Shown here one piece after another: positions 1-54,353 of a stretch of 54,353 bases of DNA (position 1 is its first letter; the number at the start of each line of letters is the position of its first letter). The position numbers were made by a program, and so were the translations under genes. The stretch comes from Bacteroidota bacterium (lineage in GTDB: Bacteria > Bacteroidota > Bacteroidia > Flavobacteriales_F > PHOS-HE28). Under the pieces are notes generated by a model. It was not told where the DNA came from, ran no database searches, and worked only from the letters and a program-made list of their open reading frames with translations. The DNA lies in contig JAFDZF010000064.1 in assembly GCA_018267055.1 (NCBI GenBank), positions 1-54,353 of the forward strand, in the 5' to 3' direction.

Positions 1-304
<304 letters not shown>

Positions 305-360
305 CATAGGTCGCTCAGTGGACGATCATCGTCTGTTTTGGTACGGTCTAACAGCACTTC

Positions 361-378
361 AAATCGTATTTACGATTT
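361..378 (+). repeat. Perfect inverted repeat in the 23S-5S spacer
   Basis: An 8-base inverted repeat (AAATCGTA / TACGATTT, 2-base centre) lies just before the 5S rRNA. In the rRNA precursor it could form a small stem next to the 5S 5' end and may guide processing. The processing role is inference. Confidence 0.45.
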
Positions 379-379
379 C

Positions 380-488
<109 letters not shown>

Positions 489-492
489 TCTG

Positions 493-526
493 AACCCCGA
501 CCAGCAATGGTCGGGGTTCTTTTTTT
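493..526 (+). terminator. Rho-independent terminator of the rRNA operon
   Basis: A 10-bp perfect stem (AACCCCGACC / GGTCGGGGTT, loop AGCAAT) is followed by CTTTTTTT. It lies 5 bases after the 5S gene. Confidence 0.93.
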
Positions 527-574
527 CCGGCCATCGCCATCGGGCCTGGCCTTTTCTTTGCCCATCCGTTCCCC

Positions 575-1909
575 ATGTCCCGCCTGCTCGCGCTCCTCGT
601 CCTGCTCGGCTCCGCCACCGGCCTGTCCGCGCAGCGGCTCCAGGGCACCTTCGATCCGCCCGCCCTCGCCGGCCAGCGTATCGTGCTGCTCGCCACCCGC
701 GGCAGTCACCATGTGCCCCTCGATTCCACGGCCATCGGCCGGGACGGGACCTTCGCCTTCCATGCTCCGCTGAACGCCGCCGGTTTCTACCAGCTCGCCG
801 TGCACGACTCGGACCGGGTGGACCTTATCCTGGACCCGCGGGAGCCGCTGGTCGATGTGGCCTTCTCCGGCCTGCCCCTGCAGCGGAACATCCGCATCGT
901 CACTTCCGACGAGAACAAGCGGCTCTGGGAGTACAAGCTCGTTTCCCGCGAATCCCAGGCCATCGAGGCCGCAGCCGCCCAGGAGAAACACCAGCTGCAG
1001 CCCACCGATGTGCAGCGGCTGGCCGAGCTGGACAGCACCGTGGCCCGTGCCCAGCGCATGCGCACCGGCCACTTCGCCCGCCTGCTCCAAGGGGCGCCCG
1101 ACAGTTACTTCGCCCGGGTGGTGCGGGCGGACCTTGCCGTGGAAGCCGCGCAAGAGCAAGGGCCCATGGCCGTGGCCCGGGCCTTCGACTTCAGTGCGCC
1201 CCCGTTGCTCCGCACATCGGTCTACGACAAGGCGGTGATGACCTTCCTGCGCAACGTGAACGTGGTCAGCCCCGACCAGTTCATGGTGGCCAGCGACACC
1301 CTGATGGCCCTGGCCGCGCCCGACCCCGAGTGCCGGGCCTACATGCTCGACCACCTCATCGAGCTCTTCTCCACCTACGGTCCCGACATGGCGCTGCAAT
1401 ACCTGATCGACCGCTACGTGGCCCCGGCGGGCTCGAGCGCCGGCATCGACCCTGCCCTGCGGAGCCGGGTGGATGCCTTGCTGAAGGTGGCCGTGGGCGC
1501 CACCGCACCGGACATCATCTTGAACGACGGGGGCCGGCAGCAGCCGCTGAGCTCCATCGTCCGGCAGGGCCGCTATACCGCGCTCTTCTTCTACTCCAGC
1601 ACCTGCGACCACTGCCACGCGCAGATGCCCGGGGTCAAGCAGGACTATGCCACGTTCCATGCACAGGGCTTCGAGGTGGTGGGCATCGCGCTCGACGCGG
1701 ACAGCACCGAGTTCAGCACGAGCATCCGCGAGAACGCGATCCCCTGGCGCTGCTACAGCGAGTTCAACGGCTGGGGATCGACGGCGGCGAAGGCCTTCCA
1801 GGTGAAGGCGACACCGACCTTCTTCCTGCTCGACGACCGCATGCGCATCGTGGCGAAGCCCTACGACGCGGAGGAGCTCGCGGTGGAGCTGCGTGCGCGG
1901 TTCAAATAG
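575..1909 (+). CDS. Secreted TlpA-like thioredoxin-fold protein (DUF4369/AhpC-TSA type)
   Basis: A 444-residue exported disulfide oxidoreductase of the TlpA/ResA class, likely periplasmic. A signal peptide (residues 1-19, ending LSAQ) precedes an all-beta N-terminal domain resembling DUF4369 (about 20-100). A helical middle domain follows, then a thioredoxin domain from about residue 305 with the active site C344-D-H-C347 in STCDHCHAQMPG and the cis-proline segment KATPTFF. The family reduces or isomerises disulfides in exported proteins or matures cytochromes; the substrate cannot be read from sequence. The ATG at 575 gives the signal peptide directly. A weak -7-like TTTCTTTG lies at 553-560. 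The stop overlaps the stop of the convergent ispE gene by 8 bases. Confidence 0.88.
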   Translation: MSRLLALLVLLGSATGLSAQRLQGTFDPPALAGQRIVLLATRGSHHVPLDSTAIGRDGTFAFHAPLNAAGFYQLAVHDSDRVDLILDPREPLVDVAFSGLPLQRNIRIVTSDENKRLWEYKLVSRESQAIEAAAAQEKHQLQPTDVQRLAELDSTVARAQRMRTGHFARLLQGAPDSYFARVVRADLAVEAAQEQGPMAVARAFDFSAPPLLRTSVYDKAVMTFLRNVNVVSPDQFMVASDTLMALAAPDPECRAYMLDHLIELFSTYGPDMALQYLIDRYVAPAGSSAGIDPALRSRVDALLKVAVGATAPDIILNDGGRQQPLSSIVRQGRYTALFFYSSTCDHCHAQMPGVKQDYATFHAQGFEVVGIALDADSTEFSTSIRENAIPWRCYSEFNGWGSTAAKAFQVKATPTFFLLDDRMRIVAKPYDAEELAVELRARFK

Positions 1910-2732
1910 CCGGCAAGGGGAACGTCCACACGGCATGGCCGGCGGGGAAGGCCGGTAGCGCTGGCTTCGCGGTGAACACCCCGAACACGCTGGAGCCGGA
2001 GCCGCTCATCGCCGCATAGGACGCGCCGGCTTCCACCAGCAGGTCCTTGATGGCCCCCACTTCCGGGTGGGAGCGGAACACCGGTCCTTCCATCGCGTTC
2101 ACCACCGTATCCATCCAGGTGTCCAGCGGGCCTTGCAGCGCGCGGGCCAGGTCCACGGAGCGGCCGGTGGGCGTGGTGGCGCGGTACACGTCCGCTGTGG
2201 ACACGTGCAGGCCGGGGTTCACCAGCACGAGCCAGCGGCCGCGGAGGTCAATGTCCACCGGGCGCAGCCGCTCGCCGCGGCCCTCGGCCAGCTGCGGCAC
2301 CGGCCGCAGGAAAAAGGGGCAATCGCTCCCGAGCGTGGCGGTAAGGGCGTGCAATTCCTCGGGCCGCAGGTGCAGTCCCAGCAGGTCGTTCAGCAACAGC
2401 AGCAGGTGCGCCGCATCGCTGGAGCCACCGCCGAGGCCGGCGCCGATGGGGATGGCCTTGTGCAGGTGGATGCGCAGGCCGGGCAATGGCCGCAGCCGGC
2501 CCAGTATCCGCACGGCCTTCAGGCAGAGGTCGTCCGCCACGGGACCGGGCACCGGCAGGCCGGTGCGCATGAGCACCGGTCCGTCCGGCGCGAGCGAGGG
2601 ATCGACCACGGCCTCCAGCGCATCATGCAGGGGAACGGGCACCAGCACGCTCTCGATGGCGTGGTAGCCGTCGGGCAGGCGCCCCATCACGTTGAGCCCG
2701 AGGTTGATCTTGGCGGAGGGGAAACGGATCAT
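1902..2732 (-). CDS. ispE: 4-diphosphocytidyl-2-C-methyl-D-erythritol kinase
   Basis: A 276-residue GHMP-family kinase that phosphorylates CDP-methylerythritol with ATP, the fourth step of the MEP isoprenoid pathway in the cytosol. It begins MIRFPSAKINLGLNV, the conserved substrate-binding start of IspE. The glycine-rich ATP loop is PIGAGLGGGSSDAA at about residue 92, and the third GHMP motif AAMSGSGSSVFG is near the C-terminus. The start at 2732 is chosen because the family motif AKINLGL follows at once; an in-frame ATG at 2816 would add 28 residues with no counterpart. Length is normal for the family. It is convergent with the thioredoxin gene, stops overlapping. Confidence 0.95.
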   Translation of the reverse strand: MIRFPSAKINLGLNVMGRLPDGYHAIESVLVPVPLHDALEAVVDPSLAPDGPVLMRTGLPVPGPVADDLCLKAVRILGRLRPLPGLRIHLHKAIPIGAGLGGGSSDAAHLLLLLNDLLGLHLRPEELHALTATLGSDCPFFLRPVPQLAEGRGERLRPVDIDLRGRWLVLVNPGLHVSTADVYRATTPTGRSVDLARALQGPLDTWMDTVVNAMEGPVFRSHPEVGAIKDLLVEAGASYAAMSGSGSSVFGVFTAKPALPAFPAGHAVWTFPLPAI

Positions 2733-2834
2733 CGTGCAGCCGATCGCGAAAGTGGACAACAGCGCGCGTTCGGCAATGAACCGGCCTCTTTCCGGCTGAG
2801 CTTCAGGGGGCTCCATGCGTTCCGGCCACGGGTC

Positions 2835-2842
2835 TAACTTCG
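2835..2842 (+). promoter_or_regulatory. Candidate -7 promoter element of accA (TAACTTCG)
   Basis: Matches the TAnnTTYG form of the Bacteroidota primary-sigma -7 element and ends 21 bases before the accA ATG. No clear -33 TTG was found at the expected distance. Confidence 0.45.
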
Positions 2843-2863
2843 CCCTCCGCCCAAGACCGCACC

Positions 2864-3826
2864 ATGCAAACGTTCCTCGAGTTCGAGAAGCCGATCCAGA
2901 ACATCATCGAGCAGATCGAGAAACTGAACGAAGTGGCCGCCCAAGGCCAGGTGGACGTGGGGGCCACCCTCAAGGACCTGCAGAAGAAGCTGACCGAGAC
3001 GCGCAAGGAGATCTACGCCAAGCTGACCCCCTGGGAGCGCGTGCAGGTGAGCCGCCATCCCGATCGGCCGTACACGTTGAAGTACATCGATCACCTCACC
3101 GACGGCAGCTTCATCGAGCTCCACGGCGATCGCACGGTGAAGGACGACAAGGCCATGGTGGGCGGCTTCGGCCTGGTGGATGGGCGCTCGGTGATGTTCA
3201 TCGGCCAGCAGAAGGGCGTCAACACCAAGATGCGCCAGTTCCGCAACTTCGGCATGGCCAATCCCGAGGGCTACCGCAAGGCGCTGCGCCTGATGAAGAT
3301 GGCGGAGAAGTTCAACAAGCCCGTGGTCACGCTGATCGATACGCCGGGCGCCTATCCAGGCCTGGAGGCGGAAGAGCGCGGCCAGGGCGAGGCCATTGCG
3401 CGGAACCTGCTGGAGATGTGCCAGCTGAAGGTGCCCATCATCTGCATCATCATCGGTGAGGGTGCCTCGGGCGGCGCGCTCGGCATCGGCATCGGCGACA
3501 AGGTGCTGATGCTGGAGAACAGCTGGTACTCGGTGATCTCGCCGGAGAACTGCTCCACCATCCTGTGGCGTACCTGGGATTTCAAGGAGCAGGCGGCCAA
3601 GGCGCTGAAGCTCACCGCCGGCGACATGCTGGAGAACGGGCTGATCGACGGCATCATCCCCGAGCCCATCGGCGGCGCGCATGCCGACATCCCCGAGGCC
3701 TGCCGCCTGGTGAAGGCCGAGGTGGTGAAGCACCTGAACAAGCTGGTGAAGACCGACACCGAGAAGCTGGTGGAGCGCCGCGTGGACAAGTTCTGCAAGA
3801 TGGGCGTGGTGCTCAAGGCGAAGTGA
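2864..3826 (+). CDS. accA: Acetyl-CoA carboxylase carboxyltransferase subunit alpha
   Basis: A 320-residue cytosolic protein, normal length for AccA. With AccD it transfers the carboxyl group from carboxybiotin to acetyl-CoA, giving malonyl-CoA for fatty acid synthesis. Recognisable segments are FLEFEKPI at the N-terminus, [18 protein letters not shown] (about 87), [11 protein letters not shown] (about 157) and the oxyanion-hole region [17 protein letters not shown] (about 197). The ATG at 2864 fits the usual [11 protein letters not shown] start. dnaB and the 'asparagine synthetase B' family gene lie nearby, a grouping known from Flavobacteriales, although here a lipoprotein gene on the other strand separates accA and dnaB. 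Confidence 0.97.
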
Positions 3827-3859
3827 GCCCGGCCCCGGACGGCCCCGCCGTTCCTTCGT

Positions 3860-5170
3860 TCACTCCGCGCCGCGATTGAAGAGCGGCAGCACGTAGCGCA
3901 CGTCACCGGGCACTGCGAAGGCCTGGACGACGGTGCCGCTTTGCGGATCGATGGCCGCCACTTGTCCGTCCCGGGCGGCCAGCACCGTTCCGTTCGCGGC
4001 GTCGAAGGCCAGGTCGTTGATCACCGGGCCCGACCCGATGGACAGCGAACCGGCGTCGGTGTAGGTGAAGCGCTCCAGGCCGCCATCGGCCAGGGCCACG
4101 ATCCAGGCATCGGTGCCGATGCGGGTCACGGCGGTGATCTCCGCCGGCCAGACGTATGGCTCCCAGGTCCCGCCGAGGGGGAGGTAGCGGTCCTCCACCA
4201 CGCCCTGCCCGGACCGGTTGCCGAAGAGCAGCACATGGTCCGCATCGCGCCGGAAGAGGGCGATGGGGGCCTTGTCCAACGCCTGCTGCCCTTGGGCGGC
4301 GCCGGATGCCTGCTGGTACAGGGCCAGGCGGCGCTGTTGCGTCACCAGGTGGCGCTCGGCGGAGACCACCAGGCCGTTCACCACCACGGTGCGCTCGGTG
4401 CGGTAGCCGCTCGGGAGGTCGGCCACGAAGGCCCCGGTGCCGCTACCCTCCTCGAAGCCGCGGAGCCGCCCGTCGTCGGTGCCCACGTACAGGCGCGCGT
4501 CGTCGGTGCGCGTGAGGCCATAGAAGTACGGCGCTCCCAGGGTGCCTTGGTTCGCCCGTTGCCAGCGCATGGCATAGCCGTCGGGCGCGATGGCCTGCAG
4601 CGGGCCGGTGACGCTGCCGCCGATGTAGAGCAGCTGGGCGCCGGACGACACGGCCGCGCCCCCGAGGTCGCTCGCCAGGGTGGTGGCCAGGCCCACCTGG
4701 CCCACGCTGTCGATCTTGTAGAGCGCGACGGACCCGGTGGCGGGGGCCGTCACCGCGAACACCGCGCGCAGCCGGAAGGGCGCCGCGATCACCGTGATGG
4801 GCCGCGAATCGCGGGCGGTCGCTTCGCCGTCGCTGGCGGTGGCCACCAGGGTGTACGCACCGCTTCGGATCAGCTCCGAGGTCACCGGCAGGCCGAGGGT
4901 CACCGTGGCAGGGTTGGCGAGGGGGGAGGAGCCCACGCCCGTGACCACCGGCACCCCGTTGGCGTCCACGATCGTCGCTGTGATGCGTTCCACGCGCGCA
5001 TCGTCGCTCGCAGTGACCGTCACCGCCAGCGTTTCCGGCACCGCCACCGTGGAACCGGCGGCCGGCGCGGAGATGGACACCGAGGGCGGCGTGCCCTCCT
5101 TGTCCTTCTTGCAGGCGGCCAGGCCGGTGAGCAGCCAGGCCGCCAGCAGCGCCGGATGTTGATAACGCAT
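3860..5170 (-). CDS. Lipoprotein with Ig-like domain and beta-propeller-like repeats
   Basis: A 436-residue predicted lipoprotein of unknown function. The start MRYQHPALLAAWLLTGLAAC carries a signal peptide ending in a lipobox (LAAC, Cys20), followed by the charged linker KKDKEG. Residues about 28-130 form an Ig/Big-like domain (SVSISAPAAGSTVAVPETL, typical of Ig_9/cadherin-like folds). The remainder is a run of short beta-rich units ending in GTVVQAFAVPGD, consistent with a WD40/PQQ-like propeller. The open frame extends upstream to 5533, but the start at 5170 is chosen because it produces the lipobox. TTACTTTG lies at 5176-5183 on this strand, only 5 bases before the ATG, so the mRNA may be leaderless. 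Confidence 0.75.
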   Translation of the reverse strand: MRYQHPALLAAWLLTGLAACKKDKEGTPPSVSISAPAAGSTVAVPETLAVTVTASDDARVERITATIVDANGVPVVTGVGSSPLANPATVTLGLPVTSELIRSGAYTLVATASDGEATARDSRPITVIAAPFRLRAVFAVTAPATGSVALYKIDSVGQVGLATTLASDLGGAAVSSGAQLLYIGGSVTGPLQAIAPDGYAMRWQRANQGTLGAPYFYGLTRTDDARLYVGTDDGRLRGFEEGSGTGAFVADLPSGYRTERTVVVNGLVVSAERHLVTQQRRLALYQQASGAAQGQQALDKAPIALFRRDADHVLLFGNRSGQGVVEDRYLPLGGTWEPYVWPAEITAVTRIGTDAWIVALADGGLERFTYTDAGSLSIGSGPVINDLAFDAANGTVLAARDGQVAAIDPQSGTVVQAFAVPGDVRYVLPLFNRGAE

Positions 5171-5175
5171 CACCG

Positions 5176-5183
5176 CAAAGTAA
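5176..5183 (-). promoter_or_regulatory. Candidate -7 element of the lipoprotein gene (TTACTTTG)
   Basis: Seven of eight positions match TAnnTTTG. The element ends 5 bases before the ATG at 5170, which would give a transcript with almost no leader. The same octamer precedes the glycosyltransferase gene at 18713. Confidence 0.4.
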
Positions 5184-5290
5184 CGCCCGGTGTGGGGCGC
5201 GCTGTTCATGAACACGTGTTCAAAAGGCGGCTGTTGATGCACGGCTGATAGCCGTTGGGGCAACGTACTTTCAGACATCCGCGCCGCGTC

Positions 5291-5298
5291 TACTTTTG
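5291..5298 (+). promoter_or_regulatory. Candidate -7 promoter element of dnaB (TACTTTTG)
   Basis: Full match to the Bacteroidota -7 consensus TAnnTTTG, 50 bases before the dnaB ATG. A weak TTTC-like -33 sits about 19 bases upstream near 5269. Confidence 0.55.
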
Positions 5299-5348
5299 GC
5301 CCCCTTTCCGCGCCGCGTGCCTTCCAATGAGGTCCGGCACCGAATCCC

Positions 5349-6881
5349 ATGAACGACCCCTCTTCCGCGCGTGCGAGCGAACGTTCCCGTAACACGGGCC
5401 GTCGTCCGTCCGCGTCCTTGATCGATACGGCCCTGGAGGCCGGCAAGCTCCCCCCGCAGGCCCCCGAGCTGGAACAGGCCGTGCTGGGCGCCATGATGCT
5501 CGAGCGCAACGCCGTCAACGAGGCCATCGACATCCTGCGCCCCGAGAGCTTCTACGTGGACGCCCACAAGCGCATCTTCGACGCCGTCCAGGAGCTGTTC
5601 CGCACCGATCAGCCCATCGACATCCTCACGGTCACCCAGCAGCTGAAGAAGAAGGGCGAGCTCGACGTGGTGGGCGGCCCCTTCTACATCAGCCAGCTCA
5701 CCAACAAGGTGGCCAGCAGCGCCAACGTGCAGTACCACGCGCGCATCATCAGCCAGAAGCACATCCTCCGCGAGCTGATCCGCATCAGTGCGGAGACCAT
5801 GCGCGATGCCTACGACGACACCACGGACGTGTTCGAGCTGCTGGACAAGAGCGAGCAGGAGATGTACGCGGTGACCAGCGGCAACCTCAAGCGCAACTAC
5901 GAGCCGATGAGCGACCTGATCCAGGACGCCATCGCGCAGATCGAGAGCGCCAAAGGCAAGACCGGCGGGGTGAGCGGCGTGCCCACGGGCTTCACCCAGC
6001 TGGACAAGCTCACGGCCGGTTGGCAGCGCAGCGACATGATCATCGTGGCGGCCCGCCCCGCCATGGGGAAAACGGCCTTCGTGCTCAGCATGGCCCGCAA
6101 CATCGCCGTGGAGCACAAGAAGGCGGTGGCCGTGTTCAGCCTGGAGATGAGCAGCACCCAGCTGGTCACCCGCTTGATCGCGAGCGAATCGGGCATCAGC
6201 TCCGAGAAGCTGCGCAAGGGCGAGCTGAACGACGCCGAGTTCAACATCCTGCACCAGCACATCTCGCGCCTCACCAACGCGCCGATCTACATCGACGACA
6301 CGCCGGCGCTGAACATCTTCGAGCTGCGCGCCAAGTGCCGCCGCCTGAAGAGCCAGCACAACGTGGAGCTCATCATCATCGACTACCTGCAGCTGATGAC
6401 CGCCGGCGGCGAAGGCAAGAACGGCGGCAACCGCGAACAGGAGATCAGCCAGATCAGCCGCTCCATCAAGAGCATCGCCAAGGAACTGGACGTGCCCATC
6501 ATCGCCCTCAGCCAGCTGAGCCGCGCCGTGGAGACCCGCGGCGGCGACAAGCGCCCCATGCTGAGCGACCTGCGGGAATCCGGTGCCATCGAGCAGGATG
6601 CCGACCTGGTGTGCTTCCTCTACCGCCCGGAGTACTACAAGATCTACGAGGACGAGCACGGCAGCACCCTCGGCGTGGGCGAGGTCATCGTGGCCAAGCA
6701 CCGGAACGGCGCCATCGACAATGTGCGCCTGCGGTTCATCCCCGACCTGGCGAAGTTCACGGACCTGGAGACCGGTGGGCTTAATTTCGCAGGTGGCATG
6801 GGATCGGATGGGATGCACACCATCACCCGTCCCAGCCGGATGAACGATGACGCTGAAAGCGACGATATCGCGCCGTTCTGA
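5349..6881 (+). CDS. dnaB: Replicative DNA helicase
   Basis: A 510-residue hexameric replication fork helicase. The N-terminal DnaB domain starts PPQAPELEQAVLGAMMLERNA (about residues 36-140). The RecA-like ATPase domain includes the Walker A segment ARPAMGKTAF (about 235), the Walker B segment LIIIDYLQLM (about 342) and the arginine-finger region SDLRESGAIEQDAD (about 405). The N-terminus has an extra basic, Ser/Arg-rich extension of about 30 residues and the C-terminus a short acidic tail. The start at 5349 follows a full -7 consensus element. No intein interrupts the ATPase domain. The downstream gene may overlap the last 35 bases. Confidence 0.97.
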   Translation: MNDPSSARASERSRNTGRRPSASLIDTALEAGKLPPQAPELEQAVLGAMMLERNAVNEAIDILRPESFYVDAHKRIFDAVQELFRTDQPIDILTVTQQLKKKGELDVVGGPFYISQLTNKVASSANVQYHARIISQKHILRELIRISAETMRDAYDDTTDVFELLDKSEQEMYAVTSGNLKRNYEPMSDLIQDAIAQIESAKGKTGGVSGVPTGFTQLDKLTAGWQRSDMIIVAARPAMGKTAFVLSMARNIAVEHKKAVAVFSLEMSSTQLVTRLIASESGISSEKLRKGELNDAEFNILHQHISRLTNAPIYIDDTPALNIFELRAKCRRLKSQHNVELIIIDYLQLMTAGGEGKNGGNREQEISQISRSIKSIAKELDVPIIALSQLSRAVETRGGDKRPMLSDLRESGAIEQDADLVCFLYRPEYYKIYEDEHGSTLGVGEVIVAKHRNGAIDNVRLRFIPDLAKFTDLETGGLNFAGGMGSDGMHTITRPSRMNDDAESDDIAPF

Positions 6882-8226
6882 GCAGGCGGAAGCTGTTCCC
6901 GGGCTGTCCTTTGTCCATTGTCCGGCGGTGGGCGCGGGACCTTCGAGCTGCGAACGACGCACGACGGGGCGCTGGCACTGGCTCCTGTCCCTGTTCCTCC
7001 TGCTGCCGCTGGGCGCTTCGGCCAGCAAGCTGCTGATCCCCATGGACAAGAGCCAGAAGGACCACCTGAAGGCCTACGGCATCGCCTATTGGACGCTGCA
7101 GCGCGACGTGCCGGTGGAATGGCTGCTGAACTACCGCGGGGGCAGCTTCCTCATCGACCACTTCCAGGCCATCGAGCAGGAATGCACCATCCGGGGCGTC
7201 ACTTTCAACGTGATCGCCGATGGGCAGGCCAATGCCATCCTGGCCGAGATCGCCGACCCGGAGGTGAACATGGAAGTGGTGAAGCTGGAGAAGGCGCCGA
7301 AGATCGCGGTGTACGCACCGGCCAGCTTCCAGCCGTGGGACGATGCCGTGGCGCTGGTGATGACCTACGCGGAGATCCCCTACGAACGCATCTACGACAA
7401 GGAAGTGATCAGCGGGGCGCTGCCGCAGTACGATTGGCTGCACCTGCACCACGAGGATTTCACCGGCCAGTACGGCAAGTTCTACCGCCAGTTCCGCAAT
7501 GCCGCCTGGTACCAGGACCAGGTGCGCGAGAGCGAGGCGATGGCCGCCGAGCTGGGCTTCGCCAAGGTGAGCCAGATGAAGGGTGCCGTGGCGGGACGCA
7601 TCCGCGATTACGTGGCCGGCGGCGGCTACCTCTTCACCATGTGCAGCGGCACGGACAGCTACGACATCGCGCTGGCCGCCGAGGGTGTGGACATCTGCGC
7701 GCCCGAGTTCGACCACGACCCGGTGGACCCGCAGGCCCAGCAGAAGCTCGACTTCAGCAAGAGCTTCGCCTTCCGCGATTTCCGCCTGATCACCGACCCG
7801 ATGGTCTATGAGTTCAGCGACATCGACGCCACCGACATCCACAACACCATCGGCGAGACGCGGGACTTCTTCACGCTTTTCGACTTCAGCGCCAAGTGGG
7901 ACGTGGTGCCCAGCATGCTCTGCCAGGACCACGAGCAGGTGATCCACGGCTTCATGGGCCAGACCACAGCCTTTCGCAAGCAGTTGGTGAAGCCGGGCGT
8001 GCTGGTGATGGGGGAGAACAAGCCCCAGGGCACCGTGAAGTACGTCCACGGCGAGTTCGGGCTGGGCCAGTGGACCTTCTACGGCGGCCACGACCCCGAG
8101 GACTACCAGCACATGGTGGGCGATCCCCCCACGGACCTCAGCCTCTTCCCCAATTCACCGGGCTACCGGCTGATCCTGAACAACATCCTCTTCCCCGCGG
8201 CGCGGAAGCGGAAGCAGAAGACCTGA
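6847..8226 (+). CDS. Secreted GATase-like protein of the family labelled 'asparagine synthetase B'
   Basis: This matches a Bacteroidota family usually annotated 'asparagine synthetase B' and found beside dnaB. Its hallmark LIPMDKSQKDHLKAYGIAYW follows a signal peptide (hydrophobic LLSLFLLLPLGASAS). No N-terminal Cys2 glutaminase domain and no PP-loop synthetase domain of true AsnB can be seen. Instead GGGYLFTMCSGTDSYD (Cys266) resembles a class I amidotransferase nucleophile elbow, and GGHDPE (His415, Glu418) resembles the paired His/Glu, so a GATase1/ThuA-like fold is inferred. The ATG at 6847 overlaps dnaB by 35 bases and leaves a long tail before the signal peptide; a GTG at 6928 (432 residues) may be the real start. 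The stop abuts that of the convergent glycosyltransferase gene. Confidence 0.7.
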   Translation: MTLKATISRRSEQAEAVPGLSFVHCPAVGAGPSSCERRTTGRWHWLLSLFLLLPLGASASKLLIPMDKSQKDHLKAYGIAYWTLQRDVPVEWLLNYRGGSFLIDHFQAIEQECTIRGVTFNVIADGQANAILAEIADPEVNMEVVKLEKAPKIAVYAPASFQPWDDAVALVMTYAEIPYERIYDKEVISGALPQYDWLHLHHEDFTGQYGKFYRQFRNAAWYQDQVRESEAMAAELGFAKVSQMKGAVAGRIRDYVAGGGYLFTMCSGTDSYDIALAAEGVDICAPEFDHDPVDPQAQQKLDFSKSFAFRDFRLITDPMVYEFSDIDATDIHNTIGETRDFFTLFDFSAKWDVVPSMLCQDHEQVIHGFMGQTTAFRKQLVKPGVLVMGENKPQGTVKYVHGEFGLGQWTFYGGHDPEDYQHMVGDPPTDLSLFPNSPGYRLILNNILFPAARKRKQKT

Positions 8227-9522
8227 TCACCCCAGGAGCCGTGCCAGGCGCGGCCACCGGCGGAACAGCCCGGAGCGGTCGCCCAGCCACACGGCCGTGG
8301 AGGAGGCATAGATCAGGTAGTACGGTTCCAGCGTGATGGTGCGGAAGCGGTTCTGCACATAGAACCCCACGCTGAAGACGACCATCGACAGGAGGAGGCC
8401 CAGGATCCAGAAGTGGGTGCGGGGATCGGCGCGTAGCGCGCGGATGATGCCAATAGAGGCCAGCCCGTACACCGGCAGCGAAAGGAGGAACAAGGCCAGC
8501 CAGCCCCCGAAGCCGTAGTGGTGGTAGTTCACCCCGGGGAGCAGGAAGTAGTAGAGGTCGTACAGGGAGAGCTTCACCAGCTTGCCGGGGTTGGCGCGGC
8601 ACCAGTCCAGGCCTTTTTGCTGGTAGAGGTGCTGCTTGCACCGGTGGTCCAGCGTGGCCAGCGAGTTCTGCAGCTCGCGCAGCACGAGGTAGTCCATCTT
8701 GAGGATGCGCGTGTGCTCGGGCGAGCCCAGCGGCGGCGGGTCCACGATGAAGCGGTACACGTCGTCGTTGTGCCCGGTGAGGAAATGCCCGCCCTGCCCC
8801 GTGCTGCTGAGCACATAGAGGCCATGGCGGTGCAGGTTGTACAGGCCGTAGGGGAGGGTGAAGGCGAAGCAGGTGGCGGCGAACACCGCGGTGTGCGCCA
8901 GCTTGCGCCCGGCCTTCGGCCCGCGCCCCAGCCACCAGATGAGGGGGATGAAGGGGGCGAAGAGCAACAGGTGCGATTTGGTGAGGAAGGCGACGGCGAA
9001 GAGCGCCGCCGCCGCCATGGTCCACCGCAGGTCATCGCGCTGCATCGTGCGCAGGATGGCGTACAGGGCGAAGATGAGCGCGATCTGGAACGGCATGTCC
9101 TGCGCCCGGGCGTTCACCCACACCAGGGTGAGCGGGAACACCACGTACGCCGCCGCCGACAGCCGGGCCACACGCCGGTCGAAGAGGAGCTTCGCGATGC
9201 GGTAGAGGTACACTCCTGACAGGCAGCAGAGCAGGAGCTGCGCGATGCCGATGCCCCATTTCCAGGCGGATCCGAACGCCCACTTGAACGCGGCCTGCGC
9301 GAACGAATAGAACGGCGCGGTGATGAACAGGGGGGTCTCCAGGTCGACATCCCCCCGCAGGATGGCGTCGCTCTGCTCCTCGTAGCGGGCCGTGTCGCGG
9401 TCCAGGTCGAGGTCCATGGACGCCGTGGCCGCCAGGTACAGCAGGCGCACCGCCAGCATGGCGATGAAGATCCAGCGTTCGGTCCGGCGCTCGCTGCGGT
9501 CCGGTGAAAGGGCGGTCGGCAT
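8227..9522 (-). CDS. GT39-type integral membrane glycosyltransferase
   Basis: A 431-residue multi-pass inner-membrane protein with about ten predicted membrane segments. After the first one (FIAMLAVRLLYLAATAS) comes an acidic outer loop, DLDLDRDTARYEEQSD, the position of the catalytic Asp pair in GT39/GT83 (PMT/ArnT-like) enzymes. These use lipid-linked sugars to modify proteins or lipids on the periplasmic face. The repeated aromatic/Gly segments and a soluble loop in the middle (HNDDVYRFIVDPPPLGSPEH) fit this superfamily. The start at 9522 (MPTALSPDRSERR) is preferred over 9561 because the extra residues are low-complexity basic. Donor and acceptor are unknown. Confidence 0.8.
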   Translation of the reverse strand: MPTALSPDRSERRTERWIFIAMLAVRLLYLAATASMDLDLDRDTARYEEQSDAILRGDVDLETPLFITAPFYSFAQAAFKWAFGSAWKWGIGIAQLLLCCLSGVYLYRIAKLLFDRRVARLSAAAYVVFPLTLVWVNARAQDMPFQIALIFALYAILRTMQRDDLRWTMAAAALFAVAFLTKSHLLLFAPFIPLIWWLGRGPKAGRKLAHTAVFAATCFAFTLPYGLYNLHRHGLYVLSSTGQGGHFLTGHNDDVYRFIVDPPPLGSPEHTRILKMDYLVLRELQNSLATLDHRCKQHLYQQKGLDWCRANPGKLVKLSLYDLYYFLLPGVNYHHYGFGGWLALFLLSLPVYGLASIGIIRALRADPRTHFWILGLLLSMVVFSVGFYVQNRFRTITLEPYYLIYASSTAVWLGDRSGLFRRWPRLARLLG

Positions 9523-9612
9523 GGGCGGTGGGTGGGGAAAAGTAGTCCGCCGGCGGCGCATCGTTCCCCCCGTGCCGGCCTGTTCGCTGGTAGGCGGCTT
9601 GTCCGGGTGCTT

Positions 9613-9620
9613 TATGTTTG
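9613..9620 (+). promoter_or_regulatory. Candidate -7 promoter element of the DUF5606 gene (TATGTTTG)
   Basis: Full match to TAnnTTTG, ending 19 bases before the ATG at 9640. No TTG at the proper -33 distance was found. Confidence 0.5.
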
Positions 9621-9639
9621 TCCCCCTGCAAGCATCCGA

Positions 9640-10209
9640 ATGGACCTCTCGAAGATCATCTCGGTGACCGGCAAGCCCGGTCTATTCCGCGTCGTGGCCC
9701 AAGGCCGCCAAGCCCTCATCGCCGAATCCCTGGAGGACGGCAAGCGCATGGCCGTGCACGCCAGCGTGCGCGTGAGCTCGCTCGATGAGATCAGCATGTT
9801 CACCAAGGGCGAGGACGTGCCCCTGAGCCAGGTGCTGCAAAAGCTCCACGAGGTGGAGAAGGGCAAGGCCAGTGTGGATCCCAAGGGTGACGTGGAAGCG
9901 CTGTACGCCAAGCTCGGCGAGGCCCTGCCCGATCACGACCGCGAGCGCATCTATGCCAGCGACGTCCGCAAGCTCTTCTCCTGGTACGGCCTGCTGCTGA
10001 AGTCGGGCGTGTTCAAGGAGAAGGAGGAGAAGAAGGCCGCCGGCGAGGAGAAGAAGGCGAAGGCCGAGAAGCCCGCGGAAGGCAAGGCGGCGCCCAAGAA
10101 GGCGGCCAAGGCCGTGTCGGGCGCGGCCAAGGCGGCGGCCCCCAAGCCGGGCGGCGGTTCCAAGACGAAGGCCACCCCCATGCGCAAGGGTTCCCAGCGC
10201 GGCAGTTGA
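9640..10209 (+). CDS. DUF5606 family protein with Lys/Ala-rich histone-like tail
   Basis: A 189-residue protein. Residues 1 to about 125 match the Bacteroidota DUF5606 family: MDLSKIISVTGKPGLFRVV, the IAESLEDGKR segment and IYASDVRKLFSWYGLL. The function of this family is unknown. Residues from about 127 onward form a low-complexity tail of Lys, Ala, Glu and Pro ending in PMRKGSQRGS, similar in composition to histone H1-like and other nucleic-acid-binding tails; I know the family mostly without such a tail. The start at 9640 is chosen because the family begins at this residue and a -7 element lies just upstream. It appears monocistronic. Confidence 0.85.
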   Translation: MDLSKIISVTGKPGLFRVVAQGRQALIAESLEDGKRMAVHASVRVSSLDEISMFTKGEDVPLSQVLQKLHEVEKGKASVDPKGDVEALYAKLGEALPDHDRERIYASDVRKLFSWYGLLLKSGVFKEKEEKKAAGEEKKAKAEKPAEGKAAPKKAAKAVSGAAKAAAPKPGGGSKTKATPMRKGSQRGS

Positions 10210-10303
10210 GATCGGGGTCAAGACCCCAAGAAGCGGCGATTTCTTAACGGCCCACCGGGTATAGGTCGGCCGTGGAGGCCTGTCCAAGGGGGACGTGTCC
10301 GTC

Positions 10304-10311
10304 TATCTTGC
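10304..10311 (+). promoter_or_regulatory. Candidate -7 element of the cytochrome gene (TATCTTGC)
   Basis: Matches TAnnTT with a G at the seventh position, 16 bases before the ATG at 10328. It supports that start over an in-frame GTG at 10295, which would place this element inside the gene. Confidence 0.3.
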
Positions 10312-10327
10312 GGTACTTCGAACATCC

Positions 10328-12310
10328 ATGAAGCAGTCCTCGACCCTGATCATCCGTATCGGCGTACTGACGGTCCTCCTGGGCACCGTGATGGTGTTCG
10401 TGGGGTGGCGCCGGGGCACGCTCCCCGTGGCCCATGCCTACCATACCGAGCAGGAGCTGGCCGCTTTCCGGGGCGGAGCGGGGCAGCTGCCGCAGGAGCA
10501 GAACCACTACTTCATGGGCAGCGGCCGCTGCGAGGGCTGCCACGGGCACGACCCGGCCGCCCATGCCATGATCACGCAGGACGGCGTGGACGTGAACGTG
10601 GTGGACGACTGGCGTAGCAGCATGATGGCCAACAGCGCGCACGACCCCTTCTGGCGCGCCAAGGTGAGCCATGAGGTGCAGGTGAACCCCGGGCACCGCG
10701 GCGCGCTCGAGGACAAGTGCACCAGCTGCCATGCCCCGGCGGGCCGCTATGACTTCCACCTGAGCGGCCAGGGGGCGTACGGCATCTCCGACCTGGAGCA
10801 GGACCCCATCGGGCGCGATGGCGTCACCTGCGTGCCCTGCCACATCCAAAGCGCCGACAGCATCGGCCTGCACTTCTCGGGCAAGCTGAAGCTCGACACC
10901 CTGGGCCGGCCGCTCTACGGGCCGTTCGACGACATCTTCGGCTCGCCCATGACCAGCTTCGTGGGCTATGAGCCGCAGTACGGGGCGCACATCCTGGACG
11001 CGGGGCTTTGCGCGGGCTGCCACACCCTGCTCACGGAGACCGCCGACCTGGCCGGCAACCTCACCGGCGGCCACTTCGTGGAACAGGCCACCTACCACGA
11101 GTGGCTCAACTCGGACTTCAATACCGATGAACATCCCGAGGCGGGCATCACCTGCCAGGGCTGCCACATGCCGCTGCTGAACGACGATGTGGGCGTGGTG
11201 CTCTCGGCCAACTACATCTTCCTGCAGCCCAAGTCGCCGTTCGGGCAGCACCACTTCGCCGGGGCGAACACCTTCATGCTGCGGATGCTGAAGGACAACA
11301 TCGCTTCCCTGGGCCTTACCGCCGAGCCCCAGCACTTCGACAGCACCATCGCCCGCACGGACCGCATGCTGCAGCAGCACTCGCTGCTGGTGGAGGCCTC
11401 CGTGCCCGACCGCAGCGCCGACACGGCCTTCATCGATGTGAAACTGACCGACCTGGCCGGCCACAAGTTCCCCAGCGGCTACCCCAGCCGCCGTGCCTGG
11501 GTGCAGCTGGTGGTGACCAACGCCTCCGATGAGATCCTCTACAACAACGGGGACTGGGACGGCAACTACGAGGTGATCGGCCACGACGCCGAATGGGAGC
11601 CCCACCACGACGTGATCACCAGCGCCGACCAGGTGCAGATCTACGAGATGGTGATGGGCGATGTGAACGGCAACAAGACCACCGTGTTGGAGCGCGCCGC
11701 TGCGCCCCTGAAGGACAACCGCCTGGCACCGGCCGGCTTCACCTCCACGCACTACACCTACGACACCACGGTGGTGGCCGGGGTGCCCGTCTCCGACATC
11801 GATTTCAACCGCGACGGCGACGGGGTGGAGGGGAGCGGCACCGACATCGTGCACTACCACGTGCCCATGAACGGGTACACGGGGCTCATCCACGTCCGCG
11901 CCAAGGTGTGGTACCAGAGCGCCCCGGCCCGCTGGATGCAGGAGATGTTCACGCACAGCACGGACGAGATCGACCTGTTCCGCGACCTGTTCGCCGCGGC
12001 GGACCATACGCCCGTGCTGGTGCAGCAGGACAGCCTGAACGACCTCAGCACGGCCGTGGACGACCTGCGTGAGCTCGGCGTGCGCGTGTTCCCCAACCCC
12101 GTCCAGAACGGCGTGCTCACCGTGGTGGGCCTGGACGAGCGGGTGCTGGAGGTGCAGGTGTACGATGCGGCGGGCCGCTCGGTCGCCTCGCACGGGCCGT
12201 TCCGCCAGCCGCAATGGACCGTGGCCCTGCCCCGGACCGGCGCCACCTATATCGTTTCGATCCGCACGGCCCACCGCACCTTCGTGGAGCGGGTGGTCGC
12301 TTTACGATAG
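10328..12310 (+). CDS. Pentaheme cytochrome c with T9SS type A sorting domain
   Basis: A 660-residue exported multiheme cytochrome. An N-terminal hydrophobic signal or anchor (about 5-30) is followed by five CxxCH heme sites: CEGCH (68), CTSCH (131), CVPCH (168), CAGCH (228) and CQGCH (276). The heme part resembles the cytochrome c554/NapC-related multiheme proteins of Bacteroidota. Residues about 350-570 are beta-rich. The C-terminus from VRVFPNPVQNGVLTVVG to the end is a T9SS type A sorting domain, so the protein is predicted to cross the outer membrane and stay on the cell surface or be released. Heme attachment would happen in the periplasm before T9SS export. The electron partner is unknown; a cupredoxin with the same tail lies 2.2 kb away. 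Confidence 0.87.
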   Translation: MKQSSTLIIRIGVLTVLLGTVMVFVGWRRGTLPVAHAYHTEQELAAFRGGAGQLPQEQNHYFMGSGRCEGCHGHDPAAHAMITQDGVDVNVVDDWRSSMMANSAHDPFWRAKVSHEVQVNPGHRGALEDKCTSCHAPAGRYDFHLSGQGAYGISDLEQDPIGRDGVTCVPCHIQSADSIGLHFSGKLKLDTLGRPLYGPFDDIFGSPMTSFVGYEPQYGAHILDAGLCAGCHTLLTETADLAGNLTGGHFVEQATYHEWLNSDFNTDEHPEAGITCQGCHMPLLNDDVGVVLSANYIFLQPKSPFGQHHFAGANTFMLRMLKDNIASLGLTAEPQHFDSTIARTDRMLQQHSLLVEASVPDRSADTAFIDVKLTDLAGHKFPSGYPSRRAWVQLVVTNASDEILYNNGDWDGNYEVIGHDAEWEPHHDVITSADQVQIYEMVMGDVNGNKTTVLERAAAPLKDNRLAPAGFTSTHYTYDTTVVAGVPVSDIDFNRDGDGVEGSGTDIVHYHVPMNGYTGLIHVRAKVWYQSAPARWMQEMFTHSTDEIDLFRDLFAAADHTPVLVQQDSLNDLSTAVDDLRELGVRVFPNPVQNGVLTVVGLDERVLEVQVYDAAGRSVASHGPFRQPQWTVALPRTGATYIVSIRTAHRTFVERVVALR

Positions 12311-12361
12311 TGCTCCATGTCATGACCATGTCGAACGGTCTCGTCCCACCCACCCAGGACC

Positions 12362-13270
12362 ATGAAAGCTTTCGTAGCCCGCAACCCCGTATTGACGTTC
12401 GTACTGCTGACCCTCGGCCTGCAGTTCACCATCGTCGGCATCGTCTACGTCCTCCTGCCTCCCGGTGAGCACCTGGGGATGCATCCCCAGCTCAAGATGC
12501 TCTTCCGCCTGCGGGTGTTCGGCCCGCTGCTCTTCAGCGTGGGCATCACGGCCTGGCTGGAAGGAAAGGCCGGCCTGCGCAACCTCTTCGGCTCCTTCCT
12601 GCATTGGCGGGTGCCCGTAGGCTGGTACGGCGTCGCCTTCATCTGGAAGTTCCTCTTCGCCTACCTGGGCATCGGCGCGGTGATCGTGCTGCTGGGCCAC
12701 TGGCCGGCCGTGGGCTTCGTGGTGCCGGGCTTCCTGGAAGGCTGGGTGCTGAACTTCCCCTTCATCGTGGGCATCGCCTTCGTGGAGGAGACCTCGTGGA
12801 TGAAGTTCTGCCTCACCCGCCTGCAGATGAAGTACACCGCCTTCGTCAGCGTGCTAATCCTCGGCAACTGTTGGGGCATGTGGTACCTGCCCATGGTGAT
12901 CATCCACGAGGGCGTGCCCCCGGGCTACCCCATCCCGGTGTTCCATGGCTGCATGCTGGCGCTGACCATCCTGCTCGCCTGGGCCTACAACAGCACCCGC
13001 AGCGGCACCGTGCTGCTGACGATGCAGATCGTGAGCAACACCGCCTTCTTCATCGTGCCCGTGCTGCCGGAGGTCACCAAGGACCCCAGCTACGTCACCG
13101 GCTTCAGCCTCGTGTTCATGGCCATGGCCGTCCTCATCGTGCTGGTGTACGGCACGAAGGACCTGGCCCGCCGGCCGCGTGCCCGCTGGGACGAGGACCT
13201 GGAGGCCGACACGCCCGAGGAAGGGGGAGGACCGGCCGTGGTGCCGGATCCCGTGCCGGTGCGATCCTGA
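12362..13270 (+). CDS. CPBP (Abi/CAAX-like) family membrane protein
   Basis: A 302-residue inner-membrane protein with about eight hydrophobic segments. It resembles CPBP intramembrane glutamic metalloproteases (Abi/Rce1 relatives). VEETSWMKFCLTRL at about residue 143 corresponds to the first motif, with the paired catalytic Glu, and GNCWGMWYLP at about 167 to the second. In most family members the second motif has His where this protein has Tyr (WY instead of WH), so proteolytic activity is doubtful. The C-terminal 40 residues are a charged, Pro-rich cytoplasmic tail. The gap to the cytochrome gene is 51 bases, so cotranscription is possible. Substrate unknown. Confidence 0.75.
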   Translation: MKAFVARNPVLTFVLLTLGLQFTIVGIVYVLLPPGEHLGMHPQLKMLFRLRVFGPLLFSVGITAWLEGKAGLRNLFGSFLHWRVPVGWYGVAFIWKFLFAYLGIGAVIVLLGHWPAVGFVVPGFLEGWVLNFPFIVGIAFVEETSWMKFCLTRLQMKYTAFVSVLILGNCWGMWYLPMVIIHEGVPPGYPIPVFHGCMLALTILLAWAYNSTRSGTVLLTMQIVSNTAFFIVPVLPEVTKDPSYVTGFSLVFMAMAVLIVLVYGTKDLARRPRARWDEDLEADTPEEGGGPAVVPDPVPVRS

Positions 13271-13324
13271 GGAAAGCCTGCGTTCCGGCCTGCCGGGGCG
13301 CCCGGACCCGTGCCCGTGGCGCAC

Positions 13325-13332
13325 TACCTTGT
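13325..13332 (+). promoter_or_regulatory. Candidate -7 element of the M28 peptidase gene (TACCTTGT)
   Basis: Matches TAnnTTTG at six of eight positions. It ends 4 bases before the ATG at 13337, consistent with a leaderless transcript. Confidence 0.25.
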
Positions 13333-13336
13333 CCAC

Positions 13337-14554
13337 ATGAGGCTTCCCTTGCGCGCCCTCGTGGGCCTTGCGTTCGCGGTCACCGCCCGCGTGCAGGCCC
13401 AGCATCCCGTGGTCCAGGCCCTGGTGGACGCGGTGGACATCGATTCGCTCGTGTGGGACCTGGAGCGTTTGTCGGGCCAGGAGCCCGTGGACGTGGGGGC
13501 CGGTGACCAGCTGATCCTCTCGCGGCACAAGTCCAACCCCGGCAATGCCCTGGCGGCGGACTGGCTGCAGCAGCGGTTGGCGGCCTACGGCTACACGCCC
13601 GTGGTGCAGCCTTTCGGGGGGACGGGCGAGAACATCCTGGCCGTGAAGCCGGGCGCCGTGCATCCCGAGCGGAAGGTGGTGGTGTGCGGGCACTACGACG
13701 CCATGCCCGGCGGGCCCGTGAACGCGCCGGCCGCGGACGACGACGGCAGCGGCAGCTGCGCCGTGCTGGAGGCCGCCCGCCTGATGGCCCCCTACACCTT
13801 CGAGAACACCATCGTGTTCGCGCTCTGGGATGAAGAGGAACAGGGCCTGGTGGGGAGCCACTATTACGCAGGAGCGGCCGCTGCCAGCGACGAGCCTATC
13901 GTGGGGGCCGTGAACATGGACGCCATCGCCTACGATGGGGATGGGGACGGCCTGCTGCGGATCCACGCCCGGAACACCGGCAACAGCCTGGCGATCAAGG
14001 ATACCGCCCTCCTGGTGAACAGCGTTTACGGCCTGGACCTCAACATCGCCGTCAACAACCCCGGTGCCACCTACAGCGACCACGCGTCCTTCTGGACCGA
14101 AGGCTATGGCGCCATCCTCATCATCGAGGACTTCGACAACGACGGCAACCCGCACTACCACACGCCCACCGACCTGCTGGAGCACCTGGACCTGGCCTAC
14201 TGGCGCAGTCTGACCCAGCTGGGCGTGGGCACCACGGCGGCGCTGGCCATCCCGTACGATAATGCCACGGCGGTGGCGCATCCCGCACGGCCGCGATCGG
14301 AGGGGCTGGAGGTGCATCCCAACCCGGTGGCCGGCACATCGCAGGTGCGCTGCACCCTGGAAAGCACCGCTCCGGTGCGGCTTTCGGTGGTGGATGCGGT
14401 GGGACGGGAGGTCCTGCTGCTGCACGAAGGCCTGCTTGCGCGGGGCAGGCAGGCCTTCGATCTGGATGCCCGCGGGCTGGTGCCCGGGGCCTATGTGGTG
14501 CGGTGGGCCAGCGGCGACGAGCTGCGCACGGTCCGTATCGTCCGCGCGCCCTAG
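13337..14554 (+). CDS. Secreted M28-family zinc peptidase with T9SS type A tail
   Basis: A 405-residue exported aminopeptidase-like enzyme. The signal peptide (1-21, ending VQAQ) is followed by an M28 domain. Visible zinc ligands and catalytic residues are His119 (VVCGHYDAMPGG), the bridging Asp in PAADDDGSGSC, the catalytic Glu pair in WDEEEQGLVGS, the Asp in VNMDAIAYDGD and the His in NPHYHTPTD. From about residue 325, LEVHPNPVAGTSQVRCTL begins a type A sorting domain, so it should be exported by T9SS to the surface. It probably trims peptides outside the cell; specificity cannot be read. The start at 13337 gives the signal peptide. The stop overlaps the convergent cupredoxin stop by 4 bases. 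Confidence 0.88.
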   Translation: MRLPLRALVGLAFAVTARVQAQHPVVQALVDAVDIDSLVWDLERLSGQEPVDVGAGDQLILSRHKSNPGNALAADWLQQRLAAYGYTPVVQPFGGTGENILAVKPGAVHPERKVVVCGHYDAMPGGPVNAPAADDDGSGSCAVLEAARLMAPYTFENTIVFALWDEEEQGLVGSHYYAGAAAASDEPIVGAVNMDAIAYDGDGDGLLRIHARNTGNSLAIKDTALLVNSVYGLDLNIAVNNPGATYSDHASFWTEGYGAILIIEDFDNDGNPHYHTPTDLLEHLDLAYWRSLTQLGVGTTAALAIPYDNATAVAHPARPRSEGLEVHPNPVAGTSQVRCTLESTAPVRLSVVDAVGREVLLLHEGLLARGRQAFDLDARGLVPGAYVVRWASGDELRTVRIVRAP

Positions 14555-15174
14555 TTCTTCAGGAAGGTGCGCACCAGGGCATGGCCCCGGGCGTCGGTGA
14601 GCCGCAGCAGGTAGCGGCCCGCGGCCAGGCCGCCCAGCCCGATGACGTTGCGGTCCACGGGGCTCAGGTCGGCTGCGAGCAGCACGCGGCCGTCCACGGC
14701 GATCACTTCGGCCTGGCGCAGCAGGTTGCCGTTCATCTCCACGGTGAGCTGGCCGTCGGCCGGCACCGGGAACATCACCAGGCGGCCCAGGTCGGTCACT
14801 TCCTCCACCTGCTGGGTCGAGGTCACGATGATCATGCCGTGCTGCGTGGCGGCGTGCCCGTTCTGCGTGCAATGGTACATGTACACGCCGGGGATGGTGA
14901 AGGTGTGCGAGTAGTTGAGGTTCGACACGGGGTCGCCGGAATGGAAGCCCTCGGGGTTGTCGGGGAAGACGTCCTGCTCGGCGTACACGTTATGGCTGCC
15001 GCTCACGCCCGTCCAGTGCACGATGTCGCCCACCTCGATCGTGAGCTCCATCGGGTCGTAATAGGGCTGGGTCGATGAGCCGGGTGCGGTGCTGCCGCCG
15101 GCCTCCACCTGCCAGGTGGTCTGTGCGGCGAGGGCGAGCGGAAGCAGGGCGGACAGGGTAGCGATGGATCTCAT
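14551..15174 (-). CDS. Plastocyanin-like cupredoxin with T9SS type A tail
   Basis: A 207-residue exported small blue-copper-type protein. The signal peptide (1-17, ending LAAQ) is followed by a single cupredoxin domain (about 18-120). GDIVHWTGVSGSHNVYAE supplies the first His ligand, and YHCTQNGHAATQHGM supplies the Cys, second His and Met, the full type 1 copper set. A T9SS sorting domain follows from VMFPVPADGQLTVEMNG. It should carry single electrons at the cell surface. The start at 15174 is the ATG before the signal peptide; TTCATTTG, close to the -7 consensus, lies 18 bases upstream on this strand. A surface multiheme cytochrome gene lies in the same block. Confidence 0.88.
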   Translation of the reverse strand: MRSIATLSALLPLALAAQTTWQVEAGGSTAPGSSTQPYYDPMELTIEVGDIVHWTGVSGSHNVYAEQDVFPDNPEGFHSGDPVSNLNYSHTFTIPGVYMYHCTQNGHAATQHGMIIVTSTQQVEEVTDLGRLVMFPVPADGQLTVEMNGNLLRQAEVIAVDGRVLLAADLSPVDRNVIGLGGLAAGRYLLRLTDARGHALVRTFLKN

Positions 15175-15251
15175 GCGGCGGTCGTTTGACACAAATGAAG
15201 CGGATCACCGGACCGGCCCATGGCCATAGATGGCGGTGAGCGAGGGATCCA

Positions 15252-17456
15252 TCAGCGGCCCGTGCCGAGCTGCGCATCGATATAGTCCAACACCTTCGTG
15301 TACAAGTGCAACCGGTCTTTGCCGCGCACGTTGTGCGGATGGCCGGGATAGACGAAGAAGTCGGGCTGCACGCCCTTGTCCACGCAGGCCTTGAGGAACG
15401 TCATCGCGTGTTCGGGCAGCACGGTGTCGTCCATGGTGTCGTGGATGAGGAGCAGGTGGTCCTTCAGCGCGTCGGCCTTGCCCGGCAGCTCGGTCAGGGT
15501 GTACCCATCGGGGTTCTCCTGCGGGGTGTCCATGTAGCGTTCGGTGTACATCACCTCGTACATCCGCCAGTCCATCACCGCGCCGCCGGCCACCCCCGCC
15601 TTGAAGGTGCCGGGCGCGCGCAGCAGCAGGGCGGTGGTCATGTGCCCGCCGAAGCTCCATCCATGGACGGCCATGCGGTCGCCGTCCACGTAGGGGAGGC
15701 CCTTCAGGTAGGCCACGCCGTCGAGCTGGTCCTTCACTTCGGTGACGCCCAGCTGGCGGTGGATCGCCTGCTCGAACGCCCGGCCGCGGTCCTCGCTGCC
15801 GTGGCCGTCCACCGTGAACACGAGGTAGCCGCGCTGCGCGGCGTGCAGCATCCACAGCGAGGCCCCGCCGAGGAACGAGTTGGTGACGAGCTGCGCGTGC
15901 GGGCCGCCATAGACGTAGACCAGCACCGGGTATTTCCGCCGGCTGTCGAAGCCGCGCGGCTTGATCAGGCGGGCGTTGAGCAGGTCGCCGTTCTCGCCGG
16001 GGACCTGCAGGAATTCGATGGTGCCCACGGCCGTTCCCGCGAGCGGGTCCTTGGCGGCCACCAGGGTCTTCATCACCTTGCCGCTCACGGCGTCGATCAC
16101 CTCGGTGCGGCCGGGCACGGTGAGGCTGCTCCAGGTATCGATCAGGTGGGTGCCGCCCGTGTTCAGCTGGCCGTGGTGCGTGCCCGGCTCTTTCGTGAGC
16201 TGGGTCACGCGGCCGGTGCCGAGGTCCACACGGTAGAGGTGCGTGTCCATCGCGCCCTTCGGGTCCTTCGCATCGATGCGGCCGGTGCCCTCCACGAACA
16301 CCGTGGTGCCTTTCTCATCGAGGCCGATGATCTCCTTCACGATCCATTCGCCCGGCGTGAGCGCGCGCACGAAGCCTTTGCCGGGGAGGCGGTCCGCTGT
16401 GGGGGAGCCCCCGTTGCGGTCGTACAGGTACAAGTGGCGGTAGCCGTCGCGTTCGCTCCAGTAGAGGAACTGCGTGGAATTCTCCAGGCTGGTGACCGGA
16501 TGCAGGGGCTCCAGCCACTTCTTGTCCTCCTCTTCGATCAGCGTCTTCACCGGCTCGCCGGTGGCGGCGTCGTACTGCACCAGCCGCTGGTGGTCCGTGG
16601 CCCTGTTGAGGTGGATGATGAACACGTACTTCCCGTCCGCGCTCCAGCTCACGTTGGTGAGGTAGTCGTCCGCCGCTCCGGCGGTCTTCAGGAACACGGT
16701 CTTCTTCGCGGCCAGGTCGAACACGCCGAGGGTCACGTGGTGGCTCGCCTGTCCCGCCATCGGGTAGCGGATCTTCTTGAAGGTGCTCGGCTTGGTGCTG
16801 ATGTCCTCCAGGAAGTAGGGCGTCACCATGCCCTCGTCCATGCGGTAGAAGGCGAGCCTGTCGCCCTGCGGGCTCCAGAAGGTGCCCTTGGTGATGCCGT
16901 ATTCCTCGCGGTGCACGCTGCGGCCGTTCACCACGCCGTCGGTGCCATCGGTGGTCACACGGACGGGCACCCCACCGGCCACAGCGATGTAGAGGTCCTC
17001 GCCCAGCGTATAGGCCACGTTGTGCGTGCGCGGGTGCTCATCGAGCCGCTCGCCCTTCGGATCGATGTCCACGATCCGGGTCAGGATGCCGTTGCCCAGG
17101 TCGTAGGCGTGGAGCTGGTCGTTCGAGCTGAAGTGGAAACGGGTGGCGCTGTCCCAGGTGATGTCGGGGAAGCTCTTCAGGACCGCTTCCTTCGGCAGGC
17201 CCGCGTTCAGCTTGTCCAGCGTCAATATGGACCGGTCGGTCATCTTGCCCAGGCTGCCGCGCATCAGCACATCGTCCTTGATGTAGCTGTATTCCTTGGT
17301 GCCGGGGATCCACTGGAGGCCGTCGAGGCGTTCGGGCAGATAGTCCCAGACCCGGGTGATGGCGTCCTTGAGGGTGAGCTCTTTCAGCTTCTCCTGTGCC
17401 GTGGCGGTGGACAGCACGGCGGCCAGGGGGAGCAGCAGGGATAGGCGGCGCAGCAT
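15252..17456 (-). CDS. Prolyl dipeptidyl peptidase IV (S9 family)
   Basis: A 734-residue exported serine peptidase of the DPP IV type, which removes X-Pro dipeptides from peptide N-termini. The signal peptide (1-20, ending ATAQ) is followed by the eight-bladed DPPIV propeller (about 70-480), containing the substrate-anchoring segment YRMDEGMVTPYFLED, and an alpha/beta hydrolase domain. The nucleophile is Ser601 in HGWSFGGHM; the Asp lies in HDTMDDTVLP and the His in YPGHPHNVRG. Length is normal. No T9SS tail is present, so it is probably periplasmic or outer-membrane associated. The upstream 140 bases before murB show no strong promoter. Confidence 0.93.
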   Translation of the reverse strand: MLRRLSLLLPLAAVLSTATAQEKLKELTLKDAITRVWDYLPERLDGLQWIPGTKEYSYIKDDVLMRGSLGKMTDRSILTLDKLNAGLPKEAVLKSFPDITWDSATRFHFSSNDQLHAYDLGNGILTRIVDIDPKGERLDEHPRTHNVAYTLGEDLYIAVAGGVPVRVTTDGTDGVVNGRSVHREEYGITKGTFWSPQGDRLAFYRMDEGMVTPYFLEDISTKPSTFKKIRYPMAGQASHHVTLGVFDLAAKKTVFLKTAGAADDYLTNVSWSADGKYVFIIHLNRATDHQRLVQYDAATGEPVKTLIEEEDKKWLEPLHPVTSLENSTQFLYWSERDGYRHLYLYDRNGGSPTADRLPGKGFVRALTPGEWIVKEIIGLDEKGTTVFVEGTGRIDAKDPKGAMDTHLYRVDLGTGRVTQLTKEPGTHHGQLNTGGTHLIDTWSSLTVPGRTEVIDAVSGKVMKTLVAAKDPLAGTAVGTIEFLQVPGENGDLLNARLIKPRGFDSRRKYPVLVYVYGGPHAQLVTNSFLGGASLWMLHAAQRGYLVFTVDGHGSEDRGRAFEQAIHRQLGVTEVKDQLDGVAYLKGLPYVDGDRMAVHGWSFGGHMTTALLLRAPGTFKAGVAGGAVMDWRMYEVMYTERYMDTPQENPDGYTLTELPGKADALKDHLLLIHDTMDDTVLPEHAMTFLKACVDKGVQPDFFVYPGHPHNVRGKDRLHLYTKVLDYIDAQLGTGR

Positions 17457-17599
17457 GGGGTGGGGGTTGGGCGGCCCGGTGGGCGGGCCGCCGCGAAGGT
17501 CAAGGCTGGGCGCGAACCGGCCAAACGCCCGGGCCCCGCCTCACCGGGCCGAGGGGCCGAACGTTGGGCGTGGCCATGCGGCCGGAAGCGGCCGGGCCG

Positions 17600-18628
17600 T
17601 CAGATGATGTTGACCTCGCGCTCCAGCTCCACGCCGAACTTCTCCTGCACGCTGGCCAGCACGCGCGACGAAAGCCCATAGATGTCCGCGCCCGTGGCGC
17701 CACCGTGGTTCACCAGCACCAGCGCCTGGTCCTTGTGCACGCCGAAGCCGCCGGCCGGCAGGACCTCATGGAAGCCTTTCCAGCCGGCCTGTTCGATGAG
17801 CCAGCCCGCCGCCAGCTTCACCAGCCCGGGGCCGCCGGGGTAGGCCACCACGCCGGGGTGTTCGGCCTTGATGCGCGCGGCTTCGGCCTCGGATACCACG
17901 GGGTTCTTGAAGAAGCTGCCCGCATTGCCGATCACGGCCGGGTCGGGCAGCTTGCTGCGGCGGATGTGCACCACCGCATCGCTCACGTCCTGGATCGTGG
18001 GGGCGGTGATGCCCCGCTTGTCCAGCTCGGCCTGGATGGTGCCGTAATGCGTGTGCAGAGTGGGCCGCTTGCTCAGGCGGAAGGCCACGTCGAGGATGAT
18101 GAAGCGGTCGCGGCCCTCGCGCTTGAAGAAGCTCTCGCGATAACCGAACCGGCATTCGGCCGCGGTGAAGCGCACCACCTCGCCGTCGCTCACGCGCAGG
18201 GCGCGCAGGTGGTCGAAGGTGTCCTTGATCTCCACGCCGTACGCGCCGATGTTCTGCATCGGGGCGGCGCCCACCTTGCCGGGGATCAGGCTCAGGTTCT
18301 CCAGGCCGCCCCAGCCGTGGCCCACGCAGTGCATCGCCAGCTCGTGCCACACCACGCCGGCGCCCGCGCGCACCACCACCTCCTCCGCGGTCTCCTCCAG
18401 CACCGCGATGCCGCCCACCTCGTTCCGCAGCACCACCCCCGGCCAATCGCGCGTGAAGAGCACATTGCTGCCCCCGCCGAGCACCAGCCGCGGCAGGTCC
18501 TTCAGGGCGGGATCGGCCAGCAGCGCACGCAGCTCCTCCACGGAGGAGAAGGCGGCCATGCGGAACGTCCGCGCGGGCACGTGGAACGTGTTGAACGGCT
18601 GCAGGTCGGCGTCGCGCTGGATGTCCAT
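17600..18628 (-). CDS. murB: UDP-N-acetylenolpyruvoylglucosamine reductase
   Basis: A 342-residue FAD-dependent reductase that converts UDP-GlcNAc-enolpyruvate to UDP-MurNAc with NADPH, the second committed step of peptidoglycan synthesis. FAD-domain features are NTFHVPARTFRMA, LVLGGGSNVLFT, GAGVVWHELAMHCV and PMQNIGAYGVEIKD. CRFGYRESFFKRE carries the Tyr/Arg of the active site and NAGSFFKNP the catalytic Ser. Length and insertions match the E. coli-type (type I) enzyme. The start at 18628 (MDIQRDADLQPFNTFHV) is chosen because the conserved N-terminus follows directly. Divergent from the glycosyltransferase gene, 84 bases apart; TAAACTTG, near the -7 consensus, lies at 18676-18683 on this strand. 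Confidence 0.96.
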   Translation of the reverse strand: MDIQRDADLQPFNTFHVPARTFRMAAFSSVEELRALLADPALKDLPRLVLGGGSNVLFTRDWPGVVLRNEVGGIAVLEETAEEVVVRAGAGVVWHELAMHCVGHGWGGLENLSLIPGKVGAAPMQNIGAYGVEIKDTFDHLRALRVSDGEVVRFTAAECRFGYRESFFKREGRDRFIILDVAFRLSKRPTLHTHYGTIQAELDKRGITAPTIQDVSDAVVHIRRSKLPDPAVIGNAGSFFKNPVVSEAEAARIKAEHPGVVAYPGGPGLVKLAAGWLIEQAGWKGFHEVLPAGGFGVHKDQALVLVNHGGATGADIYGLSSRVLASVQEKFGVELEREVNII

Positions 18629-18699
18629 GGGTGGGGCGCACGCCCTCCCGGGCGGACCGGGGATGCCGTGCGCCGCAAGTTTACTCGCGTGCCCCGCGT

Positions 18700-18707
18700 T
18701 TACTTTG
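18700..18707 (+). promoter_or_regulatory. Candidate -7 element of the first GT4 gene (TTACTTTG)
   Basis: Identical to the octamer before the lipoprotein gene at 5176-5183. It ends 5 bases before the ATG at 18713, which would give a leaderless or nearly leaderless mRNA. Confidence 0.4.
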
Positions 18708-18712
18708 ACCGC

Positions 18713-19837
18713 ATGGCCCCGTCCCGCCAACGTGCGCTTGTTAGTGTCACCAACGACCTCGCCACGGACAACCGGGTGCACCGCACCTGCACGGTGCTGA
18801 CGGAGCTGGGGTACGACGTGCTGCTCATCGGGCGGAGGCTGCCGCACAGCCCGCCGCTGGAGCGCCCCTACCGCACCCGGCGGATGCGCCTGCTCTTCAA
18901 CAAGGGGCCATTGTTCTACGCGGAGTTCAACGTCCGGCTCTTCTTCGCCCTGTTTTTCCGGCGCGCCGCATTGCTCGTGGCGAACGACCTGGACACGCTC
19001 TGGCCCAACCACCTGGTGGCCCGGCTCACCGGCCGCCGCCTGGTCTATGACACGCACGAGTTCTACACCGAGGTGCCCGAGCTGGTGGGCCGGCCCCGCG
19101 TGCGGGCCGTCTGGCTGGCCATCGAGCGGCGGATCTTCCCGCGGCTGCGCACCGTGATCACGGTGAACGACAGCATCGCCCAGGCCTACCAGGAGCGTTA
19201 CGGAACGAAGGTCCACGTGGTGCGCAACATCCCCATGCGGCGCGACCTCGGGCCCGCACCCTCCCGCGCTGAGCTGGGCCTGCCCGCCGACCGGCGGGTC
19301 CTCATCCTCCAGGGGGCGGGCATCAACATCGAGCGGGGCGCGGAGGAGGCCGTGCTCGCCATGCGCGAGCTGCCGGAATGCCTGCTGCTGATCATCGGCA
19401 GCGGCGACGCATGGCCAGTGCTGGAGCGGCTGGTGCGGGACAACCGCCTGGCCGACCGGGTGCGTCTCCTCGGCCGCATGCCGTACGAGCGGATGATGGG
19501 CTACACGCGCAACGCCGACCTGGGCCTCACCCTGGACAAGGACACCAACCTGAACTACCGGTTCAGCCTGCCCAACAAGCTGTTCGACTACCTGCACGCG
19601 GGCCTGCCGGTGCTGGCCACCGACCTGCCGGAGGTGGCGGGCATCATGCGGCGGTACGATGCCGGTATCGTGCTGCCCCAGGCCGATCCGGGCGCGATCC
19701 GCGATGCCGTCCGTGCGCTCTTCCAGGATCCCCCGCGGGAGAAGGCCTTGCGCGAGAACGCTACTTTCGCGGCCCGCGCGCTGGACGGCGAGGCCGAGAC
19801 GGCCGTCCTCCGTGCATTGCTGAAGGACCTTGGCTGA
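18713..19837 (+). CDS. GT4-family glycosyltransferase
   Basis: A 374-residue GT-B fold enzyme. The N-terminal domain begins RALVSVTNDLATDNRVHRTC, typical of GT4 proteins that read 'the events that led here, then binds the acceptor'. The C-terminal domain has the donor-binding region LILQGAGINIERGAEEAV, then LLIIGSG, RVRLLGRMPYERMM and the SLPNKLFDYLHAGLPVLATD stretch whose acidic and Lys residues contact the nucleotide sugar. It probably adds a sugar to a surface polysaccharide or glycan. The open frame extends far upstream, but the ATG at 18713 begins the family homology. The next glycosyltransferase gene overlaps its stop by 8 bases, so the two are translationally coupled. Confidence 0.85.
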   Translation: MAPSRQRALVSVTNDLATDNRVHRTCTVLTELGYDVLLIGRRLPHSPPLERPYRTRRMRLLFNKGPLFYAEFNVRLFFALFFRRAALLVANDLDTLWPNHLVARLTGRRLVYDTHEFYTEVPELVGRPRVRAVWLAIERRIFPRLRTVITVNDSIAQAYQERYGTKVHVVRNIPMRRDLGPAPSRAELGLPADRRVLILQGAGINIERGAEEAVLAMRELPECLLLIIGSGDAWPVLERLVRDNRLADRVRLLGRMPYERMMGYTRNADLGLTLDKDTNLNYRFSLPNKLFDYLHAGLPVLATDLPEVAGIMRRYDAGIVLPQADPGAIRDAVRALFQDPPREKALRENATFAARALDGEAETAVLRALLKDLG

Positions 19838-20972
19838 GCGGCACCTGCATATCGTCAGCTTCGATGTACCGGCCCCGCCGAACTACGGCGGCGTGATCGA
19901 CGTCCATTACAAGGTGAAGGCCCTGCACGACCTGGGCGTGAAGGTGCACCTGCATTGCTTCGAGTACGGCCGTGGCGAGGCCAGGGAGCTGGAGGCGATC
20001 TGTGCCAGCGTGCACTACTACCCGCGGCACACCGGCAAGCACCAGCTGCTGAACAGCCTGCCCTATGTGGTGGTGAGCCGCCGCAGCGACGAGCTGGTGG
20101 AGCGTTTGCGGGCCGACGACCATCCCATCCTCTTCGAGGGGCTGCATTCGTGCTACCACCTGGGTGAGCATGCCTTCCTGGGCCGCAAGCGCCTGGTGCG
20201 CACCCACAACGTGGAGCACGACTACTACGCGGCCCTGGCGGAGGCCGAGCGCGGCGCGTTCAAGCGCACCTACTTCGCGCAGGAGGCCCGCAAACTGAAG
20301 AAGTTCGAGCCGGTGCTCAGCGAGGCCGACGTCCTCTTGGCCATCTCGCCCTCCGACCAGCGCTACTTCGCGTCGCACTTCCCCCGCGTGCTGCACGTGC
20401 CCGCCTTCCACCCCAGCGCGCAGGTGGAGGTGCCCCACGGTGTGGGCGACTTCTGCCTGTACCACGGCGCCCTGGGCGTGCCGGAGAACGACCAGGCCGC
20501 GCTCTGGCTCGTGCGCGAGGTGTTCCGGGGGCTGCCCATCCCCCTGGTGATCGCAGGCAGCGGCGCCAGCAGCGAGCTGAAGGCCGCGGTGGCCAGGGCC
20601 AACAACGTGAAGCTCCGGGAGAACATCCCCACCGAGGCCATCGCCGAACTGGTGCGCACCGCCCAGGTGAACGTGCTGCCCACCTTCCAGGCCACCGGCA
20701 TCAAGCTGAAGCTGCTGCTCTGCCTCTTCACCGGCCGTCATGTGGTGTGCAATTCCCCCATGGTGCAGGGCACGGGCCTGGAGGAGCTCTGCCACGTGCA
20801 TGACGATGCCGAGCACATGCGCCTCAGCATCCAGGCCTGCATGGGCAAGCCCGCCAATGGGAGCACCCTCGAGAAACGGATCGCCGTGCTGGAGGAGCGC
20901 TTCTGCAACCGCCGCAATGCGGAGCGGATCGTGGAGCTCCTGGATCAGCCCGCCACGGAGCGGCGGCCGTGA
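19830..20972 (+). CDS. Glycosyltransferase (GT4-like) with TTG start
   Basis: A 380-residue GT-B protein. The N-terminal domain (HLHIVSFDVPAPPNYGGVID) has the glycine-rich acceptor loop. Middle segments RLVRTHNVEHDYYAALA and LLAISPSDQRYF are typical of GT4 relatives. The C-terminal domain carries YHGALGVPENDQAALWLV, LVIAGSGASSELKAAV and NVLPTFQATGIKLKLLLCLF. The start is a TTG at 19830 within the end of the previous gene (TTGGCTGA); no ATG precedes the conserved region. The two glycosyltransferases probably act in succession on one surface glycan. Acceptor and sugar are unknown. Confidence 0.82.
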   Translation: MAERHLHIVSFDVPAPPNYGGVIDVHYKVKALHDLGVKVHLHCFEYGRGEARELEAICASVHYYPRHTGKHQLLNSLPYVVVSRRSDELVERLRADDHPILFEGLHSCYHLGEHAFLGRKRLVRTHNVEHDYYAALAEAERGAFKRTYFAQEARKLKKFEPVLSEADVLLAISPSDQRYFASHFPRVLHVPAFHPSAQVEVPHGVGDFCLYHGALGVPENDQAALWLVREVFRGLPIPLVIAGSGASSELKAAVARANNVKLRENIPTEAIAELVRTAQVNVLPTFQATGIKLKLLLCLFTGRHVVCNSPMVQGTGLEELCHVHDDAEHMRLSIQACMGKPANGSTLEKRIAVLEERFCNRRNAERIVELLDQPATERRP

Positions 20973-21019
20973 TGTCCAAGGTGCGGCAGGGGACCTGCAC
21001 CGTTCGCGTTGCGTAGTGC

Positions 21020-21712
21020 CTAGACCGCCTTCGCCGCGCTCAGCTCCAGCAGCTTCCCGTCCTCGCAGCGCACCACCCGGGCGTTCACCTTCTTCATGTG
21101 CGTGTAGTCGTGCGTGGCCATGATCACGCTGCGGCCGCCCTGGCTGATGGTGTACAGCAGGTCCACGATCTCCTCGGTGGTCTCGGGGTCGAGGTTGCCG
21201 GTGGGCTCATCGGCCAGCACCAGCTCGGGGTCGTTCACCAATGCCCGCGCGATGCTCACGCGCTGCTGCTCGCCACCGCTCAGTTCGTGCGGCATCTTGT
21301 AGCCCTTGTTGCCAAGGCCCACCTTCTCCAGCACCTCCTGCACCTTGCGGTCCATCGCCTTCGCATCCTTCCAGCCCGTGCTGCGCATCACGAACAGCAG
21401 GTTCGCGTTCACGTTGCGGTCGCCCAGCAGCTGGAAGTCCTGGAACACGATGCCGATCTTCCGGCGGAGGTAGGGCACCTGCTTGCGCTTCAGCGTGGGC
21501 AGGTCGAAGCCGGCCACGTGGCCTTCGCCTTCCACCAGGGGCAGGTCGCCGTAGAGCGTGCGCATGAGGCTGCTCTTGCCACTGCCCGTGCGGCCGATGA
21601 GGTAGAGGAACTCGCCGGTGTACACCGTGAGGTCCACGTTGTTCAGCACGAGGTTCTCGCGCTGGAAGATCCGCACGTTGTGCAGTTCGATGATCGGCCC
21701 GGTCGTTGCCAT
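21020..21712 (-). CDS. ftsE: Cell division ABC transporter ATP-binding protein FtsE
   Basis: A 230-residue ABC ATPase with Walker [12 protein letters not shown] (about residue 40), Q-loop IVFQDFQLL, signature LSGGEQQR (about 145), Walker [16 protein letters not shown] and H-loop MATHDY. The pattern fits FtsE, which with the membrane protein FtsX activates peptidoglycan hydrolases at the septum. ftsX is not adjacent; I believe the two genes are often separated in Bacteroidota. The start at 21712 is the ATG before [19 protein letters not shown], near the -7 consensus, lies at 21724-21731 on this strand. The very long frame upstream of 21712 is antisense to the TPR gene and is not coding. A related lipoprotein-export ABC (LolD) is the main alternative. 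Confidence 0.85.
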
Positions 21713-21850
21713 CAGGTGCGTGCCAAAGGAAGAAAATTCCGCACCGCGTTCCGCCGTTGTCCCTCCACGACCACGTGAACAGACCGGCGTGGATAAGTCC
21801 GACCGCTCCCCGGACCCCTCCGAAGGAGGCCCCGGAACTTTGACCCTCTG

Positions 21851-24800
21851 ATGAAGACCCTTCCCAGCACCGCATCCCGGCGCCTGGCGCTGCTTGGCGC
21901 AGCGGCCTTCTGCTCCGCCCTGGCCACGGCCCAGCGTCCCGCCCACTATGAGCACCCCGATGCCGACCTGGTGCACGCCCAGGAGCTTTTCGACAAGGCC
22001 AAGTACGGCGCCGCCCAGTACGAGCTGGAGCGCGTGGTGGACCGCATCCGCGATCCCTACAACGGCACCCGCACCGAGGCCGAGTTCCTCAGCGCCATCT
22101 GCGCCGTGCGCCTCTTCCACGATGACGCCGCGCACCGCCTGCTCGCCTTCATCGACCGCCACCCGGAGAACTTCCACGTGCAGGCCGTCCAGCTCGAGCT
22201 CTTCCGCCATTTCTTCAACCAGAAGCGCTGGAGCGATGCCCTCGCCTACGCCGCCAAGGTGGACGCCACCGCCCTGGGGGCGAGCGACCGGGAGGAGTTC
22301 GCCTTCAAGAAAGGCTACGCCCTCTTCCAGAGCGGTGACCTCGACAAGGCCCTCATCGAGTTCTCCAAGGTGAAGGACGGCACCAGCCTCTTCGCCGCGC
22401 CGGCCACCTACTATGCCGCGCACATCAACTACACCAAGCGCAACTACGAGAGCGCCCTCCAGGGCTTCGAGAAGCTGAAGGCCGACGAGAACTTCGGGCG
22501 GATCGTGCCCTACTACATCGCGCAGATCCAGTTCCTGCAAGGGCATTACGATGCGCTGCTCGCCTACACCAAGCCATTGCTGGCCGAGGGTGACGGCGGG
22601 CGCCGCTCCGGTGACATCAACCGCCTGGCGGGCGAGGCCTACTTCCGCACCGGCCAGTACAAGGAGGCGCTGCCCTACCTGGAGAAGAGCCTGCAGCGCA
22701 CGGGCGTGGAGCGCGGCGACCGCTACATCGCCGGCTATGCCTACTACAGGAACGGCGACCACAAGAAGGCCATCGACCAGTTCATGCAGGTGGTGAACAA
22801 CGCCACCGACAGCCTCGCCCAGCTGGCCGCCTACCACATGGCCGACTGCTATCTGCAGCTGAACGAGAAGAACTACGCGCGCAATGCCTTCAAGAAGGCC
22901 TACGACCTGCACCAGGACCCGAACGTGACCGAGGACGCGCTCTTCAACTACGCCAAGCTGGCCTACGAGCTCTCGTTCGACCCCTACAACGAGGCCATCA
23001 TCGCCCTGCGCGAGTACATGGCCGCCTACCCCGGCTCGGCACGGCACGATGAGGCGCAGGAGTTCCTGCTGAACGTCTTCCTGAAGACGAAGAACTACGA
23101 GGAGGCGCTGAAGGCGCTGGACGCCATCCGCACCAAGGACATCCGCCTGCAGGAGGCCTACCAGAAGCTGGCCTACGACCGCGGCGTGGAGCTGTACGAA
23201 GGCCACAAGTACGAGGAGGCCGTGCCCTTCTTCGCGAAGGCGCTGAAGTTCCCGGTGGACAAGGAGGCCAATGCGCGCGCCCACTTCTGGATGGGCGAGA
23301 GCTACTACGAGCAGGGCGACTACGCTGCGGCCCTGGGCAAGTACGACGACCTGCGCAACAGCACGGGGGCCTATGCCACCGCCCTCTATGAGCAGGCCAG
23401 CTACAGCATGGGCTACTGCTGGTTCAAGCAGAAGAACTACCCCGAGGCCGCCACGGCCTTCCGCCGCTTCGTGGACGTGCCCGGCATCCCCCGCGACCAG
23501 AAGGCCGACGCCCTGGTGCGCATCGGCGACTGCTACTTCGTGGCCAAGGACGAGCCCACCGCGACGGCCTGGTACGACAAGGCCATCGCCGCCGGCACCG
23601 AGGCGCGCGACTACGCGATGTACCAGAAGGGCGTGTGCCAGGGCCTGGCCAAGCAGCCCGAGGCCAAGATCGCCACGCTGAAGAAGCTGCTGGAGGAGAA
23701 GCCCGGCACGCAGTACGCCGCCGATGCCAAGTTCCAGCTGGGCGAGACCTACATCGGCCTGGAGAAGGACGCCGACGCGCTGAAGTACTACCAGCAGGTG
23801 GTGACCCAGCACCCCAACTCGCCGCAGGTGCGCCAGAGCATGCTGCAGACCGCCCTCATCCACCGCCGCCAGGGCAAGACCGACCAGGCCTTGCAGGAGT
23901 TCAAGGATGTGGTGAGCAAGTACGCCGACATGGAGAGCGCCCGCGACGCCCTGGCCGGCATCGAGAGCATCTACGTGGAGCAGGGCAAGGTGGGCGAGTA
24001 CGAGGCCTACGTGAAAGGGCTGACCTTCTTCGACGCCTCCACGCTCGATCTGGACGAGAAATACTACCAGAGCGCGGAAGCCGCTTACAACGCCGGGGAT
24101 TGCGACCGTGCCATCGGCGGGTTCCAGGACTACATCAGCAAATACCCGAAGGGCGGTTATGTGGTGAACGCCCAGTTCAACAGCGCCGACTGCCTCTACC
24201 GCGCGAAGAAGTACGCCGCGGCCCTTCCGGGCTTCGAGCACGTGATCAAGCAGGGGGCCGCCCAGTTCATGGAGCCCGCCCTGTTCGCCGCCAGCGACAT
24301 CCTCTACCGCGATCGGCGGTGGGAGGGGGCGCTGGACTACTTCGTCCAGCTGGAAGCGAAGGCCAGCCGCCCCGAGAACGTGCTGGCCGCGCAGGTGGGC
24401 CAGTTGCGCACGCTGAAGGAGCTGGGCCGCAGCACGGAGGCGGCCACGGTGGCCGACCGCATCCTGAAGAACACCACGGCCGATGCCGACCTGAAGGCCG
24501 AGGCCGGCCTGGCCGCCGCGCAGGGCGCGCTGGAGAAGAACGACCTCGATGCGGCCTACGCCAAGTTCAAGACGGTGGCCACCGCCTCGCGCAACGCCAA
24601 CGGCGCCGAAGCGAAGTACCACATGGCCTACGTACGCTACCTGCAGAAGAAGTACCGCGACGCCGAGAAGGAGGTCTTCGACCTGGTGCAGAAGTTCCCC
24701 AGCTACGATCATTGGAAGGCCCGGGGCTTCATCCTGCTCGGCGACGTGTACGTGCAGCTCGATGACCGTTTCCAGGCGAAGACCACCCTGCAGAGCGTGG

Positions 24801-24934
24801 TGGACCATTGCGCCGAGCCCGACCTGGTGGCCGAGGCCAAGGCCCGCCTGGCCACCATCCAGGCCGGCGAAGCGCCGCAGCCCAAGGCCCCGGCCACCGA
24901 GGAACTCACCGTGCCGATGCCCGGCAACAACTGA
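21851..24934 (+). CDS. Large exported tetratricopeptide repeat protein
   Basis: A 1027-residue protein with a signal peptide (1-28, ending ALATAQ) and TPR-type helical repeats through nearly all of its length. Clear units include ALIEFSKVKDGTSLFAAPAT, ARAHFWMGESYYEQGDYAAA, YSMGYCWFKQKNYPEAATAF and AKFQLGETYIGLEKDADALK. Some resemble the YbgF/CpoB and BamD style of TPR. No enzyme domain or T9SS tail is visible. It probably scaffolds an envelope complex from the periplasm. A beta-barrel protein gene starts 6 bases after the stop, so the two likely work together. GAACTTTG, one base off the -7 consensus, ends 8 bases before the ATG. Confidence 0.85.
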   Translation: MKTLPSTASRRLALLGAAAFCSALATAQRPAHYEHPDADLVHAQELFDKAKYGAAQYELERVVDRIRDPYNGTRTEAEFLSAICAVRLFHDDAAHRLLAFIDRHPENFHVQAVQLELFRHFFNQKRWSDALAYAAKVDATALGASDREEFAFKKGYALFQSGDLDKALIEFSKVKDGTSLFAAPATYYAAHINYTKRNYESALQGFEKLKADENFGRIVPYYIAQIQFLQGHYDALLAYTKPLLAEGDGGRRSGDINRLAGEAYFRTGQYKEALPYLEKSLQRTGVERGDRYIAGYAYYRNGDHKKAIDQFMQVVNNATDSLAQLAAYHMADCYLQLNEKNYARNAFKKAYDLHQDPNVTEDALFNYAKLAYELSFDPYNEAIIALREYMAAYPGSARHDEAQEFLLNVFLKTKNYEEALKALDAIRTKDIRLQEAYQKLAYDRGVELYEGHKYEEAVPFFAKALKFPVDKEANARAHFWMGESYYEQGDYAAALGKYDDLRNSTGAYATALYEQASYSMGYCWFKQKNYPEAATAFRRFVDVPGIPRDQKADALVRIGDCYFVAKDEPTATAWYDKAIAAGTEARDYAMYQKGVCQGLAKQPEAKIATLKKLLEEKPGTQYAADAKFQLGETYIGLEKDADALKYYQQVVTQHPNSPQVRQSMLQTALIHRRQGKTDQALQEFKDVVSKYADMESARDALAGIESIYVEQGKVGEYEAYVKGLTFFDASTLDLDEKYYQSAEAAYNAGDCDRAIGGFQDYISKYPKGGYVVNAQFNSADCLYRAKKYAAALPGFEHVIKQGAAQFMEPALFAASDILYRDRRWEGALDYFVQLEAKASRPENVLAAQVGQLRTLKELGRSTEAATVADRILKNTTADADLKAEAGLAAAQGALEKNDLDAAYAKFKTVATASRNANGAEAKYHMAYVRYLQKKYRDAEKEVFDLVQKFPSYDHWKARGFILLGDVYVQLDDRFQAKTTLQSVVDHCAEPDLVAEAKARLATIQAGEAPQPKAPATEELTVPMPGNN

Positions 24935-24940
24935 TCACCG

Positions 24941-26659
24941 ATGACCATGACCCTTCCGTACCGCTTCACCGGGCTGGCCATCGCGGCATTGGCCGCCGCA
25001 CCGCTCCTCGCCCAGGGGGGAGAGGAGTACTACATCCAGGGCATCTACACGCCCACCATCGCCAACGCACAGAAGATCGACCTGCGGCCGCAGCCCTTCG
25101 ACACCATCCTGCCCGACAAGCGCATCACGTACGAGATGCTCAACGTGAAGGGGGAGGTGCCCGCCCGGGTGGACAGCATCGAGGCCGCCAAGTTGAAGGT
25201 GGAGATCGCCCAGCAGAAGCTCTATAAGGGCTTCGTGAAGGCCGGCTTCGGTCTGTACACCACGCCCCTGGCCGAGATCTACTACGACCAGACGCGCGCC
25301 CGCCGGAACGGTTACGGGCTGCACTACAAGCACATGAGCAGCAACGGGGGCATCGACGACGTGGGCCCCAGTGACTACAGCTTCAATGCCGCGGACGCGT
25401 TCTACAACGCCTACCTGGGCCACCATGAGGTGAGCGGTCGCTTCCTGTACGACCGCCGGCGGGTGAGCTACTACGGCTACAACGCCACGGACAGCCTGGA
25501 GAACCTGCTCCTGGTGGCGCCCGAACCGCCCAAGGACGCACGCAAGCAGGTCTACAACGACATCGGCTTCGCCGTGCGCCTCAAAAGCCTGTACAAGGAC
25601 AGCACGAAGCTGGCGCACGACGTGGGCCTGGAGGTGCACAACTACGCCAACCTCAGCAAGAGCCGCGAGCTGAACCTGAAGCTGGACGCCCGGCTGGGCT
25701 TCGAGCAGGGTCTGGAGACCTACGGCGGTGACATCCTCATCGACAACGAGGCCTACCGGGGCGAGCTGGGCGAAGGCCTGGGCGATTTCCGCCAGAGCGG
25801 GACCCTCATCGGGATCTCCCCCTTCGTAAGCACCACCAACGACAAATACCTGGTGAAGGTGGGCGCGGGCATCTACATCGACGCCTTCGGCGAGACCACC
25901 TTCCATTTCTACCCCCAGGCCTACGCGCAGTACAACCTCTTCGACGTGGTGATGCCCTACGCCGGCGTGGACGGGCAGCGTGTGCGCAACAGCTTCCGCA
26001 GCCTCACCCGCGAGAACCCCTGGCTCACCGGGGCGCCCCTGCTGGCCAATTCGAGCAAGGCCTACGACATCTATGCGGGCGTGCGGGGCAGCTTCAGCCG
26101 CGACATCGGCTTCGACGTCCGCATCAGCAAGAGCCGGACGAAGGACCGCCCCCTGTTCGTGAGCACCCCTTACACGTTCGCGGGCGTCGGCTACGGCGAT
26201 CGGTTCCTCATCGCCTACGACGACGTGGACCAGCTGGACATCAGCGGCGAGCTCCGCTACAGCCATGATGAGCACATCAACGTGTTCGGCCGCATCGACG
26301 TGTTCAGCTACGACACCGACCAGCAGGCCGAGGCCTGGAACCTGCCGTCGTACCGGATCGGCCTGGGGGCCGTCTACGACTTCCAGGACAAGCTGCTGCT
26401 CAAGGTGGAGGCCGACTTCCTCGGGGCCCGCAAGGCGGCCGCTCCGGTGGCCACCGTGGACGACCTGGTGGAGCATGTCCCCGTCACCGTGGACCTGGAC
26501 GGCTATGTGGACCTCCACCTGGGCCTGGAATACCGCTACACCAAGCGCCTGAGCGTCTTCCTGGACGCCAGCAACCTGAGCGCCAGCAAGTACGAGCGCT
26601 GGTACCGCTACCCGGTCCAGCGCGGCCTCATCCTGGGCGGGGCCACATACGCGTTCTGA
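24941..26659 (+). CDS. Outer-membrane beta-barrel protein (TonB-receptor-like barrel without plug)
   Basis: A 572-residue exported protein with a signal peptide ending LLAQ (about residue 26). It is followed by alternating amphipathic strands rich in Tyr, Phe and Gly (KLYKGFVKAGFGLYTTPLAE, DLHLGLEYRYTKRLSVFLDA) and ends GGATYAF, with the C-terminal Phe typical of barrels inserted by BamA. There is no N-terminal plug domain, carboxypeptidase-like domain or TonB box visible, so it is a barrel related in style to TonB-dependent receptors rather than one. ATGs at 24941 and 24947 are both possible starts. It follows the TPR gene at 6 bases and probably forms a complex with it. Function unknown. 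Confidence 0.78.
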   Translation: MTMTLPYRFTGLAIAALAAAPLLAQGGEEYYIQGIYTPTIANAQKIDLRPQPFDTILPDKRITYEMLNVKGEVPARVDSIEAAKLKVEIAQQKLYKGFVKAGFGLYTTPLAEIYYDQTRARRNGYGLHYKHMSSNGGIDDVGPSDYSFNAADAFYNAYLGHHEVSGRFLYDRRRVSYYGYNATDSLENLLLVAPEPPKDARKQVYNDIGFAVRLKSLYKDSTKLAHDVGLEVHNYANLSKSRELNLKLDARLGFEQGLETYGGDILIDNEAYRGELGEGLGDFRQSGTLIGISPFVSTTNDKYLVKVGAGIYIDAFGETTFHFYPQAYAQYNLFDVVMPYAGVDGQRVRNSFRSLTRENPWLTGAPLLANSSKAYDIYAGVRGSFSRDIGFDVRISKSRTKDRPLFVSTPYTFAGVGYGDRFLIAYDDVDQLDISGELRYSHDEHINVFGRIDVFSYDTDQQAEAWNLPSYRIGLGAVYDFQDKLLLKVEADFLGARKAAAPVATVDDLVEHVPVTVDLDGYVDLHLGLEYRYTKRLSVFLDASNLSASKYERWYRYPVQRGLILGGATYAF

Positions 26660-26811
26660 GGCGCCCCGTGGGCCTCCGGCACCCTTCCGGCCTTCCCGGA
26701 CGCATGGGTACGTCCGCCTGACGCTCTTTCAGGAGGCTGGGCTGGACCAGGGCCGTACGGGGTGGGGGGACCCCGTTATGAACACCCTGGGCTCCCGTGT
26801 TGGTAAAATAA

Positions 26812-28890
<2,079 letters not shown>

Positions 28891-28910
28891 TCGTCCCCCT
28901 CCAGAAACGA

Positions 28911-28938
28911 GAAAGCCCCCGAGCGATCGGGGGCTTTC
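28911..28938. terminator. Bidirectional terminator between gyrB and the P-domain gene
   Basis: A 12-bp perfect stem (GAAAGCCCCCGA / TCGGGGGCTTTC, loop GCGA) in the 69-base convergent gap. The A/T ends of the stem on both sides allow it to serve both strands, though the U-run is only TTTC. Confidence 0.8.
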
Positions 28939-28959
28939 CATTTCCGTCCGCTGAAAGGA

Positions 28960-30615
28960 TCAATGCTGGATGATGATCGGGCGCGCAAGGCGGCGTCCTT
29001 CATGGGAAAGCTCGAGCAAGTATCCTCCATCCGGCAGCATTCCCGTCCCAATGGTGAAAGCCCTGCTCGTGCCAGGGGTAAGAACACCCCCTCCCATGGC
29101 CCGGCCCACCATATCGGTGATACGCCATGAACATATGGTGGGCCAGCCGTCCGGTGGAATGGCGGTCAATCGGTCATCGGCAGGGATGGGATGGACAGCC
29201 CAAACGGAGGAAGCCAGCTCGGTTACCCCTACATCGGAGTGCATTTCAAGCAACAGGGTATCGATACACTCGTCGCTGGTGTGCACAAGCTTGATCGAGC
29301 CGTTGGCGGGCAATGACCAGAGAACGGTGACCTCGGGAGTTCCTTGACCATTCGAGATGCTACCACCTTCCACGCTCCAGATAAAGACGCCGTCCGTCCA
29401 AGGGATGGAGTAGCTCTCCAGGGCTCCCACGATCGGATGGATGTTCCCTTCGATAATAGGTGGAATGGTGACATCGATCGCCATATCCGAGGAGAACGAA
29501 CAGCCGAATTCATCAATGACGGTGAGCACGTAAATGGAAGGGTCATGCAACGGGCCTGAACAGATCGAAGTGCACAGCTCGTTCGTGCTCAGGATGGAAG
29601 GGCCGCTCCATGAAATGGAGTCACAACCGCTCCCAAGAGAAGGTGCGATGGAGATCGGGAGCGAACTCGGGGCCGCTGGCCCATCGATGAAGTTCAGCTG
29701 CCAAGCGCAGAGGAAGCCGTTATCCGCTCCCCAGAGATCCGAAAATGCGATCGTCCACGTGCCATTGAGGGGGCACCCGAGTAGATTCGAGAACGCCCTG
29801 TCACTCTGATAGGTCCCGCTGGGCAAGGTGCCTCCTGTTGCATTGTCCACCCATGTGCCGTTCATGGTTGTCGGGCTCCAGCAATAGTGCCAGCATATTC
29901 CCGGAACAGGAGCCCCTTCGTCCCAGTCGTTCGGTGAACCGAGATACGTGCTTCCACCACCTTGCTCATGAAGCATCATGGATTGACCGTTCGGGCATTG
30001 CATCGTGACCACGAAATCCCCTAGATAGGAGTGTTCCATGTCCACGCATATCGAGGCGATCCGACCGGTATCAGCCAGAAGCTCGCCCTCTTCGAACTGA
30101 TTGATCTCCAATGCGAAGGATGAGACATGTGGGAAATCCTCCAGCGGCCCAGCCAGCATACTGTTCGTCCAAAGGGTGTCCGCCAATGCGGACTGCGACA
30201 GACAAACGGATCCTCCCTGGCAGATGCTTGTATCGGTCGCCACGAGTGTGATCCGGGGTGGGGCAGCTACTTGTACCATGACCGTCAGGGAGTCGGCACA
30301 ACCCATATCGGTCGTTACGACGAGCATAAGAAGGTGCCCCCCGGGCGCATCCCACACATGTTGCATTATGCTGCCGTTCGCGAGAGTGACCGGTCCGCTC
30401 TTCCACGTGTATGACACTATCGATGCGCCGTCCGCTGTGGTCGAACTGCTTCCATCATAAGTGCTTATCACTCCAGGGCAGGCGTATAGAAAGCCGTTCG
30501 AGACGCCTCCAATGGATGCAGTAGGCAGGGGACATTCACCTTGCGCTCTCGCATTGCTCGTGATGAGTTGGAGCGACAATAGGACAAGCGGAACGGCGTG
30601 GTCGAAAAGGCGCAT
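28960..30615 (-). CDS. T9SS type A cargo with proprotein-convertase P-domain
   Basis: A 551-residue exported protein. Signal peptide 1-25 (ending SNARAQ), a PKD-like domain (about 26-125), then a P-domain module: ICVDMEHSYLGDFVVTMQC through GTWTIAFSDLWGADNGF (about 195-320). A second PKD-like region and a short type A T9SS tail (VHPIPADDRLTAIPPDG onward) complete it. P-domains usually accompany subtilisin-like proteases; no protease domain is present here. It has the same P-domain module as the next two genes upstream. GC content is clearly lower than its neighbours (about 48-57% in sampled 60-base rows). The start at 30615 gives the signal peptide; the frame extends to 30705 with residues that do not look secretory. 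Confidence 0.82.
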   Translation of the reverse strand: MRLFDHAVPLVLLSLQLITSNARAQGECPLPTASIGGVSNGFLYACPGVISTYDGSSSTTADGASIVSYTWKSGPVTLANGSIMQHVWDAPGGHLLMLVVTTDMGCADSLTVMVQVAAPPRITLVATDTSICQGGSVCLSQSALADTLWTNSMLAGPLEDFPHVSSFALEINQFEEGELLADTGRIASICVDMEHSYLGDFVVTMQCPNGQSMMLHEQGGGSTYLGSPNDWDEGAPVPGICWHYCWSPTTMNGTWVDNATGGTLPSGTYQSDRAFSNLLGCPLNGTWTIAFSDLWGADNGFLCAWQLNFIDGPAAPSSLPISIAPSLGSGCDSISWSGPSILSTNELCTSICSGPLHDPSIYVLTVIDEFGCSFSSDMAIDVTIPPIIEGNIHPIVGALESYSIPWTDGVFIWSVEGGSISNGQGTPEVTVLWSLPANGSIKLVHTSDECIDTLLLEMHSDVGVTELASSVWAVHPIPADDRLTAIPPDGWPTICSWRITDMVGRAMGGGVLTPGTSRAFTIGTGMLPDGGYLLELSHEGRRLARPIIIQH

Positions 30616-30633
30616 TTGGAATGCTTGAAGCGC

Positions 30634-30641
30634 CGAAAGTA
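30634..30641 (-). promoter_or_regulatory. Candidate -7 element of the 551-residue P-domain gene (TACTTTCG)
   Basis: On the minus strand this is a match to TAnnTTCG, 18 bases before the ATG at 30615. It suggests the gene has its own promoter within the 126-base gap. Confidence 0.4.
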
Positions 30642-30693
30642 GGCGTCCCTGTCGCCTTGCTCTTGTGTGGGAGGCGACGTTCTCGACCGTACA

Positions 30694-30719
30694 CAGAAGC
30701 TCCATGCCTGGGGCTTCTG
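30694..30719 (-). terminator. Possible weak hairpin after the 1108-residue cargo gene
   Basis: Inverted repeat CAGAAGC / GCTTCTG with an inner CCA/TGG pairing, located 23 bases after the upstream gene's stop on the minus strand. It has no U-run, so termination is doubtful. Confidence 0.25.
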
Positions 30720-30741
30720 CCGTTCCGTCCGGATATCCCGC

Positions 30742-33700
30742 TCAGCGCACAAGCGTCACGTGCCCGAGGTATTCCTTCTCTTCCGCGGTGAGCGAGCTGC
30801 GGCAGCGCATGCGCATGGCATAGGTGCCGATGGGCAGGGGTTTGCCGCCCTGGTTGCGGTAGGTGCCGTTCCAGCCGATCGTGGGGTCGTTGGTCTCGAA
30901 CACCACCTCGCCCCAGCGGTCGAAGATCTGCCACTCCACGTCGGTGATCTCCGAGGTGTTGTGCACCAGGTACAGCACGTCGTTGGTGCCGTTGCCGTCG
31001 GGCGTGAAGGCGTTCGGGATGTAGGTGGTCAACGCGTCGTGCACCACCAGGTCCTGGCACAGCGTGTCGGCGCACAGGTTCTCGTCATAGGCGATCAGGC
31101 AGATGGGGTAGGTGCCGCCGTACTTGTACGGGAACCCGAACCCCGGTGTCACCTCGTCCGAGGCCCCCAGCTCCCCGAAGGTCCAGAAGTAGCGGGTGGC
31201 GTTGGCCGAGGTGTTGTAGAAGGTCACGAACGGCGCGTCCGTCATCACCGGGTCCGGCTGCCAGCCGAAGCCGGCCACCACCTGCGGCGGCTCCTGCACC
31301 ACGATGTACGAGCGGCCCACGCAGCCGTCGATGTTCTTGATGGCCACGCTGTAGCCGCCTGCGCACGCGCTGTCCAGCATGCTTTCCGGCCCGTAGTGCG
31401 CCCCGCCGTCGAAGCTGTACGCGATGGCCTCCGCATCCCGGAGGTAGGCCGCCCCGTCGCAATAGCCGTAGCAGGTGGTCGTCACGGACCACACCGAATC
31501 GATGGTCAGCAGTGGCGGCTCACCGATCGTGAACGCGGCCGAGTCCGCGCAGCCATTGGCGTCCGTCACCACGAGCGTGTAGGCGCCCGCGCAGATGGCG
31601 GGGGCCACCGCATCGCCGGTACCGGCGATGCCGCCGGACCAGGTGTACACGAAGCCGGACGGCGCGATGCCCCCGGTCACCGTGGCCTGGGCCGTGCCGT
31701 CGCAGGCCTCGAAGCAGATCGCATCCGTCAGCGCCAGGTCGACGGCCACCGGCTGCGTCAATGTCACCTGCACGCTGTCCCAGAGGTCGCAGGCCACGCC
31801 GTCGTTCTCATGCCAGTAGAACAGGTACGTGCCCGTCTGCGGAACCGTCACGGTGGCCTGCGGGTCGGCGGTATTGCTGAACACCGCGCCGGCGGGCCCC
31901 ACCCATTCGCCCATGCCGGGATAGGCCGTCATGGCGCGCAGGGGATAGCTCAGCGTGCACACCAGCGTGTCCGGCCCGGCATCGATCAGGCCGCAGCAGC
32001 TCGGGTCGGTCAGGGGCAGGATCGCGATCGCCAGCTCCGCGGCGCCCACGCATCCGTTGGGGCTGGTGATGGTGTAGGTGAAGGTGTCAGGCGAGGCCGT
32101 GAGCGGGTGGAACGAGCCGTCCACCACGTTTCCGGCGCCGTCGGTCCATACGCCACCGGGCGCCGGGTCACCGCCCAGCATATCGATGAGCTGGAAGGCC
32201 GGCGCGCTGGCGCATACCACGATGGACGTATCCTGGCCCGGCTGCACCGCGGGGTCCAGGTGGACGGTCACGCTGTCGGTCGTGGCGCATTCCGGGAAGC
32301 CGCTCGGGAAGGCATGCACGGTGTACAGCGTGGTGTTGTCCACCTGCGCCGTGGGGTTGGGGATGTTCGGGTTCGACAGCCCCTCGGCCGGTGTCCATTG
32401 GTAGGTGATGCCGCCGACCCCCGTGCTGGCGTTCAGCTGCACCGCGTTGTTGCAGATCGTCTGGTCGGGGCCCGCTTGCACCGGGATGGGCGGGTCCACC
32501 GTCACGGTGATGGTGGTGTCGTAGGCGCAGCCGAAGTTGTCCAGCACCGAGAGGGTGTAGCTATAGTCGCCCGGGGCGCTTGGCGTGGCATGGGCGATGA
32601 GCGGGTTGTTCGGGTCGCTCTGCACCGCGGGTCCCGACCAGCTGACGGAATCGCTGTACGCCGTCCCGATGCTCGGTGTGAATTGTGTGATGTCGGGGAT
32701 GATGGACGGGTCGAAATCGATCTCCCACGAACAGAGGAAACCGTCATCCGCCCCCCAGAAATCGCAGACCTGGAAGGTCCAGCTGCCGTTCAACGGGCAG
32801 CCCACCAGCGCGCTCATCGGGTTGAGGCTCGCATAGTCGCCCGGTGGAAGCACTGCGCCGCCCGCGTTCTGTACCCAGGTCCCGTTCGTCGCGGTCGGTG
32901 TCCAGCAATAGTTCAGGCATTCGCCCGGCGTCGGCGGGTCGGTCTCGCCGTCCAGCGCATTGCCGATGAAGGTGCCACCGCCGCCCTGTTGGTGGAAGAT
33001 GACGGATTGGTTGTTGGGGCAGCTCAGGGAGATCACCAGGTCGCCCATGAACGAATGTTCCATGCTCACGCACACGCCCAGCAGGTCATTGACGTTGGTC
33101 AGCGTCTGGCCGGGGTCGAACTGGGTGAAGTCGAGCGAGCTGGTGAAGCAGGCCCCCACGTCATCGGGCAGGTACACGCCGTCGCCGTAGTTGGCTTCCG
33201 GTATGCCGGTCCAGGTCACCGGGGTCACCACCCCGGTGAGGTCCACCTCCGCGCCATAGCAGACATGGGAGATGTTCGCGGTACCGGCGAAGGACGGCGT
33301 GGTGCTCACCAGCACCTGCAGGTCCACCACGTTGATGCTGTGGCAGTCGTTGTCGTCCGTGAGGTAGAGCTGCACCAGGTATTCGCCGGCCGCAGCGAAC
33401 GTGTGGCTCGTGAGCGGGCCGCTGGTGCTGTCCATGGAGCCGTCGTCGAAGTCCCACTTGTACTGCGCGATGTTGAAGCCCGCTGCCGCATGCGAGAGCG
33501 AGCCGTCGAAGTACACGGTCTCGCCCACGCAGATCCGCGCGGGCACCGGCTCGGACATGGTGGCCACCGCCGTGGGCGGCTCGCAGGGCGTGAAGCAGCT
33601 GATGGAGGCGGCGAAGATGCCCGTGCCGTTCGCGTTCGAGGTGAACTGCACCGTGAGGCAGCCCGAGGTGTTGAAGGCCGTGGCCGTGGCCACCAGCCCC

Positions 33701-34068
33701 TGCAGCTCCGTGCCCGTGTAGAAGCCCAGCGAGGGCGATGCGGTGCTGGGGCCATCGAAGATCGCCAGGCGGTCGATCGGGTTGGGACCCTGCGTGGACA
33801 GGTTGAACGTGATGAAATTCAGCGAGATGGCGTCCCCCGGCACGTCCGGGCAGATGGTCGCCGTGATGTTCTCATTGTTGCTGTAACCGCCGCCGCCCTG
33901 GCCGCCGCTGTCCAGCAAGGCGCCCGAACAGGCGGTGATGGTGCCCTCGGTGATCGGATGGGCCTGGCCGGCCGCCGTGCCGATGCCGGCCGTGGCGATC
34001 GCCAGGAGGCACGCCGATCGCAGGAGGCTCAGGGAACGCGTGGGAATAGCGGAGTAGTTAGGGGCCAA
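30742..34068 (-). CDS. T9SS type B cargo: CUB, PKD, P-domain, SprB-like repeat
   Basis: A 1108-residue modular surface protein. After a signal peptide (about 1-35) come a CUB-like domain (YSNNENITATICPDV to LAIFDGPSTASPS), a PKD domain (KWDFDDGSMDSTSGPLTSHTF), the P-domain module (CVSMEHSFMGDLVISLSCP to CDFWGADDGFLCSWEIDF) and Ig/PKD units. A SprB-like repeat (DAICFEACDGTAQATVTGG) and a final PKD follow, then the type B T9SS domain (YIPNAFTPDGNGTND, FDRWGEVVFETNDPTIGWNG). It probably acts as an adhesin or surface scaffold. No ATG precedes the signal peptide; translation seems to start at a TTG (34068). It follows the 1120-residue paralogue by 33 bases, so both are likely one operon. Confidence 0.88.
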   Translation of the reverse strand: MAPNYSAIPTRSLSLLRSACLLAIATAGIGTAAGQAHPITEGTITACSGALLDSGGQGGGGYSNNENITATICPDVPGDAISLNFITFNLSTQGPNPIDRLAIFDGPSTASPSLGFYTGTELQGLVATATAFNTSGCLTVQFTSNANGTGIFAASISCFTPCEPPTAVATMSEPVPARICVGETVYFDGSLSHAAAGFNIAQYKWDFDDGSMDSTSGPLTSHTFAAAGEYLVQLYLTDDNDCHSINVVDLQVLVSTTPSFAGTANISHVCYGAEVDLTGVVTPVTWTGIPEANYGDGVYLPDDVGACFTSSLDFTQFDPGQTLTNVNDLLGVCVSMEHSFMGDLVISLSCPNNQSVIFHQQGGGGTFIGNALDGETDPPTPGECLNYCWTPTATNGTWVQNAGGAVLPPGDYASLNPMSALVGCPLNGSWTFQVCDFWGADDGFLCSWEIDFDPSIIPDITQFTPSIGTAYSDSVSWSGPAVQSDPNNPLIAHATPSAPGDYSYTLSVLDNFGCAYDTTITVTVDPPIPVQAGPDQTICNNAVQLNASTGVGGITYQWTPAEGLSNPNIPNPTAQVDNTTLYTVHAFPSGFPECATTDSVTVHLDPAVQPGQDTSIVVCASAPAFQLIDMLGGDPAPGGVWTDGAGNVVDGSFHPLTASPDTFTYTITSPNGCVGAAELAIAILPLTDPSCCGLIDAGPDTLVCTLSYPLRAMTAYPGMGEWVGPAGAVFSNTADPQATVTVPQTGTYLFYWHENDGVACDLWDSVQVTLTQPVAVDLALTDAICFEACDGTAQATVTGGIAPSGFVYTWSGGIAGTGDAVAPAICAGAYTLVVTDANGCADSAAFTIGEPPLLTIDSVWSVTTTCYGYCDGAAYLRDAEAIAYSFDGGAHYGPESMLDSACAGGYSVAIKNIDGCVGRSYIVVQEPPQVVAGFGWQPDPVMTDAPFVTFYNTSANATRYFWTFGELGASDEVTPGFGFPYKYGGTYPICLIAYDENLCADTLCQDLVVHDALTTYIPNAFTPDGNGTNDVLYLVHNTSEITDVEWQIFDRWGEVVFETNDPTIGWNGTYRNQGGKPLPIGTYAMRMRCRSSLTAEEKEYLGHVTLVR

Positions 34069-34101
34069 GGGGATCGTGGGGATAGGGGAGGATATGGAGG
34101 A

Positions 34102-37100
34102 CTAGCGGACCACGCTGACATGCCCGAGCATCTCGTGGTCGTTCTGCGTATAGGCGGAGCGGGCTTTCAGTTTCCAGACATAGACGCCGTTCTTGACCAC
34201 CGAGCCGCCCAGGCGGCCGTCCCAGGGTTTGGTGGGGTCGTTCGTGGCGAAGATCTCCTTGCCCCACCGGTCGAAGATGCGCAGGTCGAACCCGGCCTTC
34301 ATGTCGATGTCGTTGCCTTGGACGAAGAAGAAGTCGTTCAATCCGTCACCGTCCGGCGTGAACGCATTGGGTGTGAACACCAGGAACTGGTCGTGGATCT
34401 CCACCAGCCGCATCACGCTGTCCGCGCAGCCCAGGTAGTTCTCCACGCGCAGGGTCACCGGGTACACGCCGCCCACGTCCTCCGGGAAGGTGTGGACGGC
34501 GGTGGGACCGCTCGCAGTATCCGCTCCGGCGAACTGCCATTGGTAGTCCACCGCCCAGGGCCCGGCCTGCTCGGTGAAGGTCAGCGTGGGGGCCAGCACC
34601 GAGGCCGGGTTCGGGCTCCAGGTGAACTCCGCCTTCGGGATCGGCACCACGCGGATCATGTTGTCCGCCACCGTGGTGTCGTTGCAGCCATTGGGCCAAT
34701 GCACGATGGCCGTCACGTCGTAGTAGCCGCTCAGCGAATAGATGAAGTCGCGGATCGGCCCGGCCAGCACCGAGGCGTCCGTGCCGAAGTTCCAGTCCAC
34801 CGTGGCGCCGCCCGTGGTGTCCTTCACCGTGAAGGTCACGTGGAAGGGCGCGCAGCCCAGGACCGTGTCGGCGCTCAGCTCCAGCACCGGGATCGGCAGC
34901 ACATCGAAGTAGGTGCACAGCGGCAAGGCGGGCGTTTCGCAACCGTCCGTCAGCGTCACGCAGATGTTCTGCGAGGCCGTGAGGTTCACCGTCCGCACCG
35001 TGTCCGGCGAAGGGCCGGACCCCCAGTCGAACGCGTAGGCCCCGTCACCGCCGGAAGCCAGGTTGGCGAACAGCTGGGTGTCCACTTCGGGGCATACCAC
35101 CAGTGTGTCCGGCAGGATGAAGGCCAGCGGTCCGCGCACGTTCACGGTGGCCTCCAGCGTGTCGGAGGGGCAGTTGTTCGCGTCCGATACGCTCACTACG
35201 TACACGGTGGTGTCCAGCGGGGAGACCATCTGGAAGCCGCCCGGCGGAAGGGCGTTGTTCCAGTTCAACTGCAGGGGCTCCGTCCCTCCGATGGCCGATG
35301 CCGTCAGCGTGGCCAGGCCGGTCAGGCAGATCGTGGTGTCGTTGCTCAGCGAGACCATCTGGAGCAGGTCCGGCTGGATGATCTCGGCCATTAGGCTGTC
35401 CTTGCAGTTGTTGCCGTTCGGGCCTTCCTTGATGATCGCCTTGTAGAGGCCGGCCGGGCCCGTGAAGCTGTCGCCCAGGGCCCCGAGCGTGGTCTGCACC
35501 ACGTTGCCGTACGCATCCTTCCACGTGTAGTCCCAGGGCCCGCCGGTGCCGGTGGTGATCACCTGCACCGTGCCATCGATACCGTAGCACAGCGGGTGGA
35601 CGATCAGGCTGTCGTCCGCCAGGGTGGTCAAAGGGTTCACCCGCACGCTGTCCACCATCCCGCATTCCGGATGCCCGGCGGGGAACGCATGCAGCCTGTA
35701 CCACGTGGGCACGGGCGGGTTGGCGATGGGGAAGGCGCTGTTCGGGTTCGAGAGGCCGGCGGCCGGGCTCCAGTTGTAGGTGATGGCGCCCTGGGGCATG
35801 GGCGGCGTGAAGTGGATGCCGAGCTGGATGGGGTTGCCGCACACCGCCGGAGGCGCCGCGGTGGCCTCGAAGACCGCCCCGGGCGTCACGGTGAGATGGA
35901 AGGTGGTATCATAAGTGCAGCCGAAATTGTCGGTCACGGTATACACATAATCATAGGTGCCATATGTGTCCGGCGTAGCGGTCACCACGTTGCAGGCCGG
36001 TCCGGGGTTCGAGATGAAGGGACCGCTCCAGTGGCTGCTATCGCAATCCGATCCTACCGTAGGCGTGAACTCGATCACATCCGGGTAAAGTGCCGGATTG
36101 ATATCCATCGATACGTTGAACACAACGCCATCGTCGATGCAGAGTTGGTCCAGAACGCTCACGGTCCATGTGCCGTTCAGGTTGCACCCGTCCCACACAC
36201 TAAAAGGATCCTGGGGGGTATAGGTGCCCGGGGCCATGCTGTTGCCCGGGGGATCGCCAGCAGTTACCCAGTTGCCGTTCTGGTTCTCATCGGTGATGGT
36301 GCCCCATGTGGCCGAAGGCGTGAAGCAATACTGGAACCCGGTCCCGGGAATACCGGTGGAATTATCCAAGGGAGACCCGAGGTATGTACCTCCTCCTCCA
36401 TTGTTGTAGCCATCGAACAATACGGCACTCGCTCCGTCCGGACACTGGAGCGAGACCGTGAGGTCACCGAGGTAGGAATGCTCCATTGTGATGCAGACCT
36501 GCAGGATATCCGTGTTGCCATTGACGGTCGTGCCTGCCGGGAAGCCGGATACATTGAGCGCCGATGTGTACAAGGCATCATCGGGACAGGCATCCGGGAG
36601 CACAAAAACCCCGGAGATCAAAGGCTCGGGGACGCTCGACCAAAGGGAGCCCTCGACCGAGCCGGTGAGCGTGACAGTGCTTCCGTCGCAGATCGTGTTC
36701 GCGCTGAAGCCTGTGCCCGTGTAGTCGGGATAGGTACCCACGCGCACCAGTTCAGCGCTGCTGTTCGTGCTCATACACCCGATATCGTCGGTCACCACCA
36801 GCAATATCGGGAACTGCCCCGGGGTCGGCACGGGCAGCAGTACGGTCGGATCGGTCGCGAACGTGGTGACCCCAGCTATCGTCCAGGCATAGCTGATCAG
36901 CGTGCGTCCTGGTGCAGGATAGGAGCCCCCCCCGTTGATCAGGAGCGTATCGTAGGGACATACCTTGTAGGGGCTTTCCGGAAATGGCGGGAAGTAGGCG
37001 GTCGGCTGAGGACAGGGGTTCGTGCATTGGATCAGGGCGGTCCAGCCGCTGGCCACTCCTGAGCCGTTGGAGATGAATTGTATGGTGATGCATCCACCGC

Positions 37101-37464
37101 TGTTCTGGGCGGTCCATAGGGTCCCGGATAGCGCGGTAGCCGAAGTGGTCAATACCGGCGAACTGGTGTTCGGGCCATCATAGATCGTCAGCAGGTCGCC
37201 ATTGACGATCGTCACATCATTGAACCCGATCTGGATACTGTCCCCGAGGTTGCCGGGACAAAAGGTGATGGTGTGGCTCTCGTTGTTCGAATAGGTGCCG
37301 TTAGGTCCACCGCTGTCGTAGAACAAGGCGTTGCAGTATACCTGTGTTCCCCCTTCGGAGATGAGCACCTCCGGGGTTTGGGCCTGGAGGTGAAGGGTCG
37401 GCACGGCGACCAGGAGCAGTACCCGTGCGGAAGCGAAGATTGGCGTTGTGCGATCCGCGAACAT
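34102..37464 (-). CDS. T9SS type B cargo: CUB, PKD, P-domain, SprB-like repeat (paralogue)
   Basis: A 1120-residue paralogue of the downstream gene. Signal peptide 1-28 (ending HLQAQ), CUB-like domain (TYSNNESHTITFCPG to LLTIYDGPNTSSP), PKD-like domain, P-domain module (CITMEHSYLGDLTVSLQCP to WTVSVLDQLCIDDG), an Ig/PKD unit, SprB-like and PKD repeats, and the type B tail (FTPNAFTPDGDGLND, IFDRWGKEIFATNDPTKPWD). Base composition changes sharply near 35,880: the part encoding the N-terminal half has about 48-63% GC in sampled rows, the C-terminal half above 70%. The start at 37464 is the only ATG giving the signal peptide. Upstream, GAAATTCG at 37502-37509 is one base off the -7 form. Surface adhesin or matrix protein by inference. 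Confidence 0.88.
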   Translation of the reverse strand: MFADRTTPIFASARVLLLVAVPTLHLQAQTPEVLISEGGTQVYCNALFYDSGGPNGTYSNNESHTITFCPGNLGDSIQIGFNDVTIVNGDLLTIYDGPNTSSPVLTTSATALSGTLWTAQNSGGCITIQFISNGSGVASGWTALIQCTNPCPQPTAYFPPFPESPYKVCPYDTLLINGGGSYPAPGRTLISYAWTIAGVTTFATDPTVLLPVPTPGQFPILLVVTDDIGCMSTNSSAELVRVGTYPDYTGTGFSANTICDGSTVTLTGSVEGSLWSSVPEPLISGVFVLPDACPDDALYTSALNVSGFPAGTTVNGNTDILQVCITMEHSYLGDLTVSLQCPDGASAVLFDGYNNGGGGTYLGSPLDNSTGIPGTGFQYCFTPSATWGTITDENQNGNWVTAGDPPGNSMAPGTYTPQDPFSVWDGCNLNGTWTVSVLDQLCIDDGVVFNVSMDINPALYPDVIEFTPTVGSDCDSSHWSGPFISNPGPACNVVTATPDTYGTYDYVYTVTDNFGCTYDTTFHLTVTPGAVFEATAAPPAVCGNPIQLGIHFTPPMPQGAITYNWSPAAGLSNPNSAFPIANPPVPTWYRLHAFPAGHPECGMVDSVRVNPLTTLADDSLIVHPLCYGIDGTVQVITTGTGGPWDYTWKDAYGNVVQTTLGALGDSFTGPAGLYKAIIKEGPNGNNCKDSLMAEIIQPDLLQMVSLSNDTTICLTGLATLTASAIGGTEPLQLNWNNALPPGGFQMVSPLDTTVYVVSVSDANNCPSDTLEATVNVRGPLAFILPDTLVVCPEVDTQLFANLASGGDGAYAFDWGSGPSPDTVRTVNLTASQNICVTLTDGCETPALPLCTYFDVLPIPVLELSADTVLGCAPFHVTFTVKDTTGGATVDWNFGTDASVLAGPIRDFIYSLSGYYDVTAIVHWPNGCNDTTVADNMIRVVPIPKAEFTWSPNPASVLAPTLTFTEQAGPWAVDYQWQFAGADTASGPTAVHTFPEDVGGVYPVTLRVENYLGCADSVMRLVEIHDQFLVFTPNAFTPDGDGLNDFFFVQGNDIDMKAGFDLRIFDRWGKEIFATNDPTKPWDGRLGGSVVKNGVYVWKLKARSAYTQNDHEMLGHVSVVR

Positions 37465-37576
37465 TGCTTGGGAGACGTATCGGAAGAGGCATCCGGTGCC
37501 CCGAATTTCCGAAGCGGTCCACGTCTTTCCAGCCCTCCCTTCACGGATCCTTGGAACGCTTGGGCCTCAAGCAAAA

Positions 37577-37599
37577 GACCCCGGCCGAAGGCCGGGGTC
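37577..37599 (-). terminator. Terminator of the sigma factor operon
   Basis: A 10-bp perfect stem (GACCCCGGCC / GGCCGGGGTC) capped on the minus strand by C(TTCG)G, followed by TTTTGCTTG. It lies 25 bases after the stop of the PKD membrane protein gene and separates the sigma operon from the cargo genes. Confidence 0.85.
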
Positions 37600-37623
37600 C
37601 AAGGAGTTCGCGGAACGGTCGTC

Positions 37624-38895
37624 CTAACGGGTCAATTTCACCTTGCCGGTGTAGGTCTCGGCCAGGTGCAGGCTCTCGCTCACATCGGCCACCCAGACGT
37701 ACTCGCCGGCGGGGCACAGTTCGCCCTCGTTGCGGGGGCGTCCGGTCCAGGGCTTGGTGGCGTCGCTGGTCTCGTACACGAGGCTGCCGTTCGGGTCGTA
37801 GATGGCCAGGTGGAACTTCACCCCCAGGGTGCGCAGCGCCTCGGGCATGAAGGTCTCCTGTGAGCCATCGCCGTTCGGGGAGAGCACGGTGGGGGCGTCC
37901 AGGTTGTAGTCCCGGTCGATCCGCACTTCCTTCAGGCTCTTGTCCACGCAGCCCAGCTCGCTCGTCACCGTCAGCTCCACCTGGTAGATGCCCTTCTTCT
38001 TGTAGATGTGGTCGGGGTGGGCGATGGCGCTGGTGGCCCCGTCGCCGAAGTCCCAGTGGTAGGTCTTCGCGCCCAGCGTGCGGTTCTCGAAGTGCACCGA
38101 CGGGATGTGGCCCTCGAACTCCTGTTTCATGGGGTTGAAGGCGGCCCGCGGGGCCTCGTGGATCACGATCATGTCGCTGCTGGGCTTGTTGTGGATGGTG
38201 CCCACGCCCGTGGACGACATGGAGAGCATCACCTGGTAGTTGCCCGGCTTGCTGTAGGTGTGTTCGGGGTTCGGCTTGTTGCTGAAGCTGCCGTCGCCGA
38301 AGTTCCAGAGGTAGATGCCGTCTTCGGGCATGCGCTCCACCTTGAACTCCACAGGGGTACCGGGGCAGCCTTCGCTCACGCTGGAGCGGAAGGCGGCGTC
38401 GGAGCTGACCGAGGGGCCGGGGGAGGCCGGGGTCGGTTCGGCCGGCCGGGTCGGGGCGGTGACGCGGGCCTTCACCTCGGCCGGGGCCTTGCGGGTCTCC
38501 TGCACGGGGGACGCCTCGGCGGGCGTGGCGGCGTAGATGCCGCCCGTGCTCGGACGGTCCACTGCCGTGCCGGGCGTGCCGCCCACCGGTGCCACAGCGG
38601 CCACGGTCCGGTCGGTATCGGTATCGGCCGGTACGGCGGCCGGTGTGCCGTTGCTCAGGTCGGTCTCGGGGGTCTTGTCGCGCACCAGGAGGTAGGCCGT
38701 GGTGCCGACCAGCAGCGCACCGCCCACCAAGGCGGCCAGGAGCCCGATGCGGACACCTCCCCAACTGCGCACGCCGCCGGCCAGTGTGCGCTCCATCTGG
38801 GCCCAATCGGCCGAGTTGTAAGGCACCTCGAACTGCTCGAGGCTCTCTTTCACCCGCCGCTCGAAGAGGTCCAGGTCGTTCTTGCTTTCTGCCAT
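37624..38895 (-). CDS. Single-pass membrane PKD protein with T9SS-like C-terminal domain, putative anti-sigma sensor
   Basis: A 423-residue protein. Residues 1-47 are cytoplasmic (LDLFERRVKESLEQFEVPYN, then SADWAQMERTLAG), followed by one membrane helix (IGLLAALVGGALLVGTTAYLLV, about 49-70). A Thr/Pro/Ala-rich linker reaches about residue 165. Two PKD domains follow (YLWNFGDGSFSNKPNPEHTY; YHWDFGDGATSAIAHPDHIY). The last 90 residues (VLSPNGDGSQETF, IYDPNGSLVYETSDATKPWT, KVKLTR) resemble the type B T9SS domain of the cargo genes. The gene begins 3 bases after the ECF sigma stop, so an anti-sigma role for the short cytoplasmic part is inferred; no known anti-sigma domain is recognised. The terminal domain is probably periplasmic here. 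Confidence 0.78.
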   Translation of the reverse strand: MAESKNDLDLFERRVKESLEQFEVPYNSADWAQMERTLAGGVRSWGGVRIGLLAALVGGALLVGTTAYLLVRDKTPETDLSNGTPAAVPADTDTDRTVAAVAPVGGTPGTAVDRPSTGGIYAATPAEASPVQETRKAPAEVKARVTAPTRPAEPTPASPGPSVSSDAAFRSSVSEGCPGTPVEFKVERMPEDGIYLWNFGDGSFSNKPNPEHTYSKPGNYQVMLSMSSTGVGTIHNKPSSDMIVIHEAPRAAFNPMKQEFEGHIPSVHFENRTLGAKTYHWDFGDGATSAIAHPDHIYKKKGIYQVELTVTSELGCVDKSLKEVRIDRDYNLDAPTVLSPNGDGSQETFMPEALRTLGVKFHLAIYDPNGSLVYETSDATKPWTGRPRNEGELCPAGEYVWVADVSESLHLAETYTGKVKLTR

Positions 38896-38898
38896 CGC

Positions 38899-39534
38899 TC
38901 AGGGAAGCTTGTGCTCCTTTTTAAGCAGTTTCCTCAGATTATGTTTCGCCTTGGCCAAGTTGCTCTTCGAGGTCCCGATGTTGATGCCCAGCGAATCGGC
39001 GATCTCCTTGTGCGTCATCTCCTCGAAGACGTACAGGTTGAAGACCGTCCGGTAGGCCGGGGTCAGTTTCTGCATGGCATTGATCACGTCGGCGGGCTTC
39101 AGGTCCAGCTCCTCCATGCTCTCCTCGTCCTGGAGGGTGTCCTCCTCGTCCTGGTCGCCGAAATCCTCGATGCTCCGCTCTTCGCCAAGAAGCAGGTAGG
39201 CGTTCTTGGCGCGCCGGAAATAGTCGATGGCCGTGTTCACCATGATCCGGCGGATCCAGCCCTCGAAGCTGCCCGCGCGGTTGAACTTGTCCATGCTGCG
39301 GAACACCTTGATGAACCCGTCCTGCAGGATGTCCTTGGCTTGGTCGTGGTTCTTGGTGTAGCGCAGGCATACGGCCATCATCTTCCCATAGAAGAGCTCA
39401 TAGACGCGCTGTTGGCTCCGGCGTTCCCCCGCGATGCATCCATCGATCAATCGCGCGAACGCCTGCTCCACCGCCTCCATGCCCTGCCATGTAGGGTCCA
39501 GACGTAGGTTCTCGGCCAAGGTTGCCAATTCCAT
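38899..39534 (-). CDS. ECF RNA polymerase sigma factor
   Basis: A 211-residue sigma-70 family protein of the extracytoplasmic-function type. Region 2 (YELFYGKMMAVCLRYTKNHD through GWIRRIMVNTAIDYFRR, about residues 45-105) binds core polymerase and the -10 element. Region 4 (LTPAYRTVFNLYVFEEMTHK then EIADSLGINIGTSKSNLAKA, about 155-205) has the helix-turn-helix. The acidic linker between them (EDFGDQDEEDTLQDEESMEE) is unusually long. There is no region 1 or 3. The next gene on the strand starts 3 bases later and encodes a single-pass membrane protein likely to control it. Divergent from mdh. The start at 39534 is the first ATG after the intergenic region; TATCTTAC at 39559-39566 is a weak -7-like match. 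Confidence 0.92.
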   Translation of the reverse strand: MELATLAENLRLDPTWQGMEAVEQAFARLIDGCIAGERRSQQRVYELFYGKMMAVCLRYTKNHDQAKDILQDGFIKVFRSMDKFNRAGSFEGWIRRIMVNTAIDYFRRAKNAYLLLGEERSIEDFGDQDEEDTLQDEESMEELDLKPADVINAMQKLTPAYRTVFNLYVFEEMTHKEIADSLGINIGTSKSNLAKAKHNLRKLLKKEHKLP

Positions 39535-39639
39535 GCCCAGGGATGTGCCCGTATGGCGGTAAGATAAGGATTCCTACCGCCGCCCGCCCCTTGTTGGCAA
39601 TTCCTGCCCCCTTCCGGGCCCCGGCATCCTGGAGGGGGC

Positions 39640-39647
39640 TAATTTCG
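39640..39647 (+). promoter_or_regulatory. Candidate -7 promoter element of mdh (TAATTTCG)
   Basis: Matches TAnnTTCG, 44 bases before the mdh ATG. Confidence 0.45.
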
Positions 39648-39691
39648 CGCCCGGATCGAACGATCCGGACCAAAATCCAAGCATCATCCAC

Positions 39692-40630
39692 ATGAAGATC
39701 ACCGTCGTAGGGGCAGGCAATGTGGGCGCCACTTGCGCCGACGCTTGCGCCCGTTGGGAGCTGGGCAACGAGGTCGTCCTGCTCGACATCAAGGAAGGGT
39801 TCGCCGAGGGCAAGTCCCTGGACATCTGGCAGACCGCGCCCATCAGCCTGTTCGACACCCGCCTCACCGGCAGCACCAACGATTACACGAAGACCGCCGG
39901 CAGCGACGTGGTGGTGATCACCAGCGGCCTGCCCCGCAAGCCGGGCATGAGCCGGGACGACCTTATCGCCACCAACGCGGCCATCGTGAAGAGCGTGACC
40001 GAGAACGTGGTGAAACACTCGCCCAACGCCATCATCATCGTGGTGAGCAACCCGCTCGACGTGATGACCTACTGCGCGTTCCTCAACAGCAAGTTCCCCG
40101 CGCAGCGCGTGTTCGGCATGGCCGGCATCCTCGATACCGCCCGCTACCGCGCCTTCCTGGCCACCGAGCTGGGCGTGAGCCCCAAGGACATCCAGGCCGT
40201 GCTGATGGGCGGCCATGGCGACACCATGGTGCCCCTGCCGCGCTACACCACCGTGGGCGGCATCCCCGTCACCGAGCTCATCGCGGCCGACAAGCTGGAG
40301 GCCATCGTGGAGCGCACCAAGAAGGGCGGCGGCGAGATCGTGAACCTGCTCGGCACCTCGGCTTGGTACGCCCCCGGCACGGCGGCCGCCCAGATGGTGG
40401 AGGCCATCGTCCGCGACCAGAAGCGCGTGTTCCCCGTGTGCGCCTGGCTGCAAGGCGAGTACGGCCTGAAGGACGTCTACCTCGGCGTGCCCGTGGTCCT
40501 CGGCCGCAAGGGCATCGAGCGCATCATCGAGCTCAAGCTCACCAAGGAGGAGCTCGCCCTCACCCACGCCAGCGCCAAGGCGGTGAAGGAGGTGATGGAC
40601 GTGCTGGACAAGATGAACGTACCGGCCTGA
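39692..40630 (+). CDS. mdh: Malate dehydrogenase
   Basis: A 312-residue NAD-dependent enzyme of the TCA cycle that interconverts malate and oxaloacetate in the cytosol. The Rossmann motif VVGAGNVGATCA is at the start, followed by DIKEGFAEGKSLDI, the mobile-loop Arg pair in GLPRKPGMSRDDL, VSNPLDVMTY, FGMAGILDTARYR with the catalytic Asp-Arg, and MGGHGDTMVPLPRY with the catalytic His. The Arg-Lys-x-Gly-Met-x-Arg loop separates it from lactate dehydrogenase. Length is normal for the LDH-like MDH of Bacteroidota. It is followed by a strong terminator and appears monocistronic. Confidence 0.97.
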   Translation: MKITVVGAGNVGATCADACARWELGNEVVLLDIKEGFAEGKSLDIWQTAPISLFDTRLTGSTNDYTKTAGSDVVVITSGLPRKPGMSRDDLIATNAAIVKSVTENVVKHSPNAIIIVVSNPLDVMTYCAFLNSKFPAQRVFGMAGILDTARYRAFLATELGVSPKDIQAVLMGGHGDTMVPLPRYTTVGGIPVTELIAADKLEAIVERTKKGGGEIVNLLGTSAWYAPGTAAAQMVEAIVRDQKRVFPVCAWLQGEYGLKDVYLGVPVVLGRKGIERIIELKLTKEELALTHASAKAVKEVMDVLDKMNVPA

Positions 40631-40645
40631 CATCGGGCCCGGCTC

Positions 40646-40679
40646 AACGAAAAAGGCGCCTGCGGGCGCCTTTTTCGTT
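40646..40679 (+). terminator. Terminator of mdh
   Basis: A 15-bp perfect stem (AACGAAAAAGGCGCC / GGCGCCTTTTTCGTT) with loop TGCG. The A- and T-runs in the stem make it able to work on both strands, and the minus-strand DCC gene block ends just downstream of it. Confidence 0.92.
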
Positions 40680-40706
40680 CCCCGATCGGCCGATCTACGC
40701 GCAGCT

Positions 40707-40853
40707 TCAGCTTCCAATGCACTGGCCGTGCACCAGGCCCATCGGGTCGTGCCCGTGGCGGCGTACGGCCCGGTAGGCGAAGAGCGCCGGCGGATAGGTG
40801 GGCCGGAACCGTGCCTGGTCCGCGGTGATGGGGGAGAAGAGGTCGTTCTTCAA
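40707..40853 (-). pseudogene. Truncated N-terminus of a class I SAM-dependent methyltransferase
   Basis: A 48-codon open frame from TTG at 40853 (overlapping the DCC stop as TTGA). Its protein, LKNDLFSPITADQARFRPTY then PPALFAYRAVRRHGHD, resembles the first 30 residues of class I methyltransferases of the form 'DxFSxxAxxYARFRPTYPxxLF'. The expected next step, the SAM-binding motif with DxGxGxG, is absent: the frame ends PMGLVHGQCIGS and a stop, then the mdh terminator. I read it as a remnant of a gene cut by deletion, still translationally coupled to the gene before it. A short real protein is possible. Recognition is from memory of the family and not tested. Confidence 0.45.
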
Positions 40854-41218
40854 GGCAGCTCGCAGTGCTCGGCCTTCCCCAGCCGGTGCCGGTTCCGGGC
40901 GACCAGGTCGTAGCCCCGGTCGCGCAGGAAGCGGGGTACCAGGCGCAGCGCGCCGCCCGCGAGCTTCCAGCCCGGCAAGGCGGCCAGCACCCGCCAGGCC
41001 GCATCGGAGCGCAGGTAGGCCCGGCCGTCCCGCACCAGCACGATGGAATCCACCGTGTCGGGGATGCGGTGGCGGGCCCGCAGCGCCCGGCCTTCGTCGG
41101 CCAGCAAGGGAACATACCGGAACCGCTTGCCCCGGTCGCGGGCCGAGATCCACCGGACCCAGCCGTTGCAATACACGCAGTCGCCGTCGAAAAGGAGGAG
41201 GTCCTGCGTGGCGGACAT
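40850..41218 (-). CDS. DCC-family thiol-disulfide oxidoreductase (DUF393, YuxK-like)
   Basis: A 122-residue small cytosolic protein of the DCC family. The name-giving motif DGDCVYCNGWVRW, with the Cys pair, starts at residue 11. It continues with a thioredoxin-like pattern: FRYVPLLADEGRAL, SIVLVRDGRAYLRSDAAWRV and a C-terminal RFLRDRGYDLVARNRHRLG. Family members are thought to carry out disulfide exchange; the partner is unknown. The usual ending of the family (YRxxARNRYRxFG) is present, so the protein is complete. The FG-GAP cargo gene upstream ends 3 bases before its start, so it could be read through from that gene. Confidence 0.88.
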   Translation of the reverse strand: MSATQDLLLFDGDCVYCNGWVRWISARDRGKRFRYVPLLADEGRALRARHRIPDTVDSIVLVRDGRAYLRSDAAWRVLAALPGWKLAGGALRLVPRFLRDRGYDLVARNRHRLGKAEHCELP

Positions 41219-41221
41219 GGC

Positions 41222-43507
41222 CTAATGCATCACCACCAGCCGCTGGGTCCAGCGCGTGGTGCCGTCGGTGACGCGCACGAGGTACACGCCGTTGCGGAAC
41301 CCATCGGTCGCCAGGCGGGAGCGCTTGTCGCGCAGGGGCATGGTGTGCAGCACCTGGCCCAGGTCGTTCAGGACGTCCAGGCGCGTGGTGCGGCCCACGG
41401 GCACGTCCAGCACCACGTCGGTGCCGCCATTGGCCGGGTTGGGCAGCAGGGCGAAGGCCTCGGTGGCGGTGCGTGTGGCGCCGGTCACACCGGAGGGCGT
41501 GTCGTTGCGCCAGAAGCTGAGGCCGCCGCGGTAGTTGCCGATCACCGCGTCCTCGTGACCGTCACCGGTGAAGTCGTACAGCGCAAGCCCCGTGCGGATG
41601 CCTTCGTACAGGTCCTGCCAGGTGCTGTCGATCAGCTCCCAGGTGCCGTTCAGGTTGCCCTCGATGTCGCCGAACTGGTGGATCCAGCCGCTCTCGCTGC
41701 CCACCAGCAGCTCCAGGGTGCCGTCCTCGGTGCGGTGCATGAAGGGCACGCTGTAGCCGGTGACGTTCCACCATTCGTTCACCGTCACCCCGCCCACACT
41801 GTCGTTATCCAGGTGCCAGACGGGCGCGTTGACCGTACCGGTGTTGCGGTAGTAGTTGATGTTGCCGTTGCGCTCACCGATGAGCAGGTCGAGCAGGCCG
41901 TCCTCGTTCAGGTCCCAGAACTGCGGCGTGGCGTGCTGCCCCACGTCGATGGGCTGGCCCGCATCGTTGTTCACCGTGGGCTCGGTGAGCACGAACTGGG
42001 CGACGGGTCCCGTGGCCGTGTTCTCGTAGTAGTGGAGCTGTCCCTGCAGGTCACCGATGTACAGGTCCTTGTCGCCATCGCCGTCCAGGTCGCCGAAGGC
42101 CGGGTACATCGCATTGCCGATGCCGCTCGTGCTCAGCCCCATGTAGTCGCTGTCCACCAGGTCGAAGGCGGGCGCGGTGGCCGTGCCCGTGTTCTTCAGC
42201 ACCGCCAGCTTGCAGGGATAGGTGCCGCCATGGGCGTAGTAGCCGTAGTTGGCGACGATCAGGTCCATGCGGCCGTCGCCGTTGTAGTCGAAGGGCACCG
42301 GGTAGGCCCCGTCGCCGAACTCCAGCATGCGGTCCTGGAACAGGTCGTTCTGCCGGAAGTGGAACACCGGCGCGGCATCGGTGCCGGTGTTGGTGTAGTA
42401 CAGGATGCCGTGCGCGTTCTCGGAGAGCGAGGGGTAGTTCGGCGCCACGATCAGGTCGCGCTTGCCGTCGTTGTCCACGTCCTCATAGAACGCGGCCGGG
42501 AAGATGTCCAGGTGCACGGGCGTGTCGTACAGGGGGAAGAGCGTGTCCTGCGACACCATGTAGGCACTATCCACCGTGCCGCCGTTGATCAGGGCGGTCA
42601 GGTTGTCGTAGAGCACGTCGCCCAGCAGGAGGTCCTTGTCGCCGTCGCCGTCCAGGTCGATGGGGGTCAGCGTGCTGCCCACGTGGGCGGCGCGCGCCTC
42701 CTCCGCCAGGGCGTCGCCACCGTCGAGCGCGGCCTGCAGCAGGTGGCGGCGGTGCTCCACCTGCACCGGCAGCTCGGGGTCCGTCACGTTGAACATGCAG
42801 GGGTTGTGCAGGGTCACCGAGTTGTTGTTCAGGTTCTCGGAGAAGTAGCCCCAGCAGCGGTTGCGGACCATGTACCGCAGGCTGTCGCAGGTGCCGTAGA
42901 GCTCCATGCTCAGGTTCTTGTGGTACTCCACATAGTTGCCGAAGATGCTGAAGGTGACCACGTCCAGGTCGCCGTCGCCATCGATGTCCTCGATGCCCGG
43001 GATGTCCACCTGCGATATGTAGAGGTTGGGGCTTTCCGTGGGCACGTAGTTGCTGCCCACCAGGTCGTCCACCAGCTGGAAGGAGAGGCCGTTGGCGTCG
43101 CTCGTGTTCTTGTACACCCCGAAGCCGGCGCTGGTATAGGTGAAGATGTCCTCCTTGCCGTCGCAGTTGTAGTCGCGCAGCAGGGCCCATTCCTGCAGGA
43201 TGGGGAAGGGCTGGACGTGGTCGTAGGCGCGCGTGAACACATAGCTCGTCTGCCCGGCCACCCCTTGGTTGAGCAGCGTGATCACCTTGTTCCCCGTGCG
43301 GTCGAAGAGGAAGAGGTCCTTGTCGCCGTCGCCGTCCAGGTCGATGTCGCTCACCTGCGGGAAGTTGAGCCCGCCCGCCCAGGCCATCGCCAGGGGGACG
43401 CCGTTCCGGGTCACCGGCACGGTCGGGTCGTAGACCAGCGCGTTCTGCGCACGGAGGGAGGGGAGCAGGGGCAGCAGCCCGGCAAGGAGGAGTACGCGAT
43501 GCTTCAT
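41222..43507 (-). CDS. FG-GAP/VCBS repeat protein with T9SS type A tail
   Basis: A 761-residue exported protein. The signal peptide (1-21, ending SLRAQ) is followed by a beta-propeller built from FG-GAP/VCBS repeats. I count about nine calcium-loop motifs of the type DxDxDGxxD, among them DIDLDGDGDKDLFLFD, DYNCDGKEDIF, DVDNDGKRDLIV and DLNEDGLLDLLIG. The C-terminus from LLPNPANGGTDVVLDVPVGR is a type A sorting domain ending TRWTQRLVVMH. Such integrin-like propellers on surface proteins commonly bind carbohydrate or protein ligands; the ligand is unknown. The start at 43507 (MKHRVLLL) gives the signal peptide; the frame extends 7 codons further. TAGTTTCG lies 65 bases upstream. Confidence 0.88.
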   Translation of the reverse strand: MKHRVLLLAGLLPLLPSLRAQNALVYDPTVPVTRNGVPLAMAWAGGLNFPQVSDIDLDGDGDKDLFLFDRTGNKVITLLNQGVAGQTSYVFTRAYDHVQPFPILQEWALLRDYNCDGKEDIFTYTSAGFGVYKNTSDANGLSFQLVDDLVGSNYVPTESPNLYISQVDIPGIEDIDGDGDLDVVTFSIFGNYVEYHKNLSMELYGTCDSLRYMVRNRCWGYFSENLNNNSVTLHNPCMFNVTDPELPVQVEHRRHLLQAALDGGDALAEEARAAHVGSTLTPIDLDGDGDKDLLLGDVLYDNLTALINGGTVDSAYMVSQDTLFPLYDTPVHLDIFPAAFYEDVDNDGKRDLIVAPNYPSLSENAHGILYYTNTGTDAAPVFHFRQNDLFQDRMLEFGDGAYPVPFDYNGDGRMDLIVANYGYYAHGGTYPCKLAVLKNTGTATAPAFDLVDSDYMGLSTSGIGNAMYPAFGDLDGDGDKDLYIGDLQGQLHYYENTATGPVAQFVLTEPTVNNDAGQPIDVGQHATPQFWDLNEDGLLDLLIGERNGNINYYRNTGTVNAPVWHLDNDSVGGVTVNEWWNVTGYSVPFMHRTEDGTLELLVGSESGWIHQFGDIEGNLNGTWELIDSTWQDLYEGIRTGLALYDFTGDGHEDAVIGNYRGGLSFWRNDTPSGVTGATRTATEAFALLPNPANGGTDVVLDVPVGRTTRLDVLNDLGQVLHTMPLRDKRSRLATDGFRNGVYLVRVTDGTTRWTQRLVVMH

Positions 43508-43571
43508 CTGTGCGGGTATTGCGGACAAGGACAGGCCTTGCGTGCCTCGACGACAGAGGACCGCGCGAGGG

Positions 43572-43579
43572 CGAAACTA
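43572..43579 (-). promoter_or_regulatory. Candidate -7 element of the FG-GAP cargo gene (TAGTTTCG)
   Basis: Matches TAnnTTCG on the minus strand, 64 bases before the ATG at 43507, inside the 232-base divergent gap shared with secDF. Confidence 0.4.
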
Positions 43580-43664
43580 CACCGCCACCCAAGGCCGCGG
43601 CGCGGCCCGAACGGGCGCTTTTATGCACCATCCGTGGTGGGCCGCCTACAGTGGGGGTTCCTTC

Positions 43665-43672
43665 TATATTTG
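43665..43672 (+). promoter_or_regulatory. Candidate -7 promoter element of secDF (TATATTTG)
   Basis: Full match to TAnnTTTG, leaving a leader of about 60 bases before the secDF ATG. No TTG at the -33 distance is seen. Confidence 0.5.
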
Positions 43673-43739
43673 CCGCCCCATCATCCGACCGGAGCGCTCG
43701 CGAAGGCGGACCTATACAGGTAACCAACCCGTTCCCATC

Positions 43740-46700
43740 ATGCAGAATCGAGGCGCGCTTTGGGTGTTCACCATCCTGCTGGCGCTCGCGTGTTTGTGGC
43801 AGCTGTCCTTCTCCCTGTTCACCGGCCGGTTGGAATCGAAGGCGGCAGCGGAAGCGGTCTTCCAGGTGGACTCGGTGCTGGCCGTGCCCGGCAATGCCGC
43901 GCTGGACCCCGACTCGGTGAAGCTGGTCTACGAGAACAAGTACATCCGCGAGCATTACGAGGACGTGGTCTACCCCGGCTTCGGCTACACCTACAAGGAG
44001 TGCAAGGAGAAGGAGGTCAACCTCGGCCTCGACCTGAAGGGCGGTATGGCGGTGACCCTGGAGGTGAGCATCCCCGAGCTGGTGCAGAACCTCAGCGGCG
44101 ACAGCCAGGACCCTGCCTTCCAGCAGGCCATGGCGGAGGCGCGCAAGCGGAAGACCGCCAGTTCCGCGGACTTCATCACCCTGTTCGACCAGGAGTTCAA
44201 GAAGGCCGCGCCCAGCGGCAGCCTCGCTGCCATCTTCAGCACGCAGGACAACGCTTCGATGTTCCCGCGTGAGAGCACCAACGACCAGGTGATCAAGGCC
44301 CTGCGCGACCAGGCGCAGATCGCGCTGAACAACACCGAGAAGATCCTCCGCACGCGTATCGACAAGTTCGGTGTGGCCCAGCCCAGCATCCAGAAGCAGT
44401 CGCTCAGCGGCCGCATCCAGATCGAGCTGCCCGGCGTGAAGGACAAGGCCCGCGTGCGCAATGTGCTCCAGAGCACCGCCAACCTCGAGTTCTGGGAGAC
44501 CTTCGACAACCAGGACGTGTACATGAAGCTGGCCGACAGCAACACCAAGCTGAGCGCCATGCTGCACCCTGACCTGGCCAAGGCCGACAGCAGCAAGGCC
44601 GCCGCGGTGAAGGCCAAGGCCGTGACCGACAGCCTGCGCACGGCCCTGATCGCCTCCCTGCGCCGCGACACCACCGACCGCGTGGCCCTGGCCAAGGCCG
44701 ACAGCCTGGCCAACGACACCAGCGCCGTGGCCCTGGCCGACTCCACCGAGACCGATGCCCAGAGCCTGGCGAAGAGCCCCCTGCTGAACAAGGGGCGCCT
44801 GCAGCTCAACATCATGAACAACCAGGTGGTGCGCGGCGACGTGGTGGGCTACTGCGCCGTGTCCGACACCGCCGAGGTGGGCCGCCTGCTGCGCATGGCC
44901 CCGCCGGTGAGCCCCGACCCCAGCCAGGCCCTGCGCCTCGCCTGGGGCAGCAAGCCCACCCGGATGGCCGCGGCGGACGGCACTTCGAAGGAGTTCCTCT
45001 CCCTCCATGCCCTCCGCGCCCCGCGCGGCGGCAAGCCGAAGATCGACGGCTCCTACATCACCGACGCCCGCCAGGACTTCGACATGAAGGGCGATGCCGA
45101 GGTGACCATGCAGATGAACCCCGAAGGCGCCCAGAAGTGGAAGCTGATGACCGGGGAGAACGTGGGCAAGCAGGTGGCCATCGTGCTCGACGGCTACGTG
45201 GCCTCGGCCCCCACCGTGATGGGCGAGATCCCCGGCGGCCGCAGCAGCATCAGCATGGGCGGCGGCGGCGACCGCAACAAGCAGCTCGAGGAAGCGACCG
45301 ACCTGGCCAACATCCTGAAGGCCGGTGCGCTGCCCGCACCCGCCCGCATCATCGATGAGACGGTGGTGGGCCCCTCGCTGGGCGCGGAGAACATCAAGCA
45401 GGGCCTGGTCTCCTTCGCGGTGGCCATGCTGCTGGTGATGCTCTTCATGATCCTCTACTACAACGGTTCGGGCTGGATCGCCAACGTGGCCCTGCTCGCG
45501 AACATCTTCATCCTGATGGGCGTGCTGGCCTCCCTCCAGGCCTCGCTCACCCTGCCCGGGATCGCCGGCATCGTGCTCACCGTGGGCATGGCCGTGGACG
45601 CCAACGTGCTGATCAACGAACGCATCCGCGAGGAACTGCGCCACGGCAAGGCCCTCAAGAGCGCGGTGGACCTGGGCTACAAGCACGCCATGTCCGCCAT
45701 CATCGATGCCAACGTGACCCACTTCGTGGTGGCCGTCATCCTCGTGTACTTCGGCGGTGGCCCCATCAAGAGCTTCGGTGTGACCCTCGCCTGGGGTATC
45801 CTCACCTCGCTCTTCACGGCCATCTTCATCAGCCGCCTCATCATCGACCGCCGCCTGGAGAAGGGCAAGGGCCTGACGTTCTGGAGCAGCTGGAACAAGA
45901 ACATCTTCGTGGACGCCAAGTACAAGTTCATGGCGAAGCGGAAGTACTTCTACTTCGTCTCCGGCGCCCTCATCATCGCGGGCCTCATCTCCATGTTCAC
46001 CCAGGGCTTCAACTACGGGGTGGACTTCTCCGGCGGCCGCCAGTACGTGGTGAAGTTCGACCACGCGGTGGAAGTGGAGCACGTGCGCCAGGCGCTCGAG
46101 CCCGTGTTCGTGGGCGAGGCCGGCGTGGAGAGCAGCGTGAACGTGAAGAGCTACGGCGGTGGCAACCAGGTGAAGGTGACCACCAACTACCTGGTGAACA
46201 GCCAGGAGGCCGATGCCGACCGCCAGGTCGAGGCCAAGCTTGAGGAAGGATTGTCGAAACTGGAAGGCAAGTTCCGCGTGGAGGAATCCCGCAAGGTGGA
46301 CCCCACCATCAGCGATGACATCCGGACCCACGCCTGGTATGCGGTGGGCGCGGCGCTGCTGTTCATCTTCCTCTACATCGCCGTCCGCTTCCGCACCTGG
46401 CAGTTCGGTCTGGGCGCCCTGCTCTCGCTGGCCCACGATGCGCTCGTCGTCGTCGCCCTCTACTCGCTGCTCTACAAGATCATGCCCTTCTCCCTGGAGA
46501 TCGACGAGCACTTCATCGCCGCCATTCTCACGGTGATCGGCTACTCCATCAACGATACGGTGGTGGTGTACGACCGGATCCGCGAGTACCTGCACGACCA
46601 CAAGCGCGACCCCTGGGCGGCGGTGTTCGACAAGGCCATCAACTCCACGCTGGGGCGTACCATCAACACCTCGGTGACGGTGCTGCTCGTGCTGCTGGTG

Positions 46701-46865
46701 ATCTTCCTCTTCGGTGCCGACTCCATCAAGGGCTTCGTGTTCGCCATGCTGATCGGCATCGCGGTGGGCACCTACTCCTCCATCTTCATCGCCTCGGCGG
46801 TGGTGGTGGACCTGCACAAGGACGGCATCCCCGAGAAGGTGCCCGCCCAGGCCATCCCCGCCTGA
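43740..46865 (+). CDS. secDF: Protein translocase subunit SecDF (fused SecD and SecF)
   Basis: A 1041-residue inner-membrane protein that uses the proton gradient to help SecYEG pull proteins into the periplasm. The SecD half begins with membrane helix 1 and the D1 motif LGLDLKGGMAVTLEV (about residue 95). A large periplasmic P1 domain ends near DGYVASAPTVMGEIPGGRSS. Five helices follow from about residue 555, with the SecD motif GMAVDANVLINERIREE. The SecF half starts near KYKFMAKRKYFYFVSG, with GVDFSGGRQYVVKF and the conserved GYSINDTVVVYDRIRE. A Lys/Ala/Asp-rich insertion of about 70 residues (from about 279) sits within P1. The ATG at 43740 follows a -7 element. Confidence 0.97.
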   Translation: MQNRGALWVFTILLALACLWQLSFSLFTGRLESKAAAEAVFQVDSVLAVPGNAALDPDSVKLVYENKYIREHYEDVVYPGFGYTYKECKEKEVNLGLDLKGGMAVTLEVSIPELVQNLSGDSQDPAFQQAMAEARKRKTASSADFITLFDQEFKKAAPSGSLAAIFSTQDNASMFPRESTNDQVIKALRDQAQIALNNTEKILRTRIDKFGVAQPSIQKQSLSGRIQIELPGVKDKARVRNVLQSTANLEFWETFDNQDVYMKLADSNTKLSAMLHPDLAKADSSKAAAVKAKAVTDSLRTALIASLRRDTTDRVALAKADSLANDTSAVALADSTETDAQSLAKSPLLNKGRLQLNIMNNQVVRGDVVGYCAVSDTAEVGRLLRMAPPVSPDPSQALRLAWGSKPTRMAAADGTSKEFLSLHALRAPRGGKPKIDGSYITDARQDFDMKGDAEVTMQMNPEGAQKWKLMTGENVGKQVAIVLDGYVASAPTVMGEIPGGRSSISMGGGGDRNKQLEEATDLANILKAGALPAPARIIDETVVGPSLGAENIKQGLVSFAVAMLLVMLFMILYYNGSGWIANVALLANIFILMGVLASLQASLTLPGIAGIVLTVGMAVDANVLINERIREELRHGKALKSAVDLGYKHAMSAIIDANVTHFVVAVILVYFGGGPIKSFGVTLAWGILTSLFTAIFISRLIIDRRLEKGKGLTFWSSWNKNIFVDAKYKFMAKRKYFYFVSGALIIAGLISMFTQGFNYGVDFSGGRQYVVKFDHAVEVEHVRQALEPVFVGEAGVESSVNVKSYGGGNQVKVTTNYLVNSQEADADRQVEAKLEEGLSKLEGKFRVEESRKVDPTISDDIRTHAWYAVGAALLFIFLYIAVRFRTWQFGLGALLSLAHDALVVVALYSLLYKIMPFSLEIDEHFIAAILTVIGYSINDTVVVYDRIREYLHDHKRDPWAAVFDKAINSTLGRTINTSVTVLLVLLVIFLFGADSIKGFVFAMLIGIAVGTYSSIFIASAVVVDLHKDGIPEKVPAQAIPA

Positions 46866-46886
46866 TCGGCCCCGATCCCTCACTTC

Positions 46887-46913
46887 AGGAAGCCCCGCCA
46901 TGCGGGGCTTCCT
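46887..46913 (+). terminator. Terminator of secDF, overlapping the tatA promoter
   Basis: A 12-bp perfect stem (AGGAAGCCCCGC / GCGGGGCTTCCT, loop CAT) lies 22 bases after the secDF stop. The T-run that follows (ACTTTTG) is at the same time the -7 element of the next gene. Confidence 0.8.
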
Positions 46914-46920
46914 ACTTTTG
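46913..46920 (+). promoter_or_regulatory. Candidate -7 promoter element of tatA (TACTTTTG)
   Basis: Full TAnnTTTG match and identical to the dnaB element, 25 bases before the tatA ATG. Its first base is the last base of the secDF terminator stem. Confidence 0.5.
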
Positions 46921-46945
46921 TGCCCTTCGCGTGGCGGACCGGCCC

Positions 46946-47290
46946 ATGTTCCTTCCCCTCTTCTTCGACATCAGCGGTGGCGAGCTCCTCGTCATCCTCC
47001 TCTTCGCCCTGCTCTTCTTCGGCAGCAAAGGCATCCCCGGCGTGGCCCGCACGCTGGGCCGTACCATGCGCCAGCTCCGCGATGCCACCGCCGAGGTGCA
47101 GCGCGAGATCCAGCGCGGCGCCGATGAGGTGAAGAAGGGCTACGAAGAGCAGAAGCAGGCCTTCCGCATCGAGCCGCCCGCGAACGCCGTGCCCCAGCAG
47201 CCCACGCCCCCCGCTGCGGCCGCTCCCCCTGTGCCGGAGCCTCCCGCTCCCCCGGCCGATGCGCCCGCACCGGCGCCGGAGCAGGCCTGA
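46946..47290 (+). CDS. tatA: Twin-arginine translocase protein TatA/TatB
   Basis: A 114-residue membrane protein of the folded-protein (Tat) export pathway. A short N-terminus (MFLPLFFDISGGE) leads into one membrane helix (LLVILLFALLFFGSKGI), the hinge Gly-Val, and an amphipathic helix RTLGRTMRQLRDATAEVQREI, the standard TatA layout. The last 45 residues are a Pro/Ala-rich cytoplasmic tail. The helical region is longer than in many TatA proteins and resembles TatB in part, so the exact subtype is open. tatC is not nearby. The ATG at 46946 is preferred over a GTG at 46931, since family members start close to the membrane helix. Confidence 0.88.
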   Translation: MFLPLFFDISGGELLVILLFALLFFGSKGIPGVARTLGRTMRQLRDATAEVQREIQRGADEVKKGYEEQKQAFRIEPPANAVPQQPTPPAAAAPPVPEPPAPPADAPAPAPEQA

Positions 47291-47444
47291 CCCGGCTTCT
47301 TCCGCACTCCCCTTCGAGGCATCCAAGGACCTCGGCCTCCGGGCCGGTGGGGTGTCCCATGGCCATATCCCACGTCCGAACGGCCCGCTGTTCTTGGTCA
47401 TGACCCTCTTTCGAACAGGGGTTGATAACCGGATCTTGCTCTTT

Positions 47445-47477
47445 TTTGTGGAGCACCCCCTCTTTCAGATACCTTTG
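47445..47477 (+). promoter_or_regulatory. Consensus Bacteroidota promoter of glnA (TTTG-N21-TACCTTTG)
   Basis: TTTG at 47445-47448 and TACCTTTG at 47470-47477, separated by 21 bases, match both the -33 and -7 elements of the Bacteroidota primary sigma factor. The leader to the ATG at 47502 is about 24 bases. It is the best complete promoter in the window. Confidence 0.75.
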
Positions 47478-47501
47478 CGGCCAGAAAAACACCCTTTTCC
47501 C

Positions 47502-49694
47502 ATGCCGACCCCCCATTTGCGCGCGAAGGCCCTGGAGAACGTGCTGGGCCGGGAGCCCCGCCATACCGAGGCCCCGAGCCACCGCATCAGCGATTATTTC
47601 GGCAGCAACGTGTTCAATGAGGAGTCCATGCGGATGTTCCTCACCGAGGACGCTTACTACGCGGTGCGCCAGGCCATCGACCAGGGGACCCGCATCGAGC
47701 GCAAGCTCGCCGACCAGGTGGCCAGCGGCATGAAGGAATGGGCCGCCAGCAAGGGCGCCACGCACTACACCCATTGGTTCCAGCCCCTTACCGGCACCAG
47801 CGCCGAGAAGCACGACGCCTTCTTCGAGCCCATCGGCCATGGCCGCAGCATCGAGCGTTTCGACGGCAGCATGCTGGTGCAGCAGGAGCCCGACGCCAGC
47901 AGCTTCCCCAACGGCGGCATCCGCAACACCTTCGAGGCGCGCGGCTACACCGCCTGGGACCCCAGCAGCCCGGCCTTCCTCATGGGCCGCACGCTGTGCG
48001 TCCCCACCATCTTCATCAGCTACACCGGCGAGGCGCTCGACTACAAGATGCCGCTGCTGCGCGCCATCCGCGCCGTGGACGAGGCCGCCACGGCGGTGTG
48101 CCAGTACTTCGACAAGGACGTCACCAAGGTGATCGCCACCCTGGGCTGGGAGCAGGAGTACTTCCTCATCGATGAGGCCCTCTACAACGCCCGCCCCGAC
48201 ATCATGATGGCCGGCCGCGCCCTCTTCGGCCACAGCCCCGCCAAGGGCCAGCAGCTGGAGGACCACTACTTCGGCAGCATCCCCGAGCGCGCCCAGGCCT
48301 TCATGCGCGACTTCGAGACCGAGTCCCTCAAGCTCGGCATCCCCGTGAAGACCCGCCACAACGAGGTGGCCCCCAACCAGTTCGAGTGCGCCCCGGTGTT
48401 CGAGGAGCTCAACCTGGCCGTGGACCACAACATGCTGCTGATGGACGTGATGGAGAAGACCGCGCGCAAGCACCACTTCCGCGTGCTCTTCCATGAGAAG
48501 CCCTACGCCGGCGTGAACGGCAGCGGCAAACACAACAACTGGAGCCTGGCCACCAGCACCGGCAAGAACCTGCTGCGCCCGGCGAAGACGCCGAAGGAGA
48601 ACATCCAGTTCCTCACCTTCTTCGTCAACACCATCAAGGCCATCCACTCACACGCCGACGTGCTGCGCGCGAGCATCGCCTCGGCCAACAACGACCACCG
48701 CCTCGGGGCCAACGAGGCGCCGCCCGCGATCATCAGCGTGTTCATCGGTGATTACCTCACCAACCTGCTCGACGAGCTGGAGAAGAACATCAAGGTGACG
48801 ATGAGCCCGGCGAGCAAGACCGAGCTGAAGCTCGACATCGGCCGCATCCCGCCGGTGATGCTGGACAACACCGACCGCAACCGCACCAGCCCCTTCGCCT
48901 TCACCGGCAACAAGTTCGAGTTCCGGGCCGTGGGCAGCAGCGCCAACTGCGCCGCCGCCATGACCGTGCTCAACACCATCGTGGCCAATCAGCTGCGCGC
49001 CTTCAAGAAGGACGTGGACGCCCTGATCAAGAAGGGGGTGAAGAAGGACGAGGCCATCCTCCGCGTCATCCGCGACCTCATCGTGCAGAGCAAGGCCATC
49101 CGCTTCGAGGGCAACGGCTATGGCGATGAGTGGAAGCGCGAGGCCGCCAAGCGGGGCCTGAGCAACATCGCCGACACGCCCCGCGCGCTGGACGTGTGGG
49201 CCCGCAAGGAGACCAAGAAGCTCTTCGCCGACATGGGCGTGCTCTCCGAGGTGGAGCTGGAGGCCCGGCACGAGATCGAGCTGCACAGCTACACGCTGAA
49301 GATCCAGATCGAGAGCCGCGTGTGCGGCGACCTGGCGGTGAACCACCTGATCCCCGCGGCCATCACCTATCAGAACCGCCTGATCGAGAACGTGCGCGGC
49401 CTGCGGGAGGTGCTCGGTGCCGACAAGGCGAAGAAGGCCGCCGCCACACAGGTGGAGCTCATCGAGGAGATCAGCCTCCACGTGGGCAAGCTGAAGTCGC
49501 TCACCGACGCCATGATCGAGGCGCGTAAGAAGGCCAACACCATCGAGGACCACCGCGAGCGGGCGGTGGCCTATTGCGATACTGTGCGGCCCTTCCTGGA
49601 GGAGATCCGCTACCACAGCGACAAGCTCGAGCTCACCGTGGACGACGAGCTCTGGCCGCTGCCCAAGCTGCGCGAGCTGCTCTTCACCCGCTGA
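47502..49694 (+). CDS. glnN: Glutamine synthetase type III
   Basis: A 730-residue enzyme that makes glutamine from glutamate, ammonia and ATP. Length and sequence fit the type III (GlnN) class common in Bacteroidota. Type-specific stretches are RISDYFGSNVFNEESMRMFL near the N-terminus, THYTHWFQPLTGTSAEKHDA, the metal-binding Glu in LGWEQEYFLIDEA, KTRHNEVAPNQFECAPVFEE, and HEKPYAGVNGSGKHNNWSL with the ammonia- and glutamate-site residues. NDHRLGANEAPPAIIS follows, and a long helical C-terminal region (about 580-730). The start at 47502 lies just after a consensus promoter. It appears monocistronic. The symbol glnA is also used for this class. Confidence 0.96.
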   Translation: MPTPHLRAKALENVLGREPRHTEAPSHRISDYFGSNVFNEESMRMFLTEDAYYAVRQAIDQGTRIERKLADQVASGMKEWAASKGATHYTHWFQPLTGTSAEKHDAFFEPIGHGRSIERFDGSMLVQQEPDASSFPNGGIRNTFEARGYTAWDPSSPAFLMGRTLCVPTIFISYTGEALDYKMPLLRAIRAVDEAATAVCQYFDKDVTKVIATLGWEQEYFLIDEALYNARPDIMMAGRALFGHSPAKGQQLEDHYFGSIPERAQAFMRDFETESLKLGIPVKTRHNEVAPNQFECAPVFEELNLAVDHNMLLMDVMEKTARKHHFRVLFHEKPYAGVNGSGKHNNWSLATSTGKNLLRPAKTPKENIQFLTFFVNTIKAIHSHADVLRASIASANNDHRLGANEAPPAIISVFIGDYLTNLLDELEKNIKVTMSPASKTELKLDIGRIPPVMLDNTDRNRTSPFAFTGNKFEFRAVGSSANCAAAMTVLNTIVANQLRAFKKDVDALIKKGVKKDEAILRVIRDLIVQSKAIRFEGNGYGDEWKREAAKRGLSNIADTPRALDVWARKETKKLFADMGVLSEVELEARHEIELHSYTLKIQIESRVCGDLAVNHLIPAAITYQNRLIENVRGLREVLGADKAKKAAATQVELIEEISLHVGKLKSLTDAMIEARKKANTIEDHRERAVAYCDTVRPFLEEIRYHSDKLELTVDDELWPLPKLRELLFTR

Positions 49695-49720
49695 GGGGCC
49701 GGGCTCCGGCTCCCCGTCCC

Positions 49721-49758
49721 CAGCCCCAGGTCCGATCACGCGATCGGGCTTGGGGCTG
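49721..49758 (+). terminator. Strong hairpin after glutamine synthetase
   Basis: A 17-bp stem with two G-U pairs (CAGCCCCAGGTCCGATC / GATCGGGCTTGGGGCTG, loop ACGC) starts 27 bases after the stop. There is no U-run, so it could be a Rho-type end or an mRNA stabiliser instead. The rest of the 213-base gap holds no gene. Confidence 0.45.
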
Positions 49759-49862
49759 ACAGCTAGCGGCTTGCGTTGGCGCATGGAGGGTAGCCTTTCA
49801 AGCCTTGGCGCCAGCCTGGAGCCGCGGACCGCTGCGGGCCGCCGTCCATAAGCGACTTTGTT

Positions 49863-49870
49863 TATTTTCG
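49863..49870 (+). promoter_or_regulatory. Candidate -7 element of the PorE-like gene (TATTTTCG)
   Basis: Matches TAnnTTCG, 37 bases before the ATG at 49908. Confidence 0.4.
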
Positions 49871-49907
49871 CCCGGCACTCTCTGAACCACACCAAGTTCC
49901 GCTACCG

Positions 49908-51923
49908 ATGATGAGCATGAGGAAGTTCCTGGCCGGCCTGACCTTGAGCATGTTGTGCACGACCGTGGCGATGGCGCAAGGAAAGGACGCCAAAGAGGCG
50001 GACGACGCGTTCAACAAAGGCCTGTACTTCAACGCCATCGAGCTCTACAAGAAGGCGTACACCACCGAGAAGAAGGCCAGCGAGAAGGCGGTGCTCATCT
50101 TCAAGGTGGGCGAGGCCTACCGGGCCTTGGGCGACGCCCAGAACGCCCAGGTGTGGTACGAGAAGGCGAACAAGGCCCAGTACCCCGATCCCATCACCTA
50201 CTACTACATCGGCGAAGCGCTCAAGGAGCAAGGCAAGTACGCCGAAGCCATCGCCGCCTACAACAAGTACAAGGAGAAGAACCCCGGTGACGCCCGCGCC
50301 GACGCCAGCCTGGCCGCCTGCCAGCTCGCCCAGACCTGGAAGGACGCCCCCGCCCGCTACAAGGTGGACCCCGAGGTGCTGCTGAACTCGCCCCAGTACG
50401 ACTTCAGCCCCGCTTTCTCGGACAAGAAGAACACCGACCTGGTCTTCGCCAGCAGCCGCACGGCCAGCACCGGCACCGAGACCGACGGCATCGCCGGGGA
50501 AAGCTTCACCGACCTCTTCGCCAGCAGCCGCGACAAGCTCGGCAAGTGGAGCGAGCCCGTGAAGCTGCCGCCCAGCATCGACTCGCCCGGCCATGAGGGC
50601 GGCCCCACCTTCAACGCCAAGCGCACGGTGATGTACTTCACCCGCTGCCCGCACGAGAAGAAGAAGGCCTTCGGCTGCGACATCTGGATGACCAAGAAGG
50701 TCGGCAACAACTACAGCGAGCCCGAGATGCTGAACCTGCGCCCGCAGCAGGAGAAGAACGACACGAACGTGATCACCATCGGCCAGCCCACGCTGAGCAA
50801 GGACGACGGCTTCATGCTCTTCAGCAGCAACATGAAGGGCGGCCGCGGCGGCAAGGACATCTGGATGGTGAAGCTGGACAAGGACGGCAAGCCCACCGGC
50901 ACGGCCACCAACCTCGGCAACGAGGTGAACACGCCGAAGGACGACATGTTCCCCTTCCTGCGCGCCAACGGCAACCTGTACTTCGCCAGCGACGGCCACC
51001 CCGGCATGGGCGGCCTGGACATCTTCCTGGCCGAGAAGACCGGCGATGCCAGCTGGGGCCATGTGGAGAACCTGAAGTCCCCCCTCAACAGCAGCGGCGA
51101 CGACTTCAGCATCATCTTCGACGGTGACGAGGAGCGCGGCTACTTCACCAGCAACCGCCCCGGCGGCAAGGGCCAGGACGACATCTGGCGCTTCTACATG
51201 CCGGCGCTGGAGTTCGCGCTGCAGGGCGTGGCCTACGACAAGGAGACCGGCGCGCCCCTGCCCGACACCAAGATCGAAGTGGTGGGCACCGACGGTTCCA
51301 ACTTCTCCGCCCTCACCGATGGCAATGGGGGCTTCAACTTCGCGGAGAACAACAAGGACCGGTACATCAAGGAGAACACCAGCTACACCATCCGCGCCAG
51401 CAAGGAGAAATACCTCGTGGTGAACGACCAGATCACCACCGTGGGCCTCAACGAGAGCACCACCTTCGTGAAGGAATACTTCCTGCAGCCCATCAAGGAC
51501 AAGGGCATCCCCCTGCCGCAGGTGCTGTACGAGGTGGACAAGTTCGAGCTGACCCAGGCCGGCAAGGACTCGCTGGAGACCCTGTACAACACGCTGGTGG
51601 AGAACCCGACCATCGTGATCGAACTGCGCTCGCACACCGATTCCCGCAAGACCACGCGTTACAAGGGCGGGAACCTGGAGCTGTCGCAGAAGCGCGCCCA
51701 GAGCTGCGTGAACTACCTGGTGAGCAAGGGCATCGACCCTGTGCGGATGATCCCGGTGGGCCGTGGGGCGGAAGAGCCCCTGATCACCGACGCGGAGATC
51801 GCCAAGATGGCCACCAAGGAAGAGAAGGAGGCCGCCCACCAGAAGAACCGCCGCACGGACTTCAAGGTGATCCGTTTCGACTACGTGCCGAAGGACACCA
51901 ACGCTCCGACGCCGAACAACTAG
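49908..51923 (+). CDS. OmpA-family protein with TPR, PD40 propeller and CRD domains (PorE-like)
   Basis: A 671-residue exported protein with the four-domain order of PorE (PG1058), a T9SS-linked protein of Porphyromonas. TPR units come first (EADDAFNKGLYFNAIELYKK, about 28-140), then PD40/WD40-like propeller blades (DLVFASSRTAS, TVMYFTRCPHEKKKAFGCDI, GYFTSNRPGGKGQDDIW). A carboxypeptidase-regulatory-like domain (LQGVAYDKETGAPLPDTKIE, about 440-530) and a C-terminal OmpA domain follow (YEVDKFELTQAGKDSLETL; IELRSHTDSRKTTR; LSQKRAQSCVNYL) with the Asp/Arg that bind peptidoglycan. Unlike PorE it has a plain signal peptide (AMAQ) rather than a lipobox. Other OmpA proteins of the same order exist in Bacteroidota, so T9SS membership is uncertain. 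ATGs at 49908, 49911 and 49917 are possible starts. Confidence 0.82.
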   Translation: MMSMRKFLAGLTLSMLCTTVAMAQGKDAKEADDAFNKGLYFNAIELYKKAYTTEKKASEKAVLIFKVGEAYRALGDAQNAQVWYEKANKAQYPDPITYYYIGEALKEQGKYAEAIAAYNKYKEKNPGDARADASLAACQLAQTWKDAPARYKVDPEVLLNSPQYDFSPAFSDKKNTDLVFASSRTASTGTETDGIAGESFTDLFASSRDKLGKWSEPVKLPPSIDSPGHEGGPTFNAKRTVMYFTRCPHEKKKAFGCDIWMTKKVGNNYSEPEMLNLRPQQEKNDTNVITIGQPTLSKDDGFMLFSSNMKGGRGGKDIWMVKLDKDGKPTGTATNLGNEVNTPKDDMFPFLRANGNLYFASDGHPGMGGLDIFLAEKTGDASWGHVENLKSPLNSSGDDFSIIFDGDEERGYFTSNRPGGKGQDDIWRFYMPALEFALQGVAYDKETGAPLPDTKIEVVGTDGSNFSALTDGNGGFNFAENNKDRYIKENTSYTIRASKEKYLVVNDQITTVGLNESTTFVKEYFLQPIKDKGIPLPQVLYEVDKFELTQAGKDSLETLYNTLVENPTIVIELRSHTDSRKTTRYKGGNLELSQKRAQSCVNYLVSKGIDPVRMIPVGRGAEEPLITDAEIAKMATKEEKEAAHQKNRRTDFKVIRFDYVPKDTNAPTPNN

Positions 51924-51936
51924 CACCCTCTCCAGG

Positions 51937-51969
51937 AAAAAGGCATCCCGGCATCCGGGATGCCTTTTT
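51937..51969 (+). terminator. Terminator of the PorE-like gene
   Basis: A 15-bp perfect stem (AAAAAGGCATCCCGG / CCGGGATGCCTTTTT, loop CAT). The T-run continues into CTTTG just before the purM ATG at 51979, so terminator and purM start region overlap. Confidence 0.92.
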
Positions 51970-51978
51970 CTTTGCCGC

Positions 51979-53154
51979 ATGAAGCAGCCCTCCCGCTACG
52001 AGCAACGCGGCGTCTCCAGTGCCAAGGAGGACGTCCACAAGGCCATCGCCGGCCTGGACAAAGGGCTCTTTCCCAAGGCCTTCTGCAAGATCGTCCCCGA
52101 TGACCTCACCGGCAGCCCCGACCACTGCCTGGTGATGCACGCCGACGGCGCCGGCACCAAGAGCGCGCTGGCCTATGCCTACTGGAAGGCCACGGGCGAC
52201 CTCAGCGTGTGGCACGGCATCGCGCAGGACGCGGTGGTGATGAACCTGGACGACCTGCTGTGCGTGGGGGCCACGGACGACATCCTGCTCAGCAGCACCA
52301 TCGGGCGCAACAAGCGGCTGATCCCCGGCGAGGTGGTGCGCGCCATCATCGAGGGCACCGAGGCCTTCCTGCAGCGCATGCGCGACCTCGGGGTCGGCAT
52401 CCGCAGCACCGGCGGCGAGACCGCCGACGTGGGCGACCTCGTGCGCACGGTGATCGTGGACAGCACCGTGGTGTGCCGCTTGGAGCGCGGGGCAGTGATC
52501 GACAACGCGCGCATCCGGCCCGGCGACGTGATCGTGGGCCTCGCCAGCTTCGGGCAGGCCACCTACGAGGACGCCTACAACGCCGGCATGGGCAGCAACG
52601 GCCTCACCAGCGCACGCCACGACGTGTTCGGCAAAGCGGTGGGAGAGGCCTTCCCCGAGACCTACGATCCCGGCACGCCGGCCGAGCTGGTCTACAGCGG
52701 GCAGGCCCGCCTCACCGACCCGCTCGACGGCACGCCGCTCGATATGGGCCGCGCCGTGCTCTCGCCCACGCGCACCTATGCGCCCGTGGTGCGTGCGGTG
52801 CTCGCCGCTATGCGGGCCGATGTGCACGGCATGGTGCACTGCAGCGGCGGCGCCCAGGCCAAGGTGCTGCATTTCGTGGACCGGGTCCGCGTGGTGAAGG
52901 ACGACCTGTTCCCGGTGCCTCCGCTGTTCCAGGCGATCCAGCGCATGAGCGGCACGGACTGGCGGGAGATGTACACCGTGTTCAACATGGGCCACCGCCT
53001 GGAATTCTATGTGCCCGAGGCCCGCGCGGCGGAGGTCATCGCCATCGCCGCCTCGTTCGGCATCGCGGGCCGCGTCATCGGCCGTGTGGAGCCCCTGGAC
53101 GGTCCGGCCGAGGTGGTGGTGAAAGGCCCGCAGGGCGAATTCCGTTATCCATGA
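51979..53154 (+). CDS. purM: Phosphoribosylformylglycinamidine cyclo-ligase (AIR synthase)
   Basis: A 391-residue cytosolic enzyme that closes the imidazole ring of aminoimidazole ribotide with ATP, step five of purine synthesis. Features of the PurM superfamily are [18 protein letters not shown] at the start, [35 protein letters not shown], the glycine-rich [15 protein letters not shown] and [17 protein letters not shown]. It is about 45 residues longer than E. coli PurM, as is usual for the Bacteroidota form. The 3' end overlaps prfA as ATGA, so the pair is coupled; purM-prfA is a known Bacteroidota neighbourhood. TTTCTTTG lies only 4 bases before the ATG. Confidence 0.93.
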
Positions 53155-54233
53155 GCGAACTGCTGGAGAAGTTGAGCGCCATCCACGACCGGCGCGCCGA
53201 AGTGAGCAAGAGCCTGGCCGATCCCAGCGTGATCGCCGACCAGAAGCGCTTCGTGGAGCTCAACCGCGAATACCGCGACCTGGAGCCCATCGACGAGGCC
53301 TTCCAGCGCTACCGCCGCGCCACCGAGCAGCTGCAGGGGGCCGAGGACATGCTGCGCAGCGAGAAGGACCCCGGGATGCTGGAGATGGCCCGGGCCGAAC
53401 AGGAGGAGCTGCGCACGGCCATCGCCGCGATGGAGGAGGAGATCCGCATGCTCCTGGTGCCCAAGGACCCCAATGACGAGCGCAACTGCACCGTGGAGGT
53501 GCGCGCCGGCACGGGCGGCGACGAGGCCAGCCTGTTCGCGGGCGACCTCTTCCGCATGTACACCCGCTACTGCGAGGGCCGTGGCTGGAAAGTGGAGGTG
53601 GCCGATACCAGTGAAGGCACGGCCGGCGGCTACAAGGAGGTCATCTTCAACGTCACCGGCGAAGGCGCCTACGGGGTGCTGAAGTACGAGGCGGGCGTGC
53701 ACCGGGTGCAGCGCGTGCCGGCCACCGAGGCCAGCGGGCGCATCCACACCAGCGCCGCCACCGTCACCGTGCTGCCCGAGGCCGAGGAGTTCGACGTGGA
53801 GGTGAAGGAGAGCGATGTGAAGATGGAGACCGCCCGCAGCGGCGGGGCCGGCGGCCAGAACGTGAACAAGGTGGAGACCAAGGTGCGCCTCACCCACATC
53901 CCCACCGGCACCGTGGTGATGTGCCAGACCGAGCGCAGCCAGCTGGGCAACCGCATGAAGGCGATGCAGATGCTGCGCAACAAGCTCTACGAGGAGAAGG
54001 TCCACGCGGAGCAGGTGGCCATGAGCGCGCACCGCAAGAGCCAGGTGAGCAGCGGCGACCGCAGCGCCAAGATCCGCACCTACAACTTCCCGCAGAGCCG
54101 CGTCACCGACCACCGCATCGAGCTCACCGTGCACAACCTGGGCGAGGTCCTCAACGGCGACCTGCAGGACATCATCGACGCGCTGCAGCTGGCCGACCGC
54201 ACCGAGAAGCTGAAGGAGGGGATGGGGGCCTGA
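53151..54233 (+). CDS. prfA: Peptide chain release factor 1
   Basis: A 360-residue translation termination factor that reads UAA and UAG stop codons and releases the finished protein. The N-terminal helical domain (about 1-100) is followed by [20 protein letters not shown]. The stop-codon-reading motif Pro-Ala-Thr is in [15 protein letters not shown], and the catalytic GGQ is in [17 protein letters not shown] (about residue 230). The Pro-x-Thr motif, rather than Ser-Pro-Phe, identifies RF1 and not RF2. Length is normal. The ATG at 53151 overlaps the purM stop as ATGA. Confidence 0.97.
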
Positions 54234-54240
54234 ACCGGCC

Positions 54241-54353
54241 TCAGGAGGCCTTCAGCCCGCGCAGCAGCTCCGCCAGCAGGGTGATCGTCTCCACATCGTC
54301 GCGATGCACCTCGATGGTGAACCGCACCGGTTGCCGGTCCGGCCGCTGGATGA
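54241..54353 (-). CDS. C-terminal end of an unidentified protein (partial)
   Basis: The last 36 codons of a minus-strand gene that continues past the right edge. The visible end reads IQRPDRQPVRFTIEVHRDDV then ETITLLAELLRGLKAS and a TGA at 54243-54241. Codon use is like that of its neighbours. It is convergent with prfA with a 7-base gap. Too little is present to name a family. Confidence 0.55.
   Translation of the reverse strand, partial: IQRPDRQPVRFTIEVHRDDVETITLLAELLRGLKAS

Follow-up and report, generated by a model that had tools for sequence, protein, structure and literature searches.

The question raised by this locus is why three neighbouring minus-strand genes share a module that resembles the P-domain of proprotein convertases when no protease accompanies it. 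The window (the whole stretch of DNA analysed here, 54,353 nucleotides of a Bacteroidota contig) carries the three genes, and the copies of the module within them, at the following positions.

28960 to 30705, minus strand: P0001, 581 aa; PKD, PKD with a predicted internal P-domain, short stalk, and a tail that is type A-like by eye; without a CUB domain.
30742 to 34068, minus strand: P0002, 1108 aa, TTG start; CUB, PKD, PKD with a predicted internal P-domain, Ig/PKD stalk, type B tail of the type IX secretion system (T9SS).
34102 to 37464, minus strand: P0003, 1120 aa; signal peptide-like start, CUB-like domain, PKD, PKD with a predicted internal P-domain, Ig/PKD stalk, type B T9SS tail.
29437 to 30240, minus strand: shared module in P0001.
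32473 to 33279, minus strand: shared module in P0002, a predicted split PKD with the P-domain inside, folded as model mddbd69bc8a41.
35857 to 36705, minus strand: shared module in P0003.

A sequence-only reading of this DNA had described the three neighbours as having a homologous module in common, and their likeness is far beyond chance: BLASTP aligned P0002 with P0003 over nearly the full length (32% identity, 1e-131), P0001 with P0002 over 358 aa (37% identity, 1e-66) and P0001 with P0003 over 403 aa (32% identity, 3e-42). The two conserved stretches that it had picked out are likewise seen in the translations, the first as MEHSYLGD in P0001 and P0003 and MEHSFMGD in P0002, and the WGAD-DGFLC region in two proteins as WGADNGFLC (P0001) and WGADDGFLC (P0002), with CIDDGVVF at that place in P0003. 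All three translations have hydrophobic N-termini by eye, which is how signal peptides were judged, and an internal ATG at 30618 likewise appears the likelier start of P0001.

Profile matches and a predicted fold indicate that the module is a true kexin/furin-type P-domain without a catalytic partner, as that reading had proposed from resemblance. The Pfam family P_proprotein (PF01483) was matched by all three window proteins above its cut-off of 21 (34.6, 26.5 and 25.4 bits) and, at E<=0.01, by 106 of 106 aligned modules, the window's three included. An AlphaFold model of the P0002 module (mean pLDDT 92.1) was compared with solved P-domains, and its residues 25-193 matched those of furin (Z 11.3 over 119 residues, 2.7 A), Kex2 (Z 11.1) and the Aeromonas sobria serine protease (3hjr; Z 8.5, 21% identity). 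A profile search of solved structures with the module found no P-domain by sequence. Matches to polyester hydrolases, which came from a single-sequence search of the PDB (E 0.004) and contained no individually significant stretch, were set aside as chance. The module thus has the fold and the profile family of the furin, Kex2 and A. sobria P-domains, but it lacks their catalytic domain and appears nested in a PKD domain rather than following a protease.

A Pfam scan of P0001, P0002 and P0003 detected no peptidase domain, and none is included in the 15 families that 48 full-length members match at E<=0.001 (P_proprotein in 48, PKD_4 in 48, CHU_C in 44 and CUB in 15); specifically, no kexin/furin-type subtilisin-like catalytic domain precedes the P-domain in the window proteins or in these 48. 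Protease-free P-domains are not unusual in this genome, in which three more P-domain frames, one of which is truncated at the end of its contig, also have no protease by eye. Only one of these, on L006, matched the module profile (27 bits). It lies at 4597 to 6678 on the plus strand, has its P-domain near the N-terminus, not nested by eye, and resembles a CotH protein by eye.

The surroundings of the P-domain are best defined in P0002.

33586 to 33951, minus strand: CUB domain of P0002; Z 16.2 to PCPE-1; Pfam CUB 17.6 bits, below the cut-off of 21.4.
33301 to 33585, minus strand: first PKD domain of P0002; Z 13.5 to the ColG PKD.
32701 to 33207, minus strand: P-domain of P0002 (module residues 25-193), delimited by fold alignment to furin and Kex2.
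30745 to 31020, minus strand: type B T9SS tail of P0002; TIGR04131 48.3 bits (cut-off 35).
34108 to 34374, minus strand: type B T9SS tail of P0003; TIGR04131 46.1 bits (cut-off 35).

In the model of the N-terminal half of P0002 (pLDDT 91.9), a CUB domain is followed by a PKD domain. Because CUB and PKD structures filled the list when the whole 531-aa model was used for the fold search, the module was folded alone, and in that model the alignment to PKD structures spans residues 1-263 of the module but uses only about 76 of them (ColG PKD, Z 8.5, 2.1 A), the matching residues sitting on both sides of the P part. Because residues on both of its sides jointly align to PKD, the P-domain appears, in the model, to interrupt the second PKD of the head, entering that sandwich between early strands. 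The P-domain had previously been placed between PKD and CUB-like modules; its CUB and PKD neighbours are indeed there, but the models put it inside a PKD-like sandwich. The only invariant cysteines of the module, C7 and C251 (106 of 106 modules), have the P part between them, and a disulphide across the insertion probably staples the P-domain in the PKD. Other cysteine pairs covary within the P part (44-172, 121-183, 87-161 and 70-125) and within the second PKD part (209-226). For P0002, the joined PKD halves scored 16.8 bits in the Pfam PKD search, no better than the 17.3 bits of the second half by itself, and two other modules likewise showed no gain, so that the proposed nesting is supported by the models and the cysteines and not by sequence profiles.

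The predicted architecture is CUB-PKD-PKD[P]-Ig/PKD stalk-type B T9SS tail, where the brackets denote the P-domain within the second PKD. TIGR04131 was matched at E<=10 by 80 of 84 C-terminal tails, one of which belongs to the anti-sigma-like protein described below. The assignment of type B tails to two array members and a type A tail to the third holds on profile scores for P0002 and P0003, but the type A tail of P0001 was recognised only by eye, and at E<=10 its sequence matched no NCBIfam family, neither TIGR04131/CHU_C nor TIGR04183/Por_Secre_tail. Two relatives pass the type A cut-off (TIGR04183, 23 bits; L076 with 33.1 and L114 with 26.5 bits) and so indicate that the tail has been exchanged within the family; a third, L091, fails with 20.6 bits.

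We think it probable that the three genes encode paralogous T9SS cargo, namely adhesin-like surface or matrix proteins with a P-bearing head. At the N-terminus, a head composed of CUB-PKD-PKD[P] (P0002, P0003) or PKD-PKD[P] (P0001) would be carried on the Ig/PKD stalk, the type B tails would direct P0002 and P0003 to the cell surface by way of the type IX secretion system, and the PKD-inserted P-domain would be displayed as a rigid ligand-binding or protein-docking head. We infer surface display, adhesion and control by an adjacent ECF sigma pair.

A kexin-type P-domain is known to stabilise its catalytic domain, and the window proteins could instead be scaffolds that use the P-domain to dock an extracellular protease in trans, recruiting or stabilising a separate catalytic subunit as happens in cis in kexins. 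The P fold is of the kexin type, and of the 29 module positions with the same residue in 105 or more of the 106 modules, 19 lie inside the P part, both of which speak for such docking; nesting, however, may hide part of the furin-type interface, and we regard this alternative as unlikely. An equally unlikely alternative is that the proteins are not simple adhesins but help to build a large extracellular filament or contact device, in the manner of GhpA, the grappling-hook protein of Aureispira (9flp). GhpA has long PKD/Ig-like chains in common with the window proteins and is matched by the same profile (A3, 9.2e-57), and relatives at this locus are as long as 2799-3543 aa; but the match runs through PKD/Ig repeats, which are common, with no positive-scoring stretch over the P part, for which GhpA has no counterpart, and the three window proteins, at 581-1120 aa, are several times shorter than GhpA. 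Least likely are SprB-like gliding adhesins driven by the gliding motor, since the type B tail and multi-domain stalk that the window proteins share with SprB, whose tail is type B, and with other type B cargo (CHU_C, TIGR04131) are accompanied by a different head, CUB-PKD-PKD[P], by an SprB repeat that is weak and below its cut-off of 28 in P0002 (23.5 bits) and unlisted for P0001 and P0003 in the Pfam scan, and by the absence from the contig of a PorP/SprF partner gene, of which the genome has 13.

A profile built from the three window rows was matched at E<=0.001 by 74 of 98 genomes, and 42 of 45 genomes of the genus (its own included) matched better than 1e-80. A scan of GTDB genomes found 252 relatives, in Flavobacteriales or other Bacteroidota, from which 78 loci were kept, and phylum-wide, with up to 6 candidates scored per genome, at least 7 of 395 genomes matched at E<=1e-30, all of the same class. 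A paralogous, multi-copy family common to T9SS cargo with CUB and PKD domains had been expected, and this was borne out. Growth of the array by duplication at this site was not: in a tree of 73 modules, P0002 falls among genes that stand first or second in other arrays, with a best identity of 66%; P0003 joins three others, the nearest at 63% identity; and P0001 forms a long branch (1.46) whose highest identity, 48%, is to L129 in the third-gene clade. Because the P0002 module is closer to proteins of other species (up to 66% identity) than to its array neighbours (about 40%), the paralogues are old and do not reflect local expansion. At the same locus, relatives L125 and L126 have module genes of 2799 and 2917 aa, and L128 has a single module gene of 3543 aa (2800 to 13428, plus strand).

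Upstream of the array lie two further minus-strand genes and a terminator-like element.

38899 to 39534, minus strand: gene for an ECF sigma factor, immediately preceding the anti-sigma-like gene.
37624 to 38895, minus strand: anti-sigma-like membrane protein, in which a short, conserved N-terminus is followed by one TM helix (about residues 53-71), a variable linker and PKD-PKD-CHU_C.
37576 to 37600, minus strand: terminator-like hairpin of the intrinsic type, between the sigma pair and the array.

The C-terminus of the anti-sigma-like protein resembles that of T9SS cargo, scoring 44.2 bits against Pfam CHU_C (cut-off 27) and 29.3-32.9 bits against TIGR04131, under its cut-off of 35; its N-terminus matched no Pfam family. 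Across such proteins a hydrophobic segment begins at about residue 41-60, which points to a single-pass topology.

The neighbourhood scans covered chosen families, and the neighbourhood set consisted of the window and 15 loci fetched for holding module genes (16 in all, a chosen set). In 14 of these 16, the order is ECF sigma gene, anti-sigma-like gene, module genes; of the two exceptions, L129 is a short contig and L131 lacks the pair. The gene mdh is divergent beyond the sigma gene in 13 of the 14 loci with the pair, and gyrB stands at the far end in the window, L126 and L128, where it was found, most of the other loci ending before that point. Among 25 loci fetched for the anti-sigma-like protein, an ECF sigma gene lies directly upstream in all 23 that have an intact anti-sigma-like N-terminus (6 of them from the window's genus, the window included), the other two being cut (L138) or encoding a different protein (L153). 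The same arrangement was present in 20 of 20 larger loci, mostly from the same genomes as the 25, and the next downstream gene was type B-tailed in 13 of the 18 larger loci that could be assessed (L183, one of the 13, belongs to the genus), but not in L173 or L184-L187; L172 and L175 were left unjudged at contig ends. Because this genome has 64 CHU_C matches, chance adjacency of the pair and type B genes should be rare. The sigma factor and the cargo-tailed membrane protein are a class-wide pair, usually found beside type B cargo genes. In G104, from another family, three cargo genes follow the pair, one lacking the module and two carrying it, and in G024, of the genus, the pair precedes a type B gene of 1501 aa that lacks the module.

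Transcription of all five genes as a single operon was considered and rejected, because a terminator-like hairpin parts the pair from the array in 12 of the 14 loci, the window included, with a predicted energy of -20 to -27 kcal/mol and a T-run about 20 nt past the anti-sigma-like gene; of the two exceptions, L128 is without the hairpin and L130 without the T-run. After the hairpin, a GCAAC element is present in 11 of 13 loci, followed 18 nt on by RTCA in most, the window and L130 excepted. Just before the sigma gene, the motif GGCATCCYTT-N11/12-CGTC occurs in 11 of 14 loci and is missing from the window, L128 and L130. A scan of 20 chosen genomes found 20 sites in 13 genomes, versus 2 for a reversed control; 11 of these sites had defined the motif and 9 were new, and 12 lie before the sigma gene. 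Of the other 8, four precede genes for secreted proteins, two an epimerase gene and two a CBS-nucleotidyltransferase-like gene, all of these genes being named by eye; the epimerase gene is the same in L202 and L215, as is the CBS-nucleotidyltransferase-like gene in L207 and L213. The genome of the window has no site for this sigma-type promoter motif, and within the window it is gene order alone that suggests a link between sigma gene and array.

We tentatively propose, as a possibility with somewhat less than even prospects, that the pair acts as a switch based on mimicry of cargo, in which a putative membrane anti-sigma factor would hold the ECF sigma factor while its periplasmic PKD-PKD-CHU_C part, resembling the end of type B cargo, would compete with true cargo for the secretion machinery, report secretion load or capacity and so tune expression of the adjacent adhesin genes. 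In Clostridium thermocellum, the outer part of RsgI anti-sigma factors resembles domains of secreted enzymes. The pair may be likened to RsgI, described as a membrane anti-sigma factor whose outer part senses for the secreted system under its control; unlike RsgI, the window pair has an ECF sigma factor, a Gram-negative envelope and an outer part that mimics a T9SS tail, and its anti-sigma role is putative. A precedent for a protein with a T9SS tail acting on an ECF sigma factor is the PorA-PorXY-SigP pathway of Porphyromonas gingivalis, in which a T9SS C-terminal domain protein acts upstream of the ECF sigma factor (PMC7712824). PorA is itself a surface protein acting via a two-component system, whereas in the window a membrane protein encoded beside the sigma gene carries the tail.

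In the open-licence literature, we found nothing linking the proprotein convertase P-domain to type IX secretion, nothing joining an anti-sigma factor with PKD domains in Bacteroidetes or a sigma factor with both PKD and gliding motility-associated C-terminal domains, nothing tying the Aureispira grappling hook to type IX secretion, and nothing on a P-domain/CUB/PKD family of T9SS cargo. The array offers a concrete example of a P-domain that stands without its protease and is apparently built into another domain, and with it a testable statement about stand-alone P-domains. Our analysis also points out a conserved pair, a sigma factor and a membrane protein with a cargo-like tail, next to adhesin-like T9SS genes; if the pair is indeed a sensor of secretion load, the coupling of surface-protein synthesis to T9SS capacity in Bacteroidota would become directly testable. 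Elsewhere in the window, a plus-strand gene at 49908 to 51923 encodes an OmpA, WD40-like, TPR and carboxypeptidase-regulatory-like protein, which we take to have the architecture of the T9SS protein PorE.

Follow-up and report, generated by a model that had tools for sequence, protein, structure and literature searches.

The window, which is the whole stretch of DNA that was analysed, comprises 54,353 nucleotides from a member of the Bacteroidota. Its (-) strand carries a gene for an ECF sigma factor, a gene for an anti-sigma-like membrane protein and two genes for T9SS cargo proteins. These genes and their associated features are as follows.

39500..39526, (-): ECF-type promoter motif GGCAACC-N15-CGTCT, located 19 nt before the ATG at 39480
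38899..39534, (-): ECF sigma factor ORF, 211 aa as an ORF (Pfam and NCBIfam matches)
37624..38895, (-): anti-sigma-like membrane protein of 423 aa (ORF, Pfam, AlphaFold, conservation in the genus)
38755..38895, (-): residues 1-47 of this protein, a putative sigma-binding cytoplasmic segment with two helices at 8-20 and 28-40 (AlphaFold)
38683..38751, (-): single membrane helix, residues 49-71 (AlphaFold and family alignment)
38404..38682, (-): disordered Pro/Ala/Thr-rich linker, residues 72-164 (pLDDT below 50 at 67-164)
37918..38403, (-): two PKD domains, residues about 165-245 and 249-326 (Pfam, AlphaFold)
37627..37908, (-): domain resembling a T9SS type B C-terminal domain (CTD; CHU_C), residues 330-423, without the RWG motif (Pfam, motif count, fold)
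37576..37600, (-): intrinsic terminator with an 11-bp stem containing 9 G-C pairs, at the end of the sigma/anti-sigma transcript
34102..37464, (-): type B T9SS cargo protein of 1120 aa with the RWG motif (Pfam, NCBIfam)
30742..34068, (-): second type B T9SS cargo protein, 1108 aa (Pfam, NCBIfam)

The sigma factor ORF contains only the sigma-70 regions 2 and 4 (Pfam Sigma70_r2, 61.6 bits; r4_2, 52.8 bits), as is characteristic of ECF sigma factors, and it scores 103.8 bits against the NCBIfam sigma70-ECF model, for which the cut-off is 42.9. The real start codon is probably M19 at 39480, which gives a protein of 193 aa, because the conserved ECF-type promoter sits within the annotated N-terminus. 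Only 3 nt (TGA GCG ATG, stop and start codons included) separate this ORF from that of the 423-aa protein. The latter occupies the conserved position directly downstream of the sigma gene that is expected of a cognate anti-sigma factor, and this suggests that it has anti-sigma activity. Thus, the ORFs, Pfam and AlphaFold agree with the first-pass annotation, which had described an ECF sigma gene followed after 3 bases by a membrane protein with one helix and two PKD domains. It had also placed the cargo genes directly downstream in the same direction. They do lie downstream on the same strand, but a strong terminator (37600-37576) closes the sigma/anti-sigma unit ahead of them, and therefore co-transcription of the cargo is not implied. 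A weak candidate for an ECF-like promoter (GGCACCG-N16-CGTCT) is located just upstream of the first cargo gene.

The AlphaFold model of the 423-aa protein, based on an 11-sequence alignment, has helices at residues 8-20, 28-40 and 49-71, disorder at 67-164 and three well-predicted beta domains. The N-terminus is hydrophilic and the membrane helix, the only one, begins at residue 49, which speaks against an N-terminal Sec signal peptide. Residues 1-47 are modelled with a pLDDT of about 45-70, are conserved in our alignment (A2), and have related segments that occur as tandem copies in PorP/SprF-fused relatives. A Pfam search with residues 1-165 gives no match. Downstream of the helix, the distance to the first PKD cysteine is about 110 residues in the family, and the linker could span the periplasm when extended. 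Pfam PKD_4 matches two stretches with 98.3 bits. The two cysteines C177 and C316, one in each PKD domain, are invariant in a 24-row alignment, and a disulfide between them is possible.

Residues 333-408 match the Pfam model CHU_C (PF13585) with 44.2 bits, well above the cut-off of 27. Against TIGR04131, the type B model of NCBIfam and the stricter of the two, the score is 29.3 bits and the cut-off 35. Hence the proposed type B T9SS domain is recognized by the first profile but falls short of the second. A direct match to the neighbouring cargo had been claimed as well, and this is borne out by BLASTP, which aligns the 423-aa protein with the 34102..37464 product at E 1e-20 over the PKD and CTD regions; both of the peptide matches quoted for this pair are present. 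The CTD modelled alone is well predicted and matches T9SS CTD structures in a fold search (8glk_D, Z 8.4; PorZ, 8.2), but these matches are unspecific, since other Ig-like folds unrelated to T9SS score Z 7-9. A fold search with the whole model is uninformative for the CTD, as it is dominated by tandem PKD/Ig proteins.

There are clear differences between the CTDs of these anti-sigma-like proteins and those of genuine cargo. The motif [ND]RWG is found in none of 44 anti-sigma CTDs, whereas it is present in 124 of 155 non-redundant cargo CTDs, a set that includes about six anti-sigmas (fetched loci L109 and L114-L118). A terminal Arg or Lys is present in 23 of the 44 and in 131 of the 155, respectively. 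Some anti-sigma CTDs have also lost NGDG, while some others keep both NGDG and the terminal Arg. A regular expression for F/W-x-P did not separate the two groups. In the CTD of SprB, all five conserved motifs are individually required for secretion (PMC12618676), and RWG appears to belong to one of them. Because the [ND]RWG of most cargo CTDs is missing, the anti-sigma CTDs probably represent specialised, non-exported bait. The domain is therefore not the faithful mimic of cargo that the first-pass annotation had envisaged.

Equivalents of the N-terminal 85 residues are found in 21 of 22 genomes of the same genus (the window's own excluded), and the genome that lacks one is 76% complete. More distant equivalents occur in other families, and the sigma gene is directly upstream in nearly all loci read. 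Besides the genus, twelve further family-level groups of the class show the same gene order. Conservation of the pair in the genus and in many families argues that the arrangement is not due to chance, and with such a distribution the pair is ancient. In the genus, the gene immediately after the pair encodes type B cargo at all 12 loci with long enough sequence. It is also found after the pair in families f9, f15, f50 and f23, in one locus each of f32 and f5 and in two named MAGs. No type B cargo lies beside the CTD-fused pair in f22, f29, f63, f30 and f18.

Of 149 genomes of the class that were searched with a profile of the sigma factor, 112 gave a match at E <= 1e-45. The gene after the sigma gene, examined at 70 loci, has one of three designs: a protein with a C-terminal CTD, a protein with a C-terminal outer-membrane barrel, or a short form of roughly 210-275 residues without a recognisable fold. 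CHU_C is detected in 31 of the 35 CTD-type members. Four barrel-type members from one family (f11; L191-L194) carry a barrel that matches PorP/SprF with 61-83 bits (cut-off 22.3). In each of these loci, the next gene encodes a protein of about 214 residues with an N-terminus that, by eye, resembles that of a lipoprotein, and with a CTD that passes the cut-offs of both CHU_C and TIGR04131. The anti-sigmas themselves begin with several tandem copies of a sigma-binding-like motif, which are followed by the membrane helix and the barrel. In families f35, f42 and f19, the short anti-sigma has a complete PorP/SprF gene after it, as is the case at 7 of the 11 short-clade loci; four such genes checked by Pfam score 211-228 bits. 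One locus, L081, has no PorP/SprF gene in its 3.6 kb and was left out of the count of short anti-sigmas with PorP/SprF. The short anti-sigmas of L054, L059, L061, L065, L070, L073 and L076 share a tail, FGD[QM]ID-x-x-KG[FI], after a disordered stretch. These anti-sigmas adjoin PorP/SprF, and the tail is possibly a docking peptide.

In a tree of the sigma factors, whose support values come from a quick tree, the 33 nearest CTD-fused loci and the 4 PorP/SprF-fused loci are located on one side of a branch with an SH-aLRT value of 92, and the loci with short anti-sigmas form a separate clade with a support of 98. For lower-scoring sigma relatives, the partner is mostly a generic barrel or a short protein, with neither a CTD nor PorP/SprF within 11 kb; the exceptions are the paralogs in the genus and, in addition, the loci L235 and L253. 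Type B CTDs are known to bind PorP/SprF-like shuttles (PMC9143113, PMC12618676). In related operons PorP/SprF stands in for the CTD, and this links the module specifically to the type B CTD-PorP/SprF pair and not to generic Ig domains. Together with the published binding, it indicates that both members of one recognition pair share the same place in the operon. The contig of the window has no PorP/SprF gene, and there are 13 elsewhere in the genome.

The presence of SprA was considered as a discriminator between module types and set aside, since SprA is found in 60 of 61 genomes alike for all module types. Genome G078 (family f15), which has a CTD-type anti-sigma and type B cargo, yielded neither SprA nor GldN in searches of its roughly 130-contig, 95% complete assembly, so the apparent absence is uncertain and perhaps due to gaps. 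The genome of the window also contains a second sigma/anti-sigma-like pair (G000:C4:4499-5023 with L106:638-1699). In its 354-aa partner protein, the sigma-binding-like motif occurs in two N-terminal copies, and CHU_C matches with 47.5 bits. This pair lies upstream of CTD-bearing genes, and the exact promoter motif is absent there.

The sequence GGCA[A/T]CC-N15-CGTCT is found exactly upstream of the sigma gene in 17 of 17 aligned genus loci. Because it precedes the sigma gene, the window's sigma factor would be the one that reads it, and autoregulation is probable. Seven exact sites in the window's genome alone are too few to define a regulon, and a scan of 31 genus genomes was used instead, which gave 121 matches compared to 9 for a reversed control. 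A gene for a DUF5684 membrane protein lies downstream of the motif at 18 loci, including G000:C162:15231-15257 (L284), mostly with the motif 52-59 nt ahead of the ATG. Other recurrent downstream genes encode a TraB/GumN protein (7 loci) and a protein of about 270 aa without a Pfam match (6 loci); further ones code for secreted proteins that end in type A tails and for two proteins whose similarity to DUF6089 is sub-threshold. Few of the exact-motif targets in the genus are T9SS genes, and most lie outside the T9SS core.

A conserved element of about 90 nt follows the motif in 21 of 21 genus loci found with a 20-mer (L376-L396). It consists of a 5' stem, a conserved unpaired core CCTTGCAGGTTTACCG and a GC-rich terminator hairpin with a T run. 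A covariance model locates it in the window's genome at G000:C75:22582-22677 (+) (L397; E 4e-17), right after one motif site. The element has no match in a search of Rfam, and we consider it a candidate for a sigma-dependent small RNA.

Several known systems share parts of this design. The Dma/Das pairs of Bacteroides (PMC13088901) likewise have an adjacent sigma gene in a Bacteroidota host, a cytoplasmic N-terminus and a helix in the inner membrane, and their C-terminal module is meant to extend to the outer membrane; barrel-type relatives are present within the same sigma tree here. In the window's protein, one inner-membrane helix similarly separates the presumed cytoplasmic N-terminus from a long, presumably periplasmic part. 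However, Dma proteins carry a generic OMP barrel, whereas this protein ends in an Ig-like T9SS type B CTD on a stalk of two PKD domains; barrels, among them PorP/SprF, occur in its relatives only. Dma partners are ECF21-family sigma factors, and the likeness described here is one of architecture. By analogy, the pair may operate in the manner of the dual-membrane Dma proteins, the generic barrel being exchanged for a T9SS module. The SprB-SprF and PG1035-PorP pairs (PMC9143113, PMC12618676) resemble the present system in having CHU_C above the Pfam cut-off, and PorP/SprF homologs are present in our related operons. They differ in that their CTD protein is exported, whereas here it is anchored in the inner membrane, is encoded beside a sigma gene and lacks [ND]RWG in all 44 cases.

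In the PorA-PorXY-SigP route of P. gingivalis (PMC7712824), too, a T9SS-linked ECF sigma factor acts downstream of a protein with a CTD. PorA is a surface protein that acts via a two-component system, whereas here the CTD is part of a membrane protein encoded next to the sigma gene, and PorX and PorY are absent from the operon. A route distinct from PorX/PorY/SigP, as had been proposed, is therefore plausible. The SM6 regulon of F. psychrophilum (PMC9723704), compared on these two features alone, shares an ECF-type promoter with a CGT -10 box and an ECF/anti-sigma operon (THC0290_1774/1773). In that organism the motif precedes GldN, PorU and a PG0189 homolog (PMC9723704). These two systems are functional precedents for a connection to T9SS. 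In a literature search, with subscription journals outside its scope, no anti-sigma was described with a CTD or PorP/SprF module, and anti-sigma, PorP and SprF appear together only in the F. psychrophilum paper (PMC9723704).

The outer end of the membrane protein is similar to a T9SS secretion tag, and its place is taken in relatives by the known outer-membrane receptor of that tag; T9SS is therefore probably used as a sensor for gene control. With slightly better than even confidence, we propose that the pair forms a sigma/anti-sigma switch that spans the envelope and is organised around the type B recognition pair of T9SS, with the CTD docking onto a PorP/SprF-type shuttle. Residues ~1-47 would tether the ECF sigma factor to the inner membrane. 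The helix, the long flexible linker and the two PKD domains would carry the CTD across the periplasm. There, the degenerate and probably non-exported CTD would dock onto a PorP/SprF-type outer-membrane shuttle, as suggested by the published binding and by those related operons that have PorP/SprF where the CTD would be. Perhaps a change in docking, such as cargo competing for the shuttle or an impaired shuttle or translocon, causes the anti-sigma to be released or degraded. Once freed, the sigma factor would activate its own promoter together with a small regulon that includes the DUF5684 gene and the small-RNA candidate.

The shuttle, rather than the SprA channel, is most likely the direct partner of the CTD. 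In the alternative suggested by the first-pass annotation, the CTD would pose as cargo at the SprA translocon itself, signal that the channel is busy or blocked and thereby induce T9SS or cargo genes in feedback. The homology to cargo CTDs, the synteny with cargo, the weak ECF-like promoter ahead of cargo in some genus loci and the F. psychrophilum precedent, where a motif with a CGT box precedes T9SS genes and an ECF/anti-sigma pair (PMC9723704), are all consistent with such a circuit. However, RWG is missing in 44 of 44 anti-sigma CTDs and SprB CTD motif mutants are not secreted (PMC12618676), the element that swaps with the CTD is PorP/SprF and not SprA, and the targets with an exact motif are mostly outside the T9SS core. 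We therefore regard this mechanism as unlikely.

There is also a small chance that T9SS moves the CTD to the cell surface, where it is parked on PorP/SprF in a Dma1-like span of both membranes until a surface ligand or lost anchoring triggers release. Loss of RWG, together with frequent loss of NGDG or the terminal Arg/Lys, speaks against such export, and the protein remains tethered by its inner-membrane helix. T9SS normally exports released periplasmic proteins. Nevertheless, some members retain NGDG and the terminal Arg, Dma-like barrel relatives are present in the same sigma tree (PMC13088901), and in P. gingivalis a CTD protein, PorA, takes part in signalling upstream of SigP (PMC7712824). 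If, on the other hand, the domain were simply an Ig-like periplasmic sensor or stalk with no role in T9SS, its T9SS neighbours would be coincidental. The similar scores of non-T9SS Ig-like folds and the TIGR04131 score below cut-off would fit this explanation, but PorP/SprF replaces or accompanies the CTD in related operons and cargo synteny extends to several families, which makes it improbable.

How cells sense T9SS function is an open question, for which the literature searched describes only PorXY-SigP (with PorA). If the docking model is correct, an anti-sigma that bears either the secretion signal or the receptor for it would connect secretion directly to transcription, and dual-membrane anti-sigmas would extend past generic barrels. 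A further gain would be a candidate for an envelope-stress small RNA, of which few are known in the phylum. More tentatively, and with somewhat less than even confidence, these loci might represent a Bacteroidota-wide class of sigma/anti-sigma pairs in which CTD and PorP/SprF are interchangeable sensor modules, and which would provide a sigma-E-like response to T9SS secretion stress with its own small RNA.
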